From contig NZ_BBIO01000001.1 in NCBI RefSeq assembly GCF_000739695.1, forward strand, positions 1-64,000: DNA of 64,000 nucleotides, read 5' to 3'. Within the stretch, counting starts at the first letter, position 1. Every line of letters begins with the position of its first letter. A program made the translations under genes and the position numbers. Source of the stretch: Tepidicaulis marinus. Lineage in GTDB: Bacteria; Pseudomonadota; Alphaproteobacteria; Parvibaculales; Parvibaculaceae. Below are positions 1 to 64,000 of the stretch, one piece after another. The notes under the pieces are model-generated. The model searched no databases. It saw only the letters and a list, made by a program, of their open reading frames with translations, and was not told the origin of the DNA.

Positions 1-783
1 TACCTCCTCGCGCTCCTCCGCCGCCCGCTCGACATCTACTGCCGGATGCGCGCTCAGAGCTTCTTTCAGTGCTGCTGGCGCGCGCGGTTCGTTCAGCAGC
101 GGAAGCTCGCCCACCGGCGGGCGATTGGCATGCACGCCGATATATCTGGCAAGCTCCGCCGCCGCATTTTTCCCGTGCTGGGTCAGTGCGGAAAGCCGGT
201 CTTTCATCAGCGCGATTTCAAGATCAGCCCGGAAGATGTTCTGGCTGCTCGATCCGCCGCTCGCGAAAGCGCCGGTTTGGGCACTGGCCAGGTTCTGCAG
301 CGCGCTGAGATTGGCCTTAATGATGCGGCGGGATTTTTCCGCGTGATAAAGATCGAGCCAAGCCCGGCGCACGTCGAAGACGATCCGGCGGAGCAGCAAT
401 TCTTTCTTCTGCCGCTCGATCGCTGCTTCCGCGTGCCGTTCACGGCCCCGGAGCGCAAGTGTGTCGCCAGGCAGAAATTCCTGACGCAGCGCGACCTGAT
501 ACTGCGTCATGGGCTCTTGAACGTCGCGCAGCGTATCGACGGGAAAATTGGCGAGGCCGGTGCGAACCGTCGGGTCGGGCAGCGCGGAATCGGCGATGGC
601 GCGTTCTTCAAGACTTTCGGCGCGGGCGTCGAAACGTTCGAGCGCAGGGTCCTGTGCTGTAGCAGCAAGGCGGGCGGCCTCCTCGAAACCGAGGGCTGTT
701 TCTTCCGCGTGGAGCGGATAGGTCCAGGCAAGGATGCCTGCGCAAACCAGTGCGGTTTGCGCGATCCGGGAAAAGGGCGTCAT
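1..783 (-). CDS. TolC-family outer-membrane efflux protein (C-terminus beyond window)
   Basis: The reading frame opens with an ATG at 783 and stays open to the window edge, giving 261 codons without a stop. The N-terminus (MTPFSRIAQTALVCAGILAW) is a signal peptide ending near HAEE. The mature part has the heptad-rich helices of the OEP/TolC fold, including PDPTVRTGLANFPVD and a VRRAWLDLYHAEKS helix. The family forms the outer-membrane channel of tripartite pumps; CusC/CzcC-like members export Cu, Ag, Co or Zn, which fits the copper genes downstream. The pump and adaptor genes would be expected to the left of the window. Substrate is inferred from context only. Confidence 0.85.
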   Translation of the reverse strand, partial: MTPFSRIAQTALVCAGILAWTYPLHAEETALGFEEAARLAATAQDPALERFDARAESLEERAIADSALPDPTVRTGLANFPVDTLRDVQEPMTQYQVALRQEFLPGDTLALRGRERHAEAAIERQKKELLLRRIVFDVRRAWLDLYHAEKSRRIIKANLSALQNLASAQTGAFASGGSSSQNIFRADLEIALMKDRLSALTQHGKNAAAELARYIGVHANRPPVGELPLLNEPRAPAALKEALSAHPAVDVERAAEEREEV

Positions 784-880
784 GAGAGTATCGTCTCCTC
801 GAACAGATCTGGAGATCCTTCCGGCTCCATGCCGGAGGAAGGGCGCGCGCGCGGCGCAGCGGCGCTACACGCGTGATCTG

Positions 881-1294
881 TTAGAGGCGGGGGGGAGGTG
901 GATCGCTGGCGGGGACAAGATGCGCGGCGATCCGGCTTCCGGGAATGCGGACCTTATCGCCGCCGGAGCGCGCCGTTATGGCGCAAGTCGGGGCATGAAA
1001 GCTAGAAAGAGAGCCGGTGCTGCAAGCTGTACGGCATGTTTTATCGCAGGCGGCGTCGCTATTGCCCGCCGTGCAGTCACCGTTTTCCGCGCAGGTGCCG
1101 CAAGTGTCGCAATCGTGCATGTCCCCTGCGGACGCGTTCACTTCCGCTACGGCACTTATTTTCCCTGCGTCAGGGGAGGGCGCCGAGCCTTGATCTGCCT
1201 GGGCGGCAAAGGGGCCCATATCCGCAGGCAAAAACGTACCGGGCGCAACCAGCAGCGCCAAGGCAAGCAGCGGATATAGAAGATAGCGGATCAT
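881..1294 (-). CDS. Cys-rich exported protein, DUF2946-like metal-associated family
   Basis: A 137-residue protein with an N-terminal signal peptide (MIRYLLYPLLALALLVAPG). The middle carries a cysteine cluster (CDTCGTCAENGDC, then CDKTC and CRTACS) and the C-terminus ends in DPPPPRL. Small exported proteins with this short Cys cluster and a proline-rich tail are common beside copper and heavy-metal efflux genes. No enzymatic motif is visible. It lies 97 bases upstream of the TolC-type gene on the same strand, so the two may be co-transcribed. A role in periplasmic metal binding is inferred. Confidence 0.7.
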   Translation of the reverse strand: MIRYLLYPLLALALLVAPGTFLPADMGPFAAQADQGSAPSPDAGKISAVAEVNASAGDMHDCDTCGTCAENGDCTAGNSDAACDKTCRTACSTGSLSSFHAPTCAITARSGGDKVRIPGSRIAAHLVPASDPPPPRL

Positions 1295-1342
1295 GAAGCC
1301 ATCCTAGCCTCTCCGCCCGCCCGGTCCAGAGAAAAACCTGTT

Positions 1343-1363
1343 ATGCGGCGATATGCTCCGCAT
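1343..1363. repeat. Short inverted repeat between divergent genes
   Basis: ATGCGG (1343-1348) and CCGCAT (1358-1363) are perfect 6-base arms around a 9-base spacer. They lie in the gap between the divergent genes starting at 1294 and 1435. This could be a regulator site or chance. Confidence 0.25.
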
Positions 1364-1434
1364 CTTGTGAAGAAGCGTAATCTGCCCAAAGGGATAGGCT
1401 TGTGGTCCGGCTCACTTGGATGGGGACCGGCCTC

Positions 1435-1623
1435 ATGATGACCGAATCCTTAATTACATGTCCGGCATGCGGCCATAAAGCCGTAGAGCAGATGCCAACG
1501 GATGCGTGCCAGTATTTCTACGAATGCAAATCCTGCGGCAGACTTCTGCGCCCTCTACCCGGCGATTGCTGTGTTTTCTGTTCCTATGGCGACAGGCCTT
1601 GCCCGCCGAAACAAGCTCATTGA
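1435..1623 (+). CDS. Small GDCCVxC-motif protein
   Basis: A 62-residue protein with two CxxC pairs (CPACGH near the N-terminus; CKSCGR) followed by the signature GDCCVFCSYGDRPCPP. This signature defines a widespread family of small proteins of unknown function, some of whose members replace a Cys with selenocysteine. Here all positions are ordinary TGC/TGT codons. The first in-frame ATG is at 1402, but the family is usually about 60-70 residues and ATG 1435 or 1438 begins close to the conserved part, so I prefer 1435. A zinc- or copper-binding role is likely from the Cys pattern but unproven. Confidence 0.75.
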   Translation: MMTESLITCPACGHKAVEQMPTDACQYFYECKSCGRLLRPLPGDCCVFCSYGDRPCPPKQAH

Positions 1624-1656
1624 GTGCCCCGGCGGGCTGCTTGGCTGAAGCGTGGT

Positions 1657-1878
1657 TTACGAGGACGTGTCGTGCTGCATGCTTTTGTGCGCAGGCCATC
1701 TGGCGAAGGCCAGAAAATAAATCAGGGCGATATTGGCAATAGGGACGATGGACAAGAGCCCCAGTATGCCCGGATAGCCCGCTTTCTGGCAGATGCGCCA
1801 GAAAGGAATGACAACAATGAGCGCCAGAACGAACATCCAGATTAGATGCGCGCCGGCCATGTTTTCTTGCATCATCAA
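1657..1878 (-). CDS. Small two-TM membrane protein
   Basis: A 73-residue protein with two hydrophobic segments. The first (about residues 12-26) ends at IPFWRICQKAGYPG and the second (about 38-57) ends at LAFARWP. The PFWRIxxKAG(Y/F)PG...P(I/L)ANI pattern is typical of a small inner-membrane protein family found widely in Proteobacteria, function unknown. It ends 31 bases from the plus-strand gene at 1435-1623 and follows the permease gene on the same strand. Confidence 0.65.
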   Translation of the reverse strand: MMMQENMAGAHLIWMFVLALIVVIPFWRICQKAGYPGILGLLSIVPIANIALIYFLAFARWPAHKSMQHDTSS

Positions 1879-1926
1879 AACGTCTCCTTCCTTGGAAGCG
1901 GTTGCTTTCTTTTGCGTCGGCCCTTG

Positions 1927-3246
1927 TTACTGGTGTCCCTCACTCTTGCGGTGTTTCAAAAAAATCGCCTCGGAAACGAAGATGACCGCCATCGCGCCCA
2001 GAGCGACGCCGATTACGGTGATGTCGGAGCCAAGTTTAACCCAGACAAAGCCGCCAAGAACGATGAGGTCGAGCAGGATGGCGGATGTCAGGACCATGGC
2101 ATTTGCGCCGATTTCTTTGCGCAAATATCTAAGGATGCCCCAATGCACGGCGATATCCATAATTAGATAGAAGATAATCCCCAGTGCCGCGATCCGGGTG
2201 AGATCGAAGAAAGCAGTGAGAACAATGCCCAGAACCACCGTGTAAACGAGGGTGTGTTTCTGAATGCTGCCGGGCATGCCGAAATGGCTATGAGCGACCA
2301 GACGCATTTGCGTGAGCATGGCAAGCATGCGTGACACCGCAAAGATACTGGCGATAATGCCGCCTGCCGTCGCCGCCATGGCAAGAATGACGGTGAACCA
2401 GAGACCGAGATCACCGAGCGCCGGGCGGGCCGCGGCGGCAAGAGAATAGTTTTTCGTTTCTATGATTTGATCGATCGACAGATTGCTTGCCACGGCAAAA
2501 CCGACCAGCGCGTAAATCACAACGCATAAGGCAATCGAGATCAGGATCGCCCGCCCCACATTCTTATGGGGGTCGGTGAGCTCCGAGCCGCTATTCGTGA
2601 TGGTTGTAAAGCCTTTAAAGGCAAGAATCCCAAGCGCGGTGGCCGCCAGAAACCCTTCCCATGAGGCGCGGGGCTCAGACTGCGTGAAATCCGCAGTAAC
2701 ATCTTCCGCCAGCCATATGCCGACGGCGCCGAAGAGCACGATACCGGCAAGTTTGAGTATGCCGATGAATGAAGCGACGGCTTCGATGATCTGGTTCTTT
2801 GACAGGTTGATCAGGAAAGCCGCAATCAGAAGCGCTACACCGAGGACCGGCACCCAAATGCTGTTATCGGGCACATCGAAAAGCTGCAGCGTGTAGGCGC
2901 CGAATGTGCGGGCCAGGAAACTTTGCGCGATGACCATGGAAAAATACATAAGCAGCGCGTTGAAGGCTGTGGGGAGTGTGTCTCCATAGGCTTTGTGCAG
3001 ATACATTGCGATGCCGCCTGCCGAGGGATGAGAGGCGGACATTTTCACGTAAGAATACGCGCTGAAGAGAACGACGATGGCGGCAGAAAGAAAGGCAATG
3101 GGAAATAACGGGCCGGAAAGCTCGGCCATTTGCCCGGTTAGAGCGAATATTCCGGCACCGATCATCACGCCCGTTCCCAGCATGACGGCGCCGGCGAGCG
3201 TCAAACTGTTTTTTGCGTAACTGGGAGAACGGTCTTCGCTGTTCAT
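1927..3246 (-). CDS. APC-superfamily amino-acid permease
   Basis: A 439-residue integral membrane protein with about 12 hydrophobic segments. The first helix carries the APC hallmark GTGVMIGAGIFALTG, which contacts substrate in this family, and GGIAMYLHKAYGD follows helix 2. The family imports amino acids or polyamines by proton symport or exchange; the substrate cannot be read from sequence. The length is normal for a bacterial APA-type permease. It sits among metal-resistance genes with no obvious functional link to them. Confidence 0.88.
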   Translation of the reverse strand: MNSEDRSPSYAKNSLTLAGAVMLGTGVMIGAGIFALTGQMAELSGPLFPIAFLSAAIVVLFSAYSYVKMSASHPSAGGIAMYLHKAYGDTLPTAFNALLMYFSMVIAQSFLARTFGAYTLQLFDVPDNSIWVPVLGVALLIAAFLINLSKNQIIEAVASFIGILKLAGIVLFGAVGIWLAEDVTADFTQSEPRASWEGFLAATALGILAFKGFTTITNSGSELTDPHKNVGRAILISIALCVVIYALVGFAVASNLSIDQIIETKNYSLAAAARPALGDLGLWFTVILAMAATAGGIIASIFAVSRMLAMLTQMRLVAHSHFGMPGSIQKHTLVYTVVLGIVLTAFFDLTRIAALGIIFYLIMDIAVHWGILRYLRKEIGANAMVLTSAILLDLIVLGGFVWVKLGSDITVIGVALGAMAVIFVSEAIFLKHRKSEGHQ

Positions 3247-3489
3247 TGCCTGACTGTCCGCTTCGTTTGCTTAGTGAGTCCCAAGCCTCACTTACGCACG
3301 ATTTAGTTCCCGCTTCAACACAGAAGAGAGATTTTTTCTTTATCGAACGGCCTTATAATCGCCCGCGTTCTCGTTATACCATCCGTCTAGAGACAAAAGC
3401 GAGGCTGCTTGCTCAGCGTCTGAAGCGGGAATTGCATCCCATCAAGATTGTATCTGCACTGGGTGCGAGCAATCTAACCAGCAATCCCA

Positions 3490-4611
3490 TTATATCCATC
3501 GCATCAGTTTTCGGCTGGCGAGCCATCTGCCCAAACGTCTCAGCCGCGCCGCCGCATCACCCTTTTTCGCCATTACAGGCTTTTCTACAAGATGCCAAGA
3601 CAGGATTGCAGCGGGCAGCACCGCAGCCAGAGTAACGGCGAAGAGATGAAGTGGCGTCAGGTTCGGCATGGTCAGCACAAGCGCTTGCTGAAACGGATAG
3701 GCATAAATGTAGAGACCGTAGGAGTAATCCCCGGCTTTATTGAAATTCCTGATCCAGCCGCTGGGAATATAAGCCAGCCAAAATGCACTGTAAGCGGTGA
3801 GAAGGTAGAAGCTCAACGGAAAAACAGCGTAAGGCCGCATGGCCACGGTGAGCAGGAATAAAAACACGACACCAGCCCAATGAAGCGGGATTTGCGCGCG
3901 GTATTCATAGGCCAGTACGCCCAGCCCGAAGCACAGGCCAAACCGCACGAAGTGGCCAAGGATCGTGTCATCGGCATAGGCGATGGGGAAAAGAGACAGT
4001 GCGGCGAGGGGCAGGCCGATCACAAACGCCGTGCGGATCAGCCATTTGCGCCGCGCGAGGATACCGCTCATACCCAAAAAGGCGAGGGCCGCGTAGCACA
4101 GCACTTCGTATCTGAGTGTCCAAAGGGAGCCGTTGACCTCATTGGCAACCGGCGTCGTGAGGAACGTGCCGGGCAATGTGCCGTCCGGTGAGACAAGACT
4201 GGCGGTCAAGACAACATAGGAAAAGGTCTCGAAAGACGAGAAGTAGCCTGCAGCGGACGTATTGCTCAATGGCGGCAGCAGCACAAGCGCGGTCAGCATC
4301 ACGCATACGGCAAGAGCCGGGTAGATGCGCAAGGCGCGGGCCACAGTAAAATCCAGCAACGAACTCCGGCGCATCCAACTTTGCGTGACCAGAAATCCGC
4401 TGATGACAAAAAAGATGTCAACGGCGTGATAGCCGATGGAAAAGCCTGTCGCCTTCATGAGCGGGCGGCTTTCCGGGTCGCCCGTGACAAGTAGGAAGCT
4501 GTGGGAAAGCGCGACGGTAGCGGCAGCGAGAAAGCGGAGCAGATTGAGATTGTTGTCGCGGTTTTGCGCAACGTCCCCCAAAAACACTGTCTTTCTCCGC
4601 AAGTACGCCAT
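3490..4611 (-). CDS. Acyltransferase family 3 membrane protein
   Basis: A 373-residue protein with about ten TM segments. The N-terminal block has NLNLLRFLAAATVALSHSFL, including the conserved R-x10-H pair of the family, and FFVISGFLVT follows. These are the marks of the OafA/YrhL acyltransferase-3 family, which moves acetyl or other acyl groups onto exported sugars, lipopolysaccharide or cell-surface glycans. The start at 4611 has GGAGG just upstream. It lies 9 bases downstream of the csoR-like gene on the same strand and may be co-transcribed with it. The acceptor is unknown. Confidence 0.82.
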   Translation of the reverse strand: MAYLRRKTVFLGDVAQNRDNNLNLLRFLAAATVALSHSFLLVTGDPESRPLMKATGFSIGYHAVDIFFVISGFLVTQSWMRRSSLLDFTVARALRIYPALAVCVMLTALVLLPPLSNTSAAGYFSSFETFSYVVLTASLVSPDGTLPGTFLTTPVANEVNGSLWTLRYEVLCYAALAFLGMSGILARRKWLIRTAFVIGLPLAALSLFPIAYADDTILGHFVRFGLCFGLGVLAYEYRAQIPLHWAGVVFLFLLTVAMRPYAVFPLSFYLLTAYSAFWLAYIPSGWIRNFNKAGDYSYGLYIYAYPFQQALVLTMPNLTPLHLFAVTLAAVLPAAILSWHLVEKPVMAKKGDAAARLRRLGRWLASRKLMRWI

Positions 4612-4620
4612 GTTCCTCCG

Positions 4621-4893
4621 TCATTTCCGGATCTGCTCGAATAGATCGATAAGTTCTGCGAATTTCTCTCGTTGCTCTTTCGCCGAACCGCTCTTGATGG
4701 CGTGTTCGACGCAGTGACCGGTGTGCTGCTTCAGCACTTCACTTTCCACTTTTCGCAAGGCAGCCTTGACCGCCTGGATTTGCCGGAGAATGTCTATGCA
4801 ATACCGGTCCTCTTCCAGCATCCGGGTGACGCCCCGGACCTGGCCTTCGATCCGTTTCAGACGGTTTACGGTCGTGCGCGTGGCAACCTCCAT
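4621..4893 (-). CDS. csoR: CsoR-family copper-sensing repressor
   Basis: An all-helical metal-sensing regulator (PF02583). RLKRIEGQVRGVTRM is the family signature. With numbering from the upstream ATG at 4908 the candidate ligands are C37, H62 and C66 (in DRYCIDIL and QHTGHC). This Cys-His-Cys set matches Cu(I)-sensing CsoR rather than the nickel/cobalt RcnR or formaldehyde FrmR sets. I place the start at the ATG at 4893: GGAG lies 9 bases upstream, and the ATG at 4908 falls inside the operator and lacks a ribosome site. It is divergent from the copA/copB operon, which it probably represses until Cu(I) binds. Confidence 0.85.
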   Translation of the reverse strand: MEVATRTTVNRLKRIEGQVRGVTRMLEEDRYCIDILRQIQAVKAALRKVESEVLKQHTGHCVEHAIKSGSAKEQREKFAELIDLFEQIRK

Positions 4894-4919
4894 TGACGGA
4901 TACTCCATAGGGGTATAAG
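4893..4919 (+). promoter_or_regulatory. Putative CsoR operator within a divergent promoter
   Basis: ATACTCCATAGGGGTAT (4900-4916) is a 17-base inverted repeat with one mismatched pair; the G/C tract flanked by ATAC/GTAT resembles known CsoR operators. On the plus strand it fills the gap between TTGACG (4893-4898) and TATAAG (4914-4919), spaced 15 bases. On the minus strand it overlaps the csoR ribosome site. One site could therefore control both directions. The promoter boxes are less certain than the palindrome. Confidence 0.6.
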
Positions 4920-4947
4920 AAAAAGGTTAAGTTTAAGTGAGCGGAAT

Positions 4948-5391
4948 ATGACACACAGAAACCCGGTCGTCAGCTTTGTGGCAGTATTTATGCTGGCCCT
5001 TGTTTGGGGCACGGGCGCCTTTGGTGCATGTTTTCCTCTCGGCGGCGCAGCCCATGCGGCGCTGGCAGGACACGTTATGTCCGGTCACGCGCATCAAGAG
5101 CGTGCTTATGATGCGGTGGCACCTGCTTTCCACGGACACGAGGCCGCAAACGCACAGGAAGATGGCCACGAGCTGGTCAAATGCTGCAACTCTACAGAGT
5201 TGCGTGCGAGCGCGCTGACAGCGGCAAGGGCTTTTTCCCCGTTTGAAATGTCACCGAGCCTTGCTGCGCGCGCTGTGCCGGTTGCCTGGCCGTCCCCGCT
5301 GCTCTGGCAGCACATGCCAGCTATGGTGCAAACCGGGCCACCCCTTGTTGGGGCAACGCCGGTCGGCCTGCACAATCTTCTTTTGATTTAG
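4948..5391 (+). CDS. His-rich exported protein, first gene of the copper operon
   Basis: A 147-residue protein with an N-terminal signal segment (about residues 10-27, VAVFMLALVWGTGAFGACF). The mature N-half has many histidines (HVMSGHAHQE, HGHEAANA, DGHELVKCC) and a vicinal Cys pair. No known domain is recognised. Position directly behind the CsoR operator and ahead of the DUF2231 and CopA genes suggests a periplasmic copper-binding accessory protein. The gene is probably real because of its place in the operon and codon character, but its function is unassigned. Confidence 0.65.
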   Translation: MTHRNPVVSFVAVFMLALVWGTGAFGACFPLGGAAHAALAGHVMSGHAHQERAYDAVAPAFHGHEAANAQEDGHELVKCCNSTELRASALTAARAFSPFEMSPSLAARAVPVAWPSPLLWQHMPAMVQTGPPLVGATPVGLHNLLLI

Positions 5392-5459
5392 CTCTTTTGT
5401 TTGATTGAGGGCTGCCTTCTTGAGGCGGCATGTTGCTCATTCAAAACGGAAGAGATGAA

Positions 5460-6179
5460 ATGATTCACAGATTCTCCATTTTTGCCGTCACGGCGGGCCT
5501 ATTTCTGGTGCTCGCCATGACGGGCAGCGCCTATGCGCATGGTGACGAAGTACATGAGAGGCCATCTGGTCAGGCGGATATGCCCGTACCGGCGCAAGAC
5601 CGACACGGCGCGCAAGCGTTCGCAAACGCCAAGGCCGGTTCGCCTGCACCGATGCAGGACGAAGGCGGGCACGATCACAGCGCCCATGCAGGCTGGGCCG
5701 ATACCGGCTTCGAGCGTTTTCTAAACTGGATCGGCAAGCTTCATCCTGCCGCTACGAACTTTCCGATCGGGTTGCTGCTGGGCGCCGCGCTGGCCGAGGC
5801 GTTGCGGTTCCGTTACCGGACCGCGCTTTTGCCCAATGCGGCGCGTTTCATGCTTTGGGCAGGGACCGTATCCGCCGTGGGCACGGTGATCTTGGGCTGG
5901 TTCTTCGCCGGATTTTCCGTGAGCAGCGACGGGCCGCTTCTTGCCTTTCACCGCTGGAACGGCACGGCCGTTGCCATCCTCGCGCTTGCCGTTCTCTGGC
6001 TTGGCGAGCGGCACTGGCGTGAGCAATCCGGGCCGGGCCTTTACCGGACCGGACTTTTCGTCCTGGCCGTTCTTGCTGGTCTCAACGGCTATCTGGGCGG
6101 GCGCATGCTTTATGGCGCCGATCACTACGCCTATCCGGCGGCGCACACTCATTCACCCCACTCTCACGAGGAGCACTGA
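5460..6179 (+). CDS. DUF2231 membrane protein with His-rich periplasmic segment
   Basis: A 239-residue protein. The signal segment (IFAVTAGLFLVLAMTGSAYA) is followed by a His/Asp-rich stretch and then a DUF2231-type core starting near LHPAATNFPIGLLLGA, with four TM segments, ending in HTHSPHSHEEH. The ATG at 5460 is chosen because GGAAGAG lies just upstream; the ATG at 5430 has no ribosome site. The conserved H-P...F-P pattern of DUF2231 suggests heme or metal binding in the membrane. It stops two bases before copA, so the two genes are co-translated or at least co-transcribed. Confidence 0.8.
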   Translation: MIHRFSIFAVTAGLFLVLAMTGSAYAHGDEVHERPSGQADMPVPAQDRHGAQAFANAKAGSPAPMQDEGGHDHSAHAGWADTGFERFLNWIGKLHPAATNFPIGLLLGAALAEALRFRYRTALLPNAARFMLWAGTVSAVGTVILGWFFAGFSVSSDGPLLAFHRWNGTAVAILALAVLWLGERHWREQSGPGLYRTGLFVLAVLAGLNGYLGGRMLYGADHYAYPAAHTHSPHSHEEH

Positions 6180-6181
6180 AC

Positions 6182-8047
6182 ATGCTTACACGGCGTCACC
6201 TCCTGAAATCGTTTTCATCGGGCGCGGCCATGCTTGCTGCCTCTGGCCTCCTGCCGGCCTGGGCGCGCTCACCGCGTTCCCTGTCCGAGGCAGGCATCAC
6301 CGCTCTTTCCGGCAACCGGTTCGATCTGGATATTGCCCGCAGCGCCATCAATATAGACGGGCGCACCGGTGAGGCGATCACGGTCAACGGCACCTTGCCC
6401 GCGCCTCTCTTGCGCTGGAAAGAAGGCGAGCAGGTCACCATGCGGGTGACCAATCACCTGGACGAGGACACGTCCATTCACTGGCACGGCATGCTGGTGC
6501 CCTTCCAGATGGACGGTGTGCCGGGGGTGACGTTCCCCGGCATCAAGGCGGGGGAAACGTTCGAATATACGTTTCCGGTGCGTCAGTCCGGCACCTACTG
6601 GTACCACAGCCATTCGGGGTTGCAGGAACAGCTCGGCCATTATGGCCCGCTTGTCGTGGACCCGGCCGGCAGCGATCCGGTGGACTATGATCGGGAATAT
6701 GTGGTGGTGCTGTCGGACTACACGTTCGAGGGACCGCACCGGATCTTCGCCAAGCTGAAGAAGATGTCGGATACCTATAATTTCCAGCAACGCACCGCTG
6801 GTGATTTCATGCGCGACGTGTCCCGGATGGGACTTGGCGAGACCGTCGAGGAACGCCTGATGTGGGGCGACATGCGCATGAGCCCGACTGACATCGCCGA
6901 CGTGACAGGGGCTACCTATACATTCCTCGTTAACGGGCATGGGCCAGGCGATAACTGGACGGCGCTGTTCGAGCTGGGCGAGCGGGTGCGGCTACGTTTC
7001 GTCAATGCCTCGGCCATGTCGGTATTCAATGTGCGCATTCCGGGCCTGCCGCTTAGCATCGTGCAGGCGGACGGGCAGAATGTGCGTCCGGTGGAGCGGG
7101 ACGAGTTTCAGATCGGCGTGGCCGAAACCTATGACGTGGTCGTCACACCCCGCAAGGATCAGGCCTACACGCTGATGTGCGAATCCATCGACCGATCCGG
7201 TTACGGGCGGGCGACGCTGGCGCCACGTCCGGGCATGGAAGCGGAGGTGCCGCCGCTGCGGCCCAGACCGCTCTTGACCATGAAGGACATGGGCATGGCC
7301 GGACATGGTGGAATGAGTCATGGCAGTATGGATCATGCCGCGATGGGCCAGGGCGAACCGGCCGGTCACAAGAGCGGTGAAATGGACCACGGGTCCATGG
7401 ATCATTCCGCCATGGGGCACGGCGCCATGGATCATGGGGCGATGGGCCATGGAAGCGCCCTGGCCGGAGCCATGCAAAAGGACGGCATGGAGGGCATGGG
7501 CGCGATGGAGACGCACAACCACCCTACCGGACCCGGCATTGCCAACACAGCGATGCAGCCGCAAAACCGGCTGGGCGAACCGGGCATTGGCCTTGAAGAT
7601 GTGACGCACCGGGTTCTCGTTTACACGGATCTTGAAAGCTTGGCACCCAATCCGGATACGCGCGCGCCGGGCCGGGAGATAGAGCTGCATCTGACCGGAA
7701 ACATGGAACGTTATATGTGGTCGTTCGATGGCAAGAAGTTTTCGGAGGTGACGGAGCCCATCATTTTTCACTATGGCGAACGTTTGCGCCTGACAATGGT
7801 CAACGACACGATGATGCCGCATCCCATTCACCTGCACGGCATGTTCTTCGAGCTGGTGACGGGCGCGGGGGATCACAAGCCGCGCAAACACACCATCGTG
7901 GTCAAGCCCGGCGAGAAGATGTCTTTCGACGTGACGGCGGATGAAGAGGGCGACTGGGCCTTTCACTGCCATCTTCTCTATCACATGCATGCGGGCATGT
8001 TTCAGGTGGTTTCGGTACGTAAAGACATGGCGGAGGCGTCTCAATGA
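6182..8047 (+). CDS. copA: Copper-resistance multicopper oxidase CopA/PcoA
   Basis: A 621-residue periplasmic oxidase that converts Cu(I) to the less toxic Cu(II). The N-terminus has a twin-arginine signal (TRRHLLKSF). Three cupredoxin domains carry the four copper-binding blocks: HWHG near residue 100, WYHSHSG near 140, HPIHLHG near 540, and HCHLLYHMHAGM near 597 with the type-1 Cys and axial Met. Between domains 2 and 3 (about residues 360-440) is a Met/His-rich region with repeats of the type MDHGSMDHSAMGHG, which in this family binds extra copper. The ATGA overlap with copB shows coupled translation. Confidence 0.95.
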   Translation: MLTRRHLLKSFSSGAAMLAASGLLPAWARSPRSLSEAGITALSGNRFDLDIARSAINIDGRTGEAITVNGTLPAPLLRWKEGEQVTMRVTNHLDEDTSIHWHGMLVPFQMDGVPGVTFPGIKAGETFEYTFPVRQSGTYWYHSHSGLQEQLGHYGPLVVDPAGSDPVDYDREYVVVLSDYTFEGPHRIFAKLKKMSDTYNFQQRTAGDFMRDVSRMGLGETVEERLMWGDMRMSPTDIADVTGATYTFLVNGHGPGDNWTALFELGERVRLRFVNASAMSVFNVRIPGLPLSIVQADGQNVRPVERDEFQIGVAETYDVVVTPRKDQAYTLMCESIDRSGYGRATLAPRPGMEAEVPPLRPRPLLTMKDMGMAGHGGMSHGSMDHAAMGQGEPAGHKSGEMDHGSMDHSAMGHGAMDHGAMGHGSALAGAMQKDGMEGMGAMETHNHPTGPGIANTAMQPQNRLGEPGIGLEDVTHRVLVYTDLESLAPNPDTRAPGREIELHLTGNMERYMWSFDGKKFSEVTEPIIFHYGERLRLTMVNDTMMPHPIHLHGMFFELVTGAGDHKPRKHTIVVKPGEKMSFDVTADEEGDWAFHCHLLYHMHAGMFQVVSVRKDMAEASQ

Positions 8048-8841
8048 AAACGGTAACTCTAATGTCCGGGCTGGCGGTGTTCGGTGTGCTTGTGGCCGGT
8101 CCGGCATTCGCGGCGGAAGATGAATTCGGCTACAGCGCCGCAGACGAACACTATGACGCGGAAGAAATGGCGGCTGCCCGCCGTGCGCTGAAACACGAGA
8201 CGGGAGGGCAGACCAACTTCATGCTTATGGGCGACCGGCTGGAATACCGCAGCAATGAGGGCGAACCAGTGCTCCTCTGGGACATGCAGGGCTGGCTCGG
8301 AGGCGACATCAACAAGGTCACGGTCAAGACGGAAGGCGAATATCTTCTGGACAAAGATCAGGCCGAAGGTGTCGAGGTGCAGGCGCTCTACACGCGCACC
8401 ATTTCGTCTTATTTCGATGTGCAGGCGGGGGTGCGTCACGATTTTCGCCCTCATCCCTCGCGCAGCTTCGCCGTTCTGGGGGTGCAGGGGCTTGCGCCTT
8501 ACTGGTTCGAGGTGGACGGGGCCGCGTTCCTGAGTGAGGACGGCGACCTCTCGGCCCGTTTAGAGGCGGAGTATGAGTTGTTGCTCACGCAGCGGCTGAT
8601 CCTGCAGCCACGCGCGGAGTTCGATTTTGCGGTTCAGGATGTACCCGAGCTTGGTATCGGGTCGGGGTTAAGCACCGTGGAGACGGGACTGCGTCTTCGA
8701 TATGAGGTGGTGAGGGAGTTCGCCCCATATATAGGTGTCTCCTGGGAGAGCGCCGTGGGCGAGACGGCGGATATAGCCCGCGCTAGCGGCGAGGATGTTG
8801 ATGCTGTGTCGCTGGTGACAGGGGTTCGCTTCTGGTTCTGA
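8044..8841 (+). CDS. copB: Copper-resistance outer-membrane protein CopB/PcoB
   Basis: A 265-residue protein with a signal peptide ending in AFAAE. The mature chain has the CopB family features: QTNFMLMGDRLEYR near the N-terminus, LLWDMQGWLGGDINK, then repeating amphipathic strands ending in ...VSLVTGVRFWF, whose final aromatic residue suits a beta-barrel. CopB is an outer-membrane copper-resistance protein normally encoded after copA. It overlaps copA by four bases (ATGA). The Met-rich N-terminal region found in some PcoB proteins is absent here. Confidence 0.93.
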   Translation: MKTVTLMSGLAVFGVLVAGPAFAAEDEFGYSAADEHYDAEEMAAARRALKHETGGQTNFMLMGDRLEYRSNEGEPVLLWDMQGWLGGDINKVTVKTEGEYLLDKDQAEGVEVQALYTRTISSYFDVQAGVRHDFRPHPSRSFAVLGVQGLAPYWFEVDGAAFLSEDGDLSARLEAEYELLLTQRLILQPRAEFDFAVQDVPELGIGSGLSTVETGLRLRYEVVREFAPYIGVSWESAVGETADIARASGEDVDAVSLVTGVRFWF

Positions 8842-9140
8842 TTTTCAGTGGTTCGTTTTACACTAGAGGTCGCGGGTTCCGCGTTTGGTGTGCTTATACA
8901 ATAAGCCCGCGAACACTCTCTTCGCTCGCAGGAAAGCAGGGTTTGGATTTCGTGACTACAGCTAAAAGGTTTCTCAATCACGCATTATGTATCCACACTC
9001 AAACCACTACCTGGACCGTTGCTCCGAGCACGGCTCGGGGCAACGGTCTTTGGTAGCGCAACAAAGTGTCCGCCCTGCTCCCGAACAAGCAGGCCGACCA
9101 CCATGCCCTGGTCATTGCGCCGTGGCGCGACCACGTTCCC
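8842..9140. other. Convergent intergenic region, copper operon / transfer block boundary
   Basis: No credible gene is visible. It holds a 7-base inverted repeat (TCGCGGG at 8870-8876, CCCGCGA at 8906-8912) and the strong hairpin at 9014-9048. The stretch CACTAGAGGTCGCGGGTTC (8861-8879) resembles the 3' half of a tRNA up to the T-loop, but no CCA-side acceptor follows. It may be a scar at an element boundary; the evidence is weak. Confidence 0.4.
9014..9048. terminator. Strong hairpin between convergent operons
   Basis: GACCGTTGCTCCGAGC (9014-9029) pairs with GCTCGGGGCAACGGTC (9033-9048), a 16-base stem with one G.T pair and a 3-base loop. TTT follows on the plus strand, but there is no long T run. 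It sits where copB (plus) and the relaxase operon (minus) converge, so a bidirectional terminator is the simplest reading. Confidence 0.5.
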
Positions 9141-10358
9141 CTAGCCATCCTGCATTTGTTCGGCCCGTTCCGGCCGCGTTGCCATCTGCGGCTTCATACG
9201 AGAGACTTGCGCCGGCGCAAGCTGGCGCCAATGGGCAAGGGGGCCCTCAAGTGTTTTCGGCACGCGCTTTGCTTGGACCTGACGGGGTCCGAGCAGCAGA
9301 TTCAGCATTTCCCGATGCGCAAGGATGAGAACAATCGCCATCGGATCGTTATAGGCCTCCGCCAGCAAGAACTGCTTCCAGTTCCCGATCGCTCTGCCAA
9401 TGATCCCCGGCCGCTTCGGAACAGCCCGCCGTGTTGTCAGGTAGCGCCGCCATAGCGGTCTCATGGCCGGATGTCCCTTGAGCAACGGCCGGGCTTTGTA
9501 GCGCCGCGCCGGCATCGATCGGACGACCCCGGCCTCTCTTTCTTTCTCGATAGGCTCAAACGGTCCCAGCCGCTTCTCCAGCGCCGGTTTCGAGGTCGAG
9601 CGGTCGAAGGCACTGGCTTTCATCGCCTGCTTACCTTCCCGCGCTTCCACAAAGACCAGACCGTTGGCTCGCTTGCGAAGTGAGACCCCGTGGGCAGAGA
9701 GCCCCTCGTGGAGAGCTTGCCAGTCCTGGGCTTTCCCAATCCCCTCCAGTATCTCCGCCTTGTTCTCCAGCATGTAGCGCTGGAACGATTGCTGCCAGGT
9801 ATGGCGCTCATAGTCCTGGGCTTGTGGCGAGAGGCCCTCCCGGCCGCGCTCGATGCCGTCCGTCATGCCCGGATCGATCGCAAGGCCGTATTTCTGCTCA
9901 AGGGCGCGGGCGGTTTTGGCGAGCGCCCGGAAGTCATGGCGCGGATACGCCATCTTGAGGGTGTACGGGTTCACCAGATTGTAGGCCACATGCATGTGGA
10001 AGTTGTCGGTATTGATATGCGTGCCCGCCACACGCTGATGATCCGAGAGGCCCAGCGCGCCCGCAAACTCTTCCTCGATGTGTTTGAGCGTTTCGCTTGA
10101 GAGCTTTTCCTGGTCGCTTGGACGGAACGACACGAGCAAATGATAGGTCTTGTTCTTCGTGTCGGGTTTCTGCTTCCTGACCGCCTCGATCTCGGCCAGC
10201 GCCGCATCAAGATCGCCCAGCTCTTCCCCAGCATCACAGCCCGCGATCCAGAGCCTGTCCAGCTTCTCGCCCTTGTCTTTGGCGGCCGCAATATATTTGC
10301 CGAGCGCCGTGAAGTTGTCGGCAATCTGGCTATCCTTGGGAAGACGCCGGGCGATCAT
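9141..10358 (-). CDS. MOB-P type conjugative relaxase (TraI/VirD2/MobA family)
   Basis: A 405-residue relaxase, which nicks oriT and carries the single strand into the recipient. The N-terminal block FTALGKYIAAAKDKGEKLDR places Tyr22 at the position of the catalytic tyrosine of RP4 TraI. Motif III is GTHINTDNFHMHVAYN (about residues 112-127), with the three histidines that hold the metal. The protein is much shorter than RP4 TraI (over 700 residues) and no helicase or primase domain follows. It overlaps the mobC-like gene by four bases. No oriT could be recognised next to it. Confidence 0.88.
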   Translation of the reverse strand: MIARRLPKDSQIADNFTALGKYIAAAKDKGEKLDRLWIAGCDAGEELGDLDAALAEIEAVRKQKPDTKNKTYHLLVSFRPSDQEKLSSETLKHIEEEFAGALGLSDHQRVAGTHINTDNFHMHVAYNLVNPYTLKMAYPRHDFRALAKTARALEQKYGLAIDPGMTDGIERGREGLSPQAQDYERHTWQQSFQRYMLENKAEILEGIGKAQDWQALHEGLSAHGVSLRKRANGLVFVEAREGKQAMKASAFDRSTSKPALEKRLGPFEPIEKEREAGVVRSMPARRYKARPLLKGHPAMRPLWRRYLTTRRAVPKRPGIIGRAIGNWKQFLLAEAYNDPMAIVLILAHREMLNLLLGPRQVQAKRVPKTLEGPLAHWRQLAPAQVSRMKPQMATRPERAEQMQDG

Positions 10359-10714
10359 CGGCGCCGCCCCTGGATGAGGGCGCGCACATCGATCGCGGCG
10401 GCTTTCAGGTGCTGCTGGGTCTCCGCAATATCGGCCGCGATTTCACCCAGTTTTTGGGTCAGGCTGTCCGGCGGCTCTTCATCGAGCGCGAGCTTGAAGA
10501 GATTGCCCAGCCGGGCCAGATCCGCGTTCACCTTCATCAGATCCCGGATGCCCTGCCAGGCTACGAACTCGGTCGGATCAGGCACACGGTAGGCCATGGT
10601 CAAACGGCGCAGGAAGTCGGAGCGGTTAAGGCGGAGGCGCGCCGCCACTTCATCAAGATGCGCCGCTTCCTCGGCTGTAAAATAGGTCTTGATGCATTTG
10701 CGGGTTGTGGCCAT
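10355..10714 (-). CDS. MobC/TraJ-like relaxosome accessory protein
   Basis: A 119-residue basic protein. The N-terminus (KCIKTYFTAEEAAHLDEVAARLRLNRSDFLRRL) has the pattern of a ribbon-helix-helix DNA-binding fold, and the C-terminus is helical (ADLARLGNLFKLALDE, as in the bacterial mobilisation protein MobC family). Such proteins bind near nic and help the relaxase open oriT. It is translationally coupled to the relaxase. The quoted N-terminal motif is split here only as description; family assignment is by pattern. Confidence 0.78.
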   Translation of the reverse strand: MATTRKCIKTYFTAEEAAHLDEVAARLRLNRSDFLRRLTMAYRVPDPTEFVAWQGIRDLMKVNADLARLGNLFKLALDEEPPDSLTQKLGEIAADIAETQQHLKAAAIDVRALIQGRRR

Positions 10715-10717
10715 GGC

Positions 10718-11299
10718 TCAGAGCTCCATGCCGGTGTCCCGGCCGCGCTCTTTGCCGGTCTTCGCTCCGAGCCCCAGCGCCTGGCGCTGGCGCGCCTCAT
10801 AGAGCCTGGCGCCCGCGCGCATGTTCTGCTTGCGCGCCTCGATGATCTGTTTCTCTTGGCGGTCGAGCCGGGACTTGTCCTGGTTGAGGAGCCGCGTGGC
10901 ATGAGAGCCGAAGAAGAGGCGGGCCTCGTCTTTCGGAAGGCCGCCGACGCGGCGCTTGGGCAAGCTATGCGCCTCGTCTATGAGCCTGTATTGGACCGGG
11001 TCCTTGACCAGCTCCAGATGCCGCTCGGCGATCTTGAGCTCGGCCAGCGCCACATCGAGGCTCGAGCGCATCGCCCGGCTGCTGACATATTCCACCCTGT
11101 CGTTCTCCAGGAAGCGGCGCTCGATGGTGAGAATCGTCTCAAGATCGCCGGAACGCCTCGCATCCTGAACGATGGCCAGAAGTGTGTCGCGCACGGTTGC
11201 CCGCTCTTTTGCGGCCCTTGTGCGATCGACTTCCTGGGTAAAACTTTTTTCGAGAAGAAGGGTGTCGTTAAAGGTCTCGATCAAGCCAGTCTTTGCCAT
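10718..11299 (-). CDS. Helical protein of the relaxosome operon, unknown function
   Basis: A 193-residue, highly charged, probably all-helical protein with no signal peptide or TM segment. The ATG at 11299 is chosen because GGAAG precedes it at a good distance; the frame is open further upstream but only in sequence antisense-like in composition. The gene overlaps the preceding gene by 32 bases and ends three bases before mobC. Conserved position in the DNA-processing end of the block suggests a relaxosome accessory role, which is inference. Confidence 0.65.
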   Translation of the reverse strand: MAKTGLIETFNDTLLLEKSFTQEVDRTRAAKERATVRDTLLAIVQDARRSGDLETILTIERRFLENDRVEYVSSRAMRSSLDVALAELKIAERHLELVKDPVQYRLIDEAHSLPKRRVGGLPKDEARLFFGSHATRLLNQDKSRLDRQEKQIIEARKQNMRAGARLYEARQRQALGLGAKTGKERGRDTGMEL

Positions 11300-11540
11300 A
11301 GGCTGCTTCCGCTGTCTCGGTACGCAAGCCTCTGGCCCGGATATAGTCGGCCCCCTCCACGCGCTTGAGCGCAAGAAGAGCGGGCGCCGGAATCTCGGCA
11401 AGAGCCAGCCAGGCACGGCCGGTCTCCCGGTCTCCGGCACTGAAGGCCTCTTGAGCTTCAATGAGATACGTCATGTTCTCAGAGACCCGTTCAGCCTGCA
11501 GTTCCTGGCGCTCTTTTTCGCACAGATAGCTCTTCGGCAT
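11268..11540 (-). CDS. Small hypothetical protein of the transfer block
   Basis: A 90-residue protein rich in Glu, Ala and Arg, predicted helical, with no signal peptide or known motif apart from LCEKERQELQAERV near the N-terminus. It overlaps the next gene by 32 bases, as expected in this tightly packed operon. Function unknown. Confidence 0.55.
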   Translation of the reverse strand: MPKSYLCEKERQELQAERVSENMTYLIEAQEAFSAGDRETGRAWLALAEIPAPALLALKRVEGADYIRARGLRTETAEAAYGKDWLDRDL

Positions 11541-11637
11541 TTGGGTCTCCTTTGCGTCGAATCCGGTAAGGCTCAGTCTATATCTGCCTGCCCGTGCGGG
11601 CCAGAGGGTACGTCGGTTTCAGGGGGAGGAGAGAGGC

Positions 11638-11805
11638 CTAATCCGCCTCCACATCCTCGATCTCGAAGGAATGACAATCGCCGCAAAAGGGCGGATCGAC
11701 GGGCGTATCCATCACCCAGTCCTCTTCTTCTGCGTCCCAGTGGGCGAGCATCTGGCAATGGATCTCCGTGCTGCCGCAGTCCTTGCATCGCTTCTCTGTA
11801 GGCAT
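11638..11805 (-). CDS. Small acidic zinc-ribbon-like protein
   Basis: A 55-residue ORF starting at ATG 11805 and ending at TAG 11638. It has two CxxC pairs 31 residues apart (CKDCGS at residue 7, CGDCHS at residue 41), plus extra His and Cys between them, and an acidic middle (WDAEEEDW). This spacing suits a one-zinc ribbon. AAGGA is present upstream of the start. It lies between two genes of the transfer operon on the same strand, where a larger frame in another register shows no protein-like composition. Confidence 0.65.
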   Translation of the reverse strand: MPTEKRCKDCGSTEIHCQMLAHWDAEEEDWVMDTPVDPPFCGDCHSFEIEDVEAD

Positions 11806-11835
11806 GGGGTCTTTTTCCTTCTGTTGCGGCGCGCT

Positions 11836-12768
11836 TCACGCCTCGTCACCTTCTTCTGTGAGGATGGTCTCGATTCTTTCCAGTACGGCGGGCTTGAACC
11901 GTGAGCGGTACACGTCCCGCGCGAGAGCGAGGCGCTTCTCACCTCTCTTTGCCTTATCCGGCGGCAGACCGAGCAGATAGGAGAAGGCCTCCGGTCTGAT
12001 CTCGATGCGCTGCTCATAGATCGGCTGCTTCGCCGCGCTGCGCACCTCGAAGATCATGCTCTCGTGCATGGCACCGTCTTCCCAGCTCACCTTGTGGTGC
12101 TGGAAGGCGCAGGAGAGCGGATAGAACGCTTCTCCCTTTTTCCCGATCCGCCCCGTCTCATCGATCGAGGCCTCAGGGATGGCTTTCAGGATCGCCTCAC
12201 GCAGACCGTCATTATCGGTAATCTGCTGGCCAAAGGGATTGAGGCCGCGTGCCCGGTATCCCACCATCCAGGGAACATTGCGCAGCGTGGCATTCGTGTA
12301 CCGGTAGCCTTCACCGTCGAGCCAACTCTCAAGCAGCTTTTGGGCAAAGGCGTGCGAGAAGCGCATGCCGGTTTCCTGTTCCAGAATGCGCAGCACCCGG
12401 TCAAAATGCGCGAGCACCAAAGCCAGTATTTTGAGCGAGACCCCTTCGAGCGGGCGCTTGCCGGCCTTTCCGCCTGCATTCGATCGGCGGACATAAGGAC
12501 ACCACTCAAAGACCGAAGGATCGAAGCGGCCAAGTCCTTTCACTGGCCGGTGCATGTGCTTTCCATAGGGGCGCTCGGAATGCGCTAAAGGCTCAAAGAG
12601 CCCGATCAGCTGAACGGGAGACTCGCAGGCCTCGCAAATGGCATAGGCCCGCTCCTTGCCGTCTTCCTTACGGTACCAAGGCAATTGCTTGCCGGTTTCC
12701 CGTTCAAAGACCTGGCGGTCGACCGGATAGGGCCCCGGCTCGTTCATCCGGTATTTGCACACATGCAT
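11836..12768 (-). CDS. Hypothetical protein of the transfer block (310 aa)
   Basis: A soluble 310-residue protein not recognised by family. Features seen: a CEAC pair near residue 46, FEWCPYVRRSNAGGKAG near residue 88, and a charged C-terminus. It has no signal peptide, TM segment or nucleotide-binding loop. Coding character is clear and the frame is continuous. Neighbours are small Cys-motif proteins and the ArdC/primase-like protein, so a DNA-processing or establishment role is possible but not shown. Confidence 0.65.
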   Translation of the reverse strand: MHVCKYRMNEPGPYPVDRQVFERETGKQLPWYRKEDGKERAYAICEACESPVQLIGLFEPLAHSERPYGKHMHRPVKGLGRFDPSVFEWCPYVRRSNAGGKAGKRPLEGVSLKILALVLAHFDRVLRILEQETGMRFSHAFAQKLLESWLDGEGYRYTNATLRNVPWMVGYRARGLNPFGQQITDNDGLREAILKAIPEASIDETGRIGKKGEAFYPLSCAFQHHKVSWEDGAMHESMIFEVRSAAKQPIYEQRIEIRPEAFSYLLGLPPDKAKRGEKRLALARDVYRSRFKPAVLERIETILTEEGDEA

Positions 12769-12801
12769 GGAGCGGCTTCCTTTTTTACGCCTGATGCTTG
12801 T

Positions 12802-13068
12802 TCAAAGGTTCAGGTGATTGCGCGTCTTGTTCCACCAGTTGGCCGGAAGCGGCGGCAGATGCCCGCGCTCTTCCGCTTGCCCAAGACAGGCAATGATGGT
12901 GGGCAGGTCAATTGAGAACGCATCACCTTCCCGTGTGGCGAGCGCAAAGACGAGACGGCTGTCACAAGTCTCGCATCCTGACGTTTCCCGGGCGGCGATT
13001 TCGTGCGGATTAAGAGAGGCCCGGCGCTCAAAGATTTTTGCCGGATCGATTTTGCTTTTCTGCGGCAT
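12802..13068 (-). CDS. Small hypothetical protein with a CxxC pair
   Basis: An 88-residue soluble protein with CETCDSRLVFALATREGD in the middle and an aromatic C-terminal segment (PPLPANWWNKTRNH). It fits tightly between neighbours on the same strand. The single CxxC could form half of a metal site. Function unknown. Confidence 0.6.
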   Translation of the reverse strand: MPQKSKIDPAKIFERRASLNPHEIAARETSGCETCDSRLVFALATREGDAFSIDLPTIIACLGQAEERGHLPPLPANWWNKTRNHLNL

Positions 13069-13137
13069 GTATGGCTCCTGTGTATGAAGAGGAAGAAGCT
13101 GGCGGCACGAGCCCGCGCCGCCAGCCGGTGTGTGCTC

Positions 13138-15297
13138 TCAGACCCCAAGTCCCAATGCCTCGCCGGGTCGCGCTTTGGCAGGGGACGCGGCTTTCCGGGT
13201 TTCCTGACCTCGCGTCCTCACAAGTTCGGGCAGAAGCTTTTCCAGGGCCTCCGGTCCCCGTTCCTGCGCGATGTCGTTGAAGTCGGTGAGGCCCTTGGCC
13301 TTCTCGGCCTCCGTCAGCGGCGGCACGATCAGCTCGGCATTCACGGCCTCGGCCGCTTGCCGCGCCCGCGCAAGGCCCGCATTGCGCTCTGTGCCGTGGT
13401 CATCATCGGCCGCGATCACCAGAGCCCGCTCCGGCTCTTTGGCCTTAAGCGCTTCGGCGACAGGACCAAGGTTCCCGGCATCGAAGGCAACAGCGACCTG
13501 GCGGCCGGTCGCCTTCTCAAGACTTGCGGCCGTGGCATAACCCTCCGCGATGAGGAGGGGCCCATCGCCTTCCCCGATCACATGCATAAGGCCGGTCTTG
13601 CGCCCGCCCTTGAGGAAGCGCTTGGTCCCGTCTTCCCGGATCACCTGCAGGTTCCAAAGGAAGCCCTTCTCATCGCGCATGGGGACCAGGAGATTGCCGT
13701 TCTCGTCGAGTTTCAGGCCGTGGCCCTTGACCTGTTTCTTTTCAAGGTAAGGGTGGTTCTGCGGGGCTTCTTCCGCGTTGATATAGACCGCATAGGCGCG
13801 CTTGGCGGTCCTGGCTTGGGTTTCGGCAATCTCCGCTTCAAGGCTCGCCCGCCTTGCCTGGGAGTCCGCTTTGACGCGTGCCAGCTCTTCCGGATCAAGC
13901 CGTGAGCCCGTCGCCACCCATTGCACGGCTTTCTCGCCGGTCTTGTAGTTCATGATCTGACCGGCAGGCCGCCCATCGAGGAAGCCCCGGTAGGAGCCGG
14001 AGAGCTGGCCCTTGCGGTCGCCCTCGACTGGGACCCGGTGCCATTTGCCATCCATCTGCGGCGCGCCTTTGAGCTTGAGGCCGTTCGCCTCCAAGGCCTC
14101 CGCGAACTCTTCTTGCGGCGAGACAGACGGCGCCTCGCGCTTCGGGGCGTTTTCCTGAGGGAGCCATTTGGCCACCGTCTCAAGATCGGTCCCCGCGCGC
14201 ACATACCAGGATTTGCGGCCCCGGTCCCAGCGGGCGCCGAGTTCCTTGGCCGCGTCTTTCTCCTCGTAAGGGACGGCAAGATAGATGCGCTTGGGCGGTT
14301 CTTGTTCCGCGCCGTCTGGCGTGTCCAATTGCGCCTCCTTTTGGGGTTCTGAGCCGAGCGCCTGGGCCTGCTCGGCCCGCTTCTTGTGGGAGAGTTCAAG
14401 GCTGAGACGCTTTTCAGGTTCGAGCACCCAGCTGCGGATGTTCTCCGCGTCCCTGACCGCGCGGAAGAGCGCGGCCGGGTCTTCGCGGATGGTGTTGGCC
14501 CAGGAGCGCACATAGGCCGCATGGCGTTCCGGGAAGTGCCCAAGCCCCAGCTCCGTCGTGATGAGATAGGAGGCGATCTCCGCCCTCAGCTCCTCACGGG
14601 CGTAAGTCTCGGACCCGAAGGCGCCGAACTCGCGGTTTAACCGGCTTTCATGGCCGGTCGCGTGCCCCAGCTCATGGAGCGCCGTGGCGTAATACTCATA
14701 GGCCGTGCCGAACGCCTCCCGTCTTGGCAGATGGATGGCGTCCTTGTTGATGGCATAAAATGCCCTGTCCGTTTGGTCGTGATGGATGGGCACGCCGCCC
14801 CCCGCCAGCACCTTTTCGGCTTCTTCCACGGGCTCGAAGGTGCGTTCCGGGGCCTTGTAGGGCTCCAGCCCGTCGATCTGCTCGGCATTGAAGACGGTCG
14901 CATAAAAGACCTTGGGCCTCTCAAGGCGCACCGTCTCATAAAGCGCATTGCCCTCGCTGTCGGTCAGCGGCCGGCCGGCTTCATTCAGCTTTTGCCGGCG
15001 CTCTTCCCATTTCCAGAACTCGATTTTTGTGCCCTTCTCGCCCTTGCGCACCTGGGCGTCTTGAGCGGCGGCCTGCCGGTAGGTCATCCAGCGCGGGTCT
15101 GTGTAAGGCTGCAGATCGAGCCAGATCGAGTTGATCCCCTTGTAAGCGGTGCCGCTGGCCGGGTTATGCGCCCGGCCCCGGATGAGATTGGGGTCCCAGG
15201 GCTTTTGCCAGGGCGCGGTCCCTTCCTCGATATGCCGCACCAGCTCCTCGATAACGGTCTCCCGCCAGGTCGGGCCTTTCTGCTCTGCCTCAGCCAT
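13138..15297 (-). CDS. ArdC-like / zincin / Toprim fusion protein (antirestriction-primase)
   Basis: A 719-residue multidomain protein. The N-terminal ~130 residues match the ArdC/DUF1738 ssDNA-binding domain (WRETVIEELVRHIEEG, WQKPWD). A zincin-like peptidase domain follows, with ALHELGHATGHESR at about residue 205. A DUF5710-like patch (LAVPYEEKDAAKELGARWD) comes next. The C-terminus is a Toprim-type primase domain: LLIAEGYATAASL holds the catalytic Glu and ALVIAADDDH the Asp pair. Related TraC/ArdC proteins travel with the transferred strand and protect or prime it in the recipient. ATG 15297 overlaps the preceding gene by 8 bases. Confidence 0.85.
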   Translation of the reverse strand: MAEAEQKGPTWRETVIEELVRHIEEGTAPWQKPWDPNLIRGRAHNPASGTAYKGINSIWLDLQPYTDPRWMTYRQAAAQDAQVRKGEKGTKIEFWKWEERRQKLNEAGRPLTDSEGNALYETVRLERPKVFYATVFNAEQIDGLEPYKAPERTFEPVEEAEKVLAGGGVPIHHDQTDRAFYAINKDAIHLPRREAFGTAYEYYATALHELGHATGHESRLNREFGAFGSETYAREELRAEIASYLITTELGLGHFPERHAAYVRSWANTIREDPAALFRAVRDAENIRSWVLEPEKRLSLELSHKKRAEQAQALGSEPQKEAQLDTPDGAEQEPPKRIYLAVPYEEKDAAKELGARWDRGRKSWYVRAGTDLETVAKWLPQENAPKREAPSVSPQEEFAEALEANGLKLKGAPQMDGKWHRVPVEGDRKGQLSGSYRGFLDGRPAGQIMNYKTGEKAVQWVATGSRLDPEELARVKADSQARRASLEAEIAETQARTAKRAYAVYINAEEAPQNHPYLEKKQVKGHGLKLDENGNLLVPMRDEKGFLWNLQVIREDGTKRFLKGGRKTGLMHVIGEGDGPLLIAEGYATAASLEKATGRQVAVAFDAGNLGPVAEALKAKEPERALVIAADDDHGTERNAGLARARQAAEAVNAELIVPPLTEAEKAKGLTDFNDIAQERGPEALEKLLPELVRTRGQETRKAASPAKARPGEALGLGV

Positions 15298-15523
15298 GGG
15301 CGCCTCCCTCAGCGGAGAGCGCGATCTCATCCACCAGGCTGTCGAGCGCGTCCTCTTCAGAGAGCGCGGTCTCTTCAAAGGCGCCCATCTCATCGGCAAG
15401 GTCGGGATCGACGGCAACGGGACCTTGCGCCGCAAGCGCGGGGATCGTGGCCGAGGCGAGACGGCGCCAGACCGTCTCGCCAATTGCTGCCTCGGGGGCA
15501 GAAGTCTCTTCAGTCTCTCTCAT
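15290..15523 (-). CDS. Small acidic protein after virD4
   Basis: A 77-residue acidic protein (about one in four residues is Glu or Asp in its C-terminal half) without a TM segment. The ATG at 15523 has AGGAG 8 bases upstream. It overlaps virD4 by 14 bases and the ArdC-like gene by 8, so it belongs to the operon. An acidic small protein beside an antirestriction gene could be a DNA mimic, but nothing else supports that. Confidence 0.6.
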   Translation of the reverse strand: MRETEETSAPEAAIGETVWRRLASATIPALAAQGPVAVDPDLADEMGAFEETALSEEDALDSLVDEIALSAEGGAHG

Positions 15524-17297
15524 GGGGGGTCTCCTGTTGCAGAGAGGGCGCGGGTGATGTGGGAAGGACGGGCGGCGCCGGGATCGCGGCCCGGCGCGCC
15601 AGCTCCTTGTCCTGGAAGTAAAGGCGCTGCAGGCCCCGGATCGGTGGGGAGCCTGCTGAGAAGATGAGGGCCTCGCCGGGAACGATCTTGCGGCCGTGCT
15701 TTTCGATGCCGCGCAGGCGCATGCACTCATCCGGCGTCAGAAGCGGGCGGCCGGTCTCCCTGAGAGAGTCCGAGACCGAGCCCAAATGACCCAATTTGCC
15801 CGAGCGCGAGCGCTGCTTTTGCACCACCGTCGTCTTGCCGGTCATGTCGGAGAGAAGTTTCGCGGTCTCGATGCGGTTCGGCGCAAAGGCGATCCGCACA
15901 TGACAGTTCGACATGACGGATTCGTCCCGCCCATAGGCCTGGTGCAGCTGGGCAATGTCCTGGACGACCACGAAGGCCTTAAGGCCATAGCCCGCCATGA
16001 AGGCAAGGGCGCGTTCGAAGATCTCAAGCTTGCCGATCGCGGTGAACTCATCGAGCATCAGAAGCAGGCGGTGCTTGTAGGTGTCGATCGACTTGCCGCC
16101 CTCGAACTCCATCCGCTCGGTGAGACGGCGCAGAAGGATGTTCATGATGATGCGGATGAGGGGCCTGAGCCGGTCGATATCGGAGGGCCGGATGATGAGA
16201 TAGAGCGCGGCCGGGGTCTCGCCGTTCACGAGATCGGCCAGCGCAAAGTCACTCTCCGCCGTGTTCCCCGCAATGATAGGATCGGCATAAAGCGCCAGCT
16301 GCGTGATCGCGGAGGAATGCACGCCTGAACGTTCCTGCGGGGCCTTGATCTTCATGCGCGCTGCCCCGCGCCGCACTTCCTTATCGACATGGGGTTTGCC
16401 ATGCTCGAAGGCGATCATGTCATCGAGCAGCGCCTCGAAGTTGTCCTCGCCCGTGCCCTCCTCGATGACGCCGGAGACGAAGGTGTTCACATCATCAAGG
16501 CAGGCATCCCGGCCTTCATCGCGCAGCACCCGATATATGACGTGAAGGATGACGACAGAGAGCCAGGTCCAGCCCTCTTGGCGCCAATAGTCCCGAAGGC
16601 CCTTGCCGTCCGGGTCGATGATCATGGCAGCAATGTTCTGGCAGTCGGCAATGTCCCGGCCGCCTTCAAGGCGCACTTCGGCCAAGGGATTAAACCGCAC
16701 GGTTGAATCGGGGCTGGTCGGCTCGAACTTCAGGATGCGGTGCCCTTGGGAAGCCCGCCATCCGGCCGTCAGGGCGAAGTTCTCGCCCTTGATGTCGAGG
16801 ACGAAGACGCTCTCAGGCCAGGTCAAAAGCGTCGGCAAGATAAGGCTCACGCCCTTACCGGAGCGCGTCGGTGCAAAGACCATCACATGCTCCGGCCCGT
16901 CATGGCGGAGCGTTTCTGTCTTAAGCCGCCCCTTCCAGCCGCCGACCGTGACGCCTTTTGCCGAGAAGAGGCCTGCGGCCTTCACGTCTCTGCGTTCCGC
17001 CCAGCGCGCGGTGCCGTGGAGTTCATCCGCCTCCCGCGCGCCCGAGAGCGTGCGGGCCGAGACACGCGCGGCAAGCGCCGCCACGCCCAGCATGGCAAGA
17101 ACACCGGCGCTCCCCGTCCAGATCGCCGCCGAGACCATCTCGGCCGGAAGACCGGCCGGATGGGCTGCGCTCTTAAAGGCCCATTTCCACCAGCGCGCGT
17201 CCAGCGGGTCAAAACCAACCGCGAGATGCCATTGGAAGAGAATGGCGGCAAGTGCCGCAGTGAAGACGGCAAGAAGAGCGAGGCGGGCGGTCAGCAT
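15510..17297 (-). CDS. virD4: Type IV coupling protein VirD4/TraG
   Basis: A 595-residue inner-membrane ATPase that docks the relaxosome to the secretion channel. Two N-terminal TM segments (about residues 5-25 and 55-80) precede the soluble ring domain. Walker A is FAPTRSGKGVSLILPT (about residue 143) and Walker B is LLLMLDEFTAIGKLEIF (about residue 400). The sequence AYGRDESVMSNCHVRIAFAPN matches the family. Length is normal for TraG/VirD4. Its ATG overlaps the end of the upstream gene by 7 bases. Confidence 0.93.
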   Translation of the reverse strand: MLTARLALLAVFTAALAAILFQWHLAVGFDPLDARWWKWAFKSAAHPAGLPAEMVSAAIWTGSAGVLAMLGVAALAARVSARTLSGAREADELHGTARWAERRDVKAAGLFSAKGVTVGGWKGRLKTETLRHDGPEHVMVFAPTRSGKGVSLILPTLLTWPESVFVLDIKGENFALTAGWRASQGHRILKFEPTSPDSTVRFNPLAEVRLEGGRDIADCQNIAAMIIDPDGKGLRDYWRQEGWTWLSVVILHVIYRVLRDEGRDACLDDVNTFVSGVIEEGTGEDNFEALLDDMIAFEHGKPHVDKEVRRGAARMKIKAPQERSGVHSSAITQLALYADPIIAGNTAESDFALADLVNGETPAALYLIIRPSDIDRLRPLIRIIMNILLRRLTERMEFEGGKSIDTYKHRLLLMLDEFTAIGKLEIFERALAFMAGYGLKAFVVVQDIAQLHQAYGRDESVMSNCHVRIAFAPNRIETAKLLSDMTGKTTVVQKQRSRSGKLGHLGSVSDSLRETGRPLLTPDECMRLRGIEKHGRKIVPGEALIFSAGSPPIRGLQRLYFQDKELARRAAIPAPPVLPTSPAPSLQQETPHERD

Positions 17298-18244
17298 GGG
17301 CGCGCCTCCTTGCCTCTGCGGAACGCGCCCTTTATCGTTTTGATCCAGGCGCTGTAACGGTTCAACTTTTCAACAAAAGAGGATGTCTCATGGTCGAACT
17401 CGTCTCTTGCCGTATTTGCCGCGCCCCTATCGCTTCCGACGCGAGCGGTCCGTGCCCCACCTGCAGCACACAGGATCCCCTCGGACACAGCGCTTTTCTC
17501 ATCCCGCTGACCTTGTTCGGGCTCTGCCTTCTCTCGCTTTTCTCGATCTTCTGACGCAAGCGCCTCGAAGGTCTGGCCGAGCAGGCCGAGATCCCCATCA
17601 AGCACGGATCTGCGCAGGCCCAGATGCCAGAGCGCGGCAAAGGGATTGCCATAAGCAACGCTCAGCCCTTCCGCGCGAAGGGAGAAGTGCGGCTCTCCTT
17701 GCCCACCGAAGGCCATGGAGAGCCGCCAATCCCAGTAAAGCCGCTCACTTGCGCGAAGCTGTCTCAACGCGGCCTCGATCCGGCCGGCTGTTTCAAGATC
17801 GCCATAGAAGGCTACATAGGGCAGCCGCTGGCCGGTTACGTGCCCCTGACAGGACGCGAAGGTCCGAAGGCCCGGCACCTTGCCCAGGCTTTCTACCAGG
17901 GACGCGATCCGCGCATCCGGCGGCACGCCGCGCCAGTCATACCCGTTCCGGAACTTGAAGTAGTGACAACCATAAGAGACCGCTTCGCTGAGGGTCATGA
18001 TACTTGTGAACCCGGCGATGAGGCCGCAAAGATAGGAGGTCATGGTCTCAATCACCGGGAGCGGTATATCGAGGAGAACAAGCCCAGGCACGGCAAAAAA
18101 GGCCGCGAGCCCCGCTTGTTTCAAGGCATTTACACTCCGTTCCTGTTCTCCAAAGCGCCCCGTGAAGGGCAGGAGGAACAAGGCCGCCGCAGCGCCGGGA
18201 AGAGCGCCTGCGAGAGCGGCTGTAAGAGGAAGGCCGGTCAGCAT
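17291..18244 (-). CDS. Membrane-anchored protein between virB11 and virD4
   Basis: A 317-residue protein with three hydrophobic segments in the first ~100 residues, followed by a soluble domain containing PGLRTFASCQGHVTGQRLPY. The last ~80 residues are polar and low in recognisable structure, and are antisense to the small plus-strand ORF at 17390-17554. ATG overlaps the virB11 stop by 7 bases and the gene overlaps virD4 by 7, which supports this frame. I do not recognise the family; the location suggests a link between the channel ATPases and the coupling protein. Confidence 0.65.
   Translation of the reverse strand: MLTGLPLTAALAGALPGAAAALFLLPFTGRFGEQERSVNALKQAGLAAFFAVPGLVLLDIPLPVIETMTSYLCGLIAGFTSIMTLSEAVSYGCHYFKFRNGYDWRGVPPDARIASLVESLGKVPGLRTFASCQGHVTGQRLPYVAFYGDLETAGRIEAALRQLRASERLYWDWRLSMAFGGQGEPHFSLRAEGLSVAYGNPFAALWHLGLRRSVLDGDLGLLGQTFEALASEDREKREKAEPEQGQRDEKSAVSEGILCAAGGARTARVGSDRGAANTARDEFDHETSSFVEKLNRYSAWIKTIKGAFRRGKEARPC
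17390..17554 (+). CDS. Possible antisense zinc-ribbon/TM microprotein
   Basis: A 54-residue ORF on the strand opposite the gene at 17291-18244. It has SCRICRAPI and GPCPTCST, two CxxC pairs 15 residues apart as in a zinc ribbon, followed by a clean TM helix (AFLIPLTLFGLCLLSLFSIF). AGAGG lies 8 bases before the ATG. The order zinc ribbon then TM is sensible, which is unusual for chance antisense sequence. The overlapping minus-strand frame remains well supported, so both may be used, or this one may be fortuitous. Confidence 0.4.
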   Translation: MVELVSCRICRAPIASDASGPCPTCSTQDPLGHSAFLIPLTLFGLCLLSLFSIF

Positions 18245-19188
18245 GTCAGCTCCTCCCCGTCTTTCATCACCCAGCGATCACGGCGCGGCTCCCAGATGTC
18301 GGTAATGCGCCGGAACCCGTCCGAGCTGCGTTTGATCTGGACGACCACATCCACAAGCTCTGTGAGGAACTCCGGCACGCGCGGCATGGCGGCGCCCGAC
18401 CAGGCAATGTTCTGATCGAACTTCCGGTGGATGGCCTGCCAGGGGCTTTCTGCATGGATGGTGCACATGAAGCCCGTGACGCCCGAGTTGAGCGCGGCAA
18501 GGGCAGCAAAGGCGTTCTGGGTTGAGATTTCGCCGAAGAGGATATGATCCGGCGTGATGCGCATGAGATGATCATAGAGCTGGCGCCAATCGAGAAGACC
18601 CGCGCCGGTCCCGGCCTCGCGCGCCGCAATGAGCCCGACGCCGTCCCAGAAGCGCTCGATATGAAGCTCCGGCGTGTCCTCGACCGCGACGACACGCCGG
18701 TTCGCATCGATCGTCTCAAGCAGCATGTTGAGGAGCGTCGTCTTGCCGGTGTTGGTCGCCCCGGCAATGATCATGTTGGCTTCGCTCTGGATAGCTTCCG
18801 TCAGATACTCCCGGATCGCGGGGCTCACCCCCGCCTGTTCCCAGGCAGGGGTAAAGGGATGCTTGCAGCGGATCGCCAGCGAGAGCCCGGTACGGACAGA
18901 CGGCCCCACCAGGCACTCGAAGCGATGGCTCTCCGGCAAGATGCAGGAGAGCTTGGGGCTCTCATCAGCATCAAAGGCAAGGCCATTCGCGTTCCCAAGG
19001 GACCGCGAGATGGACTCGATGACGGCAAGAGAGAGGCCTTTGTCTTCGACAACGCGTTTGCCCTCGCCCCGCCGCTCGGTGACAACCTCGCCCGGCCTGC
19101 TCATGCGGATTTCGACGGTGGCCGGGTCATCGTAATGCACCGAGAGGGGCGCCAAGATTTGCCGGAACAGCGGATTGGGATGCAGCAT
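18238..19188 (-). CDS. virB11: VirB11 secretion ATPase
   Basis: A 316-residue hexameric traffic ATPase. The N-terminal domain precedes the RecA-like core with Walker A GATNTGKTTLLN (about residue 145), the Asp box VVAVEDTPELHI, Walker B region DHILFGEI and the His box TGFMCTIHAESP. All are diagnostic of VirB11/TrbB. It powers pilus assembly and substrate transfer at the inner face of the membrane. It lies ten bases downstream of the Cys-repeat gene and overlaps the next gene by 7 bases. Confidence 0.93.
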   Translation of the reverse strand: MLHPNPLFRQILAPLSVHYDDPATVEIRMSRPGEVVTERRGEGKRVVEDKGLSLAVIESISRSLGNANGLAFDADESPKLSCILPESHRFECLVGPSVRTGLSLAIRCKHPFTPAWEQAGVSPAIREYLTEAIQSEANMIIAGATNTGKTTLLNMLLETIDANRRVVAVEDTPELHIERFWDGVGLIAAREAGTGAGLLDWRQLYDHLMRITPDHILFGEISTQNAFAALAALNSGVTGFMCTIHAESPWQAIHRKFDQNIAWSGAAMPRVPEFLTELVDVVVQIKRSSDGFRRITDIWEPRRDRWVMKDGEELTC

Positions 19189-19197
19189 GACCGGCTC

Positions 19198-21378
19198 CTA
19201 CCCAACACTGGGGCAGGCATTGACCGCCCGCACGTAAGGCGCACCTTCATTCACCCAGCTGCCATACTGGCGCGTTCCATCTGGGAACTGCGTTACCTGG
19301 CGGCTTTGACGGCGGTCGTAATGGGTCATGCTGATCCCGCCGCCGAGCGTGATGCAGTCATTGTAGGAACTGAGGCCTGTCACCTGGCGTGAAGAGGGAA
19401 GATGGACCCAGTACGAACGCCAGGGGCAATAGTTCGGATGGTTGGCGCACCCGGCTCCAAGGTAATTGCCGTCCTTGCCACCCTTCCATTCCGTATAGGC
19501 ATAGACCGTCCGGCTCTCTGCAGAGACCGTGCACTTGTTGCCCTTGTTCACCGGGGCGGCATCGCCGACAACAACCTCGTAAGATGTTCCATCGGGCCGC
19601 CGGTAGAGCTTCACCGAGTCCTGGCCTGCATATTCCGTGCAGCCCTCATACCAGCCCGTGCCATCGAGCTTTGTGGTGAGGCCTTCATAGACGTAAGGCT
19701 CTTCTTCAGCGCCCGGCAGCACTTCAGACGAGAGCACCGTGTAAGGCCCCTGCGGCGTGTCGATGCTTAAGGTGGTGAGCCGGTAGGCGTAGAGCTGGCC
19801 GTCATGGTTCTGCCAGCCGGAGATGGTCTGTTGATGGTTATAGACCGTCTCTGAGTTCACGCATTCCGACACAAACGTGCGCGTGCCCGAGCGCTCATAA
19901 TAAAACCGCTCCTGGCCGTAAGAGACCCCGGCCGAGACATCATGCGTCCAGCTTGCCGGGTTCGTGCAGCCTTCCACCGTCGCAACAAGAGCATTCGCGC
20001 TGCTGTCCGGTTTGCACTCGGTAATGAACTGAGACCCCGTATCGAGGTCGATCTGGATGCGCGACTGGTGTGTGACTGTTCCAAGGTCGCGGCTGACGAT
20101 CGGCTCGCAGACCAGCGCCCCGCCTTCCGTCTCATAGACCTGCCGGTGCGCGTATTCAGTCCCGTCATCCGAGCAGGGCCCCGCCTGCCAAATCGCACCG
20201 TCGAGCTCATAGGTATAGCGGCTCTGCCGGAACGAGCGGTTTGCCGCAAAATCATGGCGGATGGTGCAGCCCTCGACACTGCGCAGAAGAGGCACGGCGG
20301 CCGCTTCCAGCGAAGGCTCGCAGCCGCGCACCTGCACTTCCGTATTGCTGGCATTGAGATAGGTGAGCGCTGCCTGCGGCACCGCCTCTTCTTTCGCGTA
20401 ATCGAGATAGACCGTGCAGGCCCCGCGCTTCTCCGTGATCGGGAAGACTTGCTCTTCATCCGGGGCGCAGTCGCTGACCTCCTGCCGGTTGCCGCCTGCA
20501 TCCGTGTAGAAGAGAAGGTATTGCGCCTGAGCAAGACGGGCCTCGATGTCCACCTTGTCCCCGCACACCGCATAGGATTTTTGGAGGGGGAAGCGGTCAT
20601 TGCCGTCTTCACACTCCGAGTAAGTGACGCGGCCGTCTTCTTCGGTTTCAACGCGGGCCTGCTGGATGGCGACTTGCTGCATCAGATCCACTCGGATCTG
20701 GCAACCCTCATTGGTCACCCGGATGTTCGGGATGGAGGTGGGCTCGACATCAAGCGGCGCCGGGTTCTGATACCCGGCCGCATCCTTGTTCTCGGCCGCA
20801 TTGGAGGGCGCGCCGCTTGCAGCATTCGCCGCTTCCGCCGTCTCCCGCTCTTCGGCCTCCTCGTCTTCTTCCGCCAGGCGTTCCAGAGCGGCAATCAGCT
20901 CATCGCCATTGCCTTCCACATTGATGACGGAGGCCGCATCAAGCTCCGGCCGTTCCAGTGTGAACTGCGCCACGAAGTTCTCGGTATTGAGCGCCTCGAC
21001 TTTGCCGTCCTTCTGGACGCTGGAGAGCACGAGCTGGCCAACAAGCGCGCCGTCGACCTTCACATAGCGCGAATAGGCATTAGCCGTGACGCCTTCGGTC
21101 AGGTTCGCAGGGGCGCCAGGCACCCGCACCAGAGAAAGATCGATCGGTTGCGGCTCGTTTTCAGGGACAGCCGTCAGGTTCTTAGTGCGCGTGACGATCT
21201 CAACCTTGCGGGCAAGCTCCTGAACATTCGGGCTTACTGCGCCTTCCTGCTCGGCCGTCTCGGCAGGGGCGCTTGCGGATGGCTCGGTCGCGCCGGCAGA
21301 GCCCGGCCCGGCCCATAACGACAGGGAAAGAACAGAGACACAGAGTGTGGGTTTGAGCAGCTTAAGCACATTGAGCAT
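19198..21378 (-). CDS. Exported protein with tandem Cys-pair repeats, in the virB operon
   Basis: A 726-residue exported protein. ATG 21378 has AAGGAG 9 bases upstream and begins a signal peptide ending near GSAGA; the longer open frame upstream overlaps virB10 and lacks protein character. Residues ~165-205 are acidic and disordered. From residue 226 on, Cys pairs recur: 226/256, 272/304, 321/353, 371/402, 424/455, 471/506, and less regularly 616/644. Each pair is about 31 residues apart and units start about 49 residues apart. Units share C-x-(I/V)-x-x-D, a Q...Y/R segment and G-x(5-8)-(E/D/G)-C. The family is not recognised. Its place between virB10 and virB11 suggests a surface adhesin or channel-associated component. 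Confidence 0.75.
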   Translation of the reverse strand: MLNVLKLLKPTLCVSVLSLSLWAGPGSAGATEPSASAPAETAEQEGAVSPNVQELARKVEIVTRTKNLTAVPENEPQPIDLSLVRVPGAPANLTEGVTANAYSRYVKVDGALVGQLVLSSVQKDGKVEALNTENFVAQFTLERPELDAASVINVEGNGDELIAALERLAEEDEEAEERETAEAANAASGAPSNAAENKDAAGYQNPAPLDVEPTSIPNIRVTNEGCQIRVDLMQQVAIQQARVETEEDGRVTYSECEDGNDRFPLQKSYAVCGDKVDIEARLAQAQYLLFYTDAGGNRQEVSDCAPDEEQVFPITEKRGACTVYLDYAKEEAVPQAALTYLNASNTEVQVRGCEPSLEAAAVPLLRSVEGCTIRHDFAANRSFRQSRYTYELDGAIWQAGPCSDDGTEYAHRQVYETEGGALVCEPIVSRDLGTVTHQSRIQIDLDTGSQFITECKPDSSANALVATVEGCTNPASWTHDVSAGVSYGQERFYYERSGTRTFVSECVNSETVYNHQQTISGWQNHDGQLYAYRLTTLSIDTPQGPYTVLSSEVLPGAEEEPYVYEGLTTKLDGTGWYEGCTEYAGQDSVKLYRRPDGTSYEVVVGDAAPVNKGNKCTVSAESRTVYAYTEWKGGKDGNYLGAGCANHPNYCPWRSYWVHLPSSRQVTGLSSYNDCITLGGGISMTHYDRRQSRQVTQFPDGTRQYGSWVNEGAPYVRAVNACPSVG

Positions 21379-21397
21379 TGGGGGGGACTCCTTTGAA

Positions 21398-22474
21398 CTA
21401 CTCGGCTTTGGCGATGTACCAGTCCACGGCGGGGCGGATTTGCACCCGTGTGCCCTGGGGAATGGTGATGATGGGGGTGAGGGAAAGCGTCTGTTCGAGC
21501 ACCGAGGCGCTGATTTCGCCGAAACGCTGGGACAGCTCTTCTGCGGCCGCTTCCGATGAAGATGAGGAGGAGCCGTTACCGTCCCCGTCATCCTCAGAGC
21601 TGGTGAGCGCGCTGCCGAAGCGCACGGCCGTTGAGATGCCGGTGAGGAGGAAGGCCGTTCCGTACCTTTCCCAGAAGCGCCGATCGACATTGCCTGCAAT
21701 ACCGGGCTGGCCCTGGACATTGCCGACAAGCGCCTCCAGCTCGCGGATCTCCGCGCGGTGCCCGGCCATCAGGATGCGCGAGCAGCTCAGCGGCAAGCGC
21801 GAGGACCCGATATCTGCAGGCGGCTGGAACGAGCAGAGAAGACGCGAGCCTTTGGGAATGAGGACATTGCGGCCGTGATAGCCAAAGACATCGCGCGCCG
21901 TCTGCACAACGATGGTCCCGGCCTCATCGCCGCCGACCTGGCTATTGATGCCGGTCTCCAGAATGCCGGTGATATAGCGGTCGGCCGTCACGATCCGCTC
22001 ATTGTCCACCGGACGGCTGGAGGTCCGGCGCGGCCCGGCGTAATCAGACGGCGTCACCGAGGCAAGATCGAGCGGGCCTGCCGGTGGCTCGAGGGGCGCG
22101 GGCGGGAGCGGCCGGACCCCGGCCGCTTTTTGTGCCGCCTCCTCATTCACTGCGAGCGCATCCCAGCGCCGGGGCAATGTGCCGGGCCGTGCCCAGGCCG
22201 CCGCCAGCGCTTCCCTGAAGGGATCGGGCTCTGGTTCGGGGGCAGGCTCCGGTAGCTCGATGACCGGCACCGGCGCCTGAGGCTCTGTCCGCTTCTCGAT
22301 AATGATGGGCGGCATGGTCGGCGGCGGCGCGGGCGCAGGCGGCGGCGGAGGGGCAGGCAGTTCCCAGGCGGCCGGATCATCTTCCGGCAAGGCTTGCTGA
22401 GGCCCGGCAGGCGCCGCGCAGGTGCCGCCGAAGGTCAGCCCGAGCGCGAGAGCAATGTCGCAGAAGGCGCTCAT
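21398..22474 (-). CDS. virB10: VirB10/TrbI-type channel protein
   Basis: A 358-residue protein whose C-terminal half is the TrbI domain of the outer-membrane core ring (DVFGYHGRNVLIPKGSRLLC ... GTRVQIRPAVDWYIAKAE), with the antenna region near AFLLTGISTAVRFGSALT. A Pro-rich linker follows the start (residues 40-60). The start at 22474 is fixed by an ATGA overlap with virB9. The N-terminus reads like a signal peptide (CDIALALGLTFGGTCAAP) and not like the cytoplasmic tail plus TM usual for VirB10, so contact with the inner-membrane ATPases may differ. Confidence 0.88.
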   Translation of the reverse strand: MSAFCDIALALGLTFGGTCAAPAGPQQALPEDDPAAWELPAPPPPPAPAPPPTMPPIIIEKRTEPQAPVPVIELPEPAPEPEPDPFREALAAAWARPGTLPRRWDALAVNEEAAQKAAGVRPLPPAPLEPPAGPLDLASVTPSDYAGPRRTSSRPVDNERIVTADRYITGILETGINSQVGGDEAGTIVVQTARDVFGYHGRNVLIPKGSRLLCSFQPPADIGSSRLPLSCSRILMAGHRAEIRELEALVGNVQGQPGIAGNVDRRFWERYGTAFLLTGISTAVRFGSALTSSEDDGDGNGSSSSSSEAAAEELSQRFGEISASVLEQTLSLTPIITIPQGTRVQIRPAVDWYIAKAE

Positions 22475-23523
22475 GCCTCGCCCTCATACTCGATGCAGAG
22501 GAAGCTTTCTCCGCTCTTGAGGGTGATGAGCGGCCTTGTGCTTTCGATGATATAGGTCTGCCCCTGCACCCGCGTGTTGACGAGTTCATCGATCCCGTCA
22601 ACGACCACGTAAGCGGTCGGTAGCTCGATATCCTTCCAGCGCTTGCCGAAGCGGATATAGGTGAAGTGATCGTCGCGGAAGACGGTTTCGGGGCGCAGCT
22701 CCTTGTCGCCCCAGAGCGTATAATCGCCCCAGCCGCGCAGCGCATTCGGATCGAAAGGTGCGCTCGCGACAAAGTCACCATCCGGCGTACCGGGCGCTGT
22801 CTCGGTCAGCCCGGCAACGATGCCGCGAGCGCCGGACAGACCAGGATCACCCGCTATGTCCCCGGCCTGTCCTTCCGGGATGGGGGACGTTTCCCCGGAA
22901 GTGTTTGAGTGGAAGCCCGGCACGGCGATGCCGGTATCTGTGGCAACCGCACCTGCGATCCGCACCACAAGGTCAGGGACCGCATAGGAGTTGAAGCCTT
23001 CAGCGCGCAGGTAAAAAGGATAGAGCGCGCCCGACTTGCCATAGACGACAAGGGAACTGTCATAGCCGTGCCCCACGGGCCGCACCGCGAGGCGCCGCTT
23101 GCCGCGCGCCTTCACCGAGAAGCCGCCATTGTCTCCAAGATCAACAGAGGCAATCTCTTCGCCGCGCGGCAGCTCGATGACAGTGACCATGAACTCGCGC
23201 GTACGGATTTTATAGGTGCACGCCTCGCACATCTCGGCGGTATAGACCGCCTCCTCTGGCTCGGCCTGATCCCAGACCTCTTGAATCTGGCCAGGGGTGC
23301 GCGGGCGCACCAGCGTGCCGAAGAAGCCCTCGGCCTGTTCTTCGGCCTGGATCGCAACGGAATCAGGGAGCGGAAAAGGAGCCGGTTGCGGCTGCGCCTG
23401 GACCGGGGCGTTCGAAGGAACCGGCGGGCGCACGGGGCTTGCCGGTGTCGCGGCGAATGCCACTTGCGGCAGCAGCAGCGCGCCGCCAATGAGGGAAAGG
23501 GTTTTCAAGCGGGTGATAGACAT
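22471..23523 (-). CDS. virB9: VirB9/TrbG-type core-complex protein
   Basis: A 350-residue periplasmic protein with a signal peptide (LSLIGGALLLPQVAFA). After a Pro/Gln-rich linker comes the VirB9 fold, including TREFMVTVIELPRGEEI and the C-terminal beta domain (FTYIRFGKRWKDIELPTAYV ... FLCIEYEGEA). It forms the outer-membrane core with VirB7 and VirB10. A Cys pair in CEACTYK (about residue 100) and one near the end might tether it to the small lipoprotein, as in Agrobacterium VirB9-VirB7, but this is inference. Confidence 0.9.
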   Translation of the reverse strand: MSITRLKTLSLIGGALLLPQVAFAATPASPVRPPVPSNAPVQAQPQPAPFPLPDSVAIQAEEQAEGFFGTLVRPRTPGQIQEVWDQAEPEEAVYTAEMCEACTYKIRTREFMVTVIELPRGEEIASVDLGDNGGFSVKARGKRRLAVRPVGHGYDSSLVVYGKSGALYPFYLRAEGFNSYAVPDLVVRIAGAVATDTGIAVPGFHSNTSGETSPIPEGQAGDIAGDPGLSGARGIVAGLTETAPGTPDGDFVASAPFDPNALRGWGDYTLWGDKELRPETVFRDDHFTYIRFGKRWKDIELPTAYVVVDGIDELVNTRVQGQTYIIESTRPLITLKSGESFLCIEYEGEA

Positions 23524-23526
23524 CTG

Positions 23527-24255
23527 TCAGCCTCGTTCTTTCAAGGTCATGGCCGTCACCACGACCCCGAGCGGGTTCATGTATTTGTCTTCTTCTTTCA
23601 CTTCGCGAGGACGGGTGGTCATCGAGAGGTAGGCGCGCAGCTTTTTGCGCTGGACGGTTTCGGCGCCGCGCGTGTCCACTTGTGTAAAGTCCACAGCGAA
23701 CTTGTAATCACGCCCGAAGCTCGTGATCCCATCGACGGACTCGACACGGATTTCGCGGGTGAGGCCCGATGCAATTGCATCTCTGACTTCGTCAGTTTCG
23801 ATGCGTTCCTTGCGCAGCCGCTCGCTGAGCGCGCGGTCGGTCATGCGCGAGGCCTCCCGGTAGCGCTCGGTTGAGGTCACCGGGTCGATGGCTAGCACGA
23901 GCTGCACATAGCGCCGCGCCATGCTTTCCATCAGAAGGTCGAAGCCTTCCGTCTGGCGCGTAATCGGCTCCACCCGGTAAATGCGGTCATCGGCCGGGTC
24001 CGTCCGAATGAGCGCAATTTCGGTCTCCTTCAAGGGGAGCATCACGGAGAACATCGAGACAAGCACCGTCACGGCCGCGCCGAGCACAATGTTTGTGCCC
24101 GCCGAGAGCCGGAGCATCCAGGCAAGGCGCCGATGCGCCGCTTGGAATGCAAAGGGATCGGCTTCCAGCACCGCGCCATGGGGAGAGACAGGCATCATGT
24201 CGCTTGCCTCTCCCTTACCCGGCCGAAATGCGGTTAGCCGTTCTAACCTGCCCAT
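23527..24255 (-). CDS. virB8: VirB8/TrbF-type inner-membrane protein
   Basis: A 242-residue bitopic protein. A short cytoplasmic N-terminus is followed by a TM segment (about residues 49-73, GTNIVLGAAVTVLVSMFSVMLPL) and a periplasmic NTF2-like domain ending in VVTAMTLKERG. The ATG at 24255 is preferred because GAGG lies upstream and the sequence upstream in frame overlaps the lipoprotein gene. VirB8 nucleates channel assembly. It ends 3 bases before virB9. Confidence 0.88.
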   Translation of the reverse strand: MGRLERLTAFRPGKGEASDMMPVSPHGAVLEADPFAFQAAHRRLAWMLRLSAGTNIVLGAAVTVLVSMFSVMLPLKETEIALIRTDPADDRIYRVEPITRQTEGFDLLMESMARRYVQLVLAIDPVTSTERYREASRMTDRALSERLRKERIETDEVRDAIASGLTREIRVESVDGITSFGRDYKFAVDFTQVDTRGAETVQRKKLRAYLSMTTRPREVKEEDKYMNPLGVVVTAMTLKERG

Positions 24256-24407
24256 GTGTATCCCTCGGAATTGAAGGGGACTTTGAGACAGGCGCAGGGG
24301 CTCGGCTTCAGCTTGTCCGTTCCCTCGCCTGCATTCTTGGGCAGCTCGAAGTTTCCGGCACAGCCGGTCATAAGAACGGCGAGGGAGAAAGGGATGAGCC
24401 ACTTCAT
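24243..24407 (-). CDS. Tiny lipoprotein, VirB7-like position
   Basis: A 54-residue ORF starting at ATG 24407, which overlaps the preceding stop by ATGA, and ending at TAG 24243 inside virB8. It has a signal peptide with lipobox LMTGC (Cys at residue 16), then a short polar chain with a CAC motif. Size, lipobox and place just before virB8 match VirB7, the small outer-membrane lipoprotein that anchors VirB9. There is no family-level sequence signature at this size, so the role is inferred from position. Confidence 0.72.
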   Translation of the reverse strand: MKWLIPFSLAVLMTGCAGNFELPKNAGEGTDKLKPSPCACLKVPFNSEGYTWAG

Positions 24408-24616
24408 GCCGTAGCTCCTTCCATGGCCGTCTCATCGCCCACTTCTTTGGCGCCGACTTCGCGCAGGATCACTTCCCCGTCGAGGGGAATACTGTCGAGC
24501 TTCACGTTGAAGCCCTTGCCGTCGCCATGAACCCAGGCCGCGCCGATGCGGTTCCAGATCACGCGCTCTTTGGTTTCGATGGCCTGCAGGGCGTGGTGCG
24601 TTGGTTTGTTGGTCAT
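24404..24616 (-). CDS. Small conserved-looking protein downstream of virB6
   Basis: A 70-residue soluble protein with VIWNRIGAAWVHGDGKGFNV and LDSIPLDGEVILRE. It overlaps virB6 by ATGA and the lipoprotein gene by ATGA. The pattern resembles small housekeeping-like ORFs found in many alphaproteobacterial accessory regions, function unknown. No signal peptide or TM segment is visible. Confidence 0.62.
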   Translation of the reverse strand: MTNKPTHHALQAIETKERVIWNRIGAAWVHGDGKGFNVKLDSIPLDGEVILREVGAKEVGDETAMEGATA

Positions 24617-25800
24617 TTGCTGCTTCCTTTGTCGAAGACTGGGGTGGTAATGCGATCCATGATCGCTTTCCCCACTGGTGAAAGCGCAGCACCTGTTGTC
24701 TTGCGAGTGTTAGTCGCTAAGTCATAGGCACCACGCAAAGTGCTGATAGTTCCCAGACCTGCGCCAGCGGCCCCTGCACCCCATGAACCAATGCCTTGGG
24801 CGACATTTTTGTAGGTGTTGGGGTTGAGGGCAGCGAGACCGCTCGCAGTAACGCCAGCCGTGATTACGGCGGCCGCCTGGTTGGTGAGCTGCGATCCGGC
24901 AATGGAGTTCGCCATACCCGTTGCCTCGGCCATGAAGGCCGTGCCAAGCCAGCCGAGGATCATGGCAACCCAGAGAGTAGAGCTGGTTAGCGAGAGAACA
25001 TCGGATGGCGTGTTGGCGCTATAGTCAGCAACGGCGAGTGCTTTAACGCCGTAGAGGCAGACAGCCAGCGCGACGGTCGCACCGAAGAGAACCATGAACG
25101 ACGCAAAGAGCGTCTTGATGCCGGTCAGAGCCATGCCCCGCCCCCAACCGAATGCCATCAGCAGCATGAGAATTGGAGACAGTGCGGCGAACATCATCAC
25201 TCGAAAGATCGAGACGACGACCTGCGCGAAGTAAACGATGAGCAGCAACACATAAGGAACGGCAATCAGTATGGCGTAGAGAATCGGCCCTGGATTTGTC
25301 AGTGACGCCTGAGACATGACTTCAGTTGCCAGGCCAAACACCTTCAAGACACCCGTCTCTGCAACCCAGACGAGTTTTTGCATTCCATCCACACCGCTGA
25401 TGCCGGACGTTCCGGCAGGTAGAGTAGCCCGCGAACCAGTACTTGCCCCTTGCGTAGAGACGCCAGTCTTCTCGATTATCGAAGCGGTTGAAAGCACAGC
25501 TCCTGCCGCGCCGCCCATAACGGTGAGCGACGTTGAATAGATTTGATTAACCAGCGTTGGACCTTGCCCTGCCATCAACGTTGCGGCGATAACGACAAAG
25601 ACAAACTCATGGGCTAAACTCATGAGATCGGCTTTGCCCAGGACCATCTTGATTCCGTGAATGACGATCCAGAGTCCGGCAAGCGAAAGGAAAATTACCC
25701 AGAGTGGATCAACCAACACCGTGCTCAAATCTTGAGTGAAGGCATTGGCAAGAGTGACGTACTCGTTCACAACGCCACACGTGAAACAGGCATCAGCCAT
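24613..25800 (-). CDS. virB6: VirB6/TrbL-type polytopic channel protein
   Basis: A 395-residue inner-membrane protein with about six TM segments. The block PYVLLLIVYFAQVVVSIFRV and the following helices LSPILMLLMAFGWGRGMALT match the TrbL/VirB6 core. A Gly/Ala-rich C-terminal tail follows. The family forms part of the path that DNA takes through the inner membrane. Base composition is visibly less GC-rich than in virB4 or virD4. It starts 37 bases from a divergent plus-strand gene. Confidence 0.88.
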   Translation of the reverse strand: MADACFTCGVVNEYVTLANAFTQDLSTVLVDPLWVIFLSLAGLWIVIHGIKMVLGKADLMSLAHEFVFVVIAATLMAGQGPTLVNQIYSTSLTVMGGAAGAVLSTASIIEKTGVSTQGASTGSRATLPAGTSGISGVDGMQKLVWVAETGVLKVFGLATEVMSQASLTNPGPILYAILIAVPYVLLLIVYFAQVVVSIFRVMMFAALSPILMLLMAFGWGRGMALTGIKTLFASFMVLFGATVALAVCLYGVKALAVADYSANTPSDVLSLTSSTLWVAMILGWLGTAFMAEATGMANSIAGSQLTNQAAAVITAGVTASGLAALNPNTYKNVAQGIGSWGAGAAGAGLGTISTLRGAYDLATNTRKTTGAALSPVGKAIMDRITTPVFDKGSSK

Positions 25801-25837
25801 GGCGGCACACCTCGTCGATTAGAAGGGGAGAAGAGAA

Positions 25838-26128
25838 GTGGAATATGTTCTGTATGCGGTCCTCGCGCTGGTTCTGCTCGGAGCGGTTCTCGGTTTGATT
25901 ACCGAAACTCTGCAGAGGATTTTCCCCTCGCTCCGTGAAGACCCAGAAGTCGCCCGGCAACGCATTCTTGCCCGCAAAGAAATGAAGTCCCGCAAGAAAA
26001 AGGTGAGTTCTACACCGAAGAAAAAACGCGGCCCTATCGGCGGCTCGCACACGGCCGAGATCATGATGTTCGGCGAGGATCCGGTGACCCGCCGGGCGGC
26101 CCGGAAGGTGCGCGACAAGTTCTTCTGA
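25838..26128 (+). CDS. Single-TM basic protein, lone plus-strand gene in the virB operon
   Basis: A 96-residue protein starting at a GTG with AAGGGGAG about 8 bases upstream. An N-terminal TM segment (VLYAVLALVLLGAVLGLI) is followed by a lysine-rich stretch (KSRKKKVSSTPKKKR) and a charged tail. It lies between virB5 and virB6 on the opposite strand. A minus-strand frame over the same bases (25793-26137) begins with an ATGA overlap but has a poor, His/Phe/Arg-rich composition, so I prefer the plus frame. Function unknown. Confidence 0.6.
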   Translation: MEYVLYAVLALVLLGAVLGLITETLQRIFPSLREDPEVARQRILARKEMKSRKKKVSSTPKKKRGPIGGSHTAEIMMFGEDPVTRRAARKVRDKFF

Positions 26129-26133
26129 TTGTC

Positions 26134-26955
26134 TCATTGCTCTTCCTCCTCAGCCGCAGCGCGCTCGCTTGGCGACAAGGTCATCACCATCAACATCGTG
26201 GATTGAACTTTCAGGAGCTGGCCGAGTAGCTGGTTCTGCTGGACGAGCTGCCGGTTGGTCAGGACCTGGCCCTGCGCAATCACTGCCAGACGGTCCTGCT
26301 GGGTTTTCGCGGCGAGTGCGGCAGCTTCCAGCTCTTCGCTGGCCTTCTGGTTCACCTCGGCCGTCTCGCCAACCGCACGGTCTGCCTGGGCGAGACCCTT
26401 GGAGGCCGCGTCCTTTGTCACCGCGCGGCGGCGCGCTTCAACAGTCCGGCGCGCCTCTGCCCTCGCTTCCCATTTTTCTTCTGAGGTGCTGGCCTCGCCC
26501 CAGTTCGCGTTTTCGGGCCAGCTCTCAGGGTCGTTCGGATCGAACCAGAGCGCTTTTTGATAGGCCTGCGAGCCGCCGCAGATGGAATCGAACTGCAGCT
26601 CATCAAGGTCAATACCCGGCATGAGCTTTTCGAAGTCAGGCTTGAGGCACTGCGCATTACGCAAGACCTGGCCCGTCAGCCGCTCAAGGTTGAGCGTCGG
26701 CAGCGTAAGCTGACCAACCTCGCCAATGGCATTGATCTGGTCCTGTACCTGGGAACTCAGTGTGTTCAGCCACTCGGTTTGCTGGCGCAGCTGATCGATC
26801 TGTTCCTGCAGCTTGCTCAGCTGCTCAGAAAGTTTCGCAATTGCACTCGCATCAATTACCGCCATTGCGCTGTAAGCAACGCTCGGCACACCGAAGATGA
26901 GGGAGATGGTAAGAGCTGCGGTGCGCAGGCGTCGTTTTAGAGGTGTTCGGCCCAT
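26134..26955 (-). CDS. VirB5/TrbJ-like periplasmic protein
   Basis: A 273-residue exported protein with a signal peptide ending near YSAMA and a long coiled-coil segment (KLSEQLSKLQEQIDQLRQQ), the usual start of VirB5/TrbJ proteins. A central Cys pair (AQCLKPD and SICGG) and a helical C-terminus follow. VirB5 sits at the pilus tip. ATG 26955 is preferred over 26967 because GGGGAGAGG lies just upstream. It overlaps the virB4 stop by 19 bases. Confidence 0.8.
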   Translation of the reverse strand: MGRTPLKRRLRTAALTISLIFGVPSVAYSAMAVIDASAIAKLSEQLSKLQEQIDQLRQQTEWLNTLSSQVQDQINAIGEVGQLTLPTLNLERLTGQVLRNAQCLKPDFEKLMPGIDLDELQFDSICGGSQAYQKALWFDPNDPESWPENANWGEASTSEEKWEARAEARRTVEARRRAVTKDAASKGLAQADRAVGETAEVNQKASEELEAAALAAKTQQDRLAVIAQGQVLTNRQLVQQNQLLGQLLKVQSTMLMVMTLSPSERAAAEEEEQ

Positions 26956-29321
26956 GCCTCTCCCCATGTTGCTTGAAGGTCCTGAAGATGCTTGTTGGCG
27001 TCAGTGCCCGCCCGGTAGAAGCGCAAGGATTTGCCAAGCGGTGAAAGGTCAACATCGATGATGGCGCTCTCATCGAAGCCCGAGGCCGCATCGCGCTTGA
27101 CGATGAGCGCCCGGCGCTCGCGCCGCGTCGAGGCGCGGCCAAGGACAAAGCTCATTTGCTCATCATTGAGATTGAAAGGCTCGAAGCTCTCGGCCGTGGC
27201 CTGGGCATTCGGCAGGAAAATGAAGGTGGCCGTGTTCTCGATGAAGGCTTCGGCCATACCGGAGCGCAGAAGCGCGGCCGGGTCCTGGAAGGCGAGGCCC
27301 ACGGCGCCATTGAGTTTCCGGTATTCACGGAACATCTCTGCGGCAAGCGCGCGGAAGCCTTCGTTCTGCAGGAGCTTGGCCGCCTCATCGATAAAGATGG
27401 TGAAGCCTTTGGCGGACTTTGCCGCCGATTGGCCGATCGCGGCCGCCATATGCGTGACGACAGGAGGACCAAGTTCCGGGTCACTCAGCGCCTCATTCAT
27501 GTTGATGGCGACCATGTAATGATCGAGCAGGCCTCCAAGGCTGTCATGAGGCGCATTGAAGACGTGGGAATGCAGTCCCCTGTTCCCCTTGTCGTCGATC
27601 ACCCATTTGGCAAAGACCTGGCGCAGCGCCGAGCGCTTGGCAAAGGCAAAGCCATAGATCGCGGAGAGGGTCCGCTCCGGGGGCTCAAGCTGGAACGTCA
27701 GATCGAGAGCGTGCGAGAAGGCGGCTTCTTCCTCGGGGCTTAGCTTGTGATCCCCGGCCAGAGCCCGGAGGATATGATAGACGCGCTGGCGGTTCGCCGG
27801 GGTGTCTTCCCCGACATCGAGCGGATTGAGCGCGAGCTTGTCATAGCTCTGATAGAGCCCGCCCATGGCTTCCACCATGAAGCGCGCGCCTTCCTTGGAA
27901 TCGAAGATGTAGGAGCGCACGCCCTCGAACTTTGCGAGCCCGCCGAGGAGATGCATCATCAGCGTGGACTTGCCGCCGCCCGTGGGGGCAAAGACTAGGT
28001 AGTTGCCGCGTGCCTGGGGCTTGTCTTCCACATGGAACTGGAAGGCATAGGCCTGGCCCGTCGGCGTCCTGAAATAGCGGACCGGCGCCGGGCCGAACTG
28101 GCTGGAAGTCAGGCCTTGCGCGGAGTGCGGCATGGCCCAGAGGGCGGCGATGTTCTCGTCTCTCAGATCAAGCGGCAGCATGAGCCGGGTGCCCGGCATC
28201 AGCTTGCCTCTTGGCACAGACGGCAGCCGGCTGAACCAGCAAATGGGCGCGCCTTTGGTCTGGACCCGGTAGAGGACGCGGGCATGGCCCAAAACCTCGC
28301 AAATATCGCGAACGAGATGGGCAAGCGCGGTCTCTGTCTCGGCCCGCGCAATGATCTGGAACTCGGTGGCAAAGAGTGTGGAGGTGCCTTCCGAGAGGAG
28401 AGACAGGATCACTTCCGTCTCGCCTGCAGCGGCCGGATTGCCGAAGAAGGACCCGCTGAGGGCCTGCTGCTTGCGCTTGTAGATGAGCAGCGCCTTGTCC
28501 CGGTCCCAGGGCTCGCAGATCTGAGCGATCTCGATGTCGCCCGGTAGCGCCAGAATGTCCCCGACGAGGCGGCCCGAGACCGTCTCCGGCCAGGAGATCA
28601 CTCCGATCACCCTATGGAGCTGCTTCTCCGGCACATGGGCCGTGATGACACCGCTCCCCCTCTCGCAGTGAAGATCCGCGCCGGGCAGTGCGCCGGAGAG
28701 ACTTGCCGAGACGGAAGGCAAATCCCGCCGGTAATCGCCGGAGATGAGACCATTGAGGAAGCCGGTGAGCGGGCAGGCCTCCCCGTCTCTTGCCGCCTTG
28801 GCCACGGCCTCAGGCGCATAGTCCCCGGCCTGGGCGGCAATGATCTGTTCGGCATCGATCAGCGGCTGCATCGAGGCCGAGGCGGCCATCAGATACCAGT
28901 CCACAAAGTAGGAGGATTTGAAGAGGGCGGCTTCCGCCTCGCCGATCTCGCTGAGCGCGCGGGCCGGCCAGCGCGCTTCATAGGTTATGGGACGCTTGCG
29001 CTTCACCGCAAAGAGCCGGAGGGAAAGCCCCTTCTTGCCAAGCTCATGCAGGAGAGAGGCCCGGCCGAGCAGGAGCGTGTGCTGCTCCTGTTCGATCTTG
29101 GCATCATAGCTCGTGCCCCGCATCGACCAGACACGCGCGAAGGTGCCGTCCTTCAGGCGGATGGTGAGACCATCGGGCTCGATGGCGTCGAGCGCCAGTT
29201 CGTCCTGCAGCCAGTCCTGCTTGAGGGAGCCCAGCATGAGCTTGCGTGTGGCAGGGACCGCCAGAGCCGCCGCCCCGCCCGCGAGCAATCCCGTTGTGAT
29301 CACTTGCGGCCAGATCGTCAT
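26937..29321 (-). CDS. virB4: VirB4/TrbE secretion ATPase
   Basis: A 794-residue ATPase, the largest energy source of the channel. Two N-terminal hydrophobic stretches are followed by the ATPase core with Walker A LVFAPTGGGKSTLMMHL (about residue 435) and Walker B GFTIFIDEAAKLL (about residue 655). The longer frame open upstream to 29447 is not used: ATG 29321 overlaps virB3 by ATGA. Length matches VirB4. Confidence 0.94.
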   Translation of the reverse strand: MTIWPQVITTGLLAGGAAALAVPATRKLMLGSLKQDWLQDELALDAIEPDGLTIRLKDGTFARVWSMRGTSYDAKIEQEQHTLLLGRASLLHELGKKGLSLRLFAVKRKRPITYEARWPARALSEIGEAEAALFKSSYFVDWYLMAASASMQPLIDAEQIIAAQAGDYAPEAVAKAARDGEACPLTGFLNGLISGDYRRDLPSVSASLSGALPGADLHCERGSGVITAHVPEKQLHRVIGVISWPETVSGRLVGDILALPGDIEIAQICEPWDRDKALLIYKRKQQALSGSFFGNPAAAGETEVILSLLSEGTSTLFATEFQIIARAETETALAHLVRDICEVLGHARVLYRVQTKGAPICWFSRLPSVPRGKLMPGTRLMLPLDLRDENIAALWAMPHSAQGLTSSQFGPAPVRYFRTPTGQAYAFQFHVEDKPQARGNYLVFAPTGGGKSTLMMHLLGGLAKFEGVRSYIFDSKEGARFMVEAMGGLYQSYDKLALNPLDVGEDTPANRQRVYHILRALAGDHKLSPEEEAAFSHALDLTFQLEPPERTLSAIYGFAFAKRSALRQVFAKWVIDDKGNRGLHSHVFNAPHDSLGGLLDHYMVAINMNEALSDPELGPPVVTHMAAAIGQSAAKSAKGFTIFIDEAAKLLQNEGFRALAAEMFREYRKLNGAVGLAFQDPAALLRSGMAEAFIENTATFIFLPNAQATAESFEPFNLNDEQMSFVLGRASTRRERRALIVKRDAASGFDESAIIDVDLSPLGKSLRFYRAGTDANKHLQDLQATWGEAWAEHL

Positions 29322-29632
29322 GCCTGCCCCCTTGAGATCCGTCCTCCGGCAATGAGGACACGGGTCTCGCCCTTGCCCGCCCAGAAGCGGGTGGCAAGGA
29401 GAAGATCCCGGTCGAAGAAGGGATTGGCGCGGGTGGCGCGCAGGCACAGGAACCAGAGCCCGACAAAGACCGCCCCGGCCAGGGGCAGGGTGAGCGCGAT
29501 CACATCGAGCACCACGGTAATGGCCGCCGTTACGCCTGCGCTGCCTGCGGCAATCACCACAAGCGGCAGCGCAAGCCCGAGCACACCCGGCTGGCGCTGG
29601 GACTGGACGAGGACGGCGCTTGCGGCTTTCAT
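29318..29632 (-). CDS. virB3: VirB3/TrbD-like membrane protein
   Basis: A 104-residue protein with two TM segments (LALPLVVIAAGSAGVTAAIT and IALTLPLAGAVFVGLWFLCL) followed by ATRANPFFDRDLL, a typical VirB3 C-terminal motif. The ATG at 29632 overlaps virB2 by ATGA, which fixes the start. VirB3 works with VirB4 in the inner membrane. Confidence 0.85.
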   Translation of the reverse strand: MKAASAVLVQSQRQPGVLGLALPLVVIAAGSAGVTAAITVVLDVIALTLPLAGAVFVGLWFLCLRATRANPFFDRDLLLATRFWAGKGETRVLIAGGRISRGQA

Positions 29633-29955
29633 TGGCGCGCGACCTCCAGCAGAGCCACGATCATCGTGGGGCCAACCATGATGAGCAGCCCCCCGACGAG
29701 CCGCATGCCGAAGGACTTCCAATCGATCTGGCCGGTCAAAACGCCGTAGATGCCAAGAGCGATGATCCCGACGCCGATCAGAACGACACCGATGTTCACA
29801 AGGCCGCTTTGAAGGACTTCGATAAGACCCGTGGCAGGCTCTTCCCACCCATTCCCGACATCTTGAGCGAAGGCGGGAAGGCTTGAGAGACACAGAGCAA
29901 TGAGTGACGCGGCGGAGAAAGCCAAAAGGTGATCGCGCAAGTTTTTCAGCGCCAT
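29629..29955 (-). CDS. virB2: VirB2/TrbC pilin
   Basis: A 108-residue prepilin. The long signal sequence ends at AFAQ and the mature pilin has two hydrophobic helices (IGVVLIGVGIIALGIYGVL and LVGGLLIMVGPTMIVALL). This arrangement is diagnostic of VirB2/TrbC. It is the first gene of the virB2-virB11 series and follows the TraM-like gene by 12 bases. Confidence 0.9.
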   Translation of the reverse strand: MALKNLRDHLLAFSAASLIALCLSSLPAFAQDVGNGWEEPATGLIEVLQSGLVNIGVVLIGVGIIALGIYGVLTGQIDWKSFGMRLVGGLLIMVGPTMIVALLEVARQ

Positions 29956-29967
29956 GGTTTGATCCTT

Positions 29968-30405
29968 TCAAAGGGCAATGGCCGAGAGCACGCCGAGCGT
30001 GCAAAGGGCCGCGATGACATTCAGAAGGGTGAAAAGGCTTTGAACCTTTAGGTTCTGGCGGAAGCGGCTCAGCGTCTGCTCAGAGAGCTTCTCCGCTTCC
30101 TTGATCGTGGCGAGCCGCTCGCGCACTGCGTCATTCAGCGTCTCATTCTGGAGATCGCCGATGATGAGGCGGACCTCATCAACCAGCTCGGCGCTGGTCT
30201 TCTGGGCATGATCCGAGAGCTGGCGCTTATGGCTATCGAGCAGCCGCTCATATTCACCGAGCGCCACCTTGTGGATGGTGTGCAGCATCAGGATCGGGTC
30301 GTTTTGATCGACCGTCACCTGATGCACTTTCCATAAGTAAGTCCGCAGCTCCTCAAGGGAGTCCATAGTGAGCGGCGGCGGAGGTGGGGTGTCGAGGACG
30401 CTCAT
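29968..30405 (-). CDS. TraM-like helical protein with C-terminal TM
   Basis: A 145-residue mostly helical protein with a Pro-rich start and a C-terminal TM segment (SLFTLLNVIAALCTLGVLSAIAL). Its size, helical charged middle and membrane tail match the TraM protein of IncP plasmids, which is encoded with TraK and TraL. It lies between virB2 and the toxin-antitoxin pair, in line with the tra operon. The exact role of IncP TraM is itself poorly known. Confidence 0.6.
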   Translation of the reverse strand: MSVLDTPPPPPLTMDSLEELRTYLWKVHQVTVDQNDPILMLHTIHKVALGEYERLLDSHKRQLSDHAQKTSAELVDEVRLIIGDLQNETLNDAVRERLATIKEAEKLSEQTLSRFRQNLKVQSLFTLLNVIAALCTLGVLSAIAL

Positions 30406-30449
30406 GCCCGTGCCTCCACCCCCAAAGCGCTCAGAAGGCTCTGGACATT

Positions 30450-30469
30450 TTGTCTTTTATAAGAGACAA
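30450..30469. promoter_or_regulatory. Inverted repeat upstream of the toxin gene
   Basis: TTGTCT (30450-30455) and AGACAA (30464-30469) are perfect 6-base arms separated by 8 bases; TATAAG (30458-30463) inside could be the -10 box. Antitoxin-toxin complexes usually repress their own promoter through such a site. It lies 7 bases before the ATG. Confidence 0.45.
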
Positions 30470-30476
30470 TTCTCCG

Positions 30477-30767
30477 ATGATTGAAATCCGCCAGACAGAC
30501 GAGTTTGCCAACTGGTTCAAGCGCCTTAAAGACCGTCAGGCCCGTGCCCGTCTGCAAGCACGGATCGACCGGATGGCACTCGGCGGCTTCGGGGACTGCA
30601 AGCCAGTCGGCAATGGCGTTTCGGAAATGCGTGTCCATTACGGCCCCGGCTACCGGGTCTATTTTATCCAGCGCGGCAAAACGCTTGTTGTTCTGCTGGC
30701 GGGTGGCTCGAAACGGACGCAGAGCAAGGACATTCTTTTGGCCCAGCGCCTCGCTGAAAACCTTTAG
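30477..30767 (+). CDS. RelE/ParE-superfamily toxin (addiction-module killer protein)
   Basis: A 96-residue toxin of the HI1419/HigB-like type. Signature parts are the opening MIEIRQTDEFANWFKRLKD, RMALGGFGDCKPVGNGVSEM, and the core RVHYGPGYRVYFIQRGK. The C-terminal KRTQSKDILLAQRLA is conserved in the family. Such toxins cut mRNA at the ribosome. The ATG at 30477 is chosen because the sequence upstream is antisense to the tra gene. The antitoxin gene follows 9 bases later. Confidence 0.88.
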   Translation: MIEIRQTDEFANWFKRLKDRQARARLQARIDRMALGGFGDCKPVGNGVSEMRVHYGPGYRVYFIQRGKTLVVLLAGGSKRTQSKDILLAQRLAENL

Positions 30768-30776
30768 GAGAAAGTC

Positions 30777-31070
30777 ATGGCCAAAAAAGCCAAAACCAAA
30801 ACCCGTCTTTGGGACAGCGCCGAACACCTTGAAACCAACGAGGATATCGCCGCTTATCTTGACGCGGTTCTGGAAGAGAAAGACCCGGCTTTGCTGACCC
30901 ACGCGCTGGGCGTCGTGGCGCGCGCGCGCGGCATGACGGACCTTGCGCGGGAAACCGGCCTTGGCCGCGCCAATCTTTACAAGGCGCTGTCCGCCGAAGG
31001 GCACCCGGAGTTCGCAACCGTGATGAAAGTCATGGAGGCGCTGGGCGTGCGGATTTCCGTCACCGCGTGA
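30777..31070 (+). CDS. Addiction-module antidote protein (HTH)
   Basis: A 97-residue antitoxin of the HI1420 type that partners the toxin before it. DSAEHLETNEDIAAYLDAVL is the conserved N-terminal toxin-binding part and DLARETGLGRANLYKALSAE is the helix-turn-helix used for autoregulation. AGGAG is present just upstream. Toxin-first order is normal for this family. The pair would stabilise the element that carries it. Confidence 0.88.
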   Translation: MAKKAKTKTRLWDSAEHLETNEDIAAYLDAVLEEKDPALLTHALGVVARARGMTDLARETGLGRANLYKALSAEGHPEFATVMKVMEALGVRISVTA

Positions 31071-31081
31071 AAGTGCTGTGC

Positions 31082-31819
31082 TCATACCCGCGCCCCCCCT
31101 TTCTTCGGGAGGCGCTCCTGATCGTAGCGGTAATATGTCTGTTCTTGCCAGGCGATCCCGCTAACGGCGAGAGCACAGAGGATACCGACAGCCGACCCTA
31201 GTGCTGAAGGCGTGTCCCAGGGCATCAGGCTGACTTTCCAGTCAACAAACCCATAACTTGCGGGGTTGAAGAAAAGAACCGCGATAAAAACCAGAAGGAA
31301 CCGTTGGCCAATAAGGGGCGAAAAGGCTGGATTGAAGGTTGCGAACGCCCTGTCCAGGGTCCCCCGCCCTGTCATTGCCAACGTCTTGCGTACATACCAT
31401 TCGGCCATTAATGCCGCTGCGCAGAGGCCGGTTCCAATTCCATACCAAATCCAGAGCGGCACAAAAAACGCCGGTTGCGCGGACGCAAAGGCCATGGTCA
31501 AAGAACAGATCGTCACATAGTGAGAGTTCCGATGACCGATCTCCAATGCTCGGCCATCTTCACGAGTGAGGCAGGTGTCACCATCTGCACCAGCCTTACC
31601 GGGAGTTTTACCCTCGACTGGTATCTGGCCATTATTCCCATCACTGCTGTTCTCTGGTTCGGTTACAGCGCGCACCGGTTCCGCTGGTTCCGGGACATCA
31701 CTTTGTTCAGCCTGATCCGTGGCGTTCTCGGCCTCACCCTTTCCCTTACCGTCAGTATTTTTACTGACTGACAGCGAGAAGAACCCCGGATGAATCGTAG
31801 ACATCCGCTTGCTCATCAC
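31082..31819 (-). CDS. Membrane protein of the tra operon, unknown
   Basis: A 245-residue protein with a polar low-complexity N-terminus (about residues 15-95, rich in Glu, Gly, Asp and Pro) and four hydrophobic segments in the C-terminal half (for example FFVPLWIWYGIGTGLCAAAL and LLVFIAVLFFNPASYGFVDW). Its ATG overlaps the TraL-like stop by ATGA. The gene ends 12 bases from the convergent antitoxin gene. The family is not recognised. Confidence 0.6.
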   Translation of the reverse strand: MMSKRMSTIHPGFFSLSVSKNTDGKGKGEAENATDQAEQSDVPEPAEPVRAVTEPENSSDGNNGQIPVEGKTPGKAGADGDTCLTREDGRALEIGHRNSHYVTICSLTMAFASAQPAFFVPLWIWYGIGTGLCAAALMAEWYVRKTLAMTGRGTLDRAFATFNPAFSPLIGQRFLLVFIAVLFFNPASYGFVDWKVSLMPWDTPSALGSAVGILCALAVSGIAWQEQTYYRYDQERLPKKGGARV

Positions 31820-32559
31820 AGCACCGCCTGGTCCATGGCGCCGTGAATGGCCTTCCAGCTCATCTTGAGACGCTGCCTTGCCATGAGCGGGAAATCGAGA
31901 TGCTGGACGGCTTCATCAAAGGTCAGCCGGGCGCGCATCATTTGCTCGATGTCATGGCCGAAGGTCTCTTTGCGCACTTCCGGCAAGCGGACCAGCGCAT
32001 GAATGCGGGACTTGTTCTGCTTGTAGAGACCGGACTGCTCGAAGCCCTGAACTTCTCCCTTGTCGTTCTGCCGCTCGATGCGCCCGAAATACTCATTGAG
32101 CCAGACGACGACAGGAACGTCAGGCACATAAGTGAGGACCTGCGAAAGGCCCTGCAGCGTGTCATTGAGCGCCTGGCCGCCGGTCAGCACCGTATGGAGG
32201 CGCACCTCGTGGCCAGAGCCCGTGATCATCTCCAGGGCCTGGCTTTCCACCATGTAGCCAAGAAGCGGCAGGAAGGTGGAAGCGCCATTATCGATCACGA
32301 CGACCGCGTCCTCCTCTGCCGTCATGATCTTTTCGACAAGCGCGTCGAAGTAGCGGGGGTTCAGCTCATCGGGCCGCTCGCCGAGCAGCACAGTCTCGGC
32401 ATTGAAGGCCTCATAGCCTGCAAAGGTCCGGTTCACAGGATCGGTGTCATAGCAGGCCAGGGGCACGTCCTTGCCCGCGTAATATTGGGCGAGCAGCGAG
32501 GCAACGAAGCTCTTACCAACGCCCCCTTTGCCTTGCAGGGTGAGATTAATCAGCGCCAT
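31816..32559 (-). CDS. traL: TraL-like ParA/MinD-type ATPase
   Basis: A 247-residue protein starting MALINLTLQGKGGVGKS, a deviant Walker A of the ParA/MinD type, and containing CYDTDPVNRTFAGYEAF and VVIDNGAS. Size and motifs match TraL of IncP conjugation systems, next to TraK and TraM. AAGGAG is 10 bases before ATG 32559. The longer open frame upstream is antisense-like. Its exact role is not established; membrane delivery or regulation of transfer is likely. Confidence 0.8.
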   Translation of the reverse strand: MALINLTLQGKGGVGKSFVASLLAQYYAGKDVPLACYDTDPVNRTFAGYEAFNAETVLLGERPDELNPRYFDALVEKIMTAEEDAVVVIDNGASTFLPLLGYMVESQALEMITGSGHEVRLHTVLTGGQALNDTLQGLSQVLTYVPDVPVVVWLNEYFGRIERQNDKGEVQGFEQSGLYKQNKSRIHALVRLPEVRKETFGHDIEQMMRARLTFDEAVQHLDFPLMARQRLKMSWKAIHGAMDQAVL

Positions 32560-32576
32560 TAGTTGGGTCTCCTTCT

Positions 32577-32831
32577 TCAGCGGGTTGCGGCAACCGATTG
32601 CCGCTCGGAATGCGCGGGGGTGAGTCCCTCGCGCTGGTGGCGGGTGAACATGGTTTCTTCGGCTTGTTTGAGGCCGTTCAGGAAGGCGTGGACGCATTCG
32701 CGAAACGCGTGCGCCCAATCCTCGGCCAGCTCATTGCAGCGGACGGTCTCGTCTTCGCGCACATGGATGCGCACACCCTCTGTCTCGCGGGTGAGCTCGA
32801 TCGTGACCTTGGCCGGGCCATGCGGGGTCAT
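32577..32831 (-). CDS. Small soluble protein, tra operon
   Basis: An 84-residue protein without a signal peptide or TM segment; KVTIELTRETEGVRIHVRED suggests a short beta segment followed by helices (LAEDWAHAFRECVHAFLNGL). It overlaps the next gene by ATGA. Function unknown. Confidence 0.58.
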   Translation of the reverse strand: MTPHGPAKVTIELTRETEGVRIHVREDETVRCNELAEDWAHAFRECVHAFLNGLKQAEETMFTRHQREGLTPAHSERQSVAATR

Positions 32832-33082
32832 GCGCCTTCTCCATTGATGTCAGCGGGGGAAAGGGGGAGCGGCAGGGCCGCGACTATTCGGTATTGGCGG
32901 GCGACAGCGGCGCGGCCCATGAGCTCGGTCCGGCCGATGGCATCCGAAACCCGCCAGCCGCCGAGCTGGTTGAAAAAGCCAAGGCGCATGGCGCCGTCAC
33001 TGCGGCGCTGCAGCCAATGCCAGCCGTTGGAAAGACAGGGAACGGATTGCACGACGGGGCGAAGGTCGATCACGTTGCTCAT
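32828..33082 (-). CDS. Small protein with aromatic motif, tra operon
   Basis: An 84-residue protein starting MSNVIDLRPVVQ. The ATG at 33082 overlaps the TraK-like stop by ATGA and has GGAGG upstream. GWHWLQRRSDGAMRLGFFNQ is the most distinctive part. It ends overlapping the next gene by four bases. Function unknown. Confidence 0.6.
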   Translation of the reverse strand: MSNVIDLRPVVQSVPCLSNGWHWLQRRSDGAMRLGFFNQLGGWRVSDAIGRTELMGRAAVARQYRIVAALPLPLSPADINGEGA

Positions 33083-33498
33083 GAAGACCCTCCAGGCGTT
33101 TTGACGCTGCTCCCGCCCCAAAGATCATCATCGATGCGCGGCGCGGAGGAGGGTGTCGAGCGCGGACCATCAAAACGCAGTCCGCTAAGGGATGCCGTGG
33201 CGCGCACGGGGTCTGCGTCCTTGTCGGAACTAGACGGATGCGAGGGTTTGGGAGGATTTTCAGAAGAGCGCGCCTGGCGCGTGGTGCTTGCAGAGCGTTG
33301 CTGGTTGGGCGAGGTGCTTTGAGAGGCTTCGGAGCGAAAGCGATTTACGCTGACGTAAAAGGCCCGCAGTGTCATAGACACGCGACCAACCTCTTTTAGT
33401 TCCTCATAGATTCGCTTAACTGTCTGGCCGGCTTCGAGACGCTCAACTATCTCATCTCGTAGGGCCGCAATTTGGACCCTGGCCTGCCCCCATTCCAT
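33079..33498 (-). CDS. TraK-like oriT-binding protein
   Basis: A 139-residue basic protein. The N-terminal helix region is followed by AGQTVKRIYEELKEVGRVSM and LRAFYVSVNRFR, matching the pattern of IncP TraK (a helix-turn-helix-like DNA binder), and the C-terminus ends in a loose tail with GLRFDGP, also TraK-like. The ATG at 33498 is chosen because AAGGG precedes it; the alternative start at 33513 is a TTG. TraK bends oriT DNA in IncP plasmids, which would place oriT just upstream (33499-33748). Confidence 0.7.
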   Translation of the reverse strand: MEWGQARVQIAALRDEIVERLEAGQTVKRIYEELKEVGRVSMTLRAFYVSVNRFRSEASQSTSPNQQRSASTTRQARSSENPPKPSHPSSSDKDADPVRATASLSGLRFDGPRSTPSSAPRIDDDLWGGSSVKTPGGSS

Positions 33499-33686
33499 AG
33501 ACACCCTTGACAACTCCTACAGATTGATAACTCTCTGTATTCAGTGCCAAGATGTGGTCCGACTCTTTTTCACTAGGGTTAGGTCGGCTCCACCATATCC
33601 CCGCCAATATCCGCTGGACCGGAAGCCTGCAGAAGCGGCGCGGCGCATCACGTTTTCTCGAACCGCGCCACTCATGGAGAAACGGT

Positions 33687-33716
33687 AGTTTTTCTTTAAG
33701 GCTTACCGGAAAAACT
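33687..33716. repeat. Inverted repeat in the candidate oriT/promoter region
   Basis: AGTTTTTC (33687-33694) and GAAAAACT (33709-33716) are perfect 8-base arms with a 14-base spacer. It lies between the TraK-like gene and the divergent gene at 33749. The MOB-P nic consensus (ATCCTG) was not found next to it. It could be a terminator, operator or part of oriT. Confidence 0.35.
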
Positions 33717-33748
33717 GAAGCCCGTTTCAGTAATGACGGACGGATTTC

Positions 33749-33982
33749 ATGAAAACCGCAGCTATCATCATCAGTATTTTCCTGCCGGGCGCCGGCTCCC
33801 TGCTTATGGGAAAAATCGTTGCGGGCCTGATCCAGCTCGCCCTTGCCTTCACCGCTCTCCTTTTGAACCTGACCGGCATCGGCATTCTGATTGGCGGTCC
33901 GGTGGGCCTCATTGCTTGGGTATGGGGCCTGGTCACGGTGGCCCGCGCCGAGCCGAAAGCGCCTGCCGGCCGCGCCGCTTAA
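33749..33982 (+). CDS. Small TM protein near the element edge
   Basis: A 77-residue, strongly hydrophobic protein with two helices. AAIIISIFLPGAGSLLMGKI is followed by IQLALAFTALLLNLTGIGIL, and PVGLIAWVWGLVTVARAE ends the membrane part. The PGAGxLLxGK pattern resembles the TM2 family of small membrane proteins. It is divergent from the transfer block and probably marks chromosomal sequence. Function unknown. Confidence 0.65.
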   Translation: MKTAAIIISIFLPGAGSLLMGKIVAGLIQLALAFTALLLNLTGIGILIGGPVGLIAWVWGLVTVARAEPKAPAGRAA

Positions 33983-34014
33983 GCTTTACCGGCTACAAAA
34001 TGCCGCAACCCCTT

Positions 34015-34066
34015 GGTTCCCCCGCCGGCAAAAGCCCTTAAAAGCTGGAGAAACGGCGCGGGAACC
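34015..34066. repeat. Long inverted repeat between 33982 and 34248
   Basis: GGTTCCCCCGCCG (34015-34027) and CGGCGCGGGAACC (34054-34066) match at 12 of 13 positions with a 26-base loop. A transcript of this stretch would fold into a stable hairpin. It lies just after the small TM gene and could act as its terminator; no T run follows. Confidence 0.35.
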
Positions 34067-34247
34067 GGGGGCATCCGGCCTCGTTCATGGAACGATGGCA
34101 ACCGAAAAGTAAACGGGACCTTTCCCGGTTCAGAGAATCTTTACCAGGGCCCCCGCATAGTAAAGCCAGCGTTAAGATATTGGGCGGCACGCTTATCCGG
34201 CAGGATGGCGCGGCGCCATTTCCTTTGTTTTCGAGGCGTTCATCTGA

Positions 34248-35531
34248 ATGACTAATAAGCCCATCGCGGATGCGCTGAAAGACCGCTTGTCAGCCGCTGC
34301 GAAGAAAGTAACAGGCCGCAAGCCCGAAGGGCCGGCGCTCAGCGCCGATAGCCAGCTTGCGCGTCTGGTCAGCCAGATCGCGCCGGGACAAAAAGGCCCG
34401 CGCTCCTGGCAGGCCGGCAACATTCAGATTCTGGGCCTGGAATCCCTGCGCCGCCAATTGGGTCCGACCTGGGACAAGTTCGCCTCGACCATTCATCTGG
34501 CGATCGAAAACATTCTCTCTCAGCAGCTGGGGGTGAAGGACGTTTATGCCCGCCTCGGTGACGAGCGCTACATCGTCATTTTCGCCTCAAACGACCCGCG
34601 CCATGCCGCAGAGGTCATGGCCAAAGTGACCGACCATTTGATGGCCAACCTTCTGGGCGAAAGCGGCACCGAGCTGCTTCAGGTCGAAACGGTTCTCGGC
34701 CAGGTGAATGCCAGCGCCGACGGCGATATTCAGTTTTCCGAACACAAGGAAGAGAAGGACCCCGATGCCGGGCTCATTCTGCCCGATATCGGCCCGTCAA
34801 ATTATGAAAGCGTCTATGCGCCGATCTGGAATGCCCGCCACCAGGTCCTGAGCGGTTATGCCTATATTCCTTACGAGAAGCGGCAAAACGGGCGCGAGCG
34901 CTTCGAGCATGCCGTATTGCCGCCCGACCGCACCAGCGCCGACACGCTGGCGCTCGATCTGGAACATCTCAATCAGGCGATTGAGACGATGAACGAGCTT
35001 TACGTCAATAAATTCGCGCTGCAGCTGATCACGCAGGTCCATTACGACAGTCTGGAAACGTCCGCTGGCCGAGAAAAAGTCATGGCCGTCTGCCGCCAGA
35101 TTCCCAATCACCTGCGCAAATTCCTGCTGCTGCAAATTGTCGGCCTGCCCGAGCACACGCCCATGACCACATTCATGCAGCGTGTCTCTCCGCTCAAACC
35201 CTTCTTCGGTTTCCTTGCTGTGCGGGCACCGTCCTTTGCCTCGAACTTGCGTTACTTCAGGGATCTGAGCGTTTCCACGGTGACCTACCGCATACCGGAA
35301 AACGCCGATCAGGAGAAAATTCTCGCCCGCGTCGAACAATTGGTGAAAGAGGCGGAGACTGCGCGCATTCTTCTTTCGATCGAATATGTGCCGACCATCG
35401 ACCTCGCCAAGAAGCTGAAAGAGCTCGGCGTCTGGTTCATCACCGGCAAGGCGATCGGGGAAGTGCAGGATTTCCCGCGCAATATGCGCCGCTGCACGCT
35501 GGACGAATTGGCCGCCGACCGGTTCGTTTGA
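34248..35531 (+). CDS. Uncharacterised protein, possibly degenerate GGDEF/EAL
   Basis: A 427-residue soluble protein. An N-terminal region (residues 55-130) ends in YARLGDERYIVIFAS, at the position and with the look of a GGDEF active loop but without GGDEF. The C-terminal half (about 240-425) has alternating helices and strands and ends ...GVWFITGKAIGEVQDFPRN, recalling the last part of an EAL barrel. No E-A-L or catalytic acidic set is seen, so it is unlikely to be an active cyclic-di-GMP enzyme. This reading is pattern-based and uncertain. Confidence 0.55.
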   Translation: MTNKPIADALKDRLSAAAKKVTGRKPEGPALSADSQLARLVSQIAPGQKGPRSWQAGNIQILGLESLRRQLGPTWDKFASTIHLAIENILSQQLGVKDVYARLGDERYIVIFASNDPRHAAEVMAKVTDHLMANLLGESGTELLQVETVLGQVNASADGDIQFSEHKEEKDPDAGLILPDIGPSNYESVYAPIWNARHQVLSGYAYIPYEKRQNGRERFEHAVLPPDRTSADTLALDLEHLNQAIETMNELYVNKFALQLITQVHYDSLETSAGREKVMAVCRQIPNHLRKFLLLQIVGLPEHTPMTTFMQRVSPLKPFFGFLAVRAPSFASNLRYFRDLSVSTVTYRIPENADQEKILARVEQLVKEAETARILLSIEYVPTIDLAKKLKELGVWFITGKAIGEVQDFPRNMRRCTLDELAADRFV

Positions 35532-35542
35532 TAGAGGCGCGC

Positions 35543-36826
35543 TCACCGCGCCTCGTAAGTCACCCGCCAGATCGCCCCGCCCGCATCATCCGCAATAAGC
35601 AGCGCCCCGTCCGGCGCCTGAGCAAGGCCGACAGGCCGGCCGATCACCTCGGCCCGCTGCTCGCCCTGCCGCCAGAAGCCGGCGGCGAATGTCAGATAAT
35701 GACCTTCCGGCTTACCGTCTTTGAACGGCGCGAAAACCACCTTGTATCCCGTCGGCCGCTCCCGGTTCCACGAGCCGCGCAGAGAAAGGAAAGCCCCGCC
35801 GCGATAAGGCGCGGGAAAATGCGTGCCATCGTAGAACAGCAATCCCGTCGGCGCCGAATGCGCGGCAATCAGCAGATCCGGAACCTGGGTGCGCTTGACG
35901 AGGTCGGGACGGATCTGCCCGAACTGGGGATCGGGATGAGGCCCGAGATAGGCATAAGGCCAACCGTAAAAGCTGCGCGCGCGCACCTGCGTCAAATAAT
36001 CGGGCACCAGCTCGTCGCCATACCCGTCCCGTTCGTTGACGGCGGCAAAAAGTTTATCCGTTTGCGGATGAAAAGCAATGGCGGAAGCATTGCGCAGACC
36101 GGCAGCGAAGGTTTCCTGCCGGTTGAAAGCGCCGGGATCGAAACGCTGGATCGTGGCGCGCGGGGCTTCTTCCTCTTCGATATTGCCTTCACTGCCCACC
36201 GCGACATAGAGCGCGCCGTCCGGCCCGAAAGCGATGTCGCGCGTCCAATGTCCGCCGCCCTGACCGAGCGCGCCTGCGCGCGTCACGGGCCGGCGGGCCT
36301 GATTTTCTTTAAGTCCCTTGGCATAGCCAAGCTGCCAGACGGCTCTCAGATCGGCGACGAAAAGCTGCCCGTCGCGGAAGGCAAGCCCCGAGGGCCGCTC
36401 GAACGCATCGGCATAGACGCTGCGCGTCTCGGCCTTGCCGTCCCCGTCCTTATCCTCAAGGCGCAGCACTTCGCCCAGATGCGGCTCGGTCACGAAAATC
36501 GCCCCGTCGGGCGCGGCAACCATGAACCGGGGATGATCGAGCCCTTCGGCAAAAAGCGCCGCTTTAAAGCCTTCCGGCACGCGCAAGCCGGCCCCGGCGG
36601 GACGGTCGATGACGACGGGCCGGTTTGAGGCGGACGGTGTGGCATAAGGCTTCGGCAAATCCTCAAAGCGGATTTCATGGCGCGTGCCCACCGGCTCGCC
36701 CGGCCCCTGCATGAGCGGCAGGCCGTCATCCTGCGCATGGGCAGGCGCGGCCAGAGAAAAGAGAAGCGCGCCTGCCGCCAATGCAGCAAGCGCGCGCGCG
36801 CTATCACATGGCGCTGATGCCGCCAT
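35543..36826 (-). CDS. PQQ-dependent sugar/sorbosone dehydrogenase-like protein
   Basis: A 427-residue exported protein with a signal peptide ending PAHAQ. Repeated beta-propeller blades are marked by FVTEPHLGEVLRLED, RPSGLAFRDGQLFVADL, GGHWTRDIAFGPDGALYVAV and ALLIADDAGGAIWRVTY. This is the GSDH/sGDH six-bladed fold, which oxidises aldoses with PQQ in the periplasm. The ATG at 36826 gives a normal signal peptide but only a weak GGAG at 12 bases; the frame is open further upstream inside the SDR gene. It overlaps the SDR gene by 23 bases. Substrate unknown. Confidence 0.82.
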   Translation of the reverse strand: MAASAPCDSARALAALAAGALLFSLAAPAHAQDDGLPLMQGPGEPVGTRHEIRFEDLPKPYATPSASNRPVVIDRPAGAGLRVPEGFKAALFAEGLDHPRFMVAAPDGAIFVTEPHLGEVLRLEDKDGDGKAETRSVYADAFERPSGLAFRDGQLFVADLRAVWQLGYAKGLKENQARRPVTRAGALGQGGGHWTRDIAFGPDGALYVAVGSEGNIEEEEAPRATIQRFDPGAFNRQETFAAGLRNASAIAFHPQTDKLFAAVNERDGYGDELVPDYLTQVRARSFYGWPYAYLGPHPDPQFGQIRPDLVKRTQVPDLLIAAHSAPTGLLFYDGTHFPAPYRGGAFLSLRGSWNRERPTGYKVVFAPFKDGKPEGHYLTFAAGFWRQGEQRAEVIGRPVGLAQAPDGALLIADDAGGAIWRVTYEAR

Positions 36827-37574
36827 CGATCTTAATCTCCGATCCGGTAATGAATTTCGACTCATCGCTCGCCAGGAAAAGAACTGCATAGGCCACATCA
36901 TCCGGTTCGCCCACCACCCCAAGCGGAACTTGCTTTGCGAGCTTGCGTTTCAATTCGTCCTTGCTCATCGCCCCGGTCATCCCGTCGAGAATGGGCGTGT
37001 CGATAAAAGTGGGGTGAACGGAATTGGAGCGAATGTTGTACCCGCGCTTGGCACAGTGTAGGGCGACGGATTTGGAAAGCAACCAGACCGCTGCCTTGGC
37101 CGCGTTGTAAGCGGCCATATTGTGCCCGGCGATCAGCCCGGCGATCGAGGAGACATTGATGATGGAGCCCGGCGCATGGGGCACCATGTGACGGATGGCG
37201 TATTTGCAGCCGAGAAAGACGGAATCGCTGTCGACTTCCTGCACCTTCTTCCAGGTCGCAAAATCCGTGTCTTCCACCGTCGAGCCACCGCCGATCCCGG
37301 CATTGTTGACGAGCACATTGAGCCCGCCCATGGCCGAAACCGCCTCATCGAGCGCACTTTGCCACTGGCTCTCGCTCGTCACATCGAGCGCCACGGCAAA
37401 GCCCTTGCCGGGATAGGCGGCGTTGATTTCATCGGCGACCTTCTTGGCGCCCGCCTCATTGATATCGGCAACGGTCACCTTCGCGCCTTCTTTCGCCATC
37501 AAAAGCGCGCTCGCCCGGCCAAGGCCCTGCGCGCCGCCCGTGACGAAAGCCATTTTGCTTTCAACCCGTCCCAT
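36804..37574 (-). CDS. Short-chain dehydrogenase/reductase
   Basis: A 256-residue classical SDR. The cofactor motif is FVTGGAQGLGRAS, NNAG follows near residue 90, and the catalytic set is NVSS ... YNAAK. AGGAG lies 7 bases before ATG 37574; the upstream in-frame ATG at 37610 lacks a ribosome site. The Asp in VADINEA after the second strand suggests NAD preference. It likely oxidises a hydroxyacyl-CoA or alcohol in the catabolic cluster, but the substrate cannot be read from sequence. Confidence 0.85.
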   Translation of the reverse strand: MGRVESKMAFVTGGAQGLGRASALLMAKEGAKVTVADINEAGAKKVADEINAAYPGKGFAVALDVTSESQWQSALDEAVSAMGGLNVLVNNAGIGGGSTVEDTDFATWKKVQEVDSDSVFLGCKYAIRHMVPHAPGSIINVSSIAGLIAGHNMAAYNAAKAAVWLLSKSVALHCAKRGYNIRSNSVHPTFIDTPILDGMTGAMSKDELKRKLAKQVPLGVVGEPDDVAYAVLFLASDESKFITGSEIKIDGGISAM

Positions 37575-37630
37575 GAATGTCTCCTGTCGTTTTCTCTTTT
37601 TGGATGGCAATGAAATGCGTGGGCCGGCCT

Positions 37631-38440
37631 TCAGTTTCCTTTGAAGCTTGCCGGGCGTTTTTCCAGAAAGGCTTTGATCGCCTCGCGCTGGTCTTCGCTG
37701 CCCGCGGCAAGGGCGAACTGATCCCGGTCCATGAAAGTCACCGCCTGATTGAGCGCTTTTGCGGCCATATCGATGGACTGCTTGGACATGCGCACGCCAA
37801 GCGGCGGCAAGGCGCCGATGCGCCGGGCAAGATCGAGCGCCGTCTCGCAGGCTTTTCCATCCGCGCTTACCTCATCGACAAGCCCCCATACCTCGGCTTT
37901 GCCTGCGGAGAGTTTCTCGCCGAGGATCGTGAAAAGCTTGGCCTTGGAAGGGCCCATCAGATTGACGAGGCGCGGGTTGGAGTGCCAGCTCATATTCATG
38001 CCGAGCGGCACCTCGGGCAGGCGCAAATGCGCGCTCTTGCCGGCAATGCGGTGATCGCAGGCCGCGGCAAGCGCGACGCCGCCGCCAATGCAGAATTTTT
38101 CGATGGCCGCGATCGTGACCTGTTCGAGCGCTTCCCAGGCCGCGCACATATCCGGGCCGACTTTCAGCGCCTGGCGCTGCTCGATGAGGCTGAGATCGCG
38201 CCGCGCCGCCACCTCCGGGTCTTTCAAATCAGCCCCGGCGGAGAAAGCGCCCCCGCCCCCCGTCAGCACGATGGCCGAGCTTGCCGTATCCTCGCTGAGA
38301 TGACGGGCAAGCGCGGTCAGCTCGCGCATCGCGGCGATGGACAGCGCGTTCATCCCGTCGCCGCGGGAAAACTCGACCAGCACCACCCGCCCCTCTCGGG
38401 CGATGGTGGTGAACTCTCCGAAACGTTCGGCTTCTTGCAT
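37631..38440 (-). CDS. Enoyl-CoA hydratase/isomerase family protein
   Basis: A 269-residue crotonase-fold protein. The first oxyanion-hole block is GGGAFSAGADLK and the second is CIGGGVALAAACDHR. With rat crotonase numbering, Glu164 is present (LPEVPLG) but Glu144 is replaced by Ala (GGGVALAAACD). It may thus be an isomerase, dehalogenase or other crotonase rather than a classic hydratase. GGAGGAG precedes ATG 38440. It lies between two SDR genes on the same strand. Confidence 0.82.
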   Translation of the reverse strand: MQEAERFGEFTTIAREGRVVLVEFSRGDGMNALSIAAMRELTALARHLSEDTASSAIVLTGGGGAFSAGADLKDPEVAARRDLSLIEQRQALKVGPDMCAAWEALEQVTIAAIEKFCIGGGVALAAACDHRIAGKSAHLRLPEVPLGMNMSWHSNPRLVNLMGPSKAKLFTILGEKLSAGKAEVWGLVDEVSADGKACETALDLARRIGALPPLGVRMSKQSIDMAAKALNQAVTFMDRDQFALAAGSEDQREAIKAFLEKRPASFKGN

Positions 38441-38564
38441 GGCTCCTCCCTCTGGCGGTAGACCCGCCTTATCCGGCAAGAGACCCTAGCGGAGAGAAGA
38501 AGCGGGCACCAGTCAAAGAGGCCGCGGCACTATTCTTTGCGGCGGGCTTTGCGGCAAGCCGGCC

Positions 38565-39341
38565 TTATGCCTGCAGGAAATTGACGAGGCCGAGCTTGAT
38601 CCGGGCAGGGGTAAAGGCCATGGAGGCGGCCTGAATGCGGTTCATGAGCCCCGTCACCACCACAGGCTGCTTGCGCTTGAAGGCTTTGTAAGCAAGCCGC
38701 GCCACGCGTTTGGAGGACATGAGCGGGCTCAAGGTGACAAGCCGCGCCCCCGTCAGCCGTGCGGCATCCTGAAAGCCCGTTGCCGTCGGCCCGGGGCAGA
38801 CCGCCGTCACGCTGACGCCTTTGTCTTTCAGCTCATATTGCAGTGCCCTTGAGAAGGAGAGCACATAGGCCTTGCTGGCATAATAGACCGCCATGCGCGG
38901 GCCCGGCAGGAAAGCCGCGGTCGAGGCGATGTTCATGACCCCGCCCTCTCCCCGCTCGATCATACCCGGCACCAGCGCCCGGGTAAGCGCGGTCAGCGCA
39001 TAAATGTTGAGATCGATCATGCCGAGCTGATAATCCGCCTCAAGCTCGGCAAAGGCGCCCTTCGCGCCATAGCCTGCATTATTGACCAGCACTTCCGCAT
39101 GAAGGCCCTTTTCGGCAAGCGCTGCCGTGACGCGGGCTGCGGCATCGCGCGCTGCCAGATCGAGGGGGAACACATGAACGCTCACCTTGTGCTTTTTGCG
39201 CAAGCTCTCGGCAATCGCCTCAAGCTTTTCCGCCGAGCGGGCAACAAGCACGAGGTCCTTGCCGTCCTTGGCAAAATGACCGGCAAGGTCTTCGCCAATG
39301 CCGCCGGAAGCGCCGGTAATCAGGGTAATGGGTGAGGTCAT
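38565..39341 (-). CDS. Short-chain dehydrogenase, SDR-DHRS7-like
   Basis: A 258-residue classical SDR with LITGASGGIGEDLA, NNAGYGAKG, NIASTAAF and YYASK. The Arg in LVARSAEKLEAIA after strand two suggests NADPH. The C-terminal extension (RKQPVVVTGLMNRIQAASM) resembles membrane-associated SDRs. The ATG at 39341 is preferred to the upstream frame start. It follows the TetR gene by 32 bases on the same strand and may be under its control. Confidence 0.82.
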   Translation of the reverse strand: MTSPITLITGASGGIGEDLAGHFAKDGKDLVLVARSAEKLEAIAESLRKKHKVSVHVFPLDLAARDAAARVTAALAEKGLHAEVLVNNAGYGAKGAFAELEADYQLGMIDLNIYALTALTRALVPGMIERGEGGVMNIASTAAFLPGPRMAVYYASKAYVLSFSRALQYELKDKGVSVTAVCPGPTATGFQDAARLTGARLVTLSPLMSSKRVARLAYKAFKRKQPVVVTGLMNRIQAASMAFTPARIKLGLVNFLQA

Positions 39342-39373
39342 GGGACTATCTCCTGGGATCGCCCTTCCGGGCA

Positions 39374-40042
39374 TTAGGTGTCAGAGACCGATAGGGCCCG
39401 CCAGAGCGCGGCGCGCATTTCATTAAGATGCGCAGGCTCAAGCGGACGCCCCTCGGCAAACTTCAAAAGACCGGCAAGCGGCCCCCAAAAAAGGGCGGCA
39501 AAGACCACAGGGTCGAGCGGTCTGAGCACCCCTTCCCTCGTCCCCCAGACGACGAAGTCTTCAATGGCGCGTTTGTAAGGCTCTTCATAAGCAAGGCTGG
39601 CCGCATCGAGATAGGGCGCATGGAAATGCAGATCGATGAAGCGGGCCTCGCGCGGAAAGCCCAGCAGCCAGTCCACCGCGCGCGCCCAGTAAAGCTCGAA
39701 GGCTTGCTTGACGCCCGTGCCTTCGGGCAAAGGCGCCAGCACCCGCGCGTTGAACTCCCCCTTCCAGCGCTGGAAAAGCGCGTTCACCAATGCTTCCTTG
39801 TTGGCAAAATAGCGGTAGAGCGTGCCCACACCCACCCCTGCCTTGCGGGCGATATCGGGCACCGCCGTCGCCTCATAGCCTTGCTCCTCGAAAAGATCGA
39901 GCGCGGCGGCCAGCAGGCGCGCCTCGGCCTCTGCCGCCTTCGGCCGGCCTTTGCGGGCGGGCGGCGCGGGCCGGGAAGAAGCATGACGATGTGAAGCAGC
40001 TTGCGGCACGAAGGTCTTCTTATTTTCGGAATGAACATTCAT
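39374..40042 (-). CDS. TetR-family regulator
   Basis: A 222-residue repressor. After a basic N-terminal tail, the HTH is [20 protein letters not shown] and [18 protein letters not shown]. The C-terminal half is the usual helical ligand domain. The first ATG that suits the family is at 40042, inside the palindrome at 40021-40052, so the gene is probably autoregulated. It precedes the SDR gene at 38565 and follows the acyl-CoA dehydrogenase-like genes, so it may control either. Start position is not certain because no clear ribosome site is seen. Confidence 0.85.
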
Positions 40043-40052
40043 TCCGAAAATA
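40021..40052. promoter_or_regulatory. Perfect 32-bp palindrome, TetR operator
   Basis: TATTTTCGGAATGAA (40021-40035) and TTCATTCCGAAAATA (40038-40052) are exact inverted arms around a 2-base centre (CA). The site covers the TetR start codon. GGAATGAA/TTCATTCC core repeats are typical of TetR operators. Binding here would block the regulator's own translation start and any promoter just upstream. Confidence 0.8.
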
Positions 40053-40143
40053 GAGAGAGAGAAGCGCGGCGTCAAGCCGTCCTGCCTTCCGTTGAAAAGA
40101 GGGGGAAAACCGGCCGGTAAGGTCCGGGGCGACGTGAGAGGCG

Positions 40144-41319
40144 TTAGAGCATGGCGGTGTCGGTATCGAGCCCCATGAAAAGACGTCCCGTCAACTCGAG
40201 CGTCGGCCCGGCCACCATCATGTGCTGGGTGGCGACATGCACATCCCGGAAGATCCGCTGCAAAGGCGAGGTGCGGTAAACGGAACTGCCGCCTGCCAGC
40301 GTGTACATAAGATCGATGGCCTTGGCCGAAGATTTCACCGCATGGGTGGTGGCAAGGCGCAGATCGCGCCGGTGGGGAATGGAGATCACCCCTTCGGCCT
40401 GCGCCGCCTCAAAGGCCGCGCCCGTCGCCTCTTCAAGGAAGGCGCGGGCCGAGCGCACCAGCGCTTCGGCCTCGGCCACATCCACATGGGCCATGGGCTT
40501 CATGGCGAGCGGCTTGAAACTGCCTTGCGGGGTTTTTTCCACGGCGAGCCCCACAAGCTCGTCGATCGCCGTGCGCGCCATGCCGAGCGTCACCGCTGCA
40601 ATGCCCATCCCGAGAAATCCGAATGTGGGAAAGGCATAAAGCGGACGCTCCAAGGGCTTGTCGTGAATGAGATCGACGGAATGGGCTTCGGGCACGACAA
40701 CGTCCTGCGCGGCGTAATCCGTCGAGCCCGTGCCTTGCAGGCCCGAAACATACCAAGTGTCGAGAATATCGACATCGCCCGCCTTCATGATCATCATACG
40801 GTTATTGGGCTTGCCGTTGCTCAGCACTTCCGGCTTGCCGCTATCGTCCATGACGAAGGCCCCGCCCATGATCCAGTCGGCATTGCGCGAACCGGAGCCC
40901 CATTGCCACTGACCATTGACCTTGAAGCCCTCTTTCACCCGCACGGCCTTGCCCTTGGGCGCGAAAACCCCGGAGGTGATGACTTTGGGATCGCCGAAAA
41001 TATGCTGCGCGGCCTCCTTCGGCAGAAAGGCGCTGACCATGCCGGACGTGGCGCCGATGAAAAGGCACCAAGCCGCCGACCCATCGGCGCGCGCAAGCCG
41101 CTCCACCGTTTCGATGAAGGTCCAGGGCGGCGTTTCAAGCCCGCCATAGGCCTTGGGGATGCACATGCGGTAAAGGCCGCTCGCCGCGAATTTCTCCGCA
41201 ATATCCTGCGGCAATTGCCTTGCCGCTTCGATCTCATCGGCCCGCGCGGCAATGTCACCTGCCAAAGCGTCGGCAAGGGCCAGCGGATCGGTTTCCTCAA
41301 AACGGTCGAGCATGCTCAT
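40144..41319 (-). CDS. Acyl-CoA dehydrogenase-fold flavoprotein, monooxygenase-like
   Basis: A 391-residue protein. [32 protein letters not shown] and the block [20 protein letters not shown] are features of the group-D flavin monooxygenase branch (HsaA, DszC, hydroxyphenylacetate-type), which share the acyl-CoA dehydrogenase fold. The C-terminal [20 protein letters not shown] is also of this branch. The enzyme could oxidise an aromatic or steroid-like substrate or act as an acyl-CoA dehydrogenase. It lies 26 bases after the next gene in the operon. Confidence 0.8.
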
Positions 41320-41345
41320 GGCGGTCTCCCCTCATCGCCGCGCCT

Positions 41346-42551
41346 TCACGCGCCGAGTTTCAGCCTATTGGCGATATTGTTCTTTTGCATGTTGGACGAG
41401 CCGCCGACGATAGGCAGGCTCTTGGCATCGCGCAGATAGCGCTCAAGATCCATATCGTCCGAAAGCCCGTACGCGCCGACGACGCGGATGGCCTGCTCGC
41501 TCACCTCCGCCGCGCCTTCACAGCAGAAAAGTTTCGCCATCGAGGTTTCCACGGAGCAGGGCCGGTTGTTATTCGCCAGCCAGGCAGCGTGATAAAGCAT
41601 GTGGCGCATCGCCTGCACTTTCGTGCGCGCCTCTGCAAGGCTGTGGCGGATCGCCTGGTGATGGGCGATGGGCTTGCCGAATTGCACGCGCTCTTCGGCA
41701 TAGGTCCAGGCATCGGCAAGGGCCGCTTCCGCCAGGCCCAAAGCGCAGGCGGAAAGCTCGAGCTTTTCCACTTCCAGCGCGCGGCCAGCAAGCTGGCCCC
41801 AGCCTTTGTTCCACTTCTCCGGCCCGCCCAGAATATTGGCGGCGGGCACGCGCACATTCTCCAGGATGACATCCTTGGTTTCCACGCCGCGAATGCCGAG
41901 ATGGCCGAGCGGGGTGATCGTCAGGCCCGCCGCATCCGCCGGCACCAGCACGATGGAGAGGTTCTTGTATTTTTCCTCGCGCGGGCCGGAACGGGCGAGG
42001 CAGAAAATATAATCGGCAATATGGGCGCCCGTGCACCAGCGCTTGGCGCCATTGAGGACGATCTCATCGCCTTCACGCGCGGCCGTAGTTTCCACTGTCG
42101 CCAGATCGCCGCCCACATTAGGCTCGGAAAGCCCGTAAGCGAACATCAGCTTACCGGCGGCGACTTTCGGCAGCAGAGTTTCTTTCTGTTCCTCGCTTGC
42201 CGATTCGCCCAGATTCATCCCCGCATAACAAACGGCCATGATGTAAGGGCAGGCAAGCGCAACGGAGCGCTTGGCGATTTCCTCAATCACCGCCATGGTG
42301 GCGTAGATATCCACCCCCGCGCCGCCATAGCGCTCCTCCGTCGTAAGACCCATCATGCCGAGGGCGGCGAACTTGTCGAACACCTCGCGCGGGAAAATAT
42401 TGCCCCGGTCCCATTCGCGCGCCTTGGCACGGGGCATATGCTCCGCAACGAAGCGGCGCGTTTGATCGCGCAGCATGCGCACATGTTCCGGTTCGTCGAA
42501 ATTCATCGCATCGCTCATCGCACCGTTTCCGCTTTCCATATCCATGCTCAA
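41346..42551 (-). CDS. Acyl-CoA dehydrogenase
   Basis: A 401-residue FAD enzyme that forms an alpha,beta double bond in acyl-CoA. The signature YGLSEPNVGGDLATVETTA (about residue 135) binds FAD and substrate, and the C-terminal signature is AIRVVGAYGLSDDMDLERYL and RDAKSLPIVGGSS. The length fits the family. Its ATG overlaps the crotonase gene by ATGA, so both are translated together. Chain length or substrate class is not evident. Confidence 0.9.
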   Translation of the reverse strand: MSMDMESGNGAMSDAMNFDEPEHVRMLRDQTRRFVAEHMPRAKAREWDRGNIFPREVFDKFAALGMMGLTTEERYGGAGVDIYATMAVIEEIAKRSVALACPYIMAVCYAGMNLGESASEEQKETLLPKVAAGKLMFAYGLSEPNVGGDLATVETTAAREGDEIVLNGAKRWCTGAHIADYIFCLARSGPREEKYKNLSIVLVPADAAGLTITPLGHLGIRGVETKDVILENVRVPAANILGGPEKWNKGWGQLAGRALEVEKLELSACALGLAEAALADAWTYAEERVQFGKPIAHHQAIRHSLAEARTKVQAMRHMLYHAAWLANNNRPCSVETSMAKLFCCEGAAEVSEQAIRVVGAYGLSDDMDLERYLRDAKSLPIVGGSSNMQKNNIANRLKLGA

Positions 42552-43354
42552 TGCCCTGTAAATTTCGGCACGCGTTTTTCGAGGAAAGCGCGCACGGCTT
42601 CACGGTGATCGTCCGTCGCGAATGTATTCATCTCATAGGCGATGGACGTATCGAGAATGGAATGGGCAAGCTGTTTGAGCCCGATATTGACGGAGACTTT
42701 CGTATATTTGATCGCTTGAATGGCACCATGCGCAAGGCGCTTGGCGAAGGACAGCGCCGCCTCATCGAGTGCCTCATCCGCCACGACGTGATTGATCAGG
42801 CCGATCCGCTCCGCCTCGGCGGCGGGCACCGGATCGCCCGTCATCAAATATTCCTTGGCCTTGGCATAGCCGCAAAGCTGCGGCCAGATGATCGCCCCGC
42901 CATCACCGGCCACAATGCCGACACGCACATGGGGATCGGCGAATTTCGCGTTCTCGCTCGCATAGATCACATCGCACATCAAAGCGATGGTGGCCCCAAG
43001 GCCGACGGCGGGCCCGCGCACGGCAGCGATCAGCGGTTTTTCCAGATCGAGCAAAGAAAAGATGATGCGTTTGGCTTCCATGGGATCCGGGCCCTTACCG
43101 CCCGTCTCATAGGTATGCTTCATCCAGTTCAGATCGCCGCCTGCGCAAAAGGCGGGGCCTTCACCGGTCAGCAACACCACATCCGAGCGCGGATCGTCCG
43201 CCGCATCGAGAAAGATCGTGGAAAGCTCGCGGTGCAAGAGCTCATCCACCGCGTTCATAAGCTTCGGATTGGATAGCGACAGCACCAGGATACGTCCCTC
43301 GTGATGCGCTTTGATGCGTTCATAGCGGCTGAAATCCGGCGCGTCGTGAGCCAT
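42548..43354 (-). CDS. Enoyl-CoA hydratase-like protein lacking both catalytic Glu
   Basis: A 268-residue crotonase-fold protein. The oxyanion-hole blocks are GEGPAFCAGGDLNWM and GPAVGLGATIALMCD. With rat crotonase numbering, Glu144 is replaced by Thr and Glu164 by His (in KFADPHVRVG). A classic hydration reaction is therefore unlikely; isomerisation, C-C cleavage or another CoA-enolate reaction is possible. GGGAGGAG precedes ATG 43354. It is the first gene of the operon behind the palindrome at 43395-43415. Confidence 0.82.
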   Translation of the reverse strand: MAHDAPDFSRYERIKAHHEGRILVLSLSNPKLMNAVDELLHRELSTIFLDAADDPRSDVVLLTGEGPAFCAGGDLNWMKHTYETGGKGPDPMEAKRIIFSLLDLEKPLIAAVRGPAVGLGATIALMCDVIYASENAKFADPHVRVGIVAGDGGAIIWPQLCGYAKAKEYLMTGDPVPAAEAERIGLINHVVADEALDEAALSFAKRLAHGAIQAIKYTKVSVNIGLKQLAHSILDTSIAYEMNTFATDDHREAVRAFLEKRVPKFTGH

Positions 43355-43394
43355 GCCCTCTCCTCCCTTGGGCCGGACTGTTACCGGCTCATTT

Positions 43395-43415
43395 TTAGTT
43401 AGTGTCACGAACTAA
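43395..43415. promoter_or_regulatory. 21-bp palindrome upstream of the crotonase operon
   Basis: TTAGTTAGTG (43395-43404) and CACGAACTAA (43406-43415) are inverted arms with one mismatch around a single base. It is 41 bases upstream of the ATG at 43354. The shape suits a TetR-type operator. It differs from the palindrome at the TetR gene at 40021, so a different regulator probably binds. Confidence 0.65.
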
Positions 43416-43500
43416 ATTCATCTTGTAAAGGCGCATTTGCGTTCACCCGCCGCGCAGCGCCTGACAGAAGGCTCGGACGGACGGCGCGCGATTACAAATA

Positions 43501-43529
43501 AAAACCCCGGCCGCCGGGGCCGGGGTTTT
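43501..43529. terminator. Rho-independent terminator between operons
   Basis: AAAACCCCGGCC and GGCCGGGGTTTT are perfect 12-base arms around a 5-base loop (GCCGG). T or A runs lie at both sides, so it can work in both directions. It ends the YCF48-like gene on the minus strand. Confidence 0.85.
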
Positions 43530-43565
43530 CAAAATAACACGTGCCCGCAGGCTGAGCCCGGAAGC

Positions 43566-44657
43566 TTAGCTCGAGACATCGTCCTGGGAGACGGCATCTT
43601 CCGCATTATCCGGCATGATCTTCACACCCGGCACGCCGAAAATGACGATCTTGCCCTCCGGCCCGTCCGCCACCGCATTATACCCCTCGCGGTCGCGGCG
43701 GGAGGTGGTCAGGAACGACTCGCCGCCATCGGAAGAATAGGCAACGGCGCCGTTGAGGCCGACCAGGATGATGTCGCCATTATCCAGCTGCACGCCGCCG
43801 CCGAAGGATTTCTTCGTACCCGTCGGCACTTTCGTCCAGGTCTCGCCGCCGTCCACCGTGCGGTAGACATTGCCGCGCATGCCATAGACCAACACCGAGC
43901 CGTCGGCCAGGCCGATGCCGCTCCAGAAAGAGCCTTCATAAGGCGTCTTGATGGCCTGGAAGCTTTCGCCATCGTCGGTGGAGCGGAAGACATTGCCGAA
44001 TTCCGCCGCGATATAGATCGTGCCGTCTTTCGCTTCGAAAATATCGTTCAGGTGATAATCATATTCACCGCCATCGACGATATCGGTCTGCTCCCAGGTT
44101 TCCCCGCCATCATTGGTTTCCAGCACCAGCGAAAAAGCGCCGATCGCAAAACCGTGCTGGGGCGTATCGAAATAAAGCCCGAAGATCGGCGTTTCCGCTT
44201 CGAAATCGTGATAGACGCGCTCCCACGTTACCCCGCCATCTTCCGTCTTGATGATGGTGGTGTCATGCCCGCCCGCAAAGCCGACCTTGTCGCTGGGAAA
44301 AGCCACGGTCGTCAACGTCACCTGCGTGGGCACCGTTTCCGCCTGGGTCCAGCTCATCCCTTGGTCGTCGGAATAAATGACATGACCGAACTCGCCCACG
44401 GCCACGAGGCGGCCATTGGCGCGCACCACATCGAGAAGAAGATTGTCATCGGCCTGATCGGAGGGCGTGGCATATTTGATCGCATTGGGATCGAAGCCTT
44501 CGACATCCTCCAGCACCGTATAGTCTTTTGCAGCGCTCGCCGGAGACACCGCAAGAAGGCCGCTCAAAACCAGAGCGCCAATGCCGCTTGTCATCACGCG
44601 CGCCATACGACCGAAAAAATGGCGGCCGGAAAAATGATGGATCGTACCAGTCAACAT
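43566..44657 (-). CDS. YCF48-like beta-propeller protein (Asp-box repeats)
   Basis: A 363-residue exported protein. Six Asp-box motifs are visible (SDDQGMSW, TEDGGVTW, TNDGGETW, STDDGESF, TVDGGETW, SSDGGESF), each one blade of a propeller. This is the YCF48/BNR group, common beside DUF1302, DUF1329 and MMPL-type exporters. The signal peptide follows ATG 44606 (MARVMTSGIGALVLSGLLAV); the ATG at 44657 is also open and neither has a clear ribosome site. It probably scaffolds the envelope lipid- or substrate-export machinery. Confidence 0.85.
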   Translation of the reverse strand: MLTGTIHHFSGRHFFGRMARVMTSGIGALVLSGLLAVSPASAAKDYTVLEDVEGFDPNAIKYATPSDQADDNLLLDVVRANGRLVAVGEFGHVIYSDDQGMSWTQAETVPTQVTLTTVAFPSDKVGFAGGHDTTIIKTEDGGVTWERVYHDFEAETPIFGLYFDTPQHGFAIGAFSLVLETNDGGETWEQTDIVDGGEYDYHLNDIFEAKDGTIYIAAEFGNVFRSTDDGESFQAIKTPYEGSFWSGIGLADGSVLVYGMRGNVYRTVDGGETWTKVPTGTKKSFGGGVQLDNGDIILVGLNGAVAYSSDGGESFLTTSRRDREGYNAVADGPEGKIVIFGVPGVKIMPDNAEDAVSQDDVSS

Positions 44658-44818
44658 CTATGTCACTCAGTTTGCGGAGACAGCCTGACTATTGTTATTC
44701 GCACCCTCTCCCGGTCCCGCCGGTCGGCTTTGCGTCAGATCAGCCTCGGTCCACTCCCCAGGAGGCGGGATGCGCCCCCAAATGATTGCTCTTAAAAAGC
44801 GATTGTTTTTAAACACGT

Positions 44819-44853
44819 CGGGCCGGCCGCGGGGAAACCCGGCGGCCGGCCCG
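44819..44853. terminator. Hairpin terminator after DUF1329 gene
   Basis: CGGGCCGGCCGC (44819-44830) pairs perfectly with GCGGCCGGCCCG (44842-44853). It lies 19 bases beyond the DUF1329 stop; TTTAAAAA follows on the minus strand. A terminator is likely, though some transcript may read into the YCF48-like gene. Confidence 0.65.
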
Positions 44854-44872
44854 AGGCATCATACTGCTTTTA

Positions 44873-46258
44873 TCAGCGAACGCCAAGCTGGCGGATAGCG
44901 GCCGGCGTATACCGGTTCACATCCAGCTCATCAGCCCCATAGTTAATGGGCTGGCCTTCGTTCTGCATGGCAAGGGCGAGGTAGCGGCCAGCCTGCAGGT
45001 CATAGACGATTTCCGCGCCTTTGTTGCAGAGCGGCTCGCCGTAATCCTGGCGGCCATGCAGCTCCTGAACGCGCCAGAGCTCGCCGCGGCCGTCATAAAG
45101 TTCCGCACCCGTAATGGTCCAGCTGTCCTCATCGAGGTGAGTCACACGGCGCGAATAGACGTGGCGGGTGCCGCTTTTCAGGTTGGCCTCGATGCTCCAT
45201 ACCCGGTGCAGCTCATAACGGACATGGTCCTGATTGAGGTGCAGGGGCTTGAGGTAATCGGCATAGGACGCAAGCGAAGCGTCATAGGCATTGGCCGCAA
45301 CGAATTTCGCGGACTTGCCGAGAACGGTCCAGTCATAGCGGTCCGGCGCGCCGTTATAGCCGTCGAAGCTGTCCGAAGTGGACAGGCCGTCGGAGTTGGT
45401 GCCCGGGTTGTCATAGGCAATGTTCGGCGCGCGGCGCACACGGCGGGTACCCGGCGAATATTGCCAGGCTTTGCGGTCTTCAAGGGCACGGTTCAGCGTT
45501 TCGTGCACCAGGATCACGCTGCCGGCGGAGCGGGCGGGCGCCACGGTGTTGGCGATGTAGTAGAGCGAGATATTGTTCAGCTCTTCCGCGCGTTTTTTGC
45601 TCGGGTCCGACCATTGCAGAATGGCTTCATCCTGCACGGTCTGCAGCTCATATTCGCCCGAACGGGTGACCGGGGCCGCGGTGAACTCGCGCGTCAGTTT
45701 GAAGGCGCGGTAACGCAGCGTGTGGTTCCAGATCACTTCCAGCGCGTTGTTGGGGATCGGGAAGGGAAAGCCCATGATCCCCTCGGACACACCATTGCCG
45801 CCCGGCGTCAGCTCGGCGACCTGGGCATTGCGCTTCGTCGCTTCATAGACGAATTCCGGATACGCGCAGGAACGGCGGGTCTGATAGACCTTCATCTTAT
45901 AGGACGGATAGGTCTCAAGCAGCGCCTTATAGCCATCGGTGAGCTGGCCCTCGAACTGGCCCATATTCCCCTGGCTGATTTCCACTTTGACGGCATCGCC
46001 CTTGAACGGGTTCGGCAGCAGCTTATCGGCGGAATATTCGCCTTTCACGCTGTCAGGCACACCGGTCAGGCCGCCGGTCCAGGCCGGGATATCCCCGCCA
46101 TTGCCCGCCTTTTCGGCGCCAACCGGCGTCAGATCGCCGCCGAGGCGGCCCACTTGCGCGTCCGGCACCTTGGCCAGCGCGCCGCCCATCGATAGGGCAC
46201 TCACAAAAAAAGTACCGGCCAAAAGCGCCGGCACCGAAACACTTGTCTTACGCGTCAC
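44873..46258 (-). CDS. DUF1329 envelope protein
   Basis: A 461-residue exported protein. I place the start at GTG 46258, because GAGGGAAC lies 8 bases upstream and a normal signal peptide begins there (MTRKTSVSVPALLAGTFFVS); an ATG at 46276 is also open. The body has the DUF1329 pattern including GEYELQTVQDEAILQW and GTRHVYSRRVTHLDEDSW. The fold is thought to resemble lipoprotein carriers such as LolA/LolB. It accompanies DUF1302 and MMPL-type exporters in many catabolic clusters. Substrate unknown. Confidence 0.88.
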   Translation of the reverse strand: MTRKTSVSVPALLAGTFFVSALSMGGALAKVPDAQVGRLGGDLTPVGAEKAGNGGDIPAWTGGLTGVPDSVKGEYSADKLLPNPFKGDAVKVEISQGNMGQFEGQLTDGYKALLETYPSYKMKVYQTRRSCAYPEFVYEATKRNAQVAELTPGGNGVSEGIMGFPFPIPNNALEVIWNHTLRYRAFKLTREFTAAPVTRSGEYELQTVQDEAILQWSDPSKKRAEELNNISLYYIANTVAPARSAGSVILVHETLNRALEDRKAWQYSPGTRRVRRAPNIAYDNPGTNSDGLSTSDSFDGYNGAPDRYDWTVLGKSAKFVAANAYDASLASYADYLKPLHLNQDHVRYELHRVWSIEANLKSGTRHVYSRRVTHLDEDSWTITGAELYDGRGELWRVQELHGRQDYGEPLCNKGAEIVYDLQAGRYLALAMQNEGQPINYGADELDVNRYTPAAIRQLGVR

Positions 46259-46312
46259 GGTTTGTTCCCTCCACATGTGCCTGTGAAACCAGGCCCCTCT
46301 TTGCATAGCAAA

Positions 46313-46338
46313 GGGCCCGGCAGTTTCCCGCCGGGCCC
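46313..46338. terminator. GC-rich hairpin upstream of the DUF1329 gene
   Basis: GGGCCCGGC (46313-46321) and GCCGGGCCC (46330-46338) pair exactly around an 8-base loop. It follows the stop of the degraded DUF1302 end at 46362 and strongly resembles the hairpin at 46578-46605 after the intact DUF1302 gene. It could be the leftover terminator of the lost copy, now acting ahead of DUF1329. Confidence 0.6.
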
Positions 46339-46361
46339 CGCTAAGTCACATCCTACTATGA

Positions 46362-46412
46362 TTAGAACGAGTAGGACAAGTTGACTGAAACAAAGATAAC
46401 ATACAGAACGTT
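46362..46412 (-). pseudogene. 3' remnant of a second DUF1302 gene
   Basis: Read on the minus strand, the last codons before TAA at 46362-46364 encode NVLYVIFVSVNLSYSF, the strand pattern and terminal Phe of an outer-membrane DUF1302 barrel; the intact copy ends FATFNVSYAF. A TAG lies a few codons upstream in the same frame and the rest of the gene is missing. The remnant is followed by a hairpin like the one after the intact gene. This suggests a tandem copy lost by deletion or recombination. Confidence 0.6.
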
Positions 46413-46577
46413 TGGGACTGTTATGTTTGACGGCTACTGACTGAGGTGGTCCTAGGAAATCGGACAGGGGGCTCAGGTCAGTTGGGGCTCCGGTCAGGAG
46501 CAGATCAGAAAGTATTAACCCACGGAGCTGTGGCATGACAAGAAGAGCGAAAGATTCTGAACGGTACCGATAAACCA

Positions 46578-46605
46578 AAAGCCCGGCGGTTTCCCGCCAG
46601 GCTTT
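46578..46605. terminator. Terminator after the DUF1302 gene
   Basis: AAAGCC-GGCGG and CCGCC-GGCTTT arms pair with one internal mismatch around TTTC. TTTTT-type runs flank it on both sides. It lies 56 bases beyond the DUF1302 stop on the minus strand. Confidence 0.75.
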
Positions 46606-46660
46606 AAAAAGTACTTCTAAACCGGTCGTCCAGCGACCCGTCGTATGAATCCGTTAAGGA

Positions 46661-48679
46661 TTAGAACGCATAAGAAACGTTGAAGGTTGCGAAGTCCTTA
46701 TCATAGGAATAGTTATTAAACTTGTTACCAAAACTATTCGTATACCGGATTTCCGCCCGCCAAGAGTTCTGATAACTGGCAGAGACTCCTAAGGAAACTG
46801 TCTTCCTGCCTTCGACAAAGCCTGGGCCAACTGGCCCCGCTGAGAAACCGCTCACATCATGCGCAAATTGGATCGACGGCGTGACGGTCCACGGAATGCC
46901 GAACGCATTATTGTAATCTAATGCTCCCACAAGCCGGTAACCCCAAGACGTAGAGGTGGCATAGTGGCCGTCTAACCCTTGCCCCAAAAAATTGGAAACA
47001 AGAGGATTCGCATGGCCGGCACCAGAACGCGGAATAGAGAAACGCTCATTGTCATCGGACTGATCTGGTAGATACTGGAACCCGACATTTGCCAGCAACA
47101 CCATCAAATCCGCTCCCGAAAAATCCACAATCGGCTCAGATGCAGTGAGTGTGCTAAGCGTGTGAATTTGGCCTGTAACCACATTCGCCCGCTTGAAACC
47201 TGGGATTTCACCGGAATTGGTAAGCGAACTCCATTGTGTCAACAAAGGAGTTGCGTTTTGTGTACCTAAGAACGTAACCAAATCGTTAATCGTCGCTCCG
47301 GGCGTTGCACCAACAAATGCCGCCGCCTGTCCTGCAAGCGAACGATCGAGATCGTTAGCATTAACTTCAACATCATTAATCTGGAAAGGCATATTCGAAG
47401 AATAGGCGATTTCGCCGGCAAGCGCGGTTCCGCCCAGAAGATCTATCGACGTATTAAAGCTTGCGCCCCACATCTCAATGTCTTCGATGTAAGTGTTGCG
47501 GTATTCTTTAAAGGCCGCGCCATTCAACAAAATTCCGCCAACTACCGCTTCATTATTGATGCATGTGCTTGCAGGCGCCCCCCCATTTCCAACAATTCCT
47601 AAGCATGTCTGCCCCCAGTTTGGAGAACCCGGAACCTGACTTGCCGTAAATGTGCCGATCGGAAGTTTGTTGTGGAAATTCTGGAAATAGAAACCCAGAT
47701 CAGTGCCCTGGTTTAGCCACTCTGCATAATACCCCAGCTTCACCCCCCATTGCCCCTGATCACCAGCTTCAGTTCCGGCAGTCCGCGGAACCAGAAAACC
47801 TTGGGCATCGGCCTGTTGGGGAGTAAGGGGACCAAACGGAGTCAAAATGGATTCGGCAAATTCCACCCCGTTCATAATGTATGCACCCTCTTCACCAGCC
47901 CCATCTGAACCAGAGAAATAGGTGCCCACCGTATCAATTTTAGTGCGCTTGTAATCCCAAACATAATACGCAGCTAAGTTAAAGTTAGCAGGCAACCCAA
48001 GGCCAGCATAAAACGCAGGCTGCGGCAACACGGCTTCTTTCAATTCCGCCCCTGGCGTGCGAAGCGCCGTTACGTCAAAGGACAGGTTAGAATTGATACC
48101 GCCCTGAATGAAAAGGCTTTCCCCCCAATTGATCACTTGGTTACCAACACGCACATTAAGCGGCAGATTATTGCCCACATTAAAATTGCCGTAAACGAAC
48201 GCATCAAGCAGTTTGAAATCTCGCCCCGCACGGCTTTCTGGGCTCGAACCGCGAAGGCTATCATTCAGTGGACGGCGACCAAATCGAGTTGAATTTTGTC
48301 CCGCTTTTTCTGCGCCGATATAATCATAGAAGGCACTTGCGCGAACGAAGGCGCCATAATTGCGCCATCGCAAGTCAAAATCAGTCGTGATTTTCGCCGT
48401 AGCATTGATGAAATCGCCACGCTCGAAATTGACGTTGCCGTCGTCATCGTTTATTCCAAAAAAAGCGCCATTTGACGAACACCCGCCATTGGGCTCACTA
48501 ATAAACGTACAGTCCTGATCGTGAACGCGCACACCGAAACCAACCGAACCGACCGTATCGATGGCAAGATTGGCTTCTCCGAGTTCAAACTCGGCAGCTT
48601 GGCTAACTCCGCCGCCAAACGCCCCGACGGCAGTAAGTGAACAAACCGTAAGCAATAAACGCAGATTTCTTGTTGTCAT
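46661..48679 (-). CDS. DUF1302 outer-membrane beta-barrel protein
   Basis: A 672-residue exported protein with signal peptide (LLLTVCSLTAVGAFGGGVSQAA). The body has alternating strands typical of DUF1302 porin-like barrels and ends in Phe, the outer-membrane insertion signal. Motifs such as VRVGNQVINWGESLFIQGG and a late FGNKFNNYSYDKDFATFNV fit the family. AGGAGG lies 10 bases before the ATG. The base composition is visibly lower in GC than its neighbours, which may reflect transfer or relaxed surface-protein selection. Confidence 0.88.
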   Translation of the reverse strand: MTTRNLRLLLTVCSLTAVGAFGGGVSQAAEFELGEANLAIDTVGSVGFGVRVHDQDCTFISEPNGGCSSNGAFFGINDDDGNVNFERGDFINATAKITTDFDLRWRNYGAFVRASAFYDYIGAEKAGQNSTRFGRRPLNDSLRGSSPESRAGRDFKLLDAFVYGNFNVGNNLPLNVRVGNQVINWGESLFIQGGINSNLSFDVTALRTPGAELKEAVLPQPAFYAGLGLPANFNLAAYYVWDYKRTKIDTVGTYFSGSDGAGEEGAYIMNGVEFAESILTPFGPLTPQQADAQGFLVPRTAGTEAGDQGQWGVKLGYYAEWLNQGTDLGFYFQNFHNKLPIGTFTASQVPGSPNWGQTCLGIVGNGGAPASTCINNEAVVGGILLNGAAFKEYRNTYIEDIEMWGASFNTSIDLLGGTALAGEIAYSSNMPFQINDVEVNANDLDRSLAGQAAAFVGATPGATINDLVTFLGTQNATPLLTQWSSLTNSGEIPGFKRANVVTGQIHTLSTLTASEPIVDFSGADLMVLLANVGFQYLPDQSDDNERFSIPRSGAGHANPLVSNFLGQGLDGHYATSTSWGYRLVGALDYNNAFGIPWTVTPSIQFAHDVSGFSAGPVGPGFVEGRKTVSLGVSASYQNSWRAEIRYTNSFGNKFNNYSYDKDFATFNVSYAF

Positions 48680-49037
48680 TGAGTGCGATCCTCCTCAATC
48701 CTCGATGCATTTAACGCACTGACGATGGCCGGAAAATATGGCGGTTATCTATGCCCCCTCGTAGACATGATTACCCTCGACCAGTCAGCATCCCTCAAAC
48801 GCTACCCCACCGGAAAAGCCCTAAGAAGTCAACAAGGATGCTCGGTTTTTAAACAAAGCTGCCGGACTTCGAGTCCCGTTATTGCAGAATTGACACAGTT
48901 CCGCGAAAGAATAATTTGTCCTAATTTAAAGAAAGGTAGACCAAATCTTTCTTAGCGGAACGCCACTTTCTTCGCACCTGCAAAAACGCTGAAACGGCGC
49001 CGCGGCGCGGAATCCCGCCGGGAACATCCCCGCCAAA
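48680..49037. other. Intergenic region with a nested inverted repeat
   Basis: No credible gene is seen; a plus-strand frame at 48683-48955 has no ribosome site or protein-like composition. GTTCCGC (48898-48904) and GCGGAAC (48955-48961) with the inner repeat AAGAAAG/CTTTCTT (48929-48935, 48947-48953) could end the TetR transcript or hold the DUF1302 promoter. The stretch 48900-48960 is AT-rich. Confidence 0.45.
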
Positions 49038-49640
49038 TCATGCCGAAAACGTATCGTCGAGATAAAGCTCGGCCACCCGCAGCGCCTCGGCTCTGAGCGC
49101 TTTGCGGCGGGCGGCATCATCGGCAAGAAGGCCCGTATCCGTCAGTATAGAGAGCATTGAAAGAAAGGTGATTTTGATCGCCTCCGCCCGCGCTGCGGGT
49201 AAGCGCAGGCCCGCCCGCACCAGCGCTTCGTCGAAGAGCCGGCCAAGCTGACTTTCCGGCTGCGTGATCTGCGGCCCATAGGGATGTGTGCGGATGAAGT
49301 GACTGAAAAGCGGGCGCAGCGCCGCCTCTTCTTCGAGCCCCTGCCAATAAGTCTCCAGCACCTCCCGCAGGATGCGCTGCCAGGAGGCGGAAGCCGGCAG
49401 CGCGCCAAGCCGGGCAAAGCATCGAGCGGTAATGCGGCCCGTCACCTCACTGTGCAATGCAGCAAGAAGATCGCCCGCGTCGTCGAAATATTGATAGACC
49501 GAGCCCACCGGCACGCCCGCCCGCTCCGCCACCCGCGTGGTGGTGACCGAATCAAGCCCTTCTTCTTCCAAAAGCGCGCGCGCCGCCGCCAGCATCTGCC
49601 GGACCCGCTCCCGGGCGCGTTTCTGTGTCGGCTGACGCAT
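49038..49640 (-). CDS. TetR-family regulator, divergent from the beta-helix/cytochrome pair
   Basis: A 200-residue repressor. The HTH is VTTTRVAERAGVPVGSVYQYF, preceded by a normal first helix (MLAAARALLEEEGLDS). The remainder is helical and may bind a hydrophobic ligand. The ATG at 49640 starts the family-like N-terminus; the frame is open to 49688. It is divergent from the gene at 49807 with about 165 bases between, so it probably regulates that pair. Confidence 0.86.
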   Translation of the reverse strand: MRQPTQKRARERVRQMLAAARALLEEEGLDSVTTTRVAERAGVPVGSVYQYFDDAGDLLAALHSEVTGRITARCFARLGALPASASWQRILREVLETYWQGLEEEAALRPLFSHFIRTHPYGPQITQPESQLGRLFDEALVRAGLRLPAARAEAIKITFLSMLSILTDTGLLADDAARRKALRAEALRVAELYLDDTFSA

Positions 49641-49806
49641 GGACACAAACTCCTGCGGAAACGGAAAACGGGTGAGGCAACATCCCAAAGTGAATATCCT
49701 TCATATTTTGATTGACGTCCAGCCATACACGGCAAAAGATAAGCCAAAACATGAATAAGTTTCGGAAAGCGGCCGCTATACAGGGCCGGAAGCTGGAGGA
49801 CCGCCC

Positions 49807-51099
49807 ATGATGCCGCGCCTGAAAATGAAACTGTTTGCCGGCCTCGCCGCGCTCAGCCTGACCCTTGCCGCTTTCTCTGCAGGTGCCGAGGCCGCCACCC
49901 ACGCGCTCGATCTCTCGGGCACAGAGATGAGCGCCCAGGAAAGCCTGCAAACCGCGCTCATTCTGGCCGAGCCCGGCGACACGCTGCTGCTTCCCGAAGG
50001 CACTTTCGCGCTGACCGACGGGCTCTCTCTCGATATCGACAATGTCACGCTGAAAGGCGCAGGACCGGAAAAGACGATCCTTTCCTTCAAAAACCAGGAA
50101 GCGGGCAGCGAAGGGCTGATGGTCACATCGAGCGGCGTGACGCTGGAAGATTTCGCGATTGAAGACGCAAAAGGCGATGCGATCAAAGTCATGGGCGCGG
50201 ACGGCATCACCATGCGCCGCCTGCGCACCGAATGGACGGACGGGCCGAAGGAAACGAACGGCGCCTACGGTCTTTATCCCGTCTCCTCCAAAAATGTGCT
50301 GATCGACAATTGCACAGCCATCGGCGCCTCCGATGCCGGAATCTATGTCGGCCAGTCGCAGCACATCATCGTGAAGAACAGCCGCGCGGCCTTCAATGTC
50401 GCGGGCATCGAAATCGAAAACTCCTATTACGCCGATGTCTTCGGCAATACAGCCGAGCACAATACCGGCGGCATTCTGATTTTCGATCTGCCGGGCCTGC
50501 CGCAACAGGGCGGCCATTCCATCCGCGTCTTCGATAACCGCGTCGTCAATAACGACACCGGCAATTTCGCGCCCGAAGGCAATATTGTCGGCGAAGTGCC
50601 GACAGGCACCGGCATCATGGTGATGGCGAACCGGAACGTGGAGGTTTTCGGTAACGAGATCGCCGATAACGGCACCACCAATGTGCTCATCGTCGCCTAT
50701 CCAAACGATTATGAAGATGAAAACTATTTCCCCTTCCCGCAGGGCATTCATGTGCATGGCAACCGCATCGGCGAAGGCGGCACGACGCCCGATAACGAGA
50801 TCGGCGAATTGATCGCGCAGATCACCGGCACGCCTATTCCCGATATCATCTGGGACGGGCGCATGCCATGGGGCGATTATTTCTTCGGCCCGGAGGCCGG
50901 CAATGGCATTTACATCGGCGAGAACACGGCAACGGATGAAGGCGGCCAAGTGGACTTCGCCAATGTCGATGCCACGATGTGGTATGCGGCAAACTGGTTC
51001 CACAGCACGAAGCGGGAATTGCCGGATCATGCGGGTGGACCTGCAACGCTTACGCCCGTCACACTGGCGCCCGTCACACAGCCGCAAGAGACGCAATAA
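49807..51099 (+). CDS. Parallel beta-helix exported protein
   Basis: A 430-residue exported protein with a signal peptide ending EAATH. The body has short repeated strands of the right-handed parallel beta-helix type: DGLSLDIDNVTLKGAG, SKNVLIDNCTAIGASDAGIY, IEIENSYYADVFGNTAEHN and NRNVEVFGNEIADNG. The family (I recall it as TIGR03805) regularly sits beside a diheme cytochrome of the SO2930 type, as here. No catalytic residues of a known carbohydrate enzyme can be picked out. GGAGG lies 8 bases before the start. Confidence 0.85.
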   Translation: MMPRLKMKLFAGLAALSLTLAAFSAGAEAATHALDLSGTEMSAQESLQTALILAEPGDTLLLPEGTFALTDGLSLDIDNVTLKGAGPEKTILSFKNQEAGSEGLMVTSSGVTLEDFAIEDAKGDAIKVMGADGITMRRLRTEWTDGPKETNGAYGLYPVSSKNVLIDNCTAIGASDAGIYVGQSQHIIVKNSRAAFNVAGIEIENSYYADVFGNTAEHNTGGILIFDLPGLPQQGGHSIRVFDNRVVNNDTGNFAPEGNIVGEVPTGTGIMVMANRNVEVFGNEIADNGTTNVLIVAYPNDYEDENYFPFPQGIHVHGNRIGEGGTTPDNEIGELIAQITGTPIPDIIWDGRMPWGDYFFGPEAGNGIYIGENTATDEGGQVDFANVDATMWYAANWFHSTKRELPDHAGGPATLTPVTLAPVTQPQETQ

Positions 51100-51140
51100 G
51101 AGGCAGAATAAGAGACCGGGCAAAAGCAGGTAGAGTAAAC

Positions 51141-52199
51141 ATGAAACGCGCCGCGCATATTCTCTTGGGCCTTGCCCTTTGGGCGGGAGGGGCGCTGCCC
51201 GCGGGCGCCGTCAATATGGAGGCGGTGCTGAGTAAGCGCCCCGCCGCCACGCTTTCCGCCTACGGATTGTTTGAAGACGGCGGCGCGCAGCGCCCGGCGA
51301 AAGGCGTTCTGCCATACGATCTCATCACGCCGCTTTTCTCCGATTATGCGGAAAAACGCCGCTTCGTCTTCGTGCCGGAGGGCAAAGTCGCCTCATATGA
51401 CGGCGAAGATATTTTTTCTTTCCCCGTCGGCAGCGTTCTCGTCAAAACCTTTGCCTATAAGGACGAGAGCGCAGCCGCCGCCCACGGGCTGCGGCTCATC
51501 GAAACCCGCCTTCTCATTCATGGAGAAGACGGCTGGCACGCCTATCCTTATGTCTGGAACGAAGCGCAGAGCGAGGCCGTGCTCAAAGTGGCCGGTGCGC
51601 GGATGGAAATTCCGGTGCCACGGCCGGACGGACGCATCCTCACCGCACGCTACGCCGTGCCCAATGTCAATCAATGCAAGGGCTGTCATGTCTCCGGCAA
51701 GACGCTGGAGCCCATCGGCCCCAAGGCGCGCAATCTCAATCACGATTTTTCGTATGAAAGCGGCCCGGCCAATCAGCTGAGTACCTGGCAGGAGGCGGGC
51801 ATCCTGACGGGCCTTCCCGACGGCGGGCCCGGCGCCTGGCCGCGCGTGCCGGACTGGTCGGACCCAGAAAGCGGCACGCTTGCCGTGCGCGCCCGTGCCT
51901 ATCTCGATGTGAACTGCGCCCATTGCCACAAGGAAGACGGGCCCGCGAAAACCTCCGGCCTCTTTCTCACCTGGCAGGAACAAGATCCGGCCAGATGGGG
52001 TGTCCATAAAAGACCCGTCGCCGCCGGGCGCGGCTCGGGCGGGCTTGCTTTCGACATTGTGCCGGGAGACCCGGAGGCCTCGATCCTTCACTACCGCATG
52101 AATTCCGCCGATCCCGGCATCATGATGCCCGAGCTTGGCCGCAGCCTCATCCACGAAGAAGGCGTCGCCCTGATCCGCACCTGGATCGAGCAGCTTTGA
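51141..52199 (+). CDS. SO2930-family diheme c-type cytochrome
   Basis: A 352-residue exported protein with signal peptide ending AGAVN. Two heme-binding motifs are visible: NQCKGCHVSG and VNCAHCHKEDG. GIMMPELG near the C-terminus could supply an axial Met. ATG 51141 is preferred; the frame open from 50979 overlaps the previous gene. It lies 41 bases after the beta-helix gene, so the two are very likely one transcript and may form a periplasmic redox pair. Substrate unknown. Confidence 0.88.
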   Translation: MKRAAHILLGLALWAGGALPAGAVNMEAVLSKRPAATLSAYGLFEDGGAQRPAKGVLPYDLITPLFSDYAEKRRFVFVPEGKVASYDGEDIFSFPVGSVLVKTFAYKDESAAAAHGLRLIETRLLIHGEDGWHAYPYVWNEAQSEAVLKVAGARMEIPVPRPDGRILTARYAVPNVNQCKGCHVSGKTLEPIGPKARNLNHDFSYESGPANQLSTWQEAGILTGLPDGGPGAWPRVPDWSDPESGTLAVRARAYLDVNCAHCHKEDGPAKTSGLFLTWQEQDPARWGVHKRPVAAGRGSGGLAFDIVPGDPEASILHYRMNSADPGIMMPELGRSLIHEEGVALIRTWIEQL

Positions 52200-52241
52200 A
52201 CGAATTTGGGAAGTGGACGCAAATCACTCCCGGCACCGAGT

Positions 52242-53117
52242 TCAATCTTCCCTGGGCTGCAGAATAGTATTGATCGGAGGTAAGCGCTCGGACGAGCAAG
52301 CGGTAAAAATTTCCGATATCCCACTACTCGTTTCCACTCTCAGAGAAAAGGTCTCGGAGATGGCGACCGGATTCTCCGCTTCACGTTCATAAACCCAGCT
52401 TCTGTACCGAACGATGTTTCCATCAACCAAAAACCAAGTCGCCGGCTTAATGACGTCTTTTCTGGTTTCATAGACATATGGTGCAGAGAGACGCTCTACT
52501 CGCTTCTTAACGACACACCGATCACCGAGAAGCGATTTGTATTCTCTATACTCGCGGCCGAATCGCGAGAGATCGGAAGCGGAAACGTAACTTCCTTGAG
52601 CCAGCGAAGCTTCCGCTCTCCAAACCCGCCAGACCCAGTCATCAAATTCCGCGCAGTTAGCTGTTTGATCATTTCGTGCCTCGAGTGTGTAACGATACAG
52701 CCCCGTCACCATGCCGCGGCTGCCATATTCGGAATATGTCGGGCCGTCTTTGGCACCATAGTAGCTCTCTACGTAATCATATTGATCGTGAACTAGCTCT
52801 TTGAAACATGGGAAACACCCTGCGGGAACGGTCTGATACTTTCCCGCTGCGGCGTCGGGCAGAGACAATGCGTCGGCATCTGGAAGGATTGCGTATCCCT
52901 TAACGCCAGACACGGGATTCACAAAGCCTTGCAGATCACTCTCGCAGAGATCCGTTAGATCAGAGGGCATGTACAAGTTCCCTCCGCCGATCAAGGTCAA
53001 GAGCGTGGCCTGAAGCCAAACCACTCCGACATCCGGTCTATCGCAGCCTCCGATCAGCAAGGGCAGTGCAAGAACCAGAAAGAAGCCCCGCCGGCGTTTT
53101 ACGCGGGAAAAGATCAT
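52242..53117 (-). CDS. Uncharacterised lipoprotein with lower GC than neighbours
   Basis: A 291-residue protein with a lipobox LLIGGC (Cys25), so it is a predicted outer-membrane lipoprotein. The body holds several Cys residues and GVKGYAILPDADALSL, and it has no recognised domain. Its codon use is more AT-rich than the genes around it (many ATT, GAA and AAA codons), which suggests recent acquisition. It lies alone on the minus strand between the cytochrome gene and the PCu(A)C gene. Confidence 0.65.
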   Translation of the reverse strand: MIFSRVKRRRGFFLVLALPLLIGGCDRPDVGVVWLQATLLTLIGGGNLYMPSDLTDLCESDLQGFVNPVSGVKGYAILPDADALSLPDAAAGKYQTVPAGCFPCFKELVHDQYDYVESYYGAKDGPTYSEYGSRGMVTGLYRYTLEARNDQTANCAEFDDWVWRVWRAEASLAQGSYVSASDLSRFGREYREYKSLLGDRCVVKKRVERLSAPYVYETRKDVIKPATWFLVDGNIVRYRSWVYEREAENPVAISETFSLRVETSSGISEIFTACSSERLPPINTILQPRED

Positions 53118-53211
53118 GCCCCCTCCATGAAACAGTGATTTCCCCGACTATTTCACGACACCCACCGGAAGGAAAGCATGGGGTGGTATCGCCCATACTC
53201 CGCACATAAAG

Positions 53212-53246
53212 AAAAAAGCCGCCGCCCCTGAGGGCAGCGGCTTTTC
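53212..53246. terminator. Terminator after the PCu(A)C gene
   Basis: AAAAGCCGC (53214-53222) pairs with GCGGCTTTT (53237-53245) and an inner GCCC/GGGC stem. A and T runs flank the hairpin, so it works in both directions. It lies 28 bases beyond the PCu(A)C stop. Confidence 0.8.
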
Positions 53247-53272
53247 ATTCAGCCGCGAGCTTCCCAAAAAAA

Positions 53273-53815
53273 TCAGTGCCCGCTGCCGTGATGTTTCATG
53301 CCATCGCCTTTCTGCGTACCGCCAGACAGACCGGGCGTCATGACGGAGAAAGTAACGGGCACGCGGCCCGCCTTTTCGAAAATCAGCGCGCCATCTACGG
53401 ACATGCCTTCTTCGAGCGGGCCTTCAAGATCAAAAATCATCAGGTGATGGGCGCGGTGCTTGAAGATCAACATACCGTTGGCCGGCACCTCGGCGCTTTC
53501 GATGCGGCGCATCTTCATCACCTCGCCTTCCTTGATATGGGTGTGCAGCTCGACATTGCCCGCCCCTTCAAGTTCAGCGCCGATCAGACGGTCCGCCTCC
53601 CCATGATTGTGCAGCGTGAAATAGCCCGCGCTCCGGCGCACCGGGCCGATGGTCGGGCGCAGCACCGCCTTTTCGATCATGAAAGGAGAAGCCGGGGCTT
53701 CGGCTTGCGCTTCGGCTTCTTTTTTAGTTTCCGGCGCTTCCGCCGCCGCATGGGCGCCTGCCATTGGAAAGGCGAGAGTGAGGGCGAGCAGGAAACTTGA
53801 AATCATGTAACGCAT
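53273..53815 (-). CDS. PCu(A)C periplasmic copper chaperone
   Basis: A 180-residue exported protein with signal peptide ending AHA. The PCu(A)C (DUF461) core is clear: a first strand block with AGYFTLHNHG, the metal-binding H...M...H-x-M set as ELHTHIKEGEVMKM and AHHLMIFDL. The C-terminus carries extra His and Met (MKHHGSGH). The family carries Cu(I) in the periplasm, often for oxidase assembly. It follows the Met/His-rich outer-membrane gene by nine bases. Confidence 0.9.
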   Translation of the reverse strand: MRYMISSFLLALTLAFPMAGAHAAAEAPETKKEAEAQAEAPASPFMIEKAVLRPTIGPVRRSAGYFTLHNHGEADRLIGAELEGAGNVELHTHIKEGEVMKMRRIESAEVPANGMLIFKHRAHHLMIFDLEGPLEEGMSVDGALIFEKAGRVPVTFSVMTPGLSGGTQKGDGMKHHGSGH

Positions 53816-53824
53816 AAGAGTTCC

Positions 53825-54958
53825 TTAAAAAGATTTCTGCCAACCGATGGTCAGCGTCCAATCCCGCTCCATTTGCGGGCCGTTCAGGTCCTGATAGGCC
53901 GGCAGGCCGAATTCGATGCCGAGCCGGTGACTGGCAAGCGCCCCGTCCAGCGTATCGCTTTGGCCGATCAAATTCACGCCCGCAGAAAGCATGATCCGCT
54001 TGCCGCCGTAATTGGCGGGATCGGCGGCTTGTGTCGGCCCGGCAATCCGCGCGTCCTGCCCGTCGATCGAGCCTTCCACTTCCCCCAGCGCGCGCAGCGA
54101 GGTGGAAATCCAGGGTGCCCATTGATAGGCCGCCCAGCCCGTCAGCCGGCCGATATCGCCGAATGTATAGCCTTCATCATTGCTGCCGAGCCGCAGCGTG
54201 GCGCGCGCCTGCCCGCCCCAGGAAAAATCGCCCTGCCGGTCGGTATAGGTAATTCCGGGCTCAAGATCGAACGTGCCCGAGCCCAGCTGCATCCCGTAAG
54301 GAAGACGCATGACGGGGCGCGTGTTCATCGGAGTGAGCACATCGTCTTCTTCCGTGATGGACCCCGTGGGCAGGCTGAGGCCGAGATTGAGATGCACCTG
54401 CCACGTCTCGCTGTGATCAAGGCGAAGAAGCCCCGCTACTTTCGTATCGCCGAAGCCGGAGGAGCGCGTGGTGAAAGTGCCAAGCCGCGCGGTGCCCGCC
54501 ATGCCCTGGAAGGTGAGCGCCTCCATCTCTTTCTCCAGAAACATGCCCATGGCGGTCAGCGTCAGCCAGTCGCTCGGCGCATACATGAAGCCTGCCATAT
54601 ACATGTCCATCGACATGTCCTGCGGCACGACGCGCAATGTCGGCGGCTGCATGGGTTTGCCGAAATGCACATTGGGCACGGAGGTGACGATTTCTTCCGC
54701 GCTTATCGAAGACGTGCCGCTGCGGTTACCCTCCATCTCCATATGCATTTGCCGGAAGGACATCATGAACTCGCCCGTCTTATGCATGTGATCGCCCATC
54801 ACCCCCATCGGCGCGTGGCCATCGGCGCGGTAGACATCCACCCCGTGCATCGGGTCGGCTTGCAGCGGCGCGCTGCCGAAGGCAGCAAAGGCAGCGCCAA
54901 AAAGCGCAGCGAAACGGGCGCCGGGTTTTGCCCCCGGCCTCTTCTTTTCAAAAATCAT
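53825..54958 (-). CDS. Met/His-rich outer-membrane protein of a copper cluster
   Basis: A 377-residue exported protein with a signal peptide ending near LQADPMHG. Its N-terminal part is rich in Met and His (FMMSFRQMHMEMEG, MDMYMAGFMY), then repeated amphipathic strands end in a final Phe (IGWQKSF) like a beta-barrel. Similar proteins are annotated as putative transporters near PCu(A)C and DUF2946 genes. The Met-rich region suggests copper binding or uptake/export at the outer membrane, which is inference. Confidence 0.78.
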   Translation of the reverse strand: MIFEKKRPGAKPGARFAALFGAAFAAFGSAPLQADPMHGVDVYRADGHAPMGVMGDHMHKTGEFMMSFRQMHMEMEGNRSGTSSISAEEIVTSVPNVHFGKPMQPPTLRVVPQDMSMDMYMAGFMYAPSDWLTLTAMGMFLEKEMEALTFQGMAGTARLGTFTTRSSGFGDTKVAGLLRLDHSETWQVHLNLGLSLPTGSITEEDDVLTPMNTRPVMRLPYGMQLGSGTFDLEPGITYTDRQGDFSWGGQARATLRLGSNDEGYTFGDIGRLTGWAAYQWAPWISTSLRALGEVEGSIDGQDARIAGPTQAADPANYGGKRIMLSAGVNLIGQSDTLDGALASHRLGIEFGLPAYQDLNGPQMERDWTLTIGWQKSF

Positions 54959-55074
54959 TTATCTCTCATCCCCTCTCCCGCTGCGCTTTGTGAAAAGCGG
55001 CGGAAGCAAAAACAAACGGCCCGGCATGCGCGCGCATGCCGGCAGGCCGTAGCCAATTCAAGTCAACGCAAATG

Positions 55075-55512
55075 TCAGACGGAGAGAGGGGGCCCGCGCG
55101 GATGGGTAACGGCAGGGGAGACGCCGCCGGTCAGAAGCGCGGTTTCAAGCGGCGGCTCGAAACGCAGCACGGCGCCGAGAAAGGCCCCGCCGGGCAGACA
55201 GCATCCGCCGCAGGCCCCTTGCGAGCCATGGGCGCAAAAGGCGCAGTCGGAAAGTTTGGCCGGCACGTGCCCGCTTTTGCCATTCTCGCCGCTTTGGGAG
55301 GGCGAGCAGAGAATGAGAAGATCGGCGAGAAGGGCCTCGATCTTGGCATTCCCTGTTTGGGCATCCCCGGCTGTTTGAGGAAGGCCGCCAGAAGAGGAAA
55401 GAGAAGACGGGATGAACGCGGCCTGCGCCGTGGCCGCCCCATGCACAAAGCCCCCTGCCACATGCGCGAAAAGCGCCAGCACGGCCAGTATCCGGGCAAT
55501 GGAATGGAACAT
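55075..55512 (-). CDS. DUF2946-like exported protein
   Basis: A 145-residue protein with an N-terminal signal segment (ARILAVLALFAHVAGGF) and a Cys-rich patch (CAFCAHGSQGACGGCC) that could bind metal. DUF2946 proteins have a C-x-x-C near this place and are common upstream of copper-uptake or -export outer-membrane proteins. It begins the three-gene minus-strand copper set ahead of the Met-rich protein. Confidence 0.72.
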   Translation of the reverse strand: MFHSIARILAVLALFAHVAGGFVHGAATAQAAFIPSSLSSSGGLPQTAGDAQTGNAKIEALLADLLILCSPSQSGENGKSGHVPAKLSDCAFCAHGSQGACGGCCLPGGAFLGAVLRFEPPLETALLTGGVSPAVTHPRGPPLSV

Positions 55513-55690
55513 CTTGCTTCCCCTCTATCGGCCCGCCGCTTCACCGCACTGGTGATCACGCTGGGCCGGTATTCTTCTTAGGCTAAGGGAGCCGCGCGCA
55601 CATTGACAGAGGTCAAGGTGCCGCAGGAAGCACGGAAAAACCTGAAGGATAGAAAGCGATCCAAGGGCGCCGCGCCCGCGTATCAGGATC

Positions 55691-56440
55691 ATGAGGAAAA
55701 CGCAGCTTGCCAGTTTCGGCACCGGCCTTTCCGTTGCCCTTTACGGGGCAAGCGGGGGCATCGGCACGGCGCTGCGCGAGGCGCTGCTCGCCGACCCCGC
55801 GGTCGAGCGCGTCTTTGCCTTTTCCAGGCGCAGCCATTTTCCCGCCCATGAAAAACTGACCGCCATCGCCACGGATATCCGCCGCGAGGAAATGATCGCC
55901 GACGGCGCAGCGCTAATGCGCGCGGAAGGCCCGCTCCATCTCGTGCTTGTCGCCTCGGGCATTTTGCACGGCGACGATGTCCGCCCGGAAAAAAGCTGGC
56001 GGCAGATCGAGGCGGGCGCCATGGAAGAAGTGCTGCGCGTCAACACGCTCGCCCCCGCGCTCATCGCCAAACACACGCTGCCGCTGCTCGCGCGCGGGCG
56101 CAAATCCTGCTTTGCCGCGCTGTCGGCCCGCATCGGCTCGATCTCGGATAACAAGCTGGGCGGCTGGCATGCCTACCGCGCCTCGAAAGCCGCGCTTAAC
56201 ATGCTGATCCGCACTTTCGCCATCGAACTGGCGCGCAAGAACGAAGAGGCCCTAACCCTTGCGCTGCATCCGGGCACCGTCGACACGGACCTTTCAGCGC
56301 CCTTCCAGCGGGGCTTGCCAGAGGGGCAAGTGCAAAGCCCGGAGGAAACCGCCCGCCACCTTTTGAAAGTGATCGACGAGAAGGGGCCCGGCGAAAGCGG
56401 GCGCTGCTTTGCCTTCGACGGAACGGAAATCGCCCCATGA
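55691..56440 (+). CDS. Short-chain dehydrogenase family protein
   Basis: A 249-residue SDR. The cofactor motif is LYGASGGIGTALREA and the catalytic residues are in SARIGS ... YRASKAALN. The usual NNAG is replaced by a VASGIL stretch, seen in some atypical SDRs such as the CsgA/Fabp type. The start at 55691 has only a weak AGGA. It is followed closely by a small helical gene. Substrate unknown. Confidence 0.8.
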   Translation: MRKTQLASFGTGLSVALYGASGGIGTALREALLADPAVERVFAFSRRSHFPAHEKLTAIATDIRREEMIADGAALMRAEGPLHLVLVASGILHGDDVRPEKSWRQIEAGAMEEVLRVNTLAPALIAKHTLPLLARGRKSCFAALSARIGSISDNKLGGWHAYRASKAALNMLIRTFAIELARKNEEALTLALHPGTVDTDLSAPFQRGLPEGQVQSPEETARHLLKVIDEKGPGESGRCFAFDGTEIAP

Positions 56441-56462
56441 AAGAGCATTATGAGAGCGCGTT

Positions 56463-56690
56463 ATGAGTAAAGACCCGCAGATAGACGCTGCCGCCCGCGC
56501 CCTCATCGCCCAATATGGCGAGGATGCCGAAACCATTGCCATGCTGCGCGCGGCTGAATTCGCCGCGGCAGGCGATCTAAAGGCGCTCGGCGAATGGGAC
56601 CGCATCATTGAAGCGATCCGGCTTTTCCTTGCCGCAGGGGAACCGGGCGCTTCGGCAGACACGCCCGCCCCCACCGGCCCGCGCCATTGA
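56463..56690 (+). CDS. Small helical protein
   Basis: A 75-residue helical protein. AARALIAQYGEDAETIAMLRAAE and AGDLKALGEWDRIIEAIRLF match a small alphaproteobacterial family of unknown function (DUF6961-like). It follows the SDR gene by 22 bases and is likely co-transcribed. Confidence 0.65.
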   Translation: MSKDPQIDAAARALIAQYGEDAETIAMLRAAEFAAAGDLKALGEWDRIIEAIRLFLAAGEPGASADTPAPTGPRH

Positions 56691-56781
56691 CATGTGCCCC
56701 CTCTCCCTCAAACTTGGGACAAAATAACCGATAGGTCACGCCAATCCCGCCGCAGAAGCGGGGCGGCGGAAGGGGAGAGAG

Positions 56782-58170
56782 ATGAACGCACAGCCTGAGA
56801 ACACGCGCCTGCCGAAAGTCTGCATCGTGGGGGCCGGCTGCTCCGGCTTTACCACCGCCAAACGGCTGAAGGATTACGGCATACCCTTCGACTGTTATGA
56901 GATGTCGGACGATATCGGCGGCAACTGGTATTACAAGAACCCGAACGGCGCCTCCGCCTGCTATGAGAGCCTGCATATCGACACCTCGAAATGGCGCCTT
57001 GCCTTCGAGGATTTCCCGATCCCGGAAGACTTTCCGGATTTTCCGCACCACGCCCAGCTGCAGCAATATTTCAAAGACTATGTCGCACATTTTGGCCTCC
57101 GCCCTCACATCACCTTCAACACCGAAGTGACGGAAGCCAAACGCACCGGCGACGGGCTCTGGGCGGTGACGCTCTCGACCGGCGAAACGAAACTTTACGA
57201 CGCGCTGGTCGTGGCGAACGGTCATCATTGGGACCCGCGCATGCCGGAGTTTCTGGGCGCCTTCGAGGGCGATGAAATGCATGTGCACGCCTATTGCGAT
57301 CCGTTCGATCCCATCGACATGCGCGGTAAGAACATCGTCGTCGTCGGCATGGGCAACTCGGCCATGGATGTCGCCTGCGAGCTGTCGCAAAAGCCCATCG
57401 CCAAACGGCTGATGATGGCGGCCCGGCGCGGGGTCTATGTCATCCCGAAATATCACAAGGGCGAGCCGCTCGATAAAGCCTCCGCGCCCGCCTGGATGCC
57501 GCTCAAACTGCAAAAGGCCCTGGGGCGGTACGCAGTGAAAAAAATCATCGGCGATCAGACCCGCCTCGGCATGCCGCAGCCCGACCACCGCCCGCTCGAT
57601 GCGCATCCCACCGTCTCAAGCGAATTTGCGATCCGCCTCGGCTCCGGCGATATCGAGATCAAGCCGAATATCGAAGCGAAACTCGGGCGCCAAGTGCGCT
57701 TCACCGACGGCTCGGTGGAAGATGTGGACGTCATCATTTATGCGACGGGCTATAATGTGAGCTTCCCGTTCCTGAAAGACGAGGCGGTCAAGGTCGAGAA
57801 CAATCACGTCTCGCTGTTCAAACGCATGATGCGCCCCGGCGTGCCGAACCTCTTCTTCATGGGGCTCGCCCAGGCGCTGCCTACCCTCGTCAATTTCGCC
57901 GAACAGCAATCGAAGCTCGTCGCGAAATATCTGGCGGGCAAGTATGCGCTGCCATCGGAAGAAGAAATGTGGCGCATGACGAAAGCCGACGAGGCGCTTT
58001 ACACCGGCAATTTCTATAATTCCGCCCGCCACACAATGCAGCTCGACTTCCCGCATTATGTCCGCCAGCTAATGAAGGAAATCGCCAAGGGCGAAGCGCG
58101 CGCCAAAAAACAAGGCGGCAAACTCCCCGTCCCCGCGCGTGCGGAAGAGGCAAAGCAGAAGGCGGCCTAG
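56782..58170 (+). CDS. Flavin-containing monooxygenase
   Basis: A 462-residue FAD/NADPH enzyme. FAD motif GAGCSGFTTAKRLKDYGI is near the start, the second nucleotide-binding motif is VVVGMGNSAMDVACELS (about residue 190), and the region near GAFEGDEMHVHAYCDPFD resembles the family fingerprint. The family oxygenates N, S or ketone substrates. Length fits FMO rather than a shorter pyridine-nucleotide oxidoreductase. A GGGGAGAGAG ribosome site is present. Substrate unknown. Confidence 0.87.
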   Translation: MNAQPENTRLPKVCIVGAGCSGFTTAKRLKDYGIPFDCYEMSDDIGGNWYYKNPNGASACYESLHIDTSKWRLAFEDFPIPEDFPDFPHHAQLQQYFKDYVAHFGLRPHITFNTEVTEAKRTGDGLWAVTLSTGETKLYDALVVANGHHWDPRMPEFLGAFEGDEMHVHAYCDPFDPIDMRGKNIVVVGMGNSAMDVACELSQKPIAKRLMMAARRGVYVIPKYHKGEPLDKASAPAWMPLKLQKALGRYAVKKIIGDQTRLGMPQPDHRPLDAHPTVSSEFAIRLGSGDIEIKPNIEAKLGRQVRFTDGSVEDVDVIIYATGYNVSFPFLKDEAVKVENNHVSLFKRMMRPGVPNLFFMGLAQALPTLVNFAEQQSKLVAKYLAGKYALPSEEEMWRMTKADEALYTGNFYNSARHTMQLDFPHYVRQLMKEIAKGEARAKKQGGKLPVPARAEEAKQKAA

Positions 58171-58179
58171 GCCCCGCCT

Positions 58180-58542
58180 TCACGCCACTTCCAGCCCCAG
58201 CTCCTTGCGCTTCTTCTTGGTGAGGCCGAGGGCGACGAGGCGGTGGGACTCGGTGAGATAGGCTTTCAGCTCTTTGTCTTTAAGGCCGGGCTTGGCATAG
58301 TTCTGGATCCAGCTCATGCCGCGCGAGGCAAGATAGGGCGCGGGGCGAAGGCCCGGCTGGTCTTTGAGCACTTCATAGGAAAGTTTGGATGTCTTGAAGG
58401 TGAAGGCCGGGCTTCCATCGGCCCAGCCGCCAATGGCAAAGACCTTGCCGCCCACCTTCCAGACATGAGCGCCGCCCCACTGCACCACGTAAGTCGCGGC
58501 GGGCAGGGCGGCGCAAAAGGCGTTGAACTGGTCGTAGGTCAC
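58180..58542 (-). CDS. MmcQ/YjbR family protein
   Basis: A 120-residue protein with the family pattern: NAFCAALPAATYVVQWGGAHVWKV, VFAIGGWADGSPAFTFKTS and ASRGMSWIQNY. The family (CyaY-like fold) is widespread, and some members bind DNA. The ATG overlaps the next upstream gene by ATGA. It converges on the monooxygenase gene with 9 bases between. Confidence 0.85.
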   Translation of the reverse strand: MTYDQFNAFCAALPAATYVVQWGGAHVWKVGGKVFAIGGWADGSPAFTFKTSKLSYEVLKDQPGLRPAPYLASRGMSWIQNYAKPGLKDKELKAYLTESHRLVALGLTKKKRKELGLEVA

Positions 58543-59405
58543 GTACCGGTCTTCAGCTTGTCACCCGTCTTCGTGTCGAAGTCGCTGGCATCGTGCCGCT
58601 CGGGCAGCTGGCTTGCCGGCTCGCCCCAGACCCGGTTCACCATCCGCCCGCGCTTGACGGCCGGACGTTCGGAAAGCTGATCGGTCCAGCGGATGACGTT
58701 CTTATATTCATGGACGGAGAGAAACTCGCCCGCTTCATAAAGAAGGCCTTTGGCCAGCGCCCCGTACCAGGGCCAGATCGCCATGTCGGCGATGGAATAT
58801 TCATCCCCCGCCATATATTCGCGCTCGGCCAGATTGCGGTCGAGCACATCGAGCTGGCGTTTGACTTCCATGGCGAAGCGGTCGATCGGATATTCGAGCT
58901 TCACCGGCGCATACGCATAGAAGTGGCCGAAGCCGCCGCCCAGATATGGCGCGCTGCCCATCTGCCAGAACAGCCAGTTCAAAGCTTCCGTGCGTTTGTG
59001 ATGTTCCTTCGGCAGGAAGGCGTCGAACTTCTCGGCAAGATAAAGCAGGATCGAACCGCTTTCGAAAACCCGCGTCGGCTCCTTCGTCGAATGATCGACC
59101 ATCACCGGAATTTTGGAATTGGGATTGACGGCGACATAGCCGCTGGAGAACTGATTGCCCTCGCTGATATTAATGAGCCAGGCATCATATTCCGCGCCTT
59201 TATGGCCGAGCTCCAGCAGCTCTTCCAGCATCACCGTCACTTTGACGCCGTTCGGCGTGCCGAGCGAGTAAAGCTGGATCGGATGTTTGCCAACCTGCAA
59301 TTCTTTTTCATGGGTGGGCCCGGCGATCGGCCGATTGATGCTGGCAAAGCGCCCCCCGCTTTCCTTGTCCCAGGTCCAGACTTTCGGCGGTGTATATTCG
59401 CTCAC
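58539..59405 (-). CDS. yghU: Glutathione-dependent disulfide-bond oxidoreductase YghU
   Basis: A 288-residue GST-fold protein. The N-terminal thioredoxin-like domain includes LYSLGTPNGVKVTVMLEELL and NPNSKIPVMVDH, and the helical domain has EALNWLFWQMGSAPYLGGGF and MAGDEYSIADMAIWPWYG. These match the YghU/YfcG nu-class family, which reduces disulfides with glutathione. The coupled MmcQ gene suggests a shared transcript. Likely role in oxidative stress or detoxification. Confidence 0.88.
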   Translation of the reverse strand: MSEYTPPKVWTWDKESGGRFASINRPIAGPTHEKELQVGKHPIQLYSLGTPNGVKVTVMLEELLELGHKGAEYDAWLINISEGNQFSSGYVAVNPNSKIPVMVDHSTKEPTRVFESGSILLYLAEKFDAFLPKEHHKRTEALNWLFWQMGSAPYLGGGFGHFYAYAPVKLEYPIDRFAMEVKRQLDVLDRNLAEREYMAGDEYSIADMAIWPWYGALAKGLLYEAGEFLSVHEYKNVIRWTDQLSERPAVKRGRMVNRVWGEPASQLPERHDASDFDTKTGDKLKTGT

Positions 59406-59652
59406 GATCTTCTTCCCTCTTCACGTTTATGATGTCGGTTGCGCCTAGAATTCTCTCTTAGCCCGCGGCGCGCAAGGGCTGCGTGCGCCGGACATCTCAT
59501 CACCGGCATGGCGCGGCGCAGAACTGAAGCGGCTTCACAATCTTGTTACGGCCCTGTCACGGCGCGCCCGAAACCATCTTCCGGGCCGCGCTGCCCGCCA
59601 GACACACCGAAAGAGCATACCTAAGAACCGGCAGGGCCCGGCGCAAGGCACC
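59406..59652. other. Intergenic region without a recognised feature
   Basis: No protein-like frame, RNA gene or clear repeat is seen. Frames on either strand here have low coding character. The regulatory part of the gap begins at 59653. Confidence 0.5.
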
Positions 59653-59699
59653 TTGACAGAATAAGACACGCGTCCTAATTACGTCTAGGACAATTGTCC
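59653..59699 (+). promoter_or_regulatory. Promoter and overlapping operators of the TetR gene
   Basis: TTGACA (59653-59658) and TAATTA (59676-59681) are spaced 17 bases. GTCCTA (59672-59677) and TAGGAC (59686-59691) form an inverted repeat across the -10 box, and GGACAATTGTCC (59688-59699) is a second perfect palindrome sharing its left half with it. The arrangement suits autorepression by the downstream TetR protein. Confidence 0.7.
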
Positions 59700-59729
59700 G
59701 AGAAACCGCCAACCTGCGCCTCTGCCGCC

Positions 59730-60362
59730 ATGACCCGCACCAGCCGAAAACACCAAGCAAAAACGCCCGGCCAAGCGCCGCAAAAACCCGGCACCCGCGC
59801 CCGCATCATCGAGGCGGCGGACCGGCTTTTTTACGAACAGGGCTATGAGCACACGTCTTTCGCCGATATTGCCGGCGCGGTGAACCTCTCGCGCGGCAAT
59901 TTCTATTATCACTTCAAGACGAAGGACGAGATTCTGGATGCGGTGATCGCCCACCGTCTCACCGAACGGGAAATCTGGCTTGCCGAATGGGAGCGTGAGA
60001 ACGACGACCCCGTGGCCCGCATCCGCCGCTTCATCGACATTCTGATCATGAACCGCGACAAGATCCTGCGCTATGGCTGCCCGCTCGGCAGCTTAAGCAC
60101 GGAGCTGACGAAACTCGATCACCCCTTGCAAGGGGAAGCGGGAAAGCTTTTCACACTCTTCCGCACCTGGCTCGCCCGGCAGTTTGCCCTTGCCGGACAA
60201 AAGCGCGGCGCCGACCGGCTGGCCATGCACCTGCTCGCCCTTTCCCAAGGCATCGCGACGCTCGCCAATACGTTTCACGACGAAACCTTCATCCGCCGGG
60301 AAGTGCGAGCGCTTTACACCTGGCTGGATGACGTCACAGGCAAAGGGAATGCCGGCGCGTAA
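59730..60362 (+). CDS. TetR-family regulator
   Basis: A 210-residue repressor. The HTH is ADRLFYEQGYEHTSFADIAG and LSRGNFYYHFKTKDEIL. The rest is helical (C-terminal TetR domain), with a Cys in ILRYGCPLGSLSTEL typical of the AcuR/NemR-like group in which a Cys may sense electrophiles. The ATG at 59730 begins the family-like part; a TTG at 59694 inside the palindrome would extend it by 12 residues. YciI-like and tag genes follow. Confidence 0.85.
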   Translation: MTRTSRKHQAKTPGQAPQKPGTRARIIEAADRLFYEQGYEHTSFADIAGAVNLSRGNFYYHFKTKDEILDAVIAHRLTEREIWLAEWERENDDPVARIRRFIDILIMNRDKILRYGCPLGSLSTELTKLDHPLQGEAGKLFTLFRTWLARQFALAGQKRGADRLAMHLLALSQGIATLANTFHDETFIRREVRALYTWLDDVTGKGNAGA

Positions 60363-60412
60363 AGCCGCCCCCTTCCAATTTATCACTCCCCCACCCCCCG
60401 AAAGGAAACCCC

Positions 60413-60700
60413 ATGTTCGTTATCGCACTGAAATTCGCCGGCGCCCGCGAGCGGGCCGGAGAATTCATGGAAGCGCACAAAGACTGGATCAAGAAAGGCT
60501 TCGATGACGGCGTCTTTTTAATGGTCGGCAATCTGCAGCCCGGTCTTGGCGGCGCGCTGCTCGCCCATGGCGCCTCGCGCGAGGAGGTCGAAAAGCGCGT
60601 GGCCGAGGACCCGTTCGTCGCCGAGAAAATCGTCACCGCCGATATTCTGGAAATCACCCCCGGACGCTGGGACGAGCGGCTTGCCTTTCTGGCAGGCTGA
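60413..60700 (+). CDS. YciI-family protein
   Basis: A 95-residue protein with a ferredoxin-like pattern: MFVIALKFAGARERAGEFM, HKDWIKKGFDDGVFLMVG and KIVTADILEITPGRWDERLA. This matches the YciI-like family, whose function is not settled. A GGAAACCCC stretch before the ATG may serve as ribosome site. It lies 50 bases after the TetR gene and 22 bases before tag. Confidence 0.78.
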   Translation: MFVIALKFAGARERAGEFMEAHKDWIKKGFDDGVFLMVGNLQPGLGGALLAHGASREEVEKRVAEDPFVAEKIVTADILEITPGRWDERLAFLAG

Positions 60701-60722
60701 AACGGGGCGGTAAGGAGACAGC

Positions 60723-61340
60723 ATGAGCACGACCATTACCGGGCCGGACGGAAAGCCGCGCTGCCGCTGGTGCGCGGCGGCGCCCGACTATCTGGACTAT
60801 CACGACCGCGAATGGGGCTTTCCGGTGGGCGATGACCGGCGGCTTTACGAAAAGATTTGCCTGGAAGGCTTTCAATCGGGCCTGAGCTGGCGGACGATCC
60901 TGGCAAAGCGGGAAAATTTCCGCGCCGCTTTCAAGGATTTCGATTTTGAAAAAGTCGCCTGCTTTACCGGGCGCGATGTGGACCGGCTCCTGAAAGACGA
61001 AGGCATCATCCGCCATCGCGGCAAGATCGAAGCAGCGATCAACAATGCCAAACGCGCCCTTGAGATGGTGGAAAAGGAAGGCTCGCTCGCCGCCTTCTTC
61101 TGGTCCTATGAGCCGGAGCCCGGCTCCCTCGGCAAGCCGCAAACGCTCACCACCTCGCCCCAGTCCATCGCCATTTCAAAAGAACTGAAAAAACGCGGCT
61201 GGAAATTCGTCGGCCCGACCACGGTCTTCGCTTTCATGCAGGCCATGGGCCTCATGAACGACCATGTGGAAGAGTGCGCCGTCCACGCCAAGGTGGAAAA
61301 AGCCCGCAAGGCCTTCAAGCGGCCGAAAAGATTGAAATAA
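60723..61340 (+). CDS. tag: DNA-3-methyladenine glycosylase I
   Basis: A 205-residue base-excision enzyme that removes 3-methyladenine. The zinc-binding N-terminus (RCRWCAAAPDYLDYHDREWG) and the catalytic region (ICLEGFQSGLSWRTILAKRE) are diagnostic, and a late HVEECAVHAKV supplies the remaining zinc ligands. Length is normal. AAGGAG precedes the ATG. It follows the YciI-like gene by 22 bases. Confidence 0.93.
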   Translation: MSTTITGPDGKPRCRWCAAAPDYLDYHDREWGFPVGDDRRLYEKICLEGFQSGLSWRTILAKRENFRAAFKDFDFEKVACFTGRDVDRLLKDEGIIRHRGKIEAAINNAKRALEMVEKEGSLAAFFWSYEPEPGSLGKPQTLTTSPQSIAISKELKKRGWKFVGPTTVFAFMQAMGLMNDHVEECAVHAKVEKARKAFKRPKRLK

Positions 61341-61348
61341 GGGGGAAG

Positions 61349-61424
61349 TGGTGCCGCTTGGGTGACTCGAACACCCGACCCCATCATTACGAATGATGTG
61401 CTCTACCAACTGAGCTAAAGCGGC
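61349..61424 (-). tRNA. tRNA-Thr (anticodon CGT)
   Basis: Read on the minus strand, GCCGCTT/AAGCGGC form the acceptor stem, GTTGGTAGAGC is the D arm, ATCATTCGTAATGAT is the anticodon arm with CGT, and GGGTGTTCGAGTCACCC is the T arm. CCA is encoded. All four arms pair cleanly. The tRNA is 76 nt long. Confidence 0.97.
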
Positions 61425-61426
61425 CC

Positions 61427-61465
61427 GCGAAGGGCCCGGACGGGCCCCGCAACTTCGCGCTTTTC
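61427..61465 (+). terminator. Hairpin next to tRNA-Thr
   Basis: GCGAAG (61427-61432) and CTTCGC (61453-61458) flank an inner GGGCCCG-GAC-GGGCCC stem, followed by GCTTTTC. On the plus strand this may end transcription coming from tag. On the minus strand it lies just upstream of the tRNA. Confidence 0.5.
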
Positions 61466-61700
61466 TACCGGTCTTGCCCCGGTTTGGCAACACTCTTCAT
61501 AAATCCTCTTGCAGATAAGCGGGGCAAACCTCACCTTTTCCGGGCCTGCCTGCACCAAGAGCCCGGAGAGTGCCATGCCTGCCCTAAAAGCCCGCCTTAT
61601 CCTGCCCGCCCGCTCTATCCCGAGAGCCACTGTAGGGCCTATTGGGCGGCGCGCGCGGACCCTCCGCCGCTCTTTGCCGCACCCCCGCATACCGCTCCAA

Positions 61701-62063
61701 ATGGCAGGGCCCCGGGCCCGGGCCGCCATCTCCGGCGCGCTGCGGCGGATGGTAAGGGGCTATGCGCAGCCCCTTTCCGTGCCCGAGCTTGCCCGCGAGG
61801 CCGGTCTTTCCACCGCTTATTTCGCCGCCGTCTTCCGCGAGGAAACGGGGCTTGCCCCGCATGACTGGCTGATTGCCCGGCGCATCGAGAAAGCCAAAGC
61901 CCTGCTCGCCCAAGGCGAAAGCCCGGCAGCGGTCGCCGCCGCTACGGGCTTTGCCGATCAGGCCCATCTCACCCGTACCTTCCGCGCCCGTACAGGGGAA
62001 ACCCCGGCAGCTTTTGCCCGTAAAGTGAAGGCCCGCGAGAGACCCGAAAAACCGGCAAGCTGA
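61701..62063 (+). CDS. AraC-type DNA-binding domain alone (possible truncated regulator)
   Basis: A 120-residue stretch that is only the AraC/XylS DNA-binding domain: LSVPELAREAGLSTAYFAAV is the first HTH and VAAATGFADQAHLTRTF the second. Normal AraC proteins have a further ~150-residue ligand domain before it. Sequence upstream of 61701 remains open to 61509 but is not protein-like. It could be a natural SoxS/MarA-type short regulator or the leftover of a larger gene; decayed clpP next door favours the latter. Confidence 0.55.
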   Translation: MAGPRARAAISGALRRMVRGYAQPLSVPELAREAGLSTAYFAAVFREETGLAPHDWLIARRIEKAKALLAQGESPAAVAAATGFADQAHLTRTFRARTGETPAAFARKVKARERPEKPAS

Positions 62064-62144
62064 GAATCCTTCAAGACTGGCCCGCGCGCCCTGCCTAGCC
62101 TTGCTCCCGAACAACCGTCAGGGACAACAGGCAGGAGCGGCCCC

Positions 62145-62617
62145 ATGAACCTTCTCATTCCAACCGTCATCGAACAGACGGCGCGCGGCGAACGCGCCTA
62201 TGACATTTATTCGCGCCTCCTCGGTGAGCGCATCATCTTCATGACAGGGGAGGTGAGCGGTGCGAGCGCGAGCCTCATTTGCGCGCAGCTGCTTTTCCTC
62301 GAAGCGGACAATCCGAAAAAAGACATCCACATCTATATCAACTCGCCGGGCGGCATTCTGACGGCGGGCCTCGCCATTTACGACACGATGCAATATGTCC
62401 GCCCGGATATCGCAACGCTTTGCCTCGGCCAAGCCGCTTCCGCCGGCTCGCTCGTCCTGATGGCAGGCGCCAGGTGGAAAAGCTCTACGCCCATCATTGC
62501 GGGCGCACGGAAGAGGAAATGCACAAGGCCATGGAGCGCGATAAGTATTTCGCGCCCGAAGAAGCAAAAGCCTTCGGCCTCATCGATCAGGTTGTCGCGG
62601 CCCGCCCCGCGCCCTAG
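62145..62617 (+). pseudogene. clpP paralogue with internal deletion and frameshift
   Basis: The frame from 62145 encodes a good ClpP N-terminus ([40 protein letters not shown] with the catalytic Ser). It then loses register at about 62470; a second frame ending at TAG 62617 continues with [20 protein letters not shown] and FGLIDQVVA, the ClpP C-terminal part. About 45 residues expected between the two parts, including the catalytic His, are missing, so an active protease cannot be made. This is probably not the housekeeping clpP. Confidence 0.8.
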
Positions 62618-62628
62618 CTCTTTTCTTC

Positions 62629-64000
62629 ATGCGCGACCTCGTTCTCATTCTGGGGGACCAGCTTTCCCCTAACCTTTCCAGCCTGCGCCGCACGGATAAG
62701 AGCCGGGCGCGCCTTCTCATGGCCGAGGTCATGGAAGAGGCCGCCTACGTGCCGCACCATAAAAAGAAACTGGCTTTCGCTTTTTCGGCCATGCGCCATC
62801 ACGGCGCGGCGTTGAAAAAGGCGGGCTGGCAGCTCACCTACCGCAAGCTGGAGGAAACGGGAAAGGAGGGCTCCCTTGCCCGCGAGGTTGCCCGCGCCGT
62901 CCAAGAACACCGCCCGCAGCGCCTGCTCGTCACCGAGCCCGGCGAATACCGGCTCAAAAAGGAAATGGAAAGCTGGGCGGAGCGCTTCTCGCTGCCCGTC
63001 GAGATTTGCCCCGACACCCGCTTCATCGCCTCTCATGAGGAATTCGCCCAATGGGCGGCGGGCCGCAAAGAACTGCGCATGGAATATTTCTACCGCGAGA
63101 TGCGCCGTAAAACCGGCCTTCTCATGGAAGGGGGCGCGCCTTGCGGCGGGAAATGGAATTTCGATGCGGAGAACCGCAAATCCCTGCCCAAGGGCCAGCG
63201 CTTTGCCGGGCCGCAGCGCACCGCGCCGGACAAGACCACGCGGGACGTGCTGGGGCTCGTCGACAAACGCTTCGCCGCCAATATGGGATCGCTATCGAAC
63301 TTCTGGTTCGCCGTCACCCGCAAGGAAGCGGAAAAAGCCCGTGATCATTTTCTGAAAACGGCGCTTCCCCTTTTCGGCGATTACCAGGATGCGATGGCAA
63401 GGGAAGAGCGTTTTCTCGCCCACTCCGTTCTTTCCATCTACATGAATGCAGGCCTCCTCGATCCGCTCGAAACGGCAAAGGCGGCGGAGGCGGAATATAA
63501 AGCCGGGCGCGTGCCGCTCAATGCCGCCGAAGGCCTCATCCGTCAAATCATCGGCTGGCGCGAATATGTGCGCGGCATCTACTGGCAGCGCATGCCCGGC
63601 TACACAGACAGCAATGCGCTGGGTGCCGAGCGCCCCCTGCCGGGTTTTTACTGGACCGGCGAGACGCAGATGGCCTGCCTGAAAGCGGCAATCGGTCAGA
63701 CGATCGAGGAAGCCTATGCTCATCACATTCAGCGCCTGATGCTCACCGGCACTTTCGCGCTTCTGGCCGGGGTGCGCCCGCAGGCGCTGCATGAGTGGTA
63801 TCTTGCTGTCTATGCCGACGCGTATGAATGGGTGGAAGCGCCCAACACGCTCGGCATGAGCCAATATGCCGATGGCGGCCTGCTCGGCTCCAAGCCTTAT
63901 GCGGCAAGCGGGGCCTATATCAACCGCATGTCGGATTATTGCAAAGCTTGCGCCTATAAAGTGAAAGAGAAGACGGGCGCGCAAGCCTGCCCTTTCAATT
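62629..64000 (+). CDS. Cryptochrome/photolyase-related protein, [4Fe-4S] type (3' end beyond window)
   Basis: The frame starts at ATG 62629 and has no stop before the window end (457 codons). [18 protein letters not shown] at the N-terminus and [20 protein letters not shown] in the helical FAD domain match the PhrB/CryB FeS-BCP group of (6-4) photolyase-related proteins. [12 protein letters not shown] and the cysteines in YCKACAYK and QACPFN near the end fit the [4Fe-4S] site. It likely repairs UV damage or senses light. Confidence 0.88.

Follow-up and report, generated by a model that had tools for sequence, protein, structure and literature searches.

Between virB10 and virB11 of a conjugation operon in Tepidicaulis marinus lies a gene for a 726-aa exported protein (here called X), and the question is what such a protein does in a VirB/D4-type system. 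An initial annotation had singled it out for a regular Cys-pair repeat. The window, that is the whole 64,000-nucleotide stretch analysed, contained the following conjugation genes.

9141–10714, minus strand: relaxase (MobA/VirD2-like) and NikA-like accessory gene (PF03432, PF21983)
15510–17297, minus strand: virD4 coupling protein (PF02534, E=6e-101)
18238–19188, minus strand: virB11 ATPase (PF00437, E=3e-19)
19198–21378, minus strand: gene X, the open reading frame between virB10 and virB11
21398–22474, minus strand: virB10 (TrbI; PF03743, E=7e-37)
22471–23523, minus strand: virB9 (CagX; PF03524)
23527–24435, minus strand: virB8 (PF04335)
24613–25800, minus strand: virB6 (TrbL; PF04610, E=1.7e-4, below the family cut-off)
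26134–26967, minus strand: virB5-like pilus-tip protein (by position and sequence; no Pfam match)
26937–29447, minus strand: virB4 ATPase (28–46% identity to other VirB4 proteins)
29629–29955, minus strand: virB2 pilin (TrbC; PF04956)

The PF03743 and PF00437 matches bear out that the genes flanking X are really virB10 and virB11, as had been assumed. The VirB/D4 (MPF_T-like) set in the window comprises VirB2, 4, 6, 8, 9, 10 and 11, VirD4 and a relaxase, and the system is conjugative because the relaxase and the NikA-like accessory gene are present. A Shine-Dalgarno-like AAAGGAG precedes the ATG of X, and virB11 begins ~10 nt after its stop codon.

Several other genes of the region are recorded here. 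A 317-aa protein with hydrophobic stretches and no Pfam match (17291–18244, minus strand) lies between virB11 and virD4, unlike in Thalassospira and Magnetospirillum relatives, where virD4 follows virB11 directly. At 13138–15483 (minus strand), an ArdC N-terminal domain, a zincin peptidase, DUF5710 and a Toprim domain are joined in one protein. By eye, a look-alike of RelE/HigB-type addiction toxins was found at 30384–30767 (plus strand), with the T4SS operon on one side and a ParA/TraL-like gene on the other. A multicopper oxidase (Pfam Cu-oxidase domains) and then a PcoB/CopB-like outer-membrane protein (by eye) occupy 6182–8841 (plus strand); the two make up a copper-resistance pair next to the genes for conjugation.

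From N- to C-terminus, the coding sequence of X was divided as follows.

21289–21378, minus strand: Sec-type signal peptide, residues 1–30, predicted from sequence
20737–21288, minus strand: N-terminal domain (residues ~31–170) and acidic low-confidence linker (~171–214), from the AlphaFold model
19825–20736, minus strand: stalk of six Cys-pair repeat units (residues ~215–518), from the unit HMM; model pLDDT ~75–91
19567–19824, minus strand: collar (residues ~519–604) with a conserved Y-x-R-P-D-G hairpin motif at its end, from alignments and the model
19201–19566, minus strand: hypervariable C-terminal tip cassette (residues ~605–726), from sequence comparison

Similar signal peptides were present at the N-termini of the homologues, and neither a lipobox nor an outer-membrane anchor was seen in the sequence of X. 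In the AlphaFold model of the mature protein, pLDDT was ~80 for residues 27–140 and <50 for residues 141–185. The initial annotation knew no named family for X, and indeed Pfam, NCBIfam and PHROGs gave zero family matches at E≤10. A PDB sequence search with X returned nothing credible, as did searches of 15 X members against Pfam, NCBIfam and the PDB, and no matches were found in phage and viral-contig searches.

The repeat is real: it exceeds chance, and six units are certain. Their Cys pairs are exactly those reported in the initial annotation (226/256, 272/304, 321/353, 371/402, 424/455 and 471/506), with first-Cys spacings of 46, 49, 50, 53 and 47 residues (mean 49). In a leave-one-out test, each unit was scored with an HMM built from the other five and compared with 500 shuffles of its non-Cys residues, every Cys staying in place; units 1, 2, 4, 5 and 6 outscored all 500 shuffles and unit 3 outscored 497. 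A unit HMM built from homologues recovered these six units in almost every relative. The weaker seventh unit that had also been claimed, C616/C644, did not hold up; it scored −0.7 and was equalled by 117 of the 500 shuffles, so this pair belongs to the non-repeat tip. Cys 580, 651, 675 and 722, which had gone unmentioned, are also present. The consensus given for the unit needed similar trimming: C-x-(I/V)-x-x-D is strict in units 1, 3 and 4 only, units 5 and 6 carrying insertions, and E, D or G precedes the second Cys in five of the six units, unit 4 having P.

The expectation of repeated domains in the predicted structure was borne out, as all six units share a common strand pattern in the AlphaFold model (eight sequences): a short strand after the first Cys, a longer one (broken in unit 3), another short one, and a strand starting at or near the second Cys. 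The number of units varied across the family by the unit HMM, with six in most members, five in some, eight in Roseibium and at least ten in one contig-cut copy. The repeat is better read as a stalk, predicted to be a beta-rich rod of ~49-aa units. In fold searches, the whole model was submitted to both Foldseek and VIA-align, and a model of the collar and tip of a Thalassospira member to Foldseek. For a solved fold resembling the stalk repeat, the whole model gave a Foldseek TM of ~0.06 and a best VIA-align Z of 3.6 over 39 residues; a DDB1 propeller-like match and other low-score fold matches, with TM (query) ≤0.17, were taken as chance beta matches.

To place X among conjugation systems, we surveyed its relatives and their gene neighbourhoods. 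A tblastn search of 72,556 plasmids matched 15 records, from Roseibium, Thalassospira, Magnetospirillum, Magnetospira, Azospirillum, Nitrosospira, Desulfovibrio and Aliarcobacter. X lay beside virB10 and/or virB11 in all 15, with both neighbours in 12 and the locus cut by the record end in three. In one family of 29 genomes, assigned to Thalassospira by the identity of a T. marina copy, 16 carried X, in 22 copies. The genomic loci gave the same picture (virB10 and virB11 both flank X in 23 of 24, L041–L064; the remaining locus is cut). The host genome had three X copies, each in its own T4SS, and no T4SS copy without X.

As a check on circularity, a second search was made from VirB11 alone. 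Among the loci that it returned, X was found upstream in 6/6 T4SS loci of other genomes that had upstream sequence, four of them new to the X searches. One VirB11-like locus (L084) lacked X as well as any recognised virB10 or virD4, and the other loci from this search look like CpaF of Tad pili, judging from how long they are and from the absence of vir genes around them. Homologues were thus almost always between virB10 and virB11, and every one inspected was in a T4SS locus, rather than mainly away from conjugation genes. X is almost certainly a T4SS component, and its conserved neighbourhood shows it, at the level of sequence comparison, to be a co-conserved core part of one VirB/D4 conjugation lineage.

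The family appears undescribed in the literature searched. The Arcobacter butzleri plasmid AC1119 contains a 2013-bp gene, peg.27, listed only as a hypothetical protein between trbI (virB10) and virB11 (PMC3896396); it is a distant X-family member in the same gene position, published without comment. An insertion between virB10 and virB11 described in PMC10913469 is an IS element and not X. A weaker remote relative with one recognisable unit occurs on a T4SS plasmid, pHS_2 of Helicobacter suis (7403–9379 of that locus), where it is not between virB10 and virB11. On Roseibium aggregatum S1616 plasmid unnamed2 (3208–5943 of L074), X is annotated as several separate fragments and so may be broken. 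In the Thalassospira locus L052, the virB10 match is separated from the X frame by ~740 bp (~740–1480), and aligning L058 with L052 leaves a gap of ~700 bp at this place.

The C-terminal tip, ~120–140 aa long across members, stood apart from the remainder of the protein. Thalassospira backbones that were 85–95% identical had tips that were 25–42% identical or without a detectable match, for example L058 and L052 (backbone 95%, tip 42%) and L044 and L050 (backbone 85%, no detectable tip match). The reverse was seen in L043 and L062, whose backbones were 32% and tips 73% identical. A Roseibium plasmid (L072) likewise had a clearly related backbone and a very different tip. Sliding comparisons gave sharp boundaries: DNA identity was ~90% in virB10 and the X backbone, ~35–60% (falling to ~40%) over 400–500 bp at the tip, and ~90% again in virB11. 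The variable stretch stops with the termination codon of X, a codon that either overlaps virB11 or directly adjoins it; DNA identity returns to 86–95% from there, and because of this arrangement no partner gene fits after the tip. At the level of sequence, X is thus shown to be of the exported type, its stalk to consist of repeated Cys-pair units whose number varies, and its C-terminal tip to be a hypervariable cassette exchanged between backbones.

The three conjugation systems of the host genome lie on contigs C46 (the window), C22 and C24; two are close (VirD4 96%, VirB11 92%) and one is remote (22–34%). Comparing the window with the C24 system, VirB4, 5, 6, 8, 9, 10 and 11 and VirD4 were 22–34% identical and the stalk 31%, while the tip was 57% identical. 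Between the two close copies, X was the least conserved operon product (71% identity), with a dN of 0.22 compared to 0.03–0.14 for the others tested. Positive selection was unsupported for this pair, since dN/dS was <1 in all parts of X and the tip had the lowest dN (0.12); tip diversity therefore looks like exchange and old divergence. A plasmid search with the tip alone gave no credible match, and a search of the host genome for silent tip copies found only the tips of the three X genes and one match at E=0.4. The tips contain Cys, are predicted to be beta-rich and match no family. Their models were poor (pLDDT <50 in the window protein; 59 overall for the Thalassospira collar and tip), and no fold match was obtained; the SiiE adhesin, which topped the list at E=0.05, has no evidence value.

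Tip type followed host genus. With tip homology defined as E<1e-5, tips were homologous in 47/50 same-genus and 0/122 cross-genus pairs at ~33% backbone identity, and in 71/79 same-genus and 0/41 cross-genus pairs at ~50%. These pairs are not independent: Thalassospira supplies most of them and the host genus two, and the comparison rests mainly on these two genera. Within Thalassospira and within the host genus, divergent T4SS lineages carry the local tip type. By these comparisons, the tip cassette is shown to be specific to the host genus.

The favoured reading is that X serves a VirB/D4-type (MPF_T-like) system as a mating-pair adhesin on the donor surface, with a tip that recognises the recipient; we regard this as probable, though by a modest measure, from the sequence patterns and from analogy with known adhesins. 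The anatomy is that of an adhesin because X is an exported rod of variable length with a conserved docking end and an exchanged distal end, and we infer that X is very likely surface exposed. The disulfide-rich surface adhesin or recipient-recognition factor proposed in the initial annotation is in this sense supported, recipient binding being the part that we infer; the strongest evidence for it is the tip (~19201–19566), which lies outside the stretch delimited there. In the proposed mechanism, each Cys pair would close a disulfide in the periplasm, giving a stiff rod, and the N-terminal domain would dock on the VirB7/9/10 outer-membrane core complex, so that the stalk could hold the tip outside the cell. 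The tip would bind a recipient surface molecule (porin, LPS or similar) and so stabilise the mating pair. As productive matings would mostly involve kin, tips would come to follow host genus, and the conserved collar and virB11 would be where recombination swaps them.

The link between tip type and host genus would be explained just as well if the tip contacted the envelope of the donor itself. X could then be a structural channel or pilus part, with a tip that docks on the donor's outer membrane or peptidoglycan and must fit the host envelope. Tips that keep to the genus across unrelated T4SS lineages agree with this, as do the nearly invariant gene order beside virB10 and the need for the pKpQIL TraN base in pilus biogenesis (PMC13104618). 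A fixed envelope partner, however, should constrain the tip, yet same-genus backbones 90–95% identical have tips only 25–42% identical, and the stalk length is variable. We regard this explanation as unlikely, if the least so of the alternatives.

Exposure of X could also mean that surface exclusion or donor-specific phages act on it, in which case escape would drive tip diversity and recipient binding would be secondary or absent. Surface exclusion is a serious rival driver because TraN sets the exclusion groups, and hence surface-exclusion specificity, in IncC plasmids (PMC11493245), and the coexistence of three related systems in one genome is a setting where exclusion would matter. These three systems nevertheless share one tip type, opposite to what escape from mutual exclusion predicts, and no variable partner gene adjoins the tip, which makes this explanation rather less probable still.

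Compared to known systems, the mating-pair adhesin reading has its closest parallel in F-type TraN, whose variable tip, borne on a conserved base, engages a porin of the recipient by insertion or contact; exchanging that tip alters specificity (PMC9246713, PMC13104618). Like X, TraN (IncF, IncA/C, IncH; PF06986) is a Cys-rich exported conjugation protein with a conserved base and a swappable tip, and its tip type is associated with host species (PMC9246713, PMC13104618) as that of X is with host genus. X differs in its regular tandem Cys-pair stalk, its C-terminal tip and its VirB/D4-type rather than F-type (MPF_F) operon. That X is a divergent true homologue of TraN, Cys-rich, exported and encoded in a conjugation operon with a constant base and variable tip, is very improbable: X had no PF06986 match at E≤10, the 14 other X members had none at E≤1 and the host genome had none either, comparing X with five TraN proteins in hhalign gave a probability of 0.1%, the X repeat HMM found nothing in TraN, and the TraN tip is internal (e.g. 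residues 230–360 of 912, PMC13104618) whereas that of X is C-terminal. X would instead work like TraN, having arisen independently or diverged beyond recognition. Least credible of all is a polymorphic toxin, in which a long conserved carrier would bear a swapped toxic domain; the long conserved N-terminal part and short hypervariable C-terminal domain of X fit such a design, but this reading fails without an immunity gene, for which the junction with virB11 leaves no place, and the tips are Cys-containing, predicted to be beta-rich and without a family match.

Other adhesins offer partial parallels. In IncI plasmids, the variable C-terminal adhesin end of PilV, generated by the R64 shufflon, sets recipient choice (PMC10516633). 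PilV resembles X in this variable C-terminal end, but it is carried by a type IV pilus and owes its variation to site-specific inversion, whereas X has no pilin features or silent tip copies in the host genome and varies by exchange between replicons. The KikA-Pep family and VirB5/TraC of pKM101-type systems are accessory surface adhesins of VirB-type conjugation, and such adhesins differ between T4SS types (PMC12624023). By description, X differs from them in its large size, its repeats and its swapped tip, and the window operon has its own virB5-like gene (26134–26967) besides X.

For R388 and RP4, no specific recipient factor is known (PMC10516633), and how VirB-type conjugation machines choose and grip recipients is largely open; the X family offers a concrete candidate. 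It extends over Alpha- and Betaproteobacteria, Desulfovibrio and Campylobacterota, and we see an even chance that it is a widespread, unnamed family of recipient-recognition adhesins built into a VirB/D4 lineage, whose exchangeable tips set the mating genus. The fixed gene position makes X easy to find in new genomes, and if this reading is true, the sequence of a ~125-aa tip would help to predict plasmid exchange among bacteria in sea and soil.
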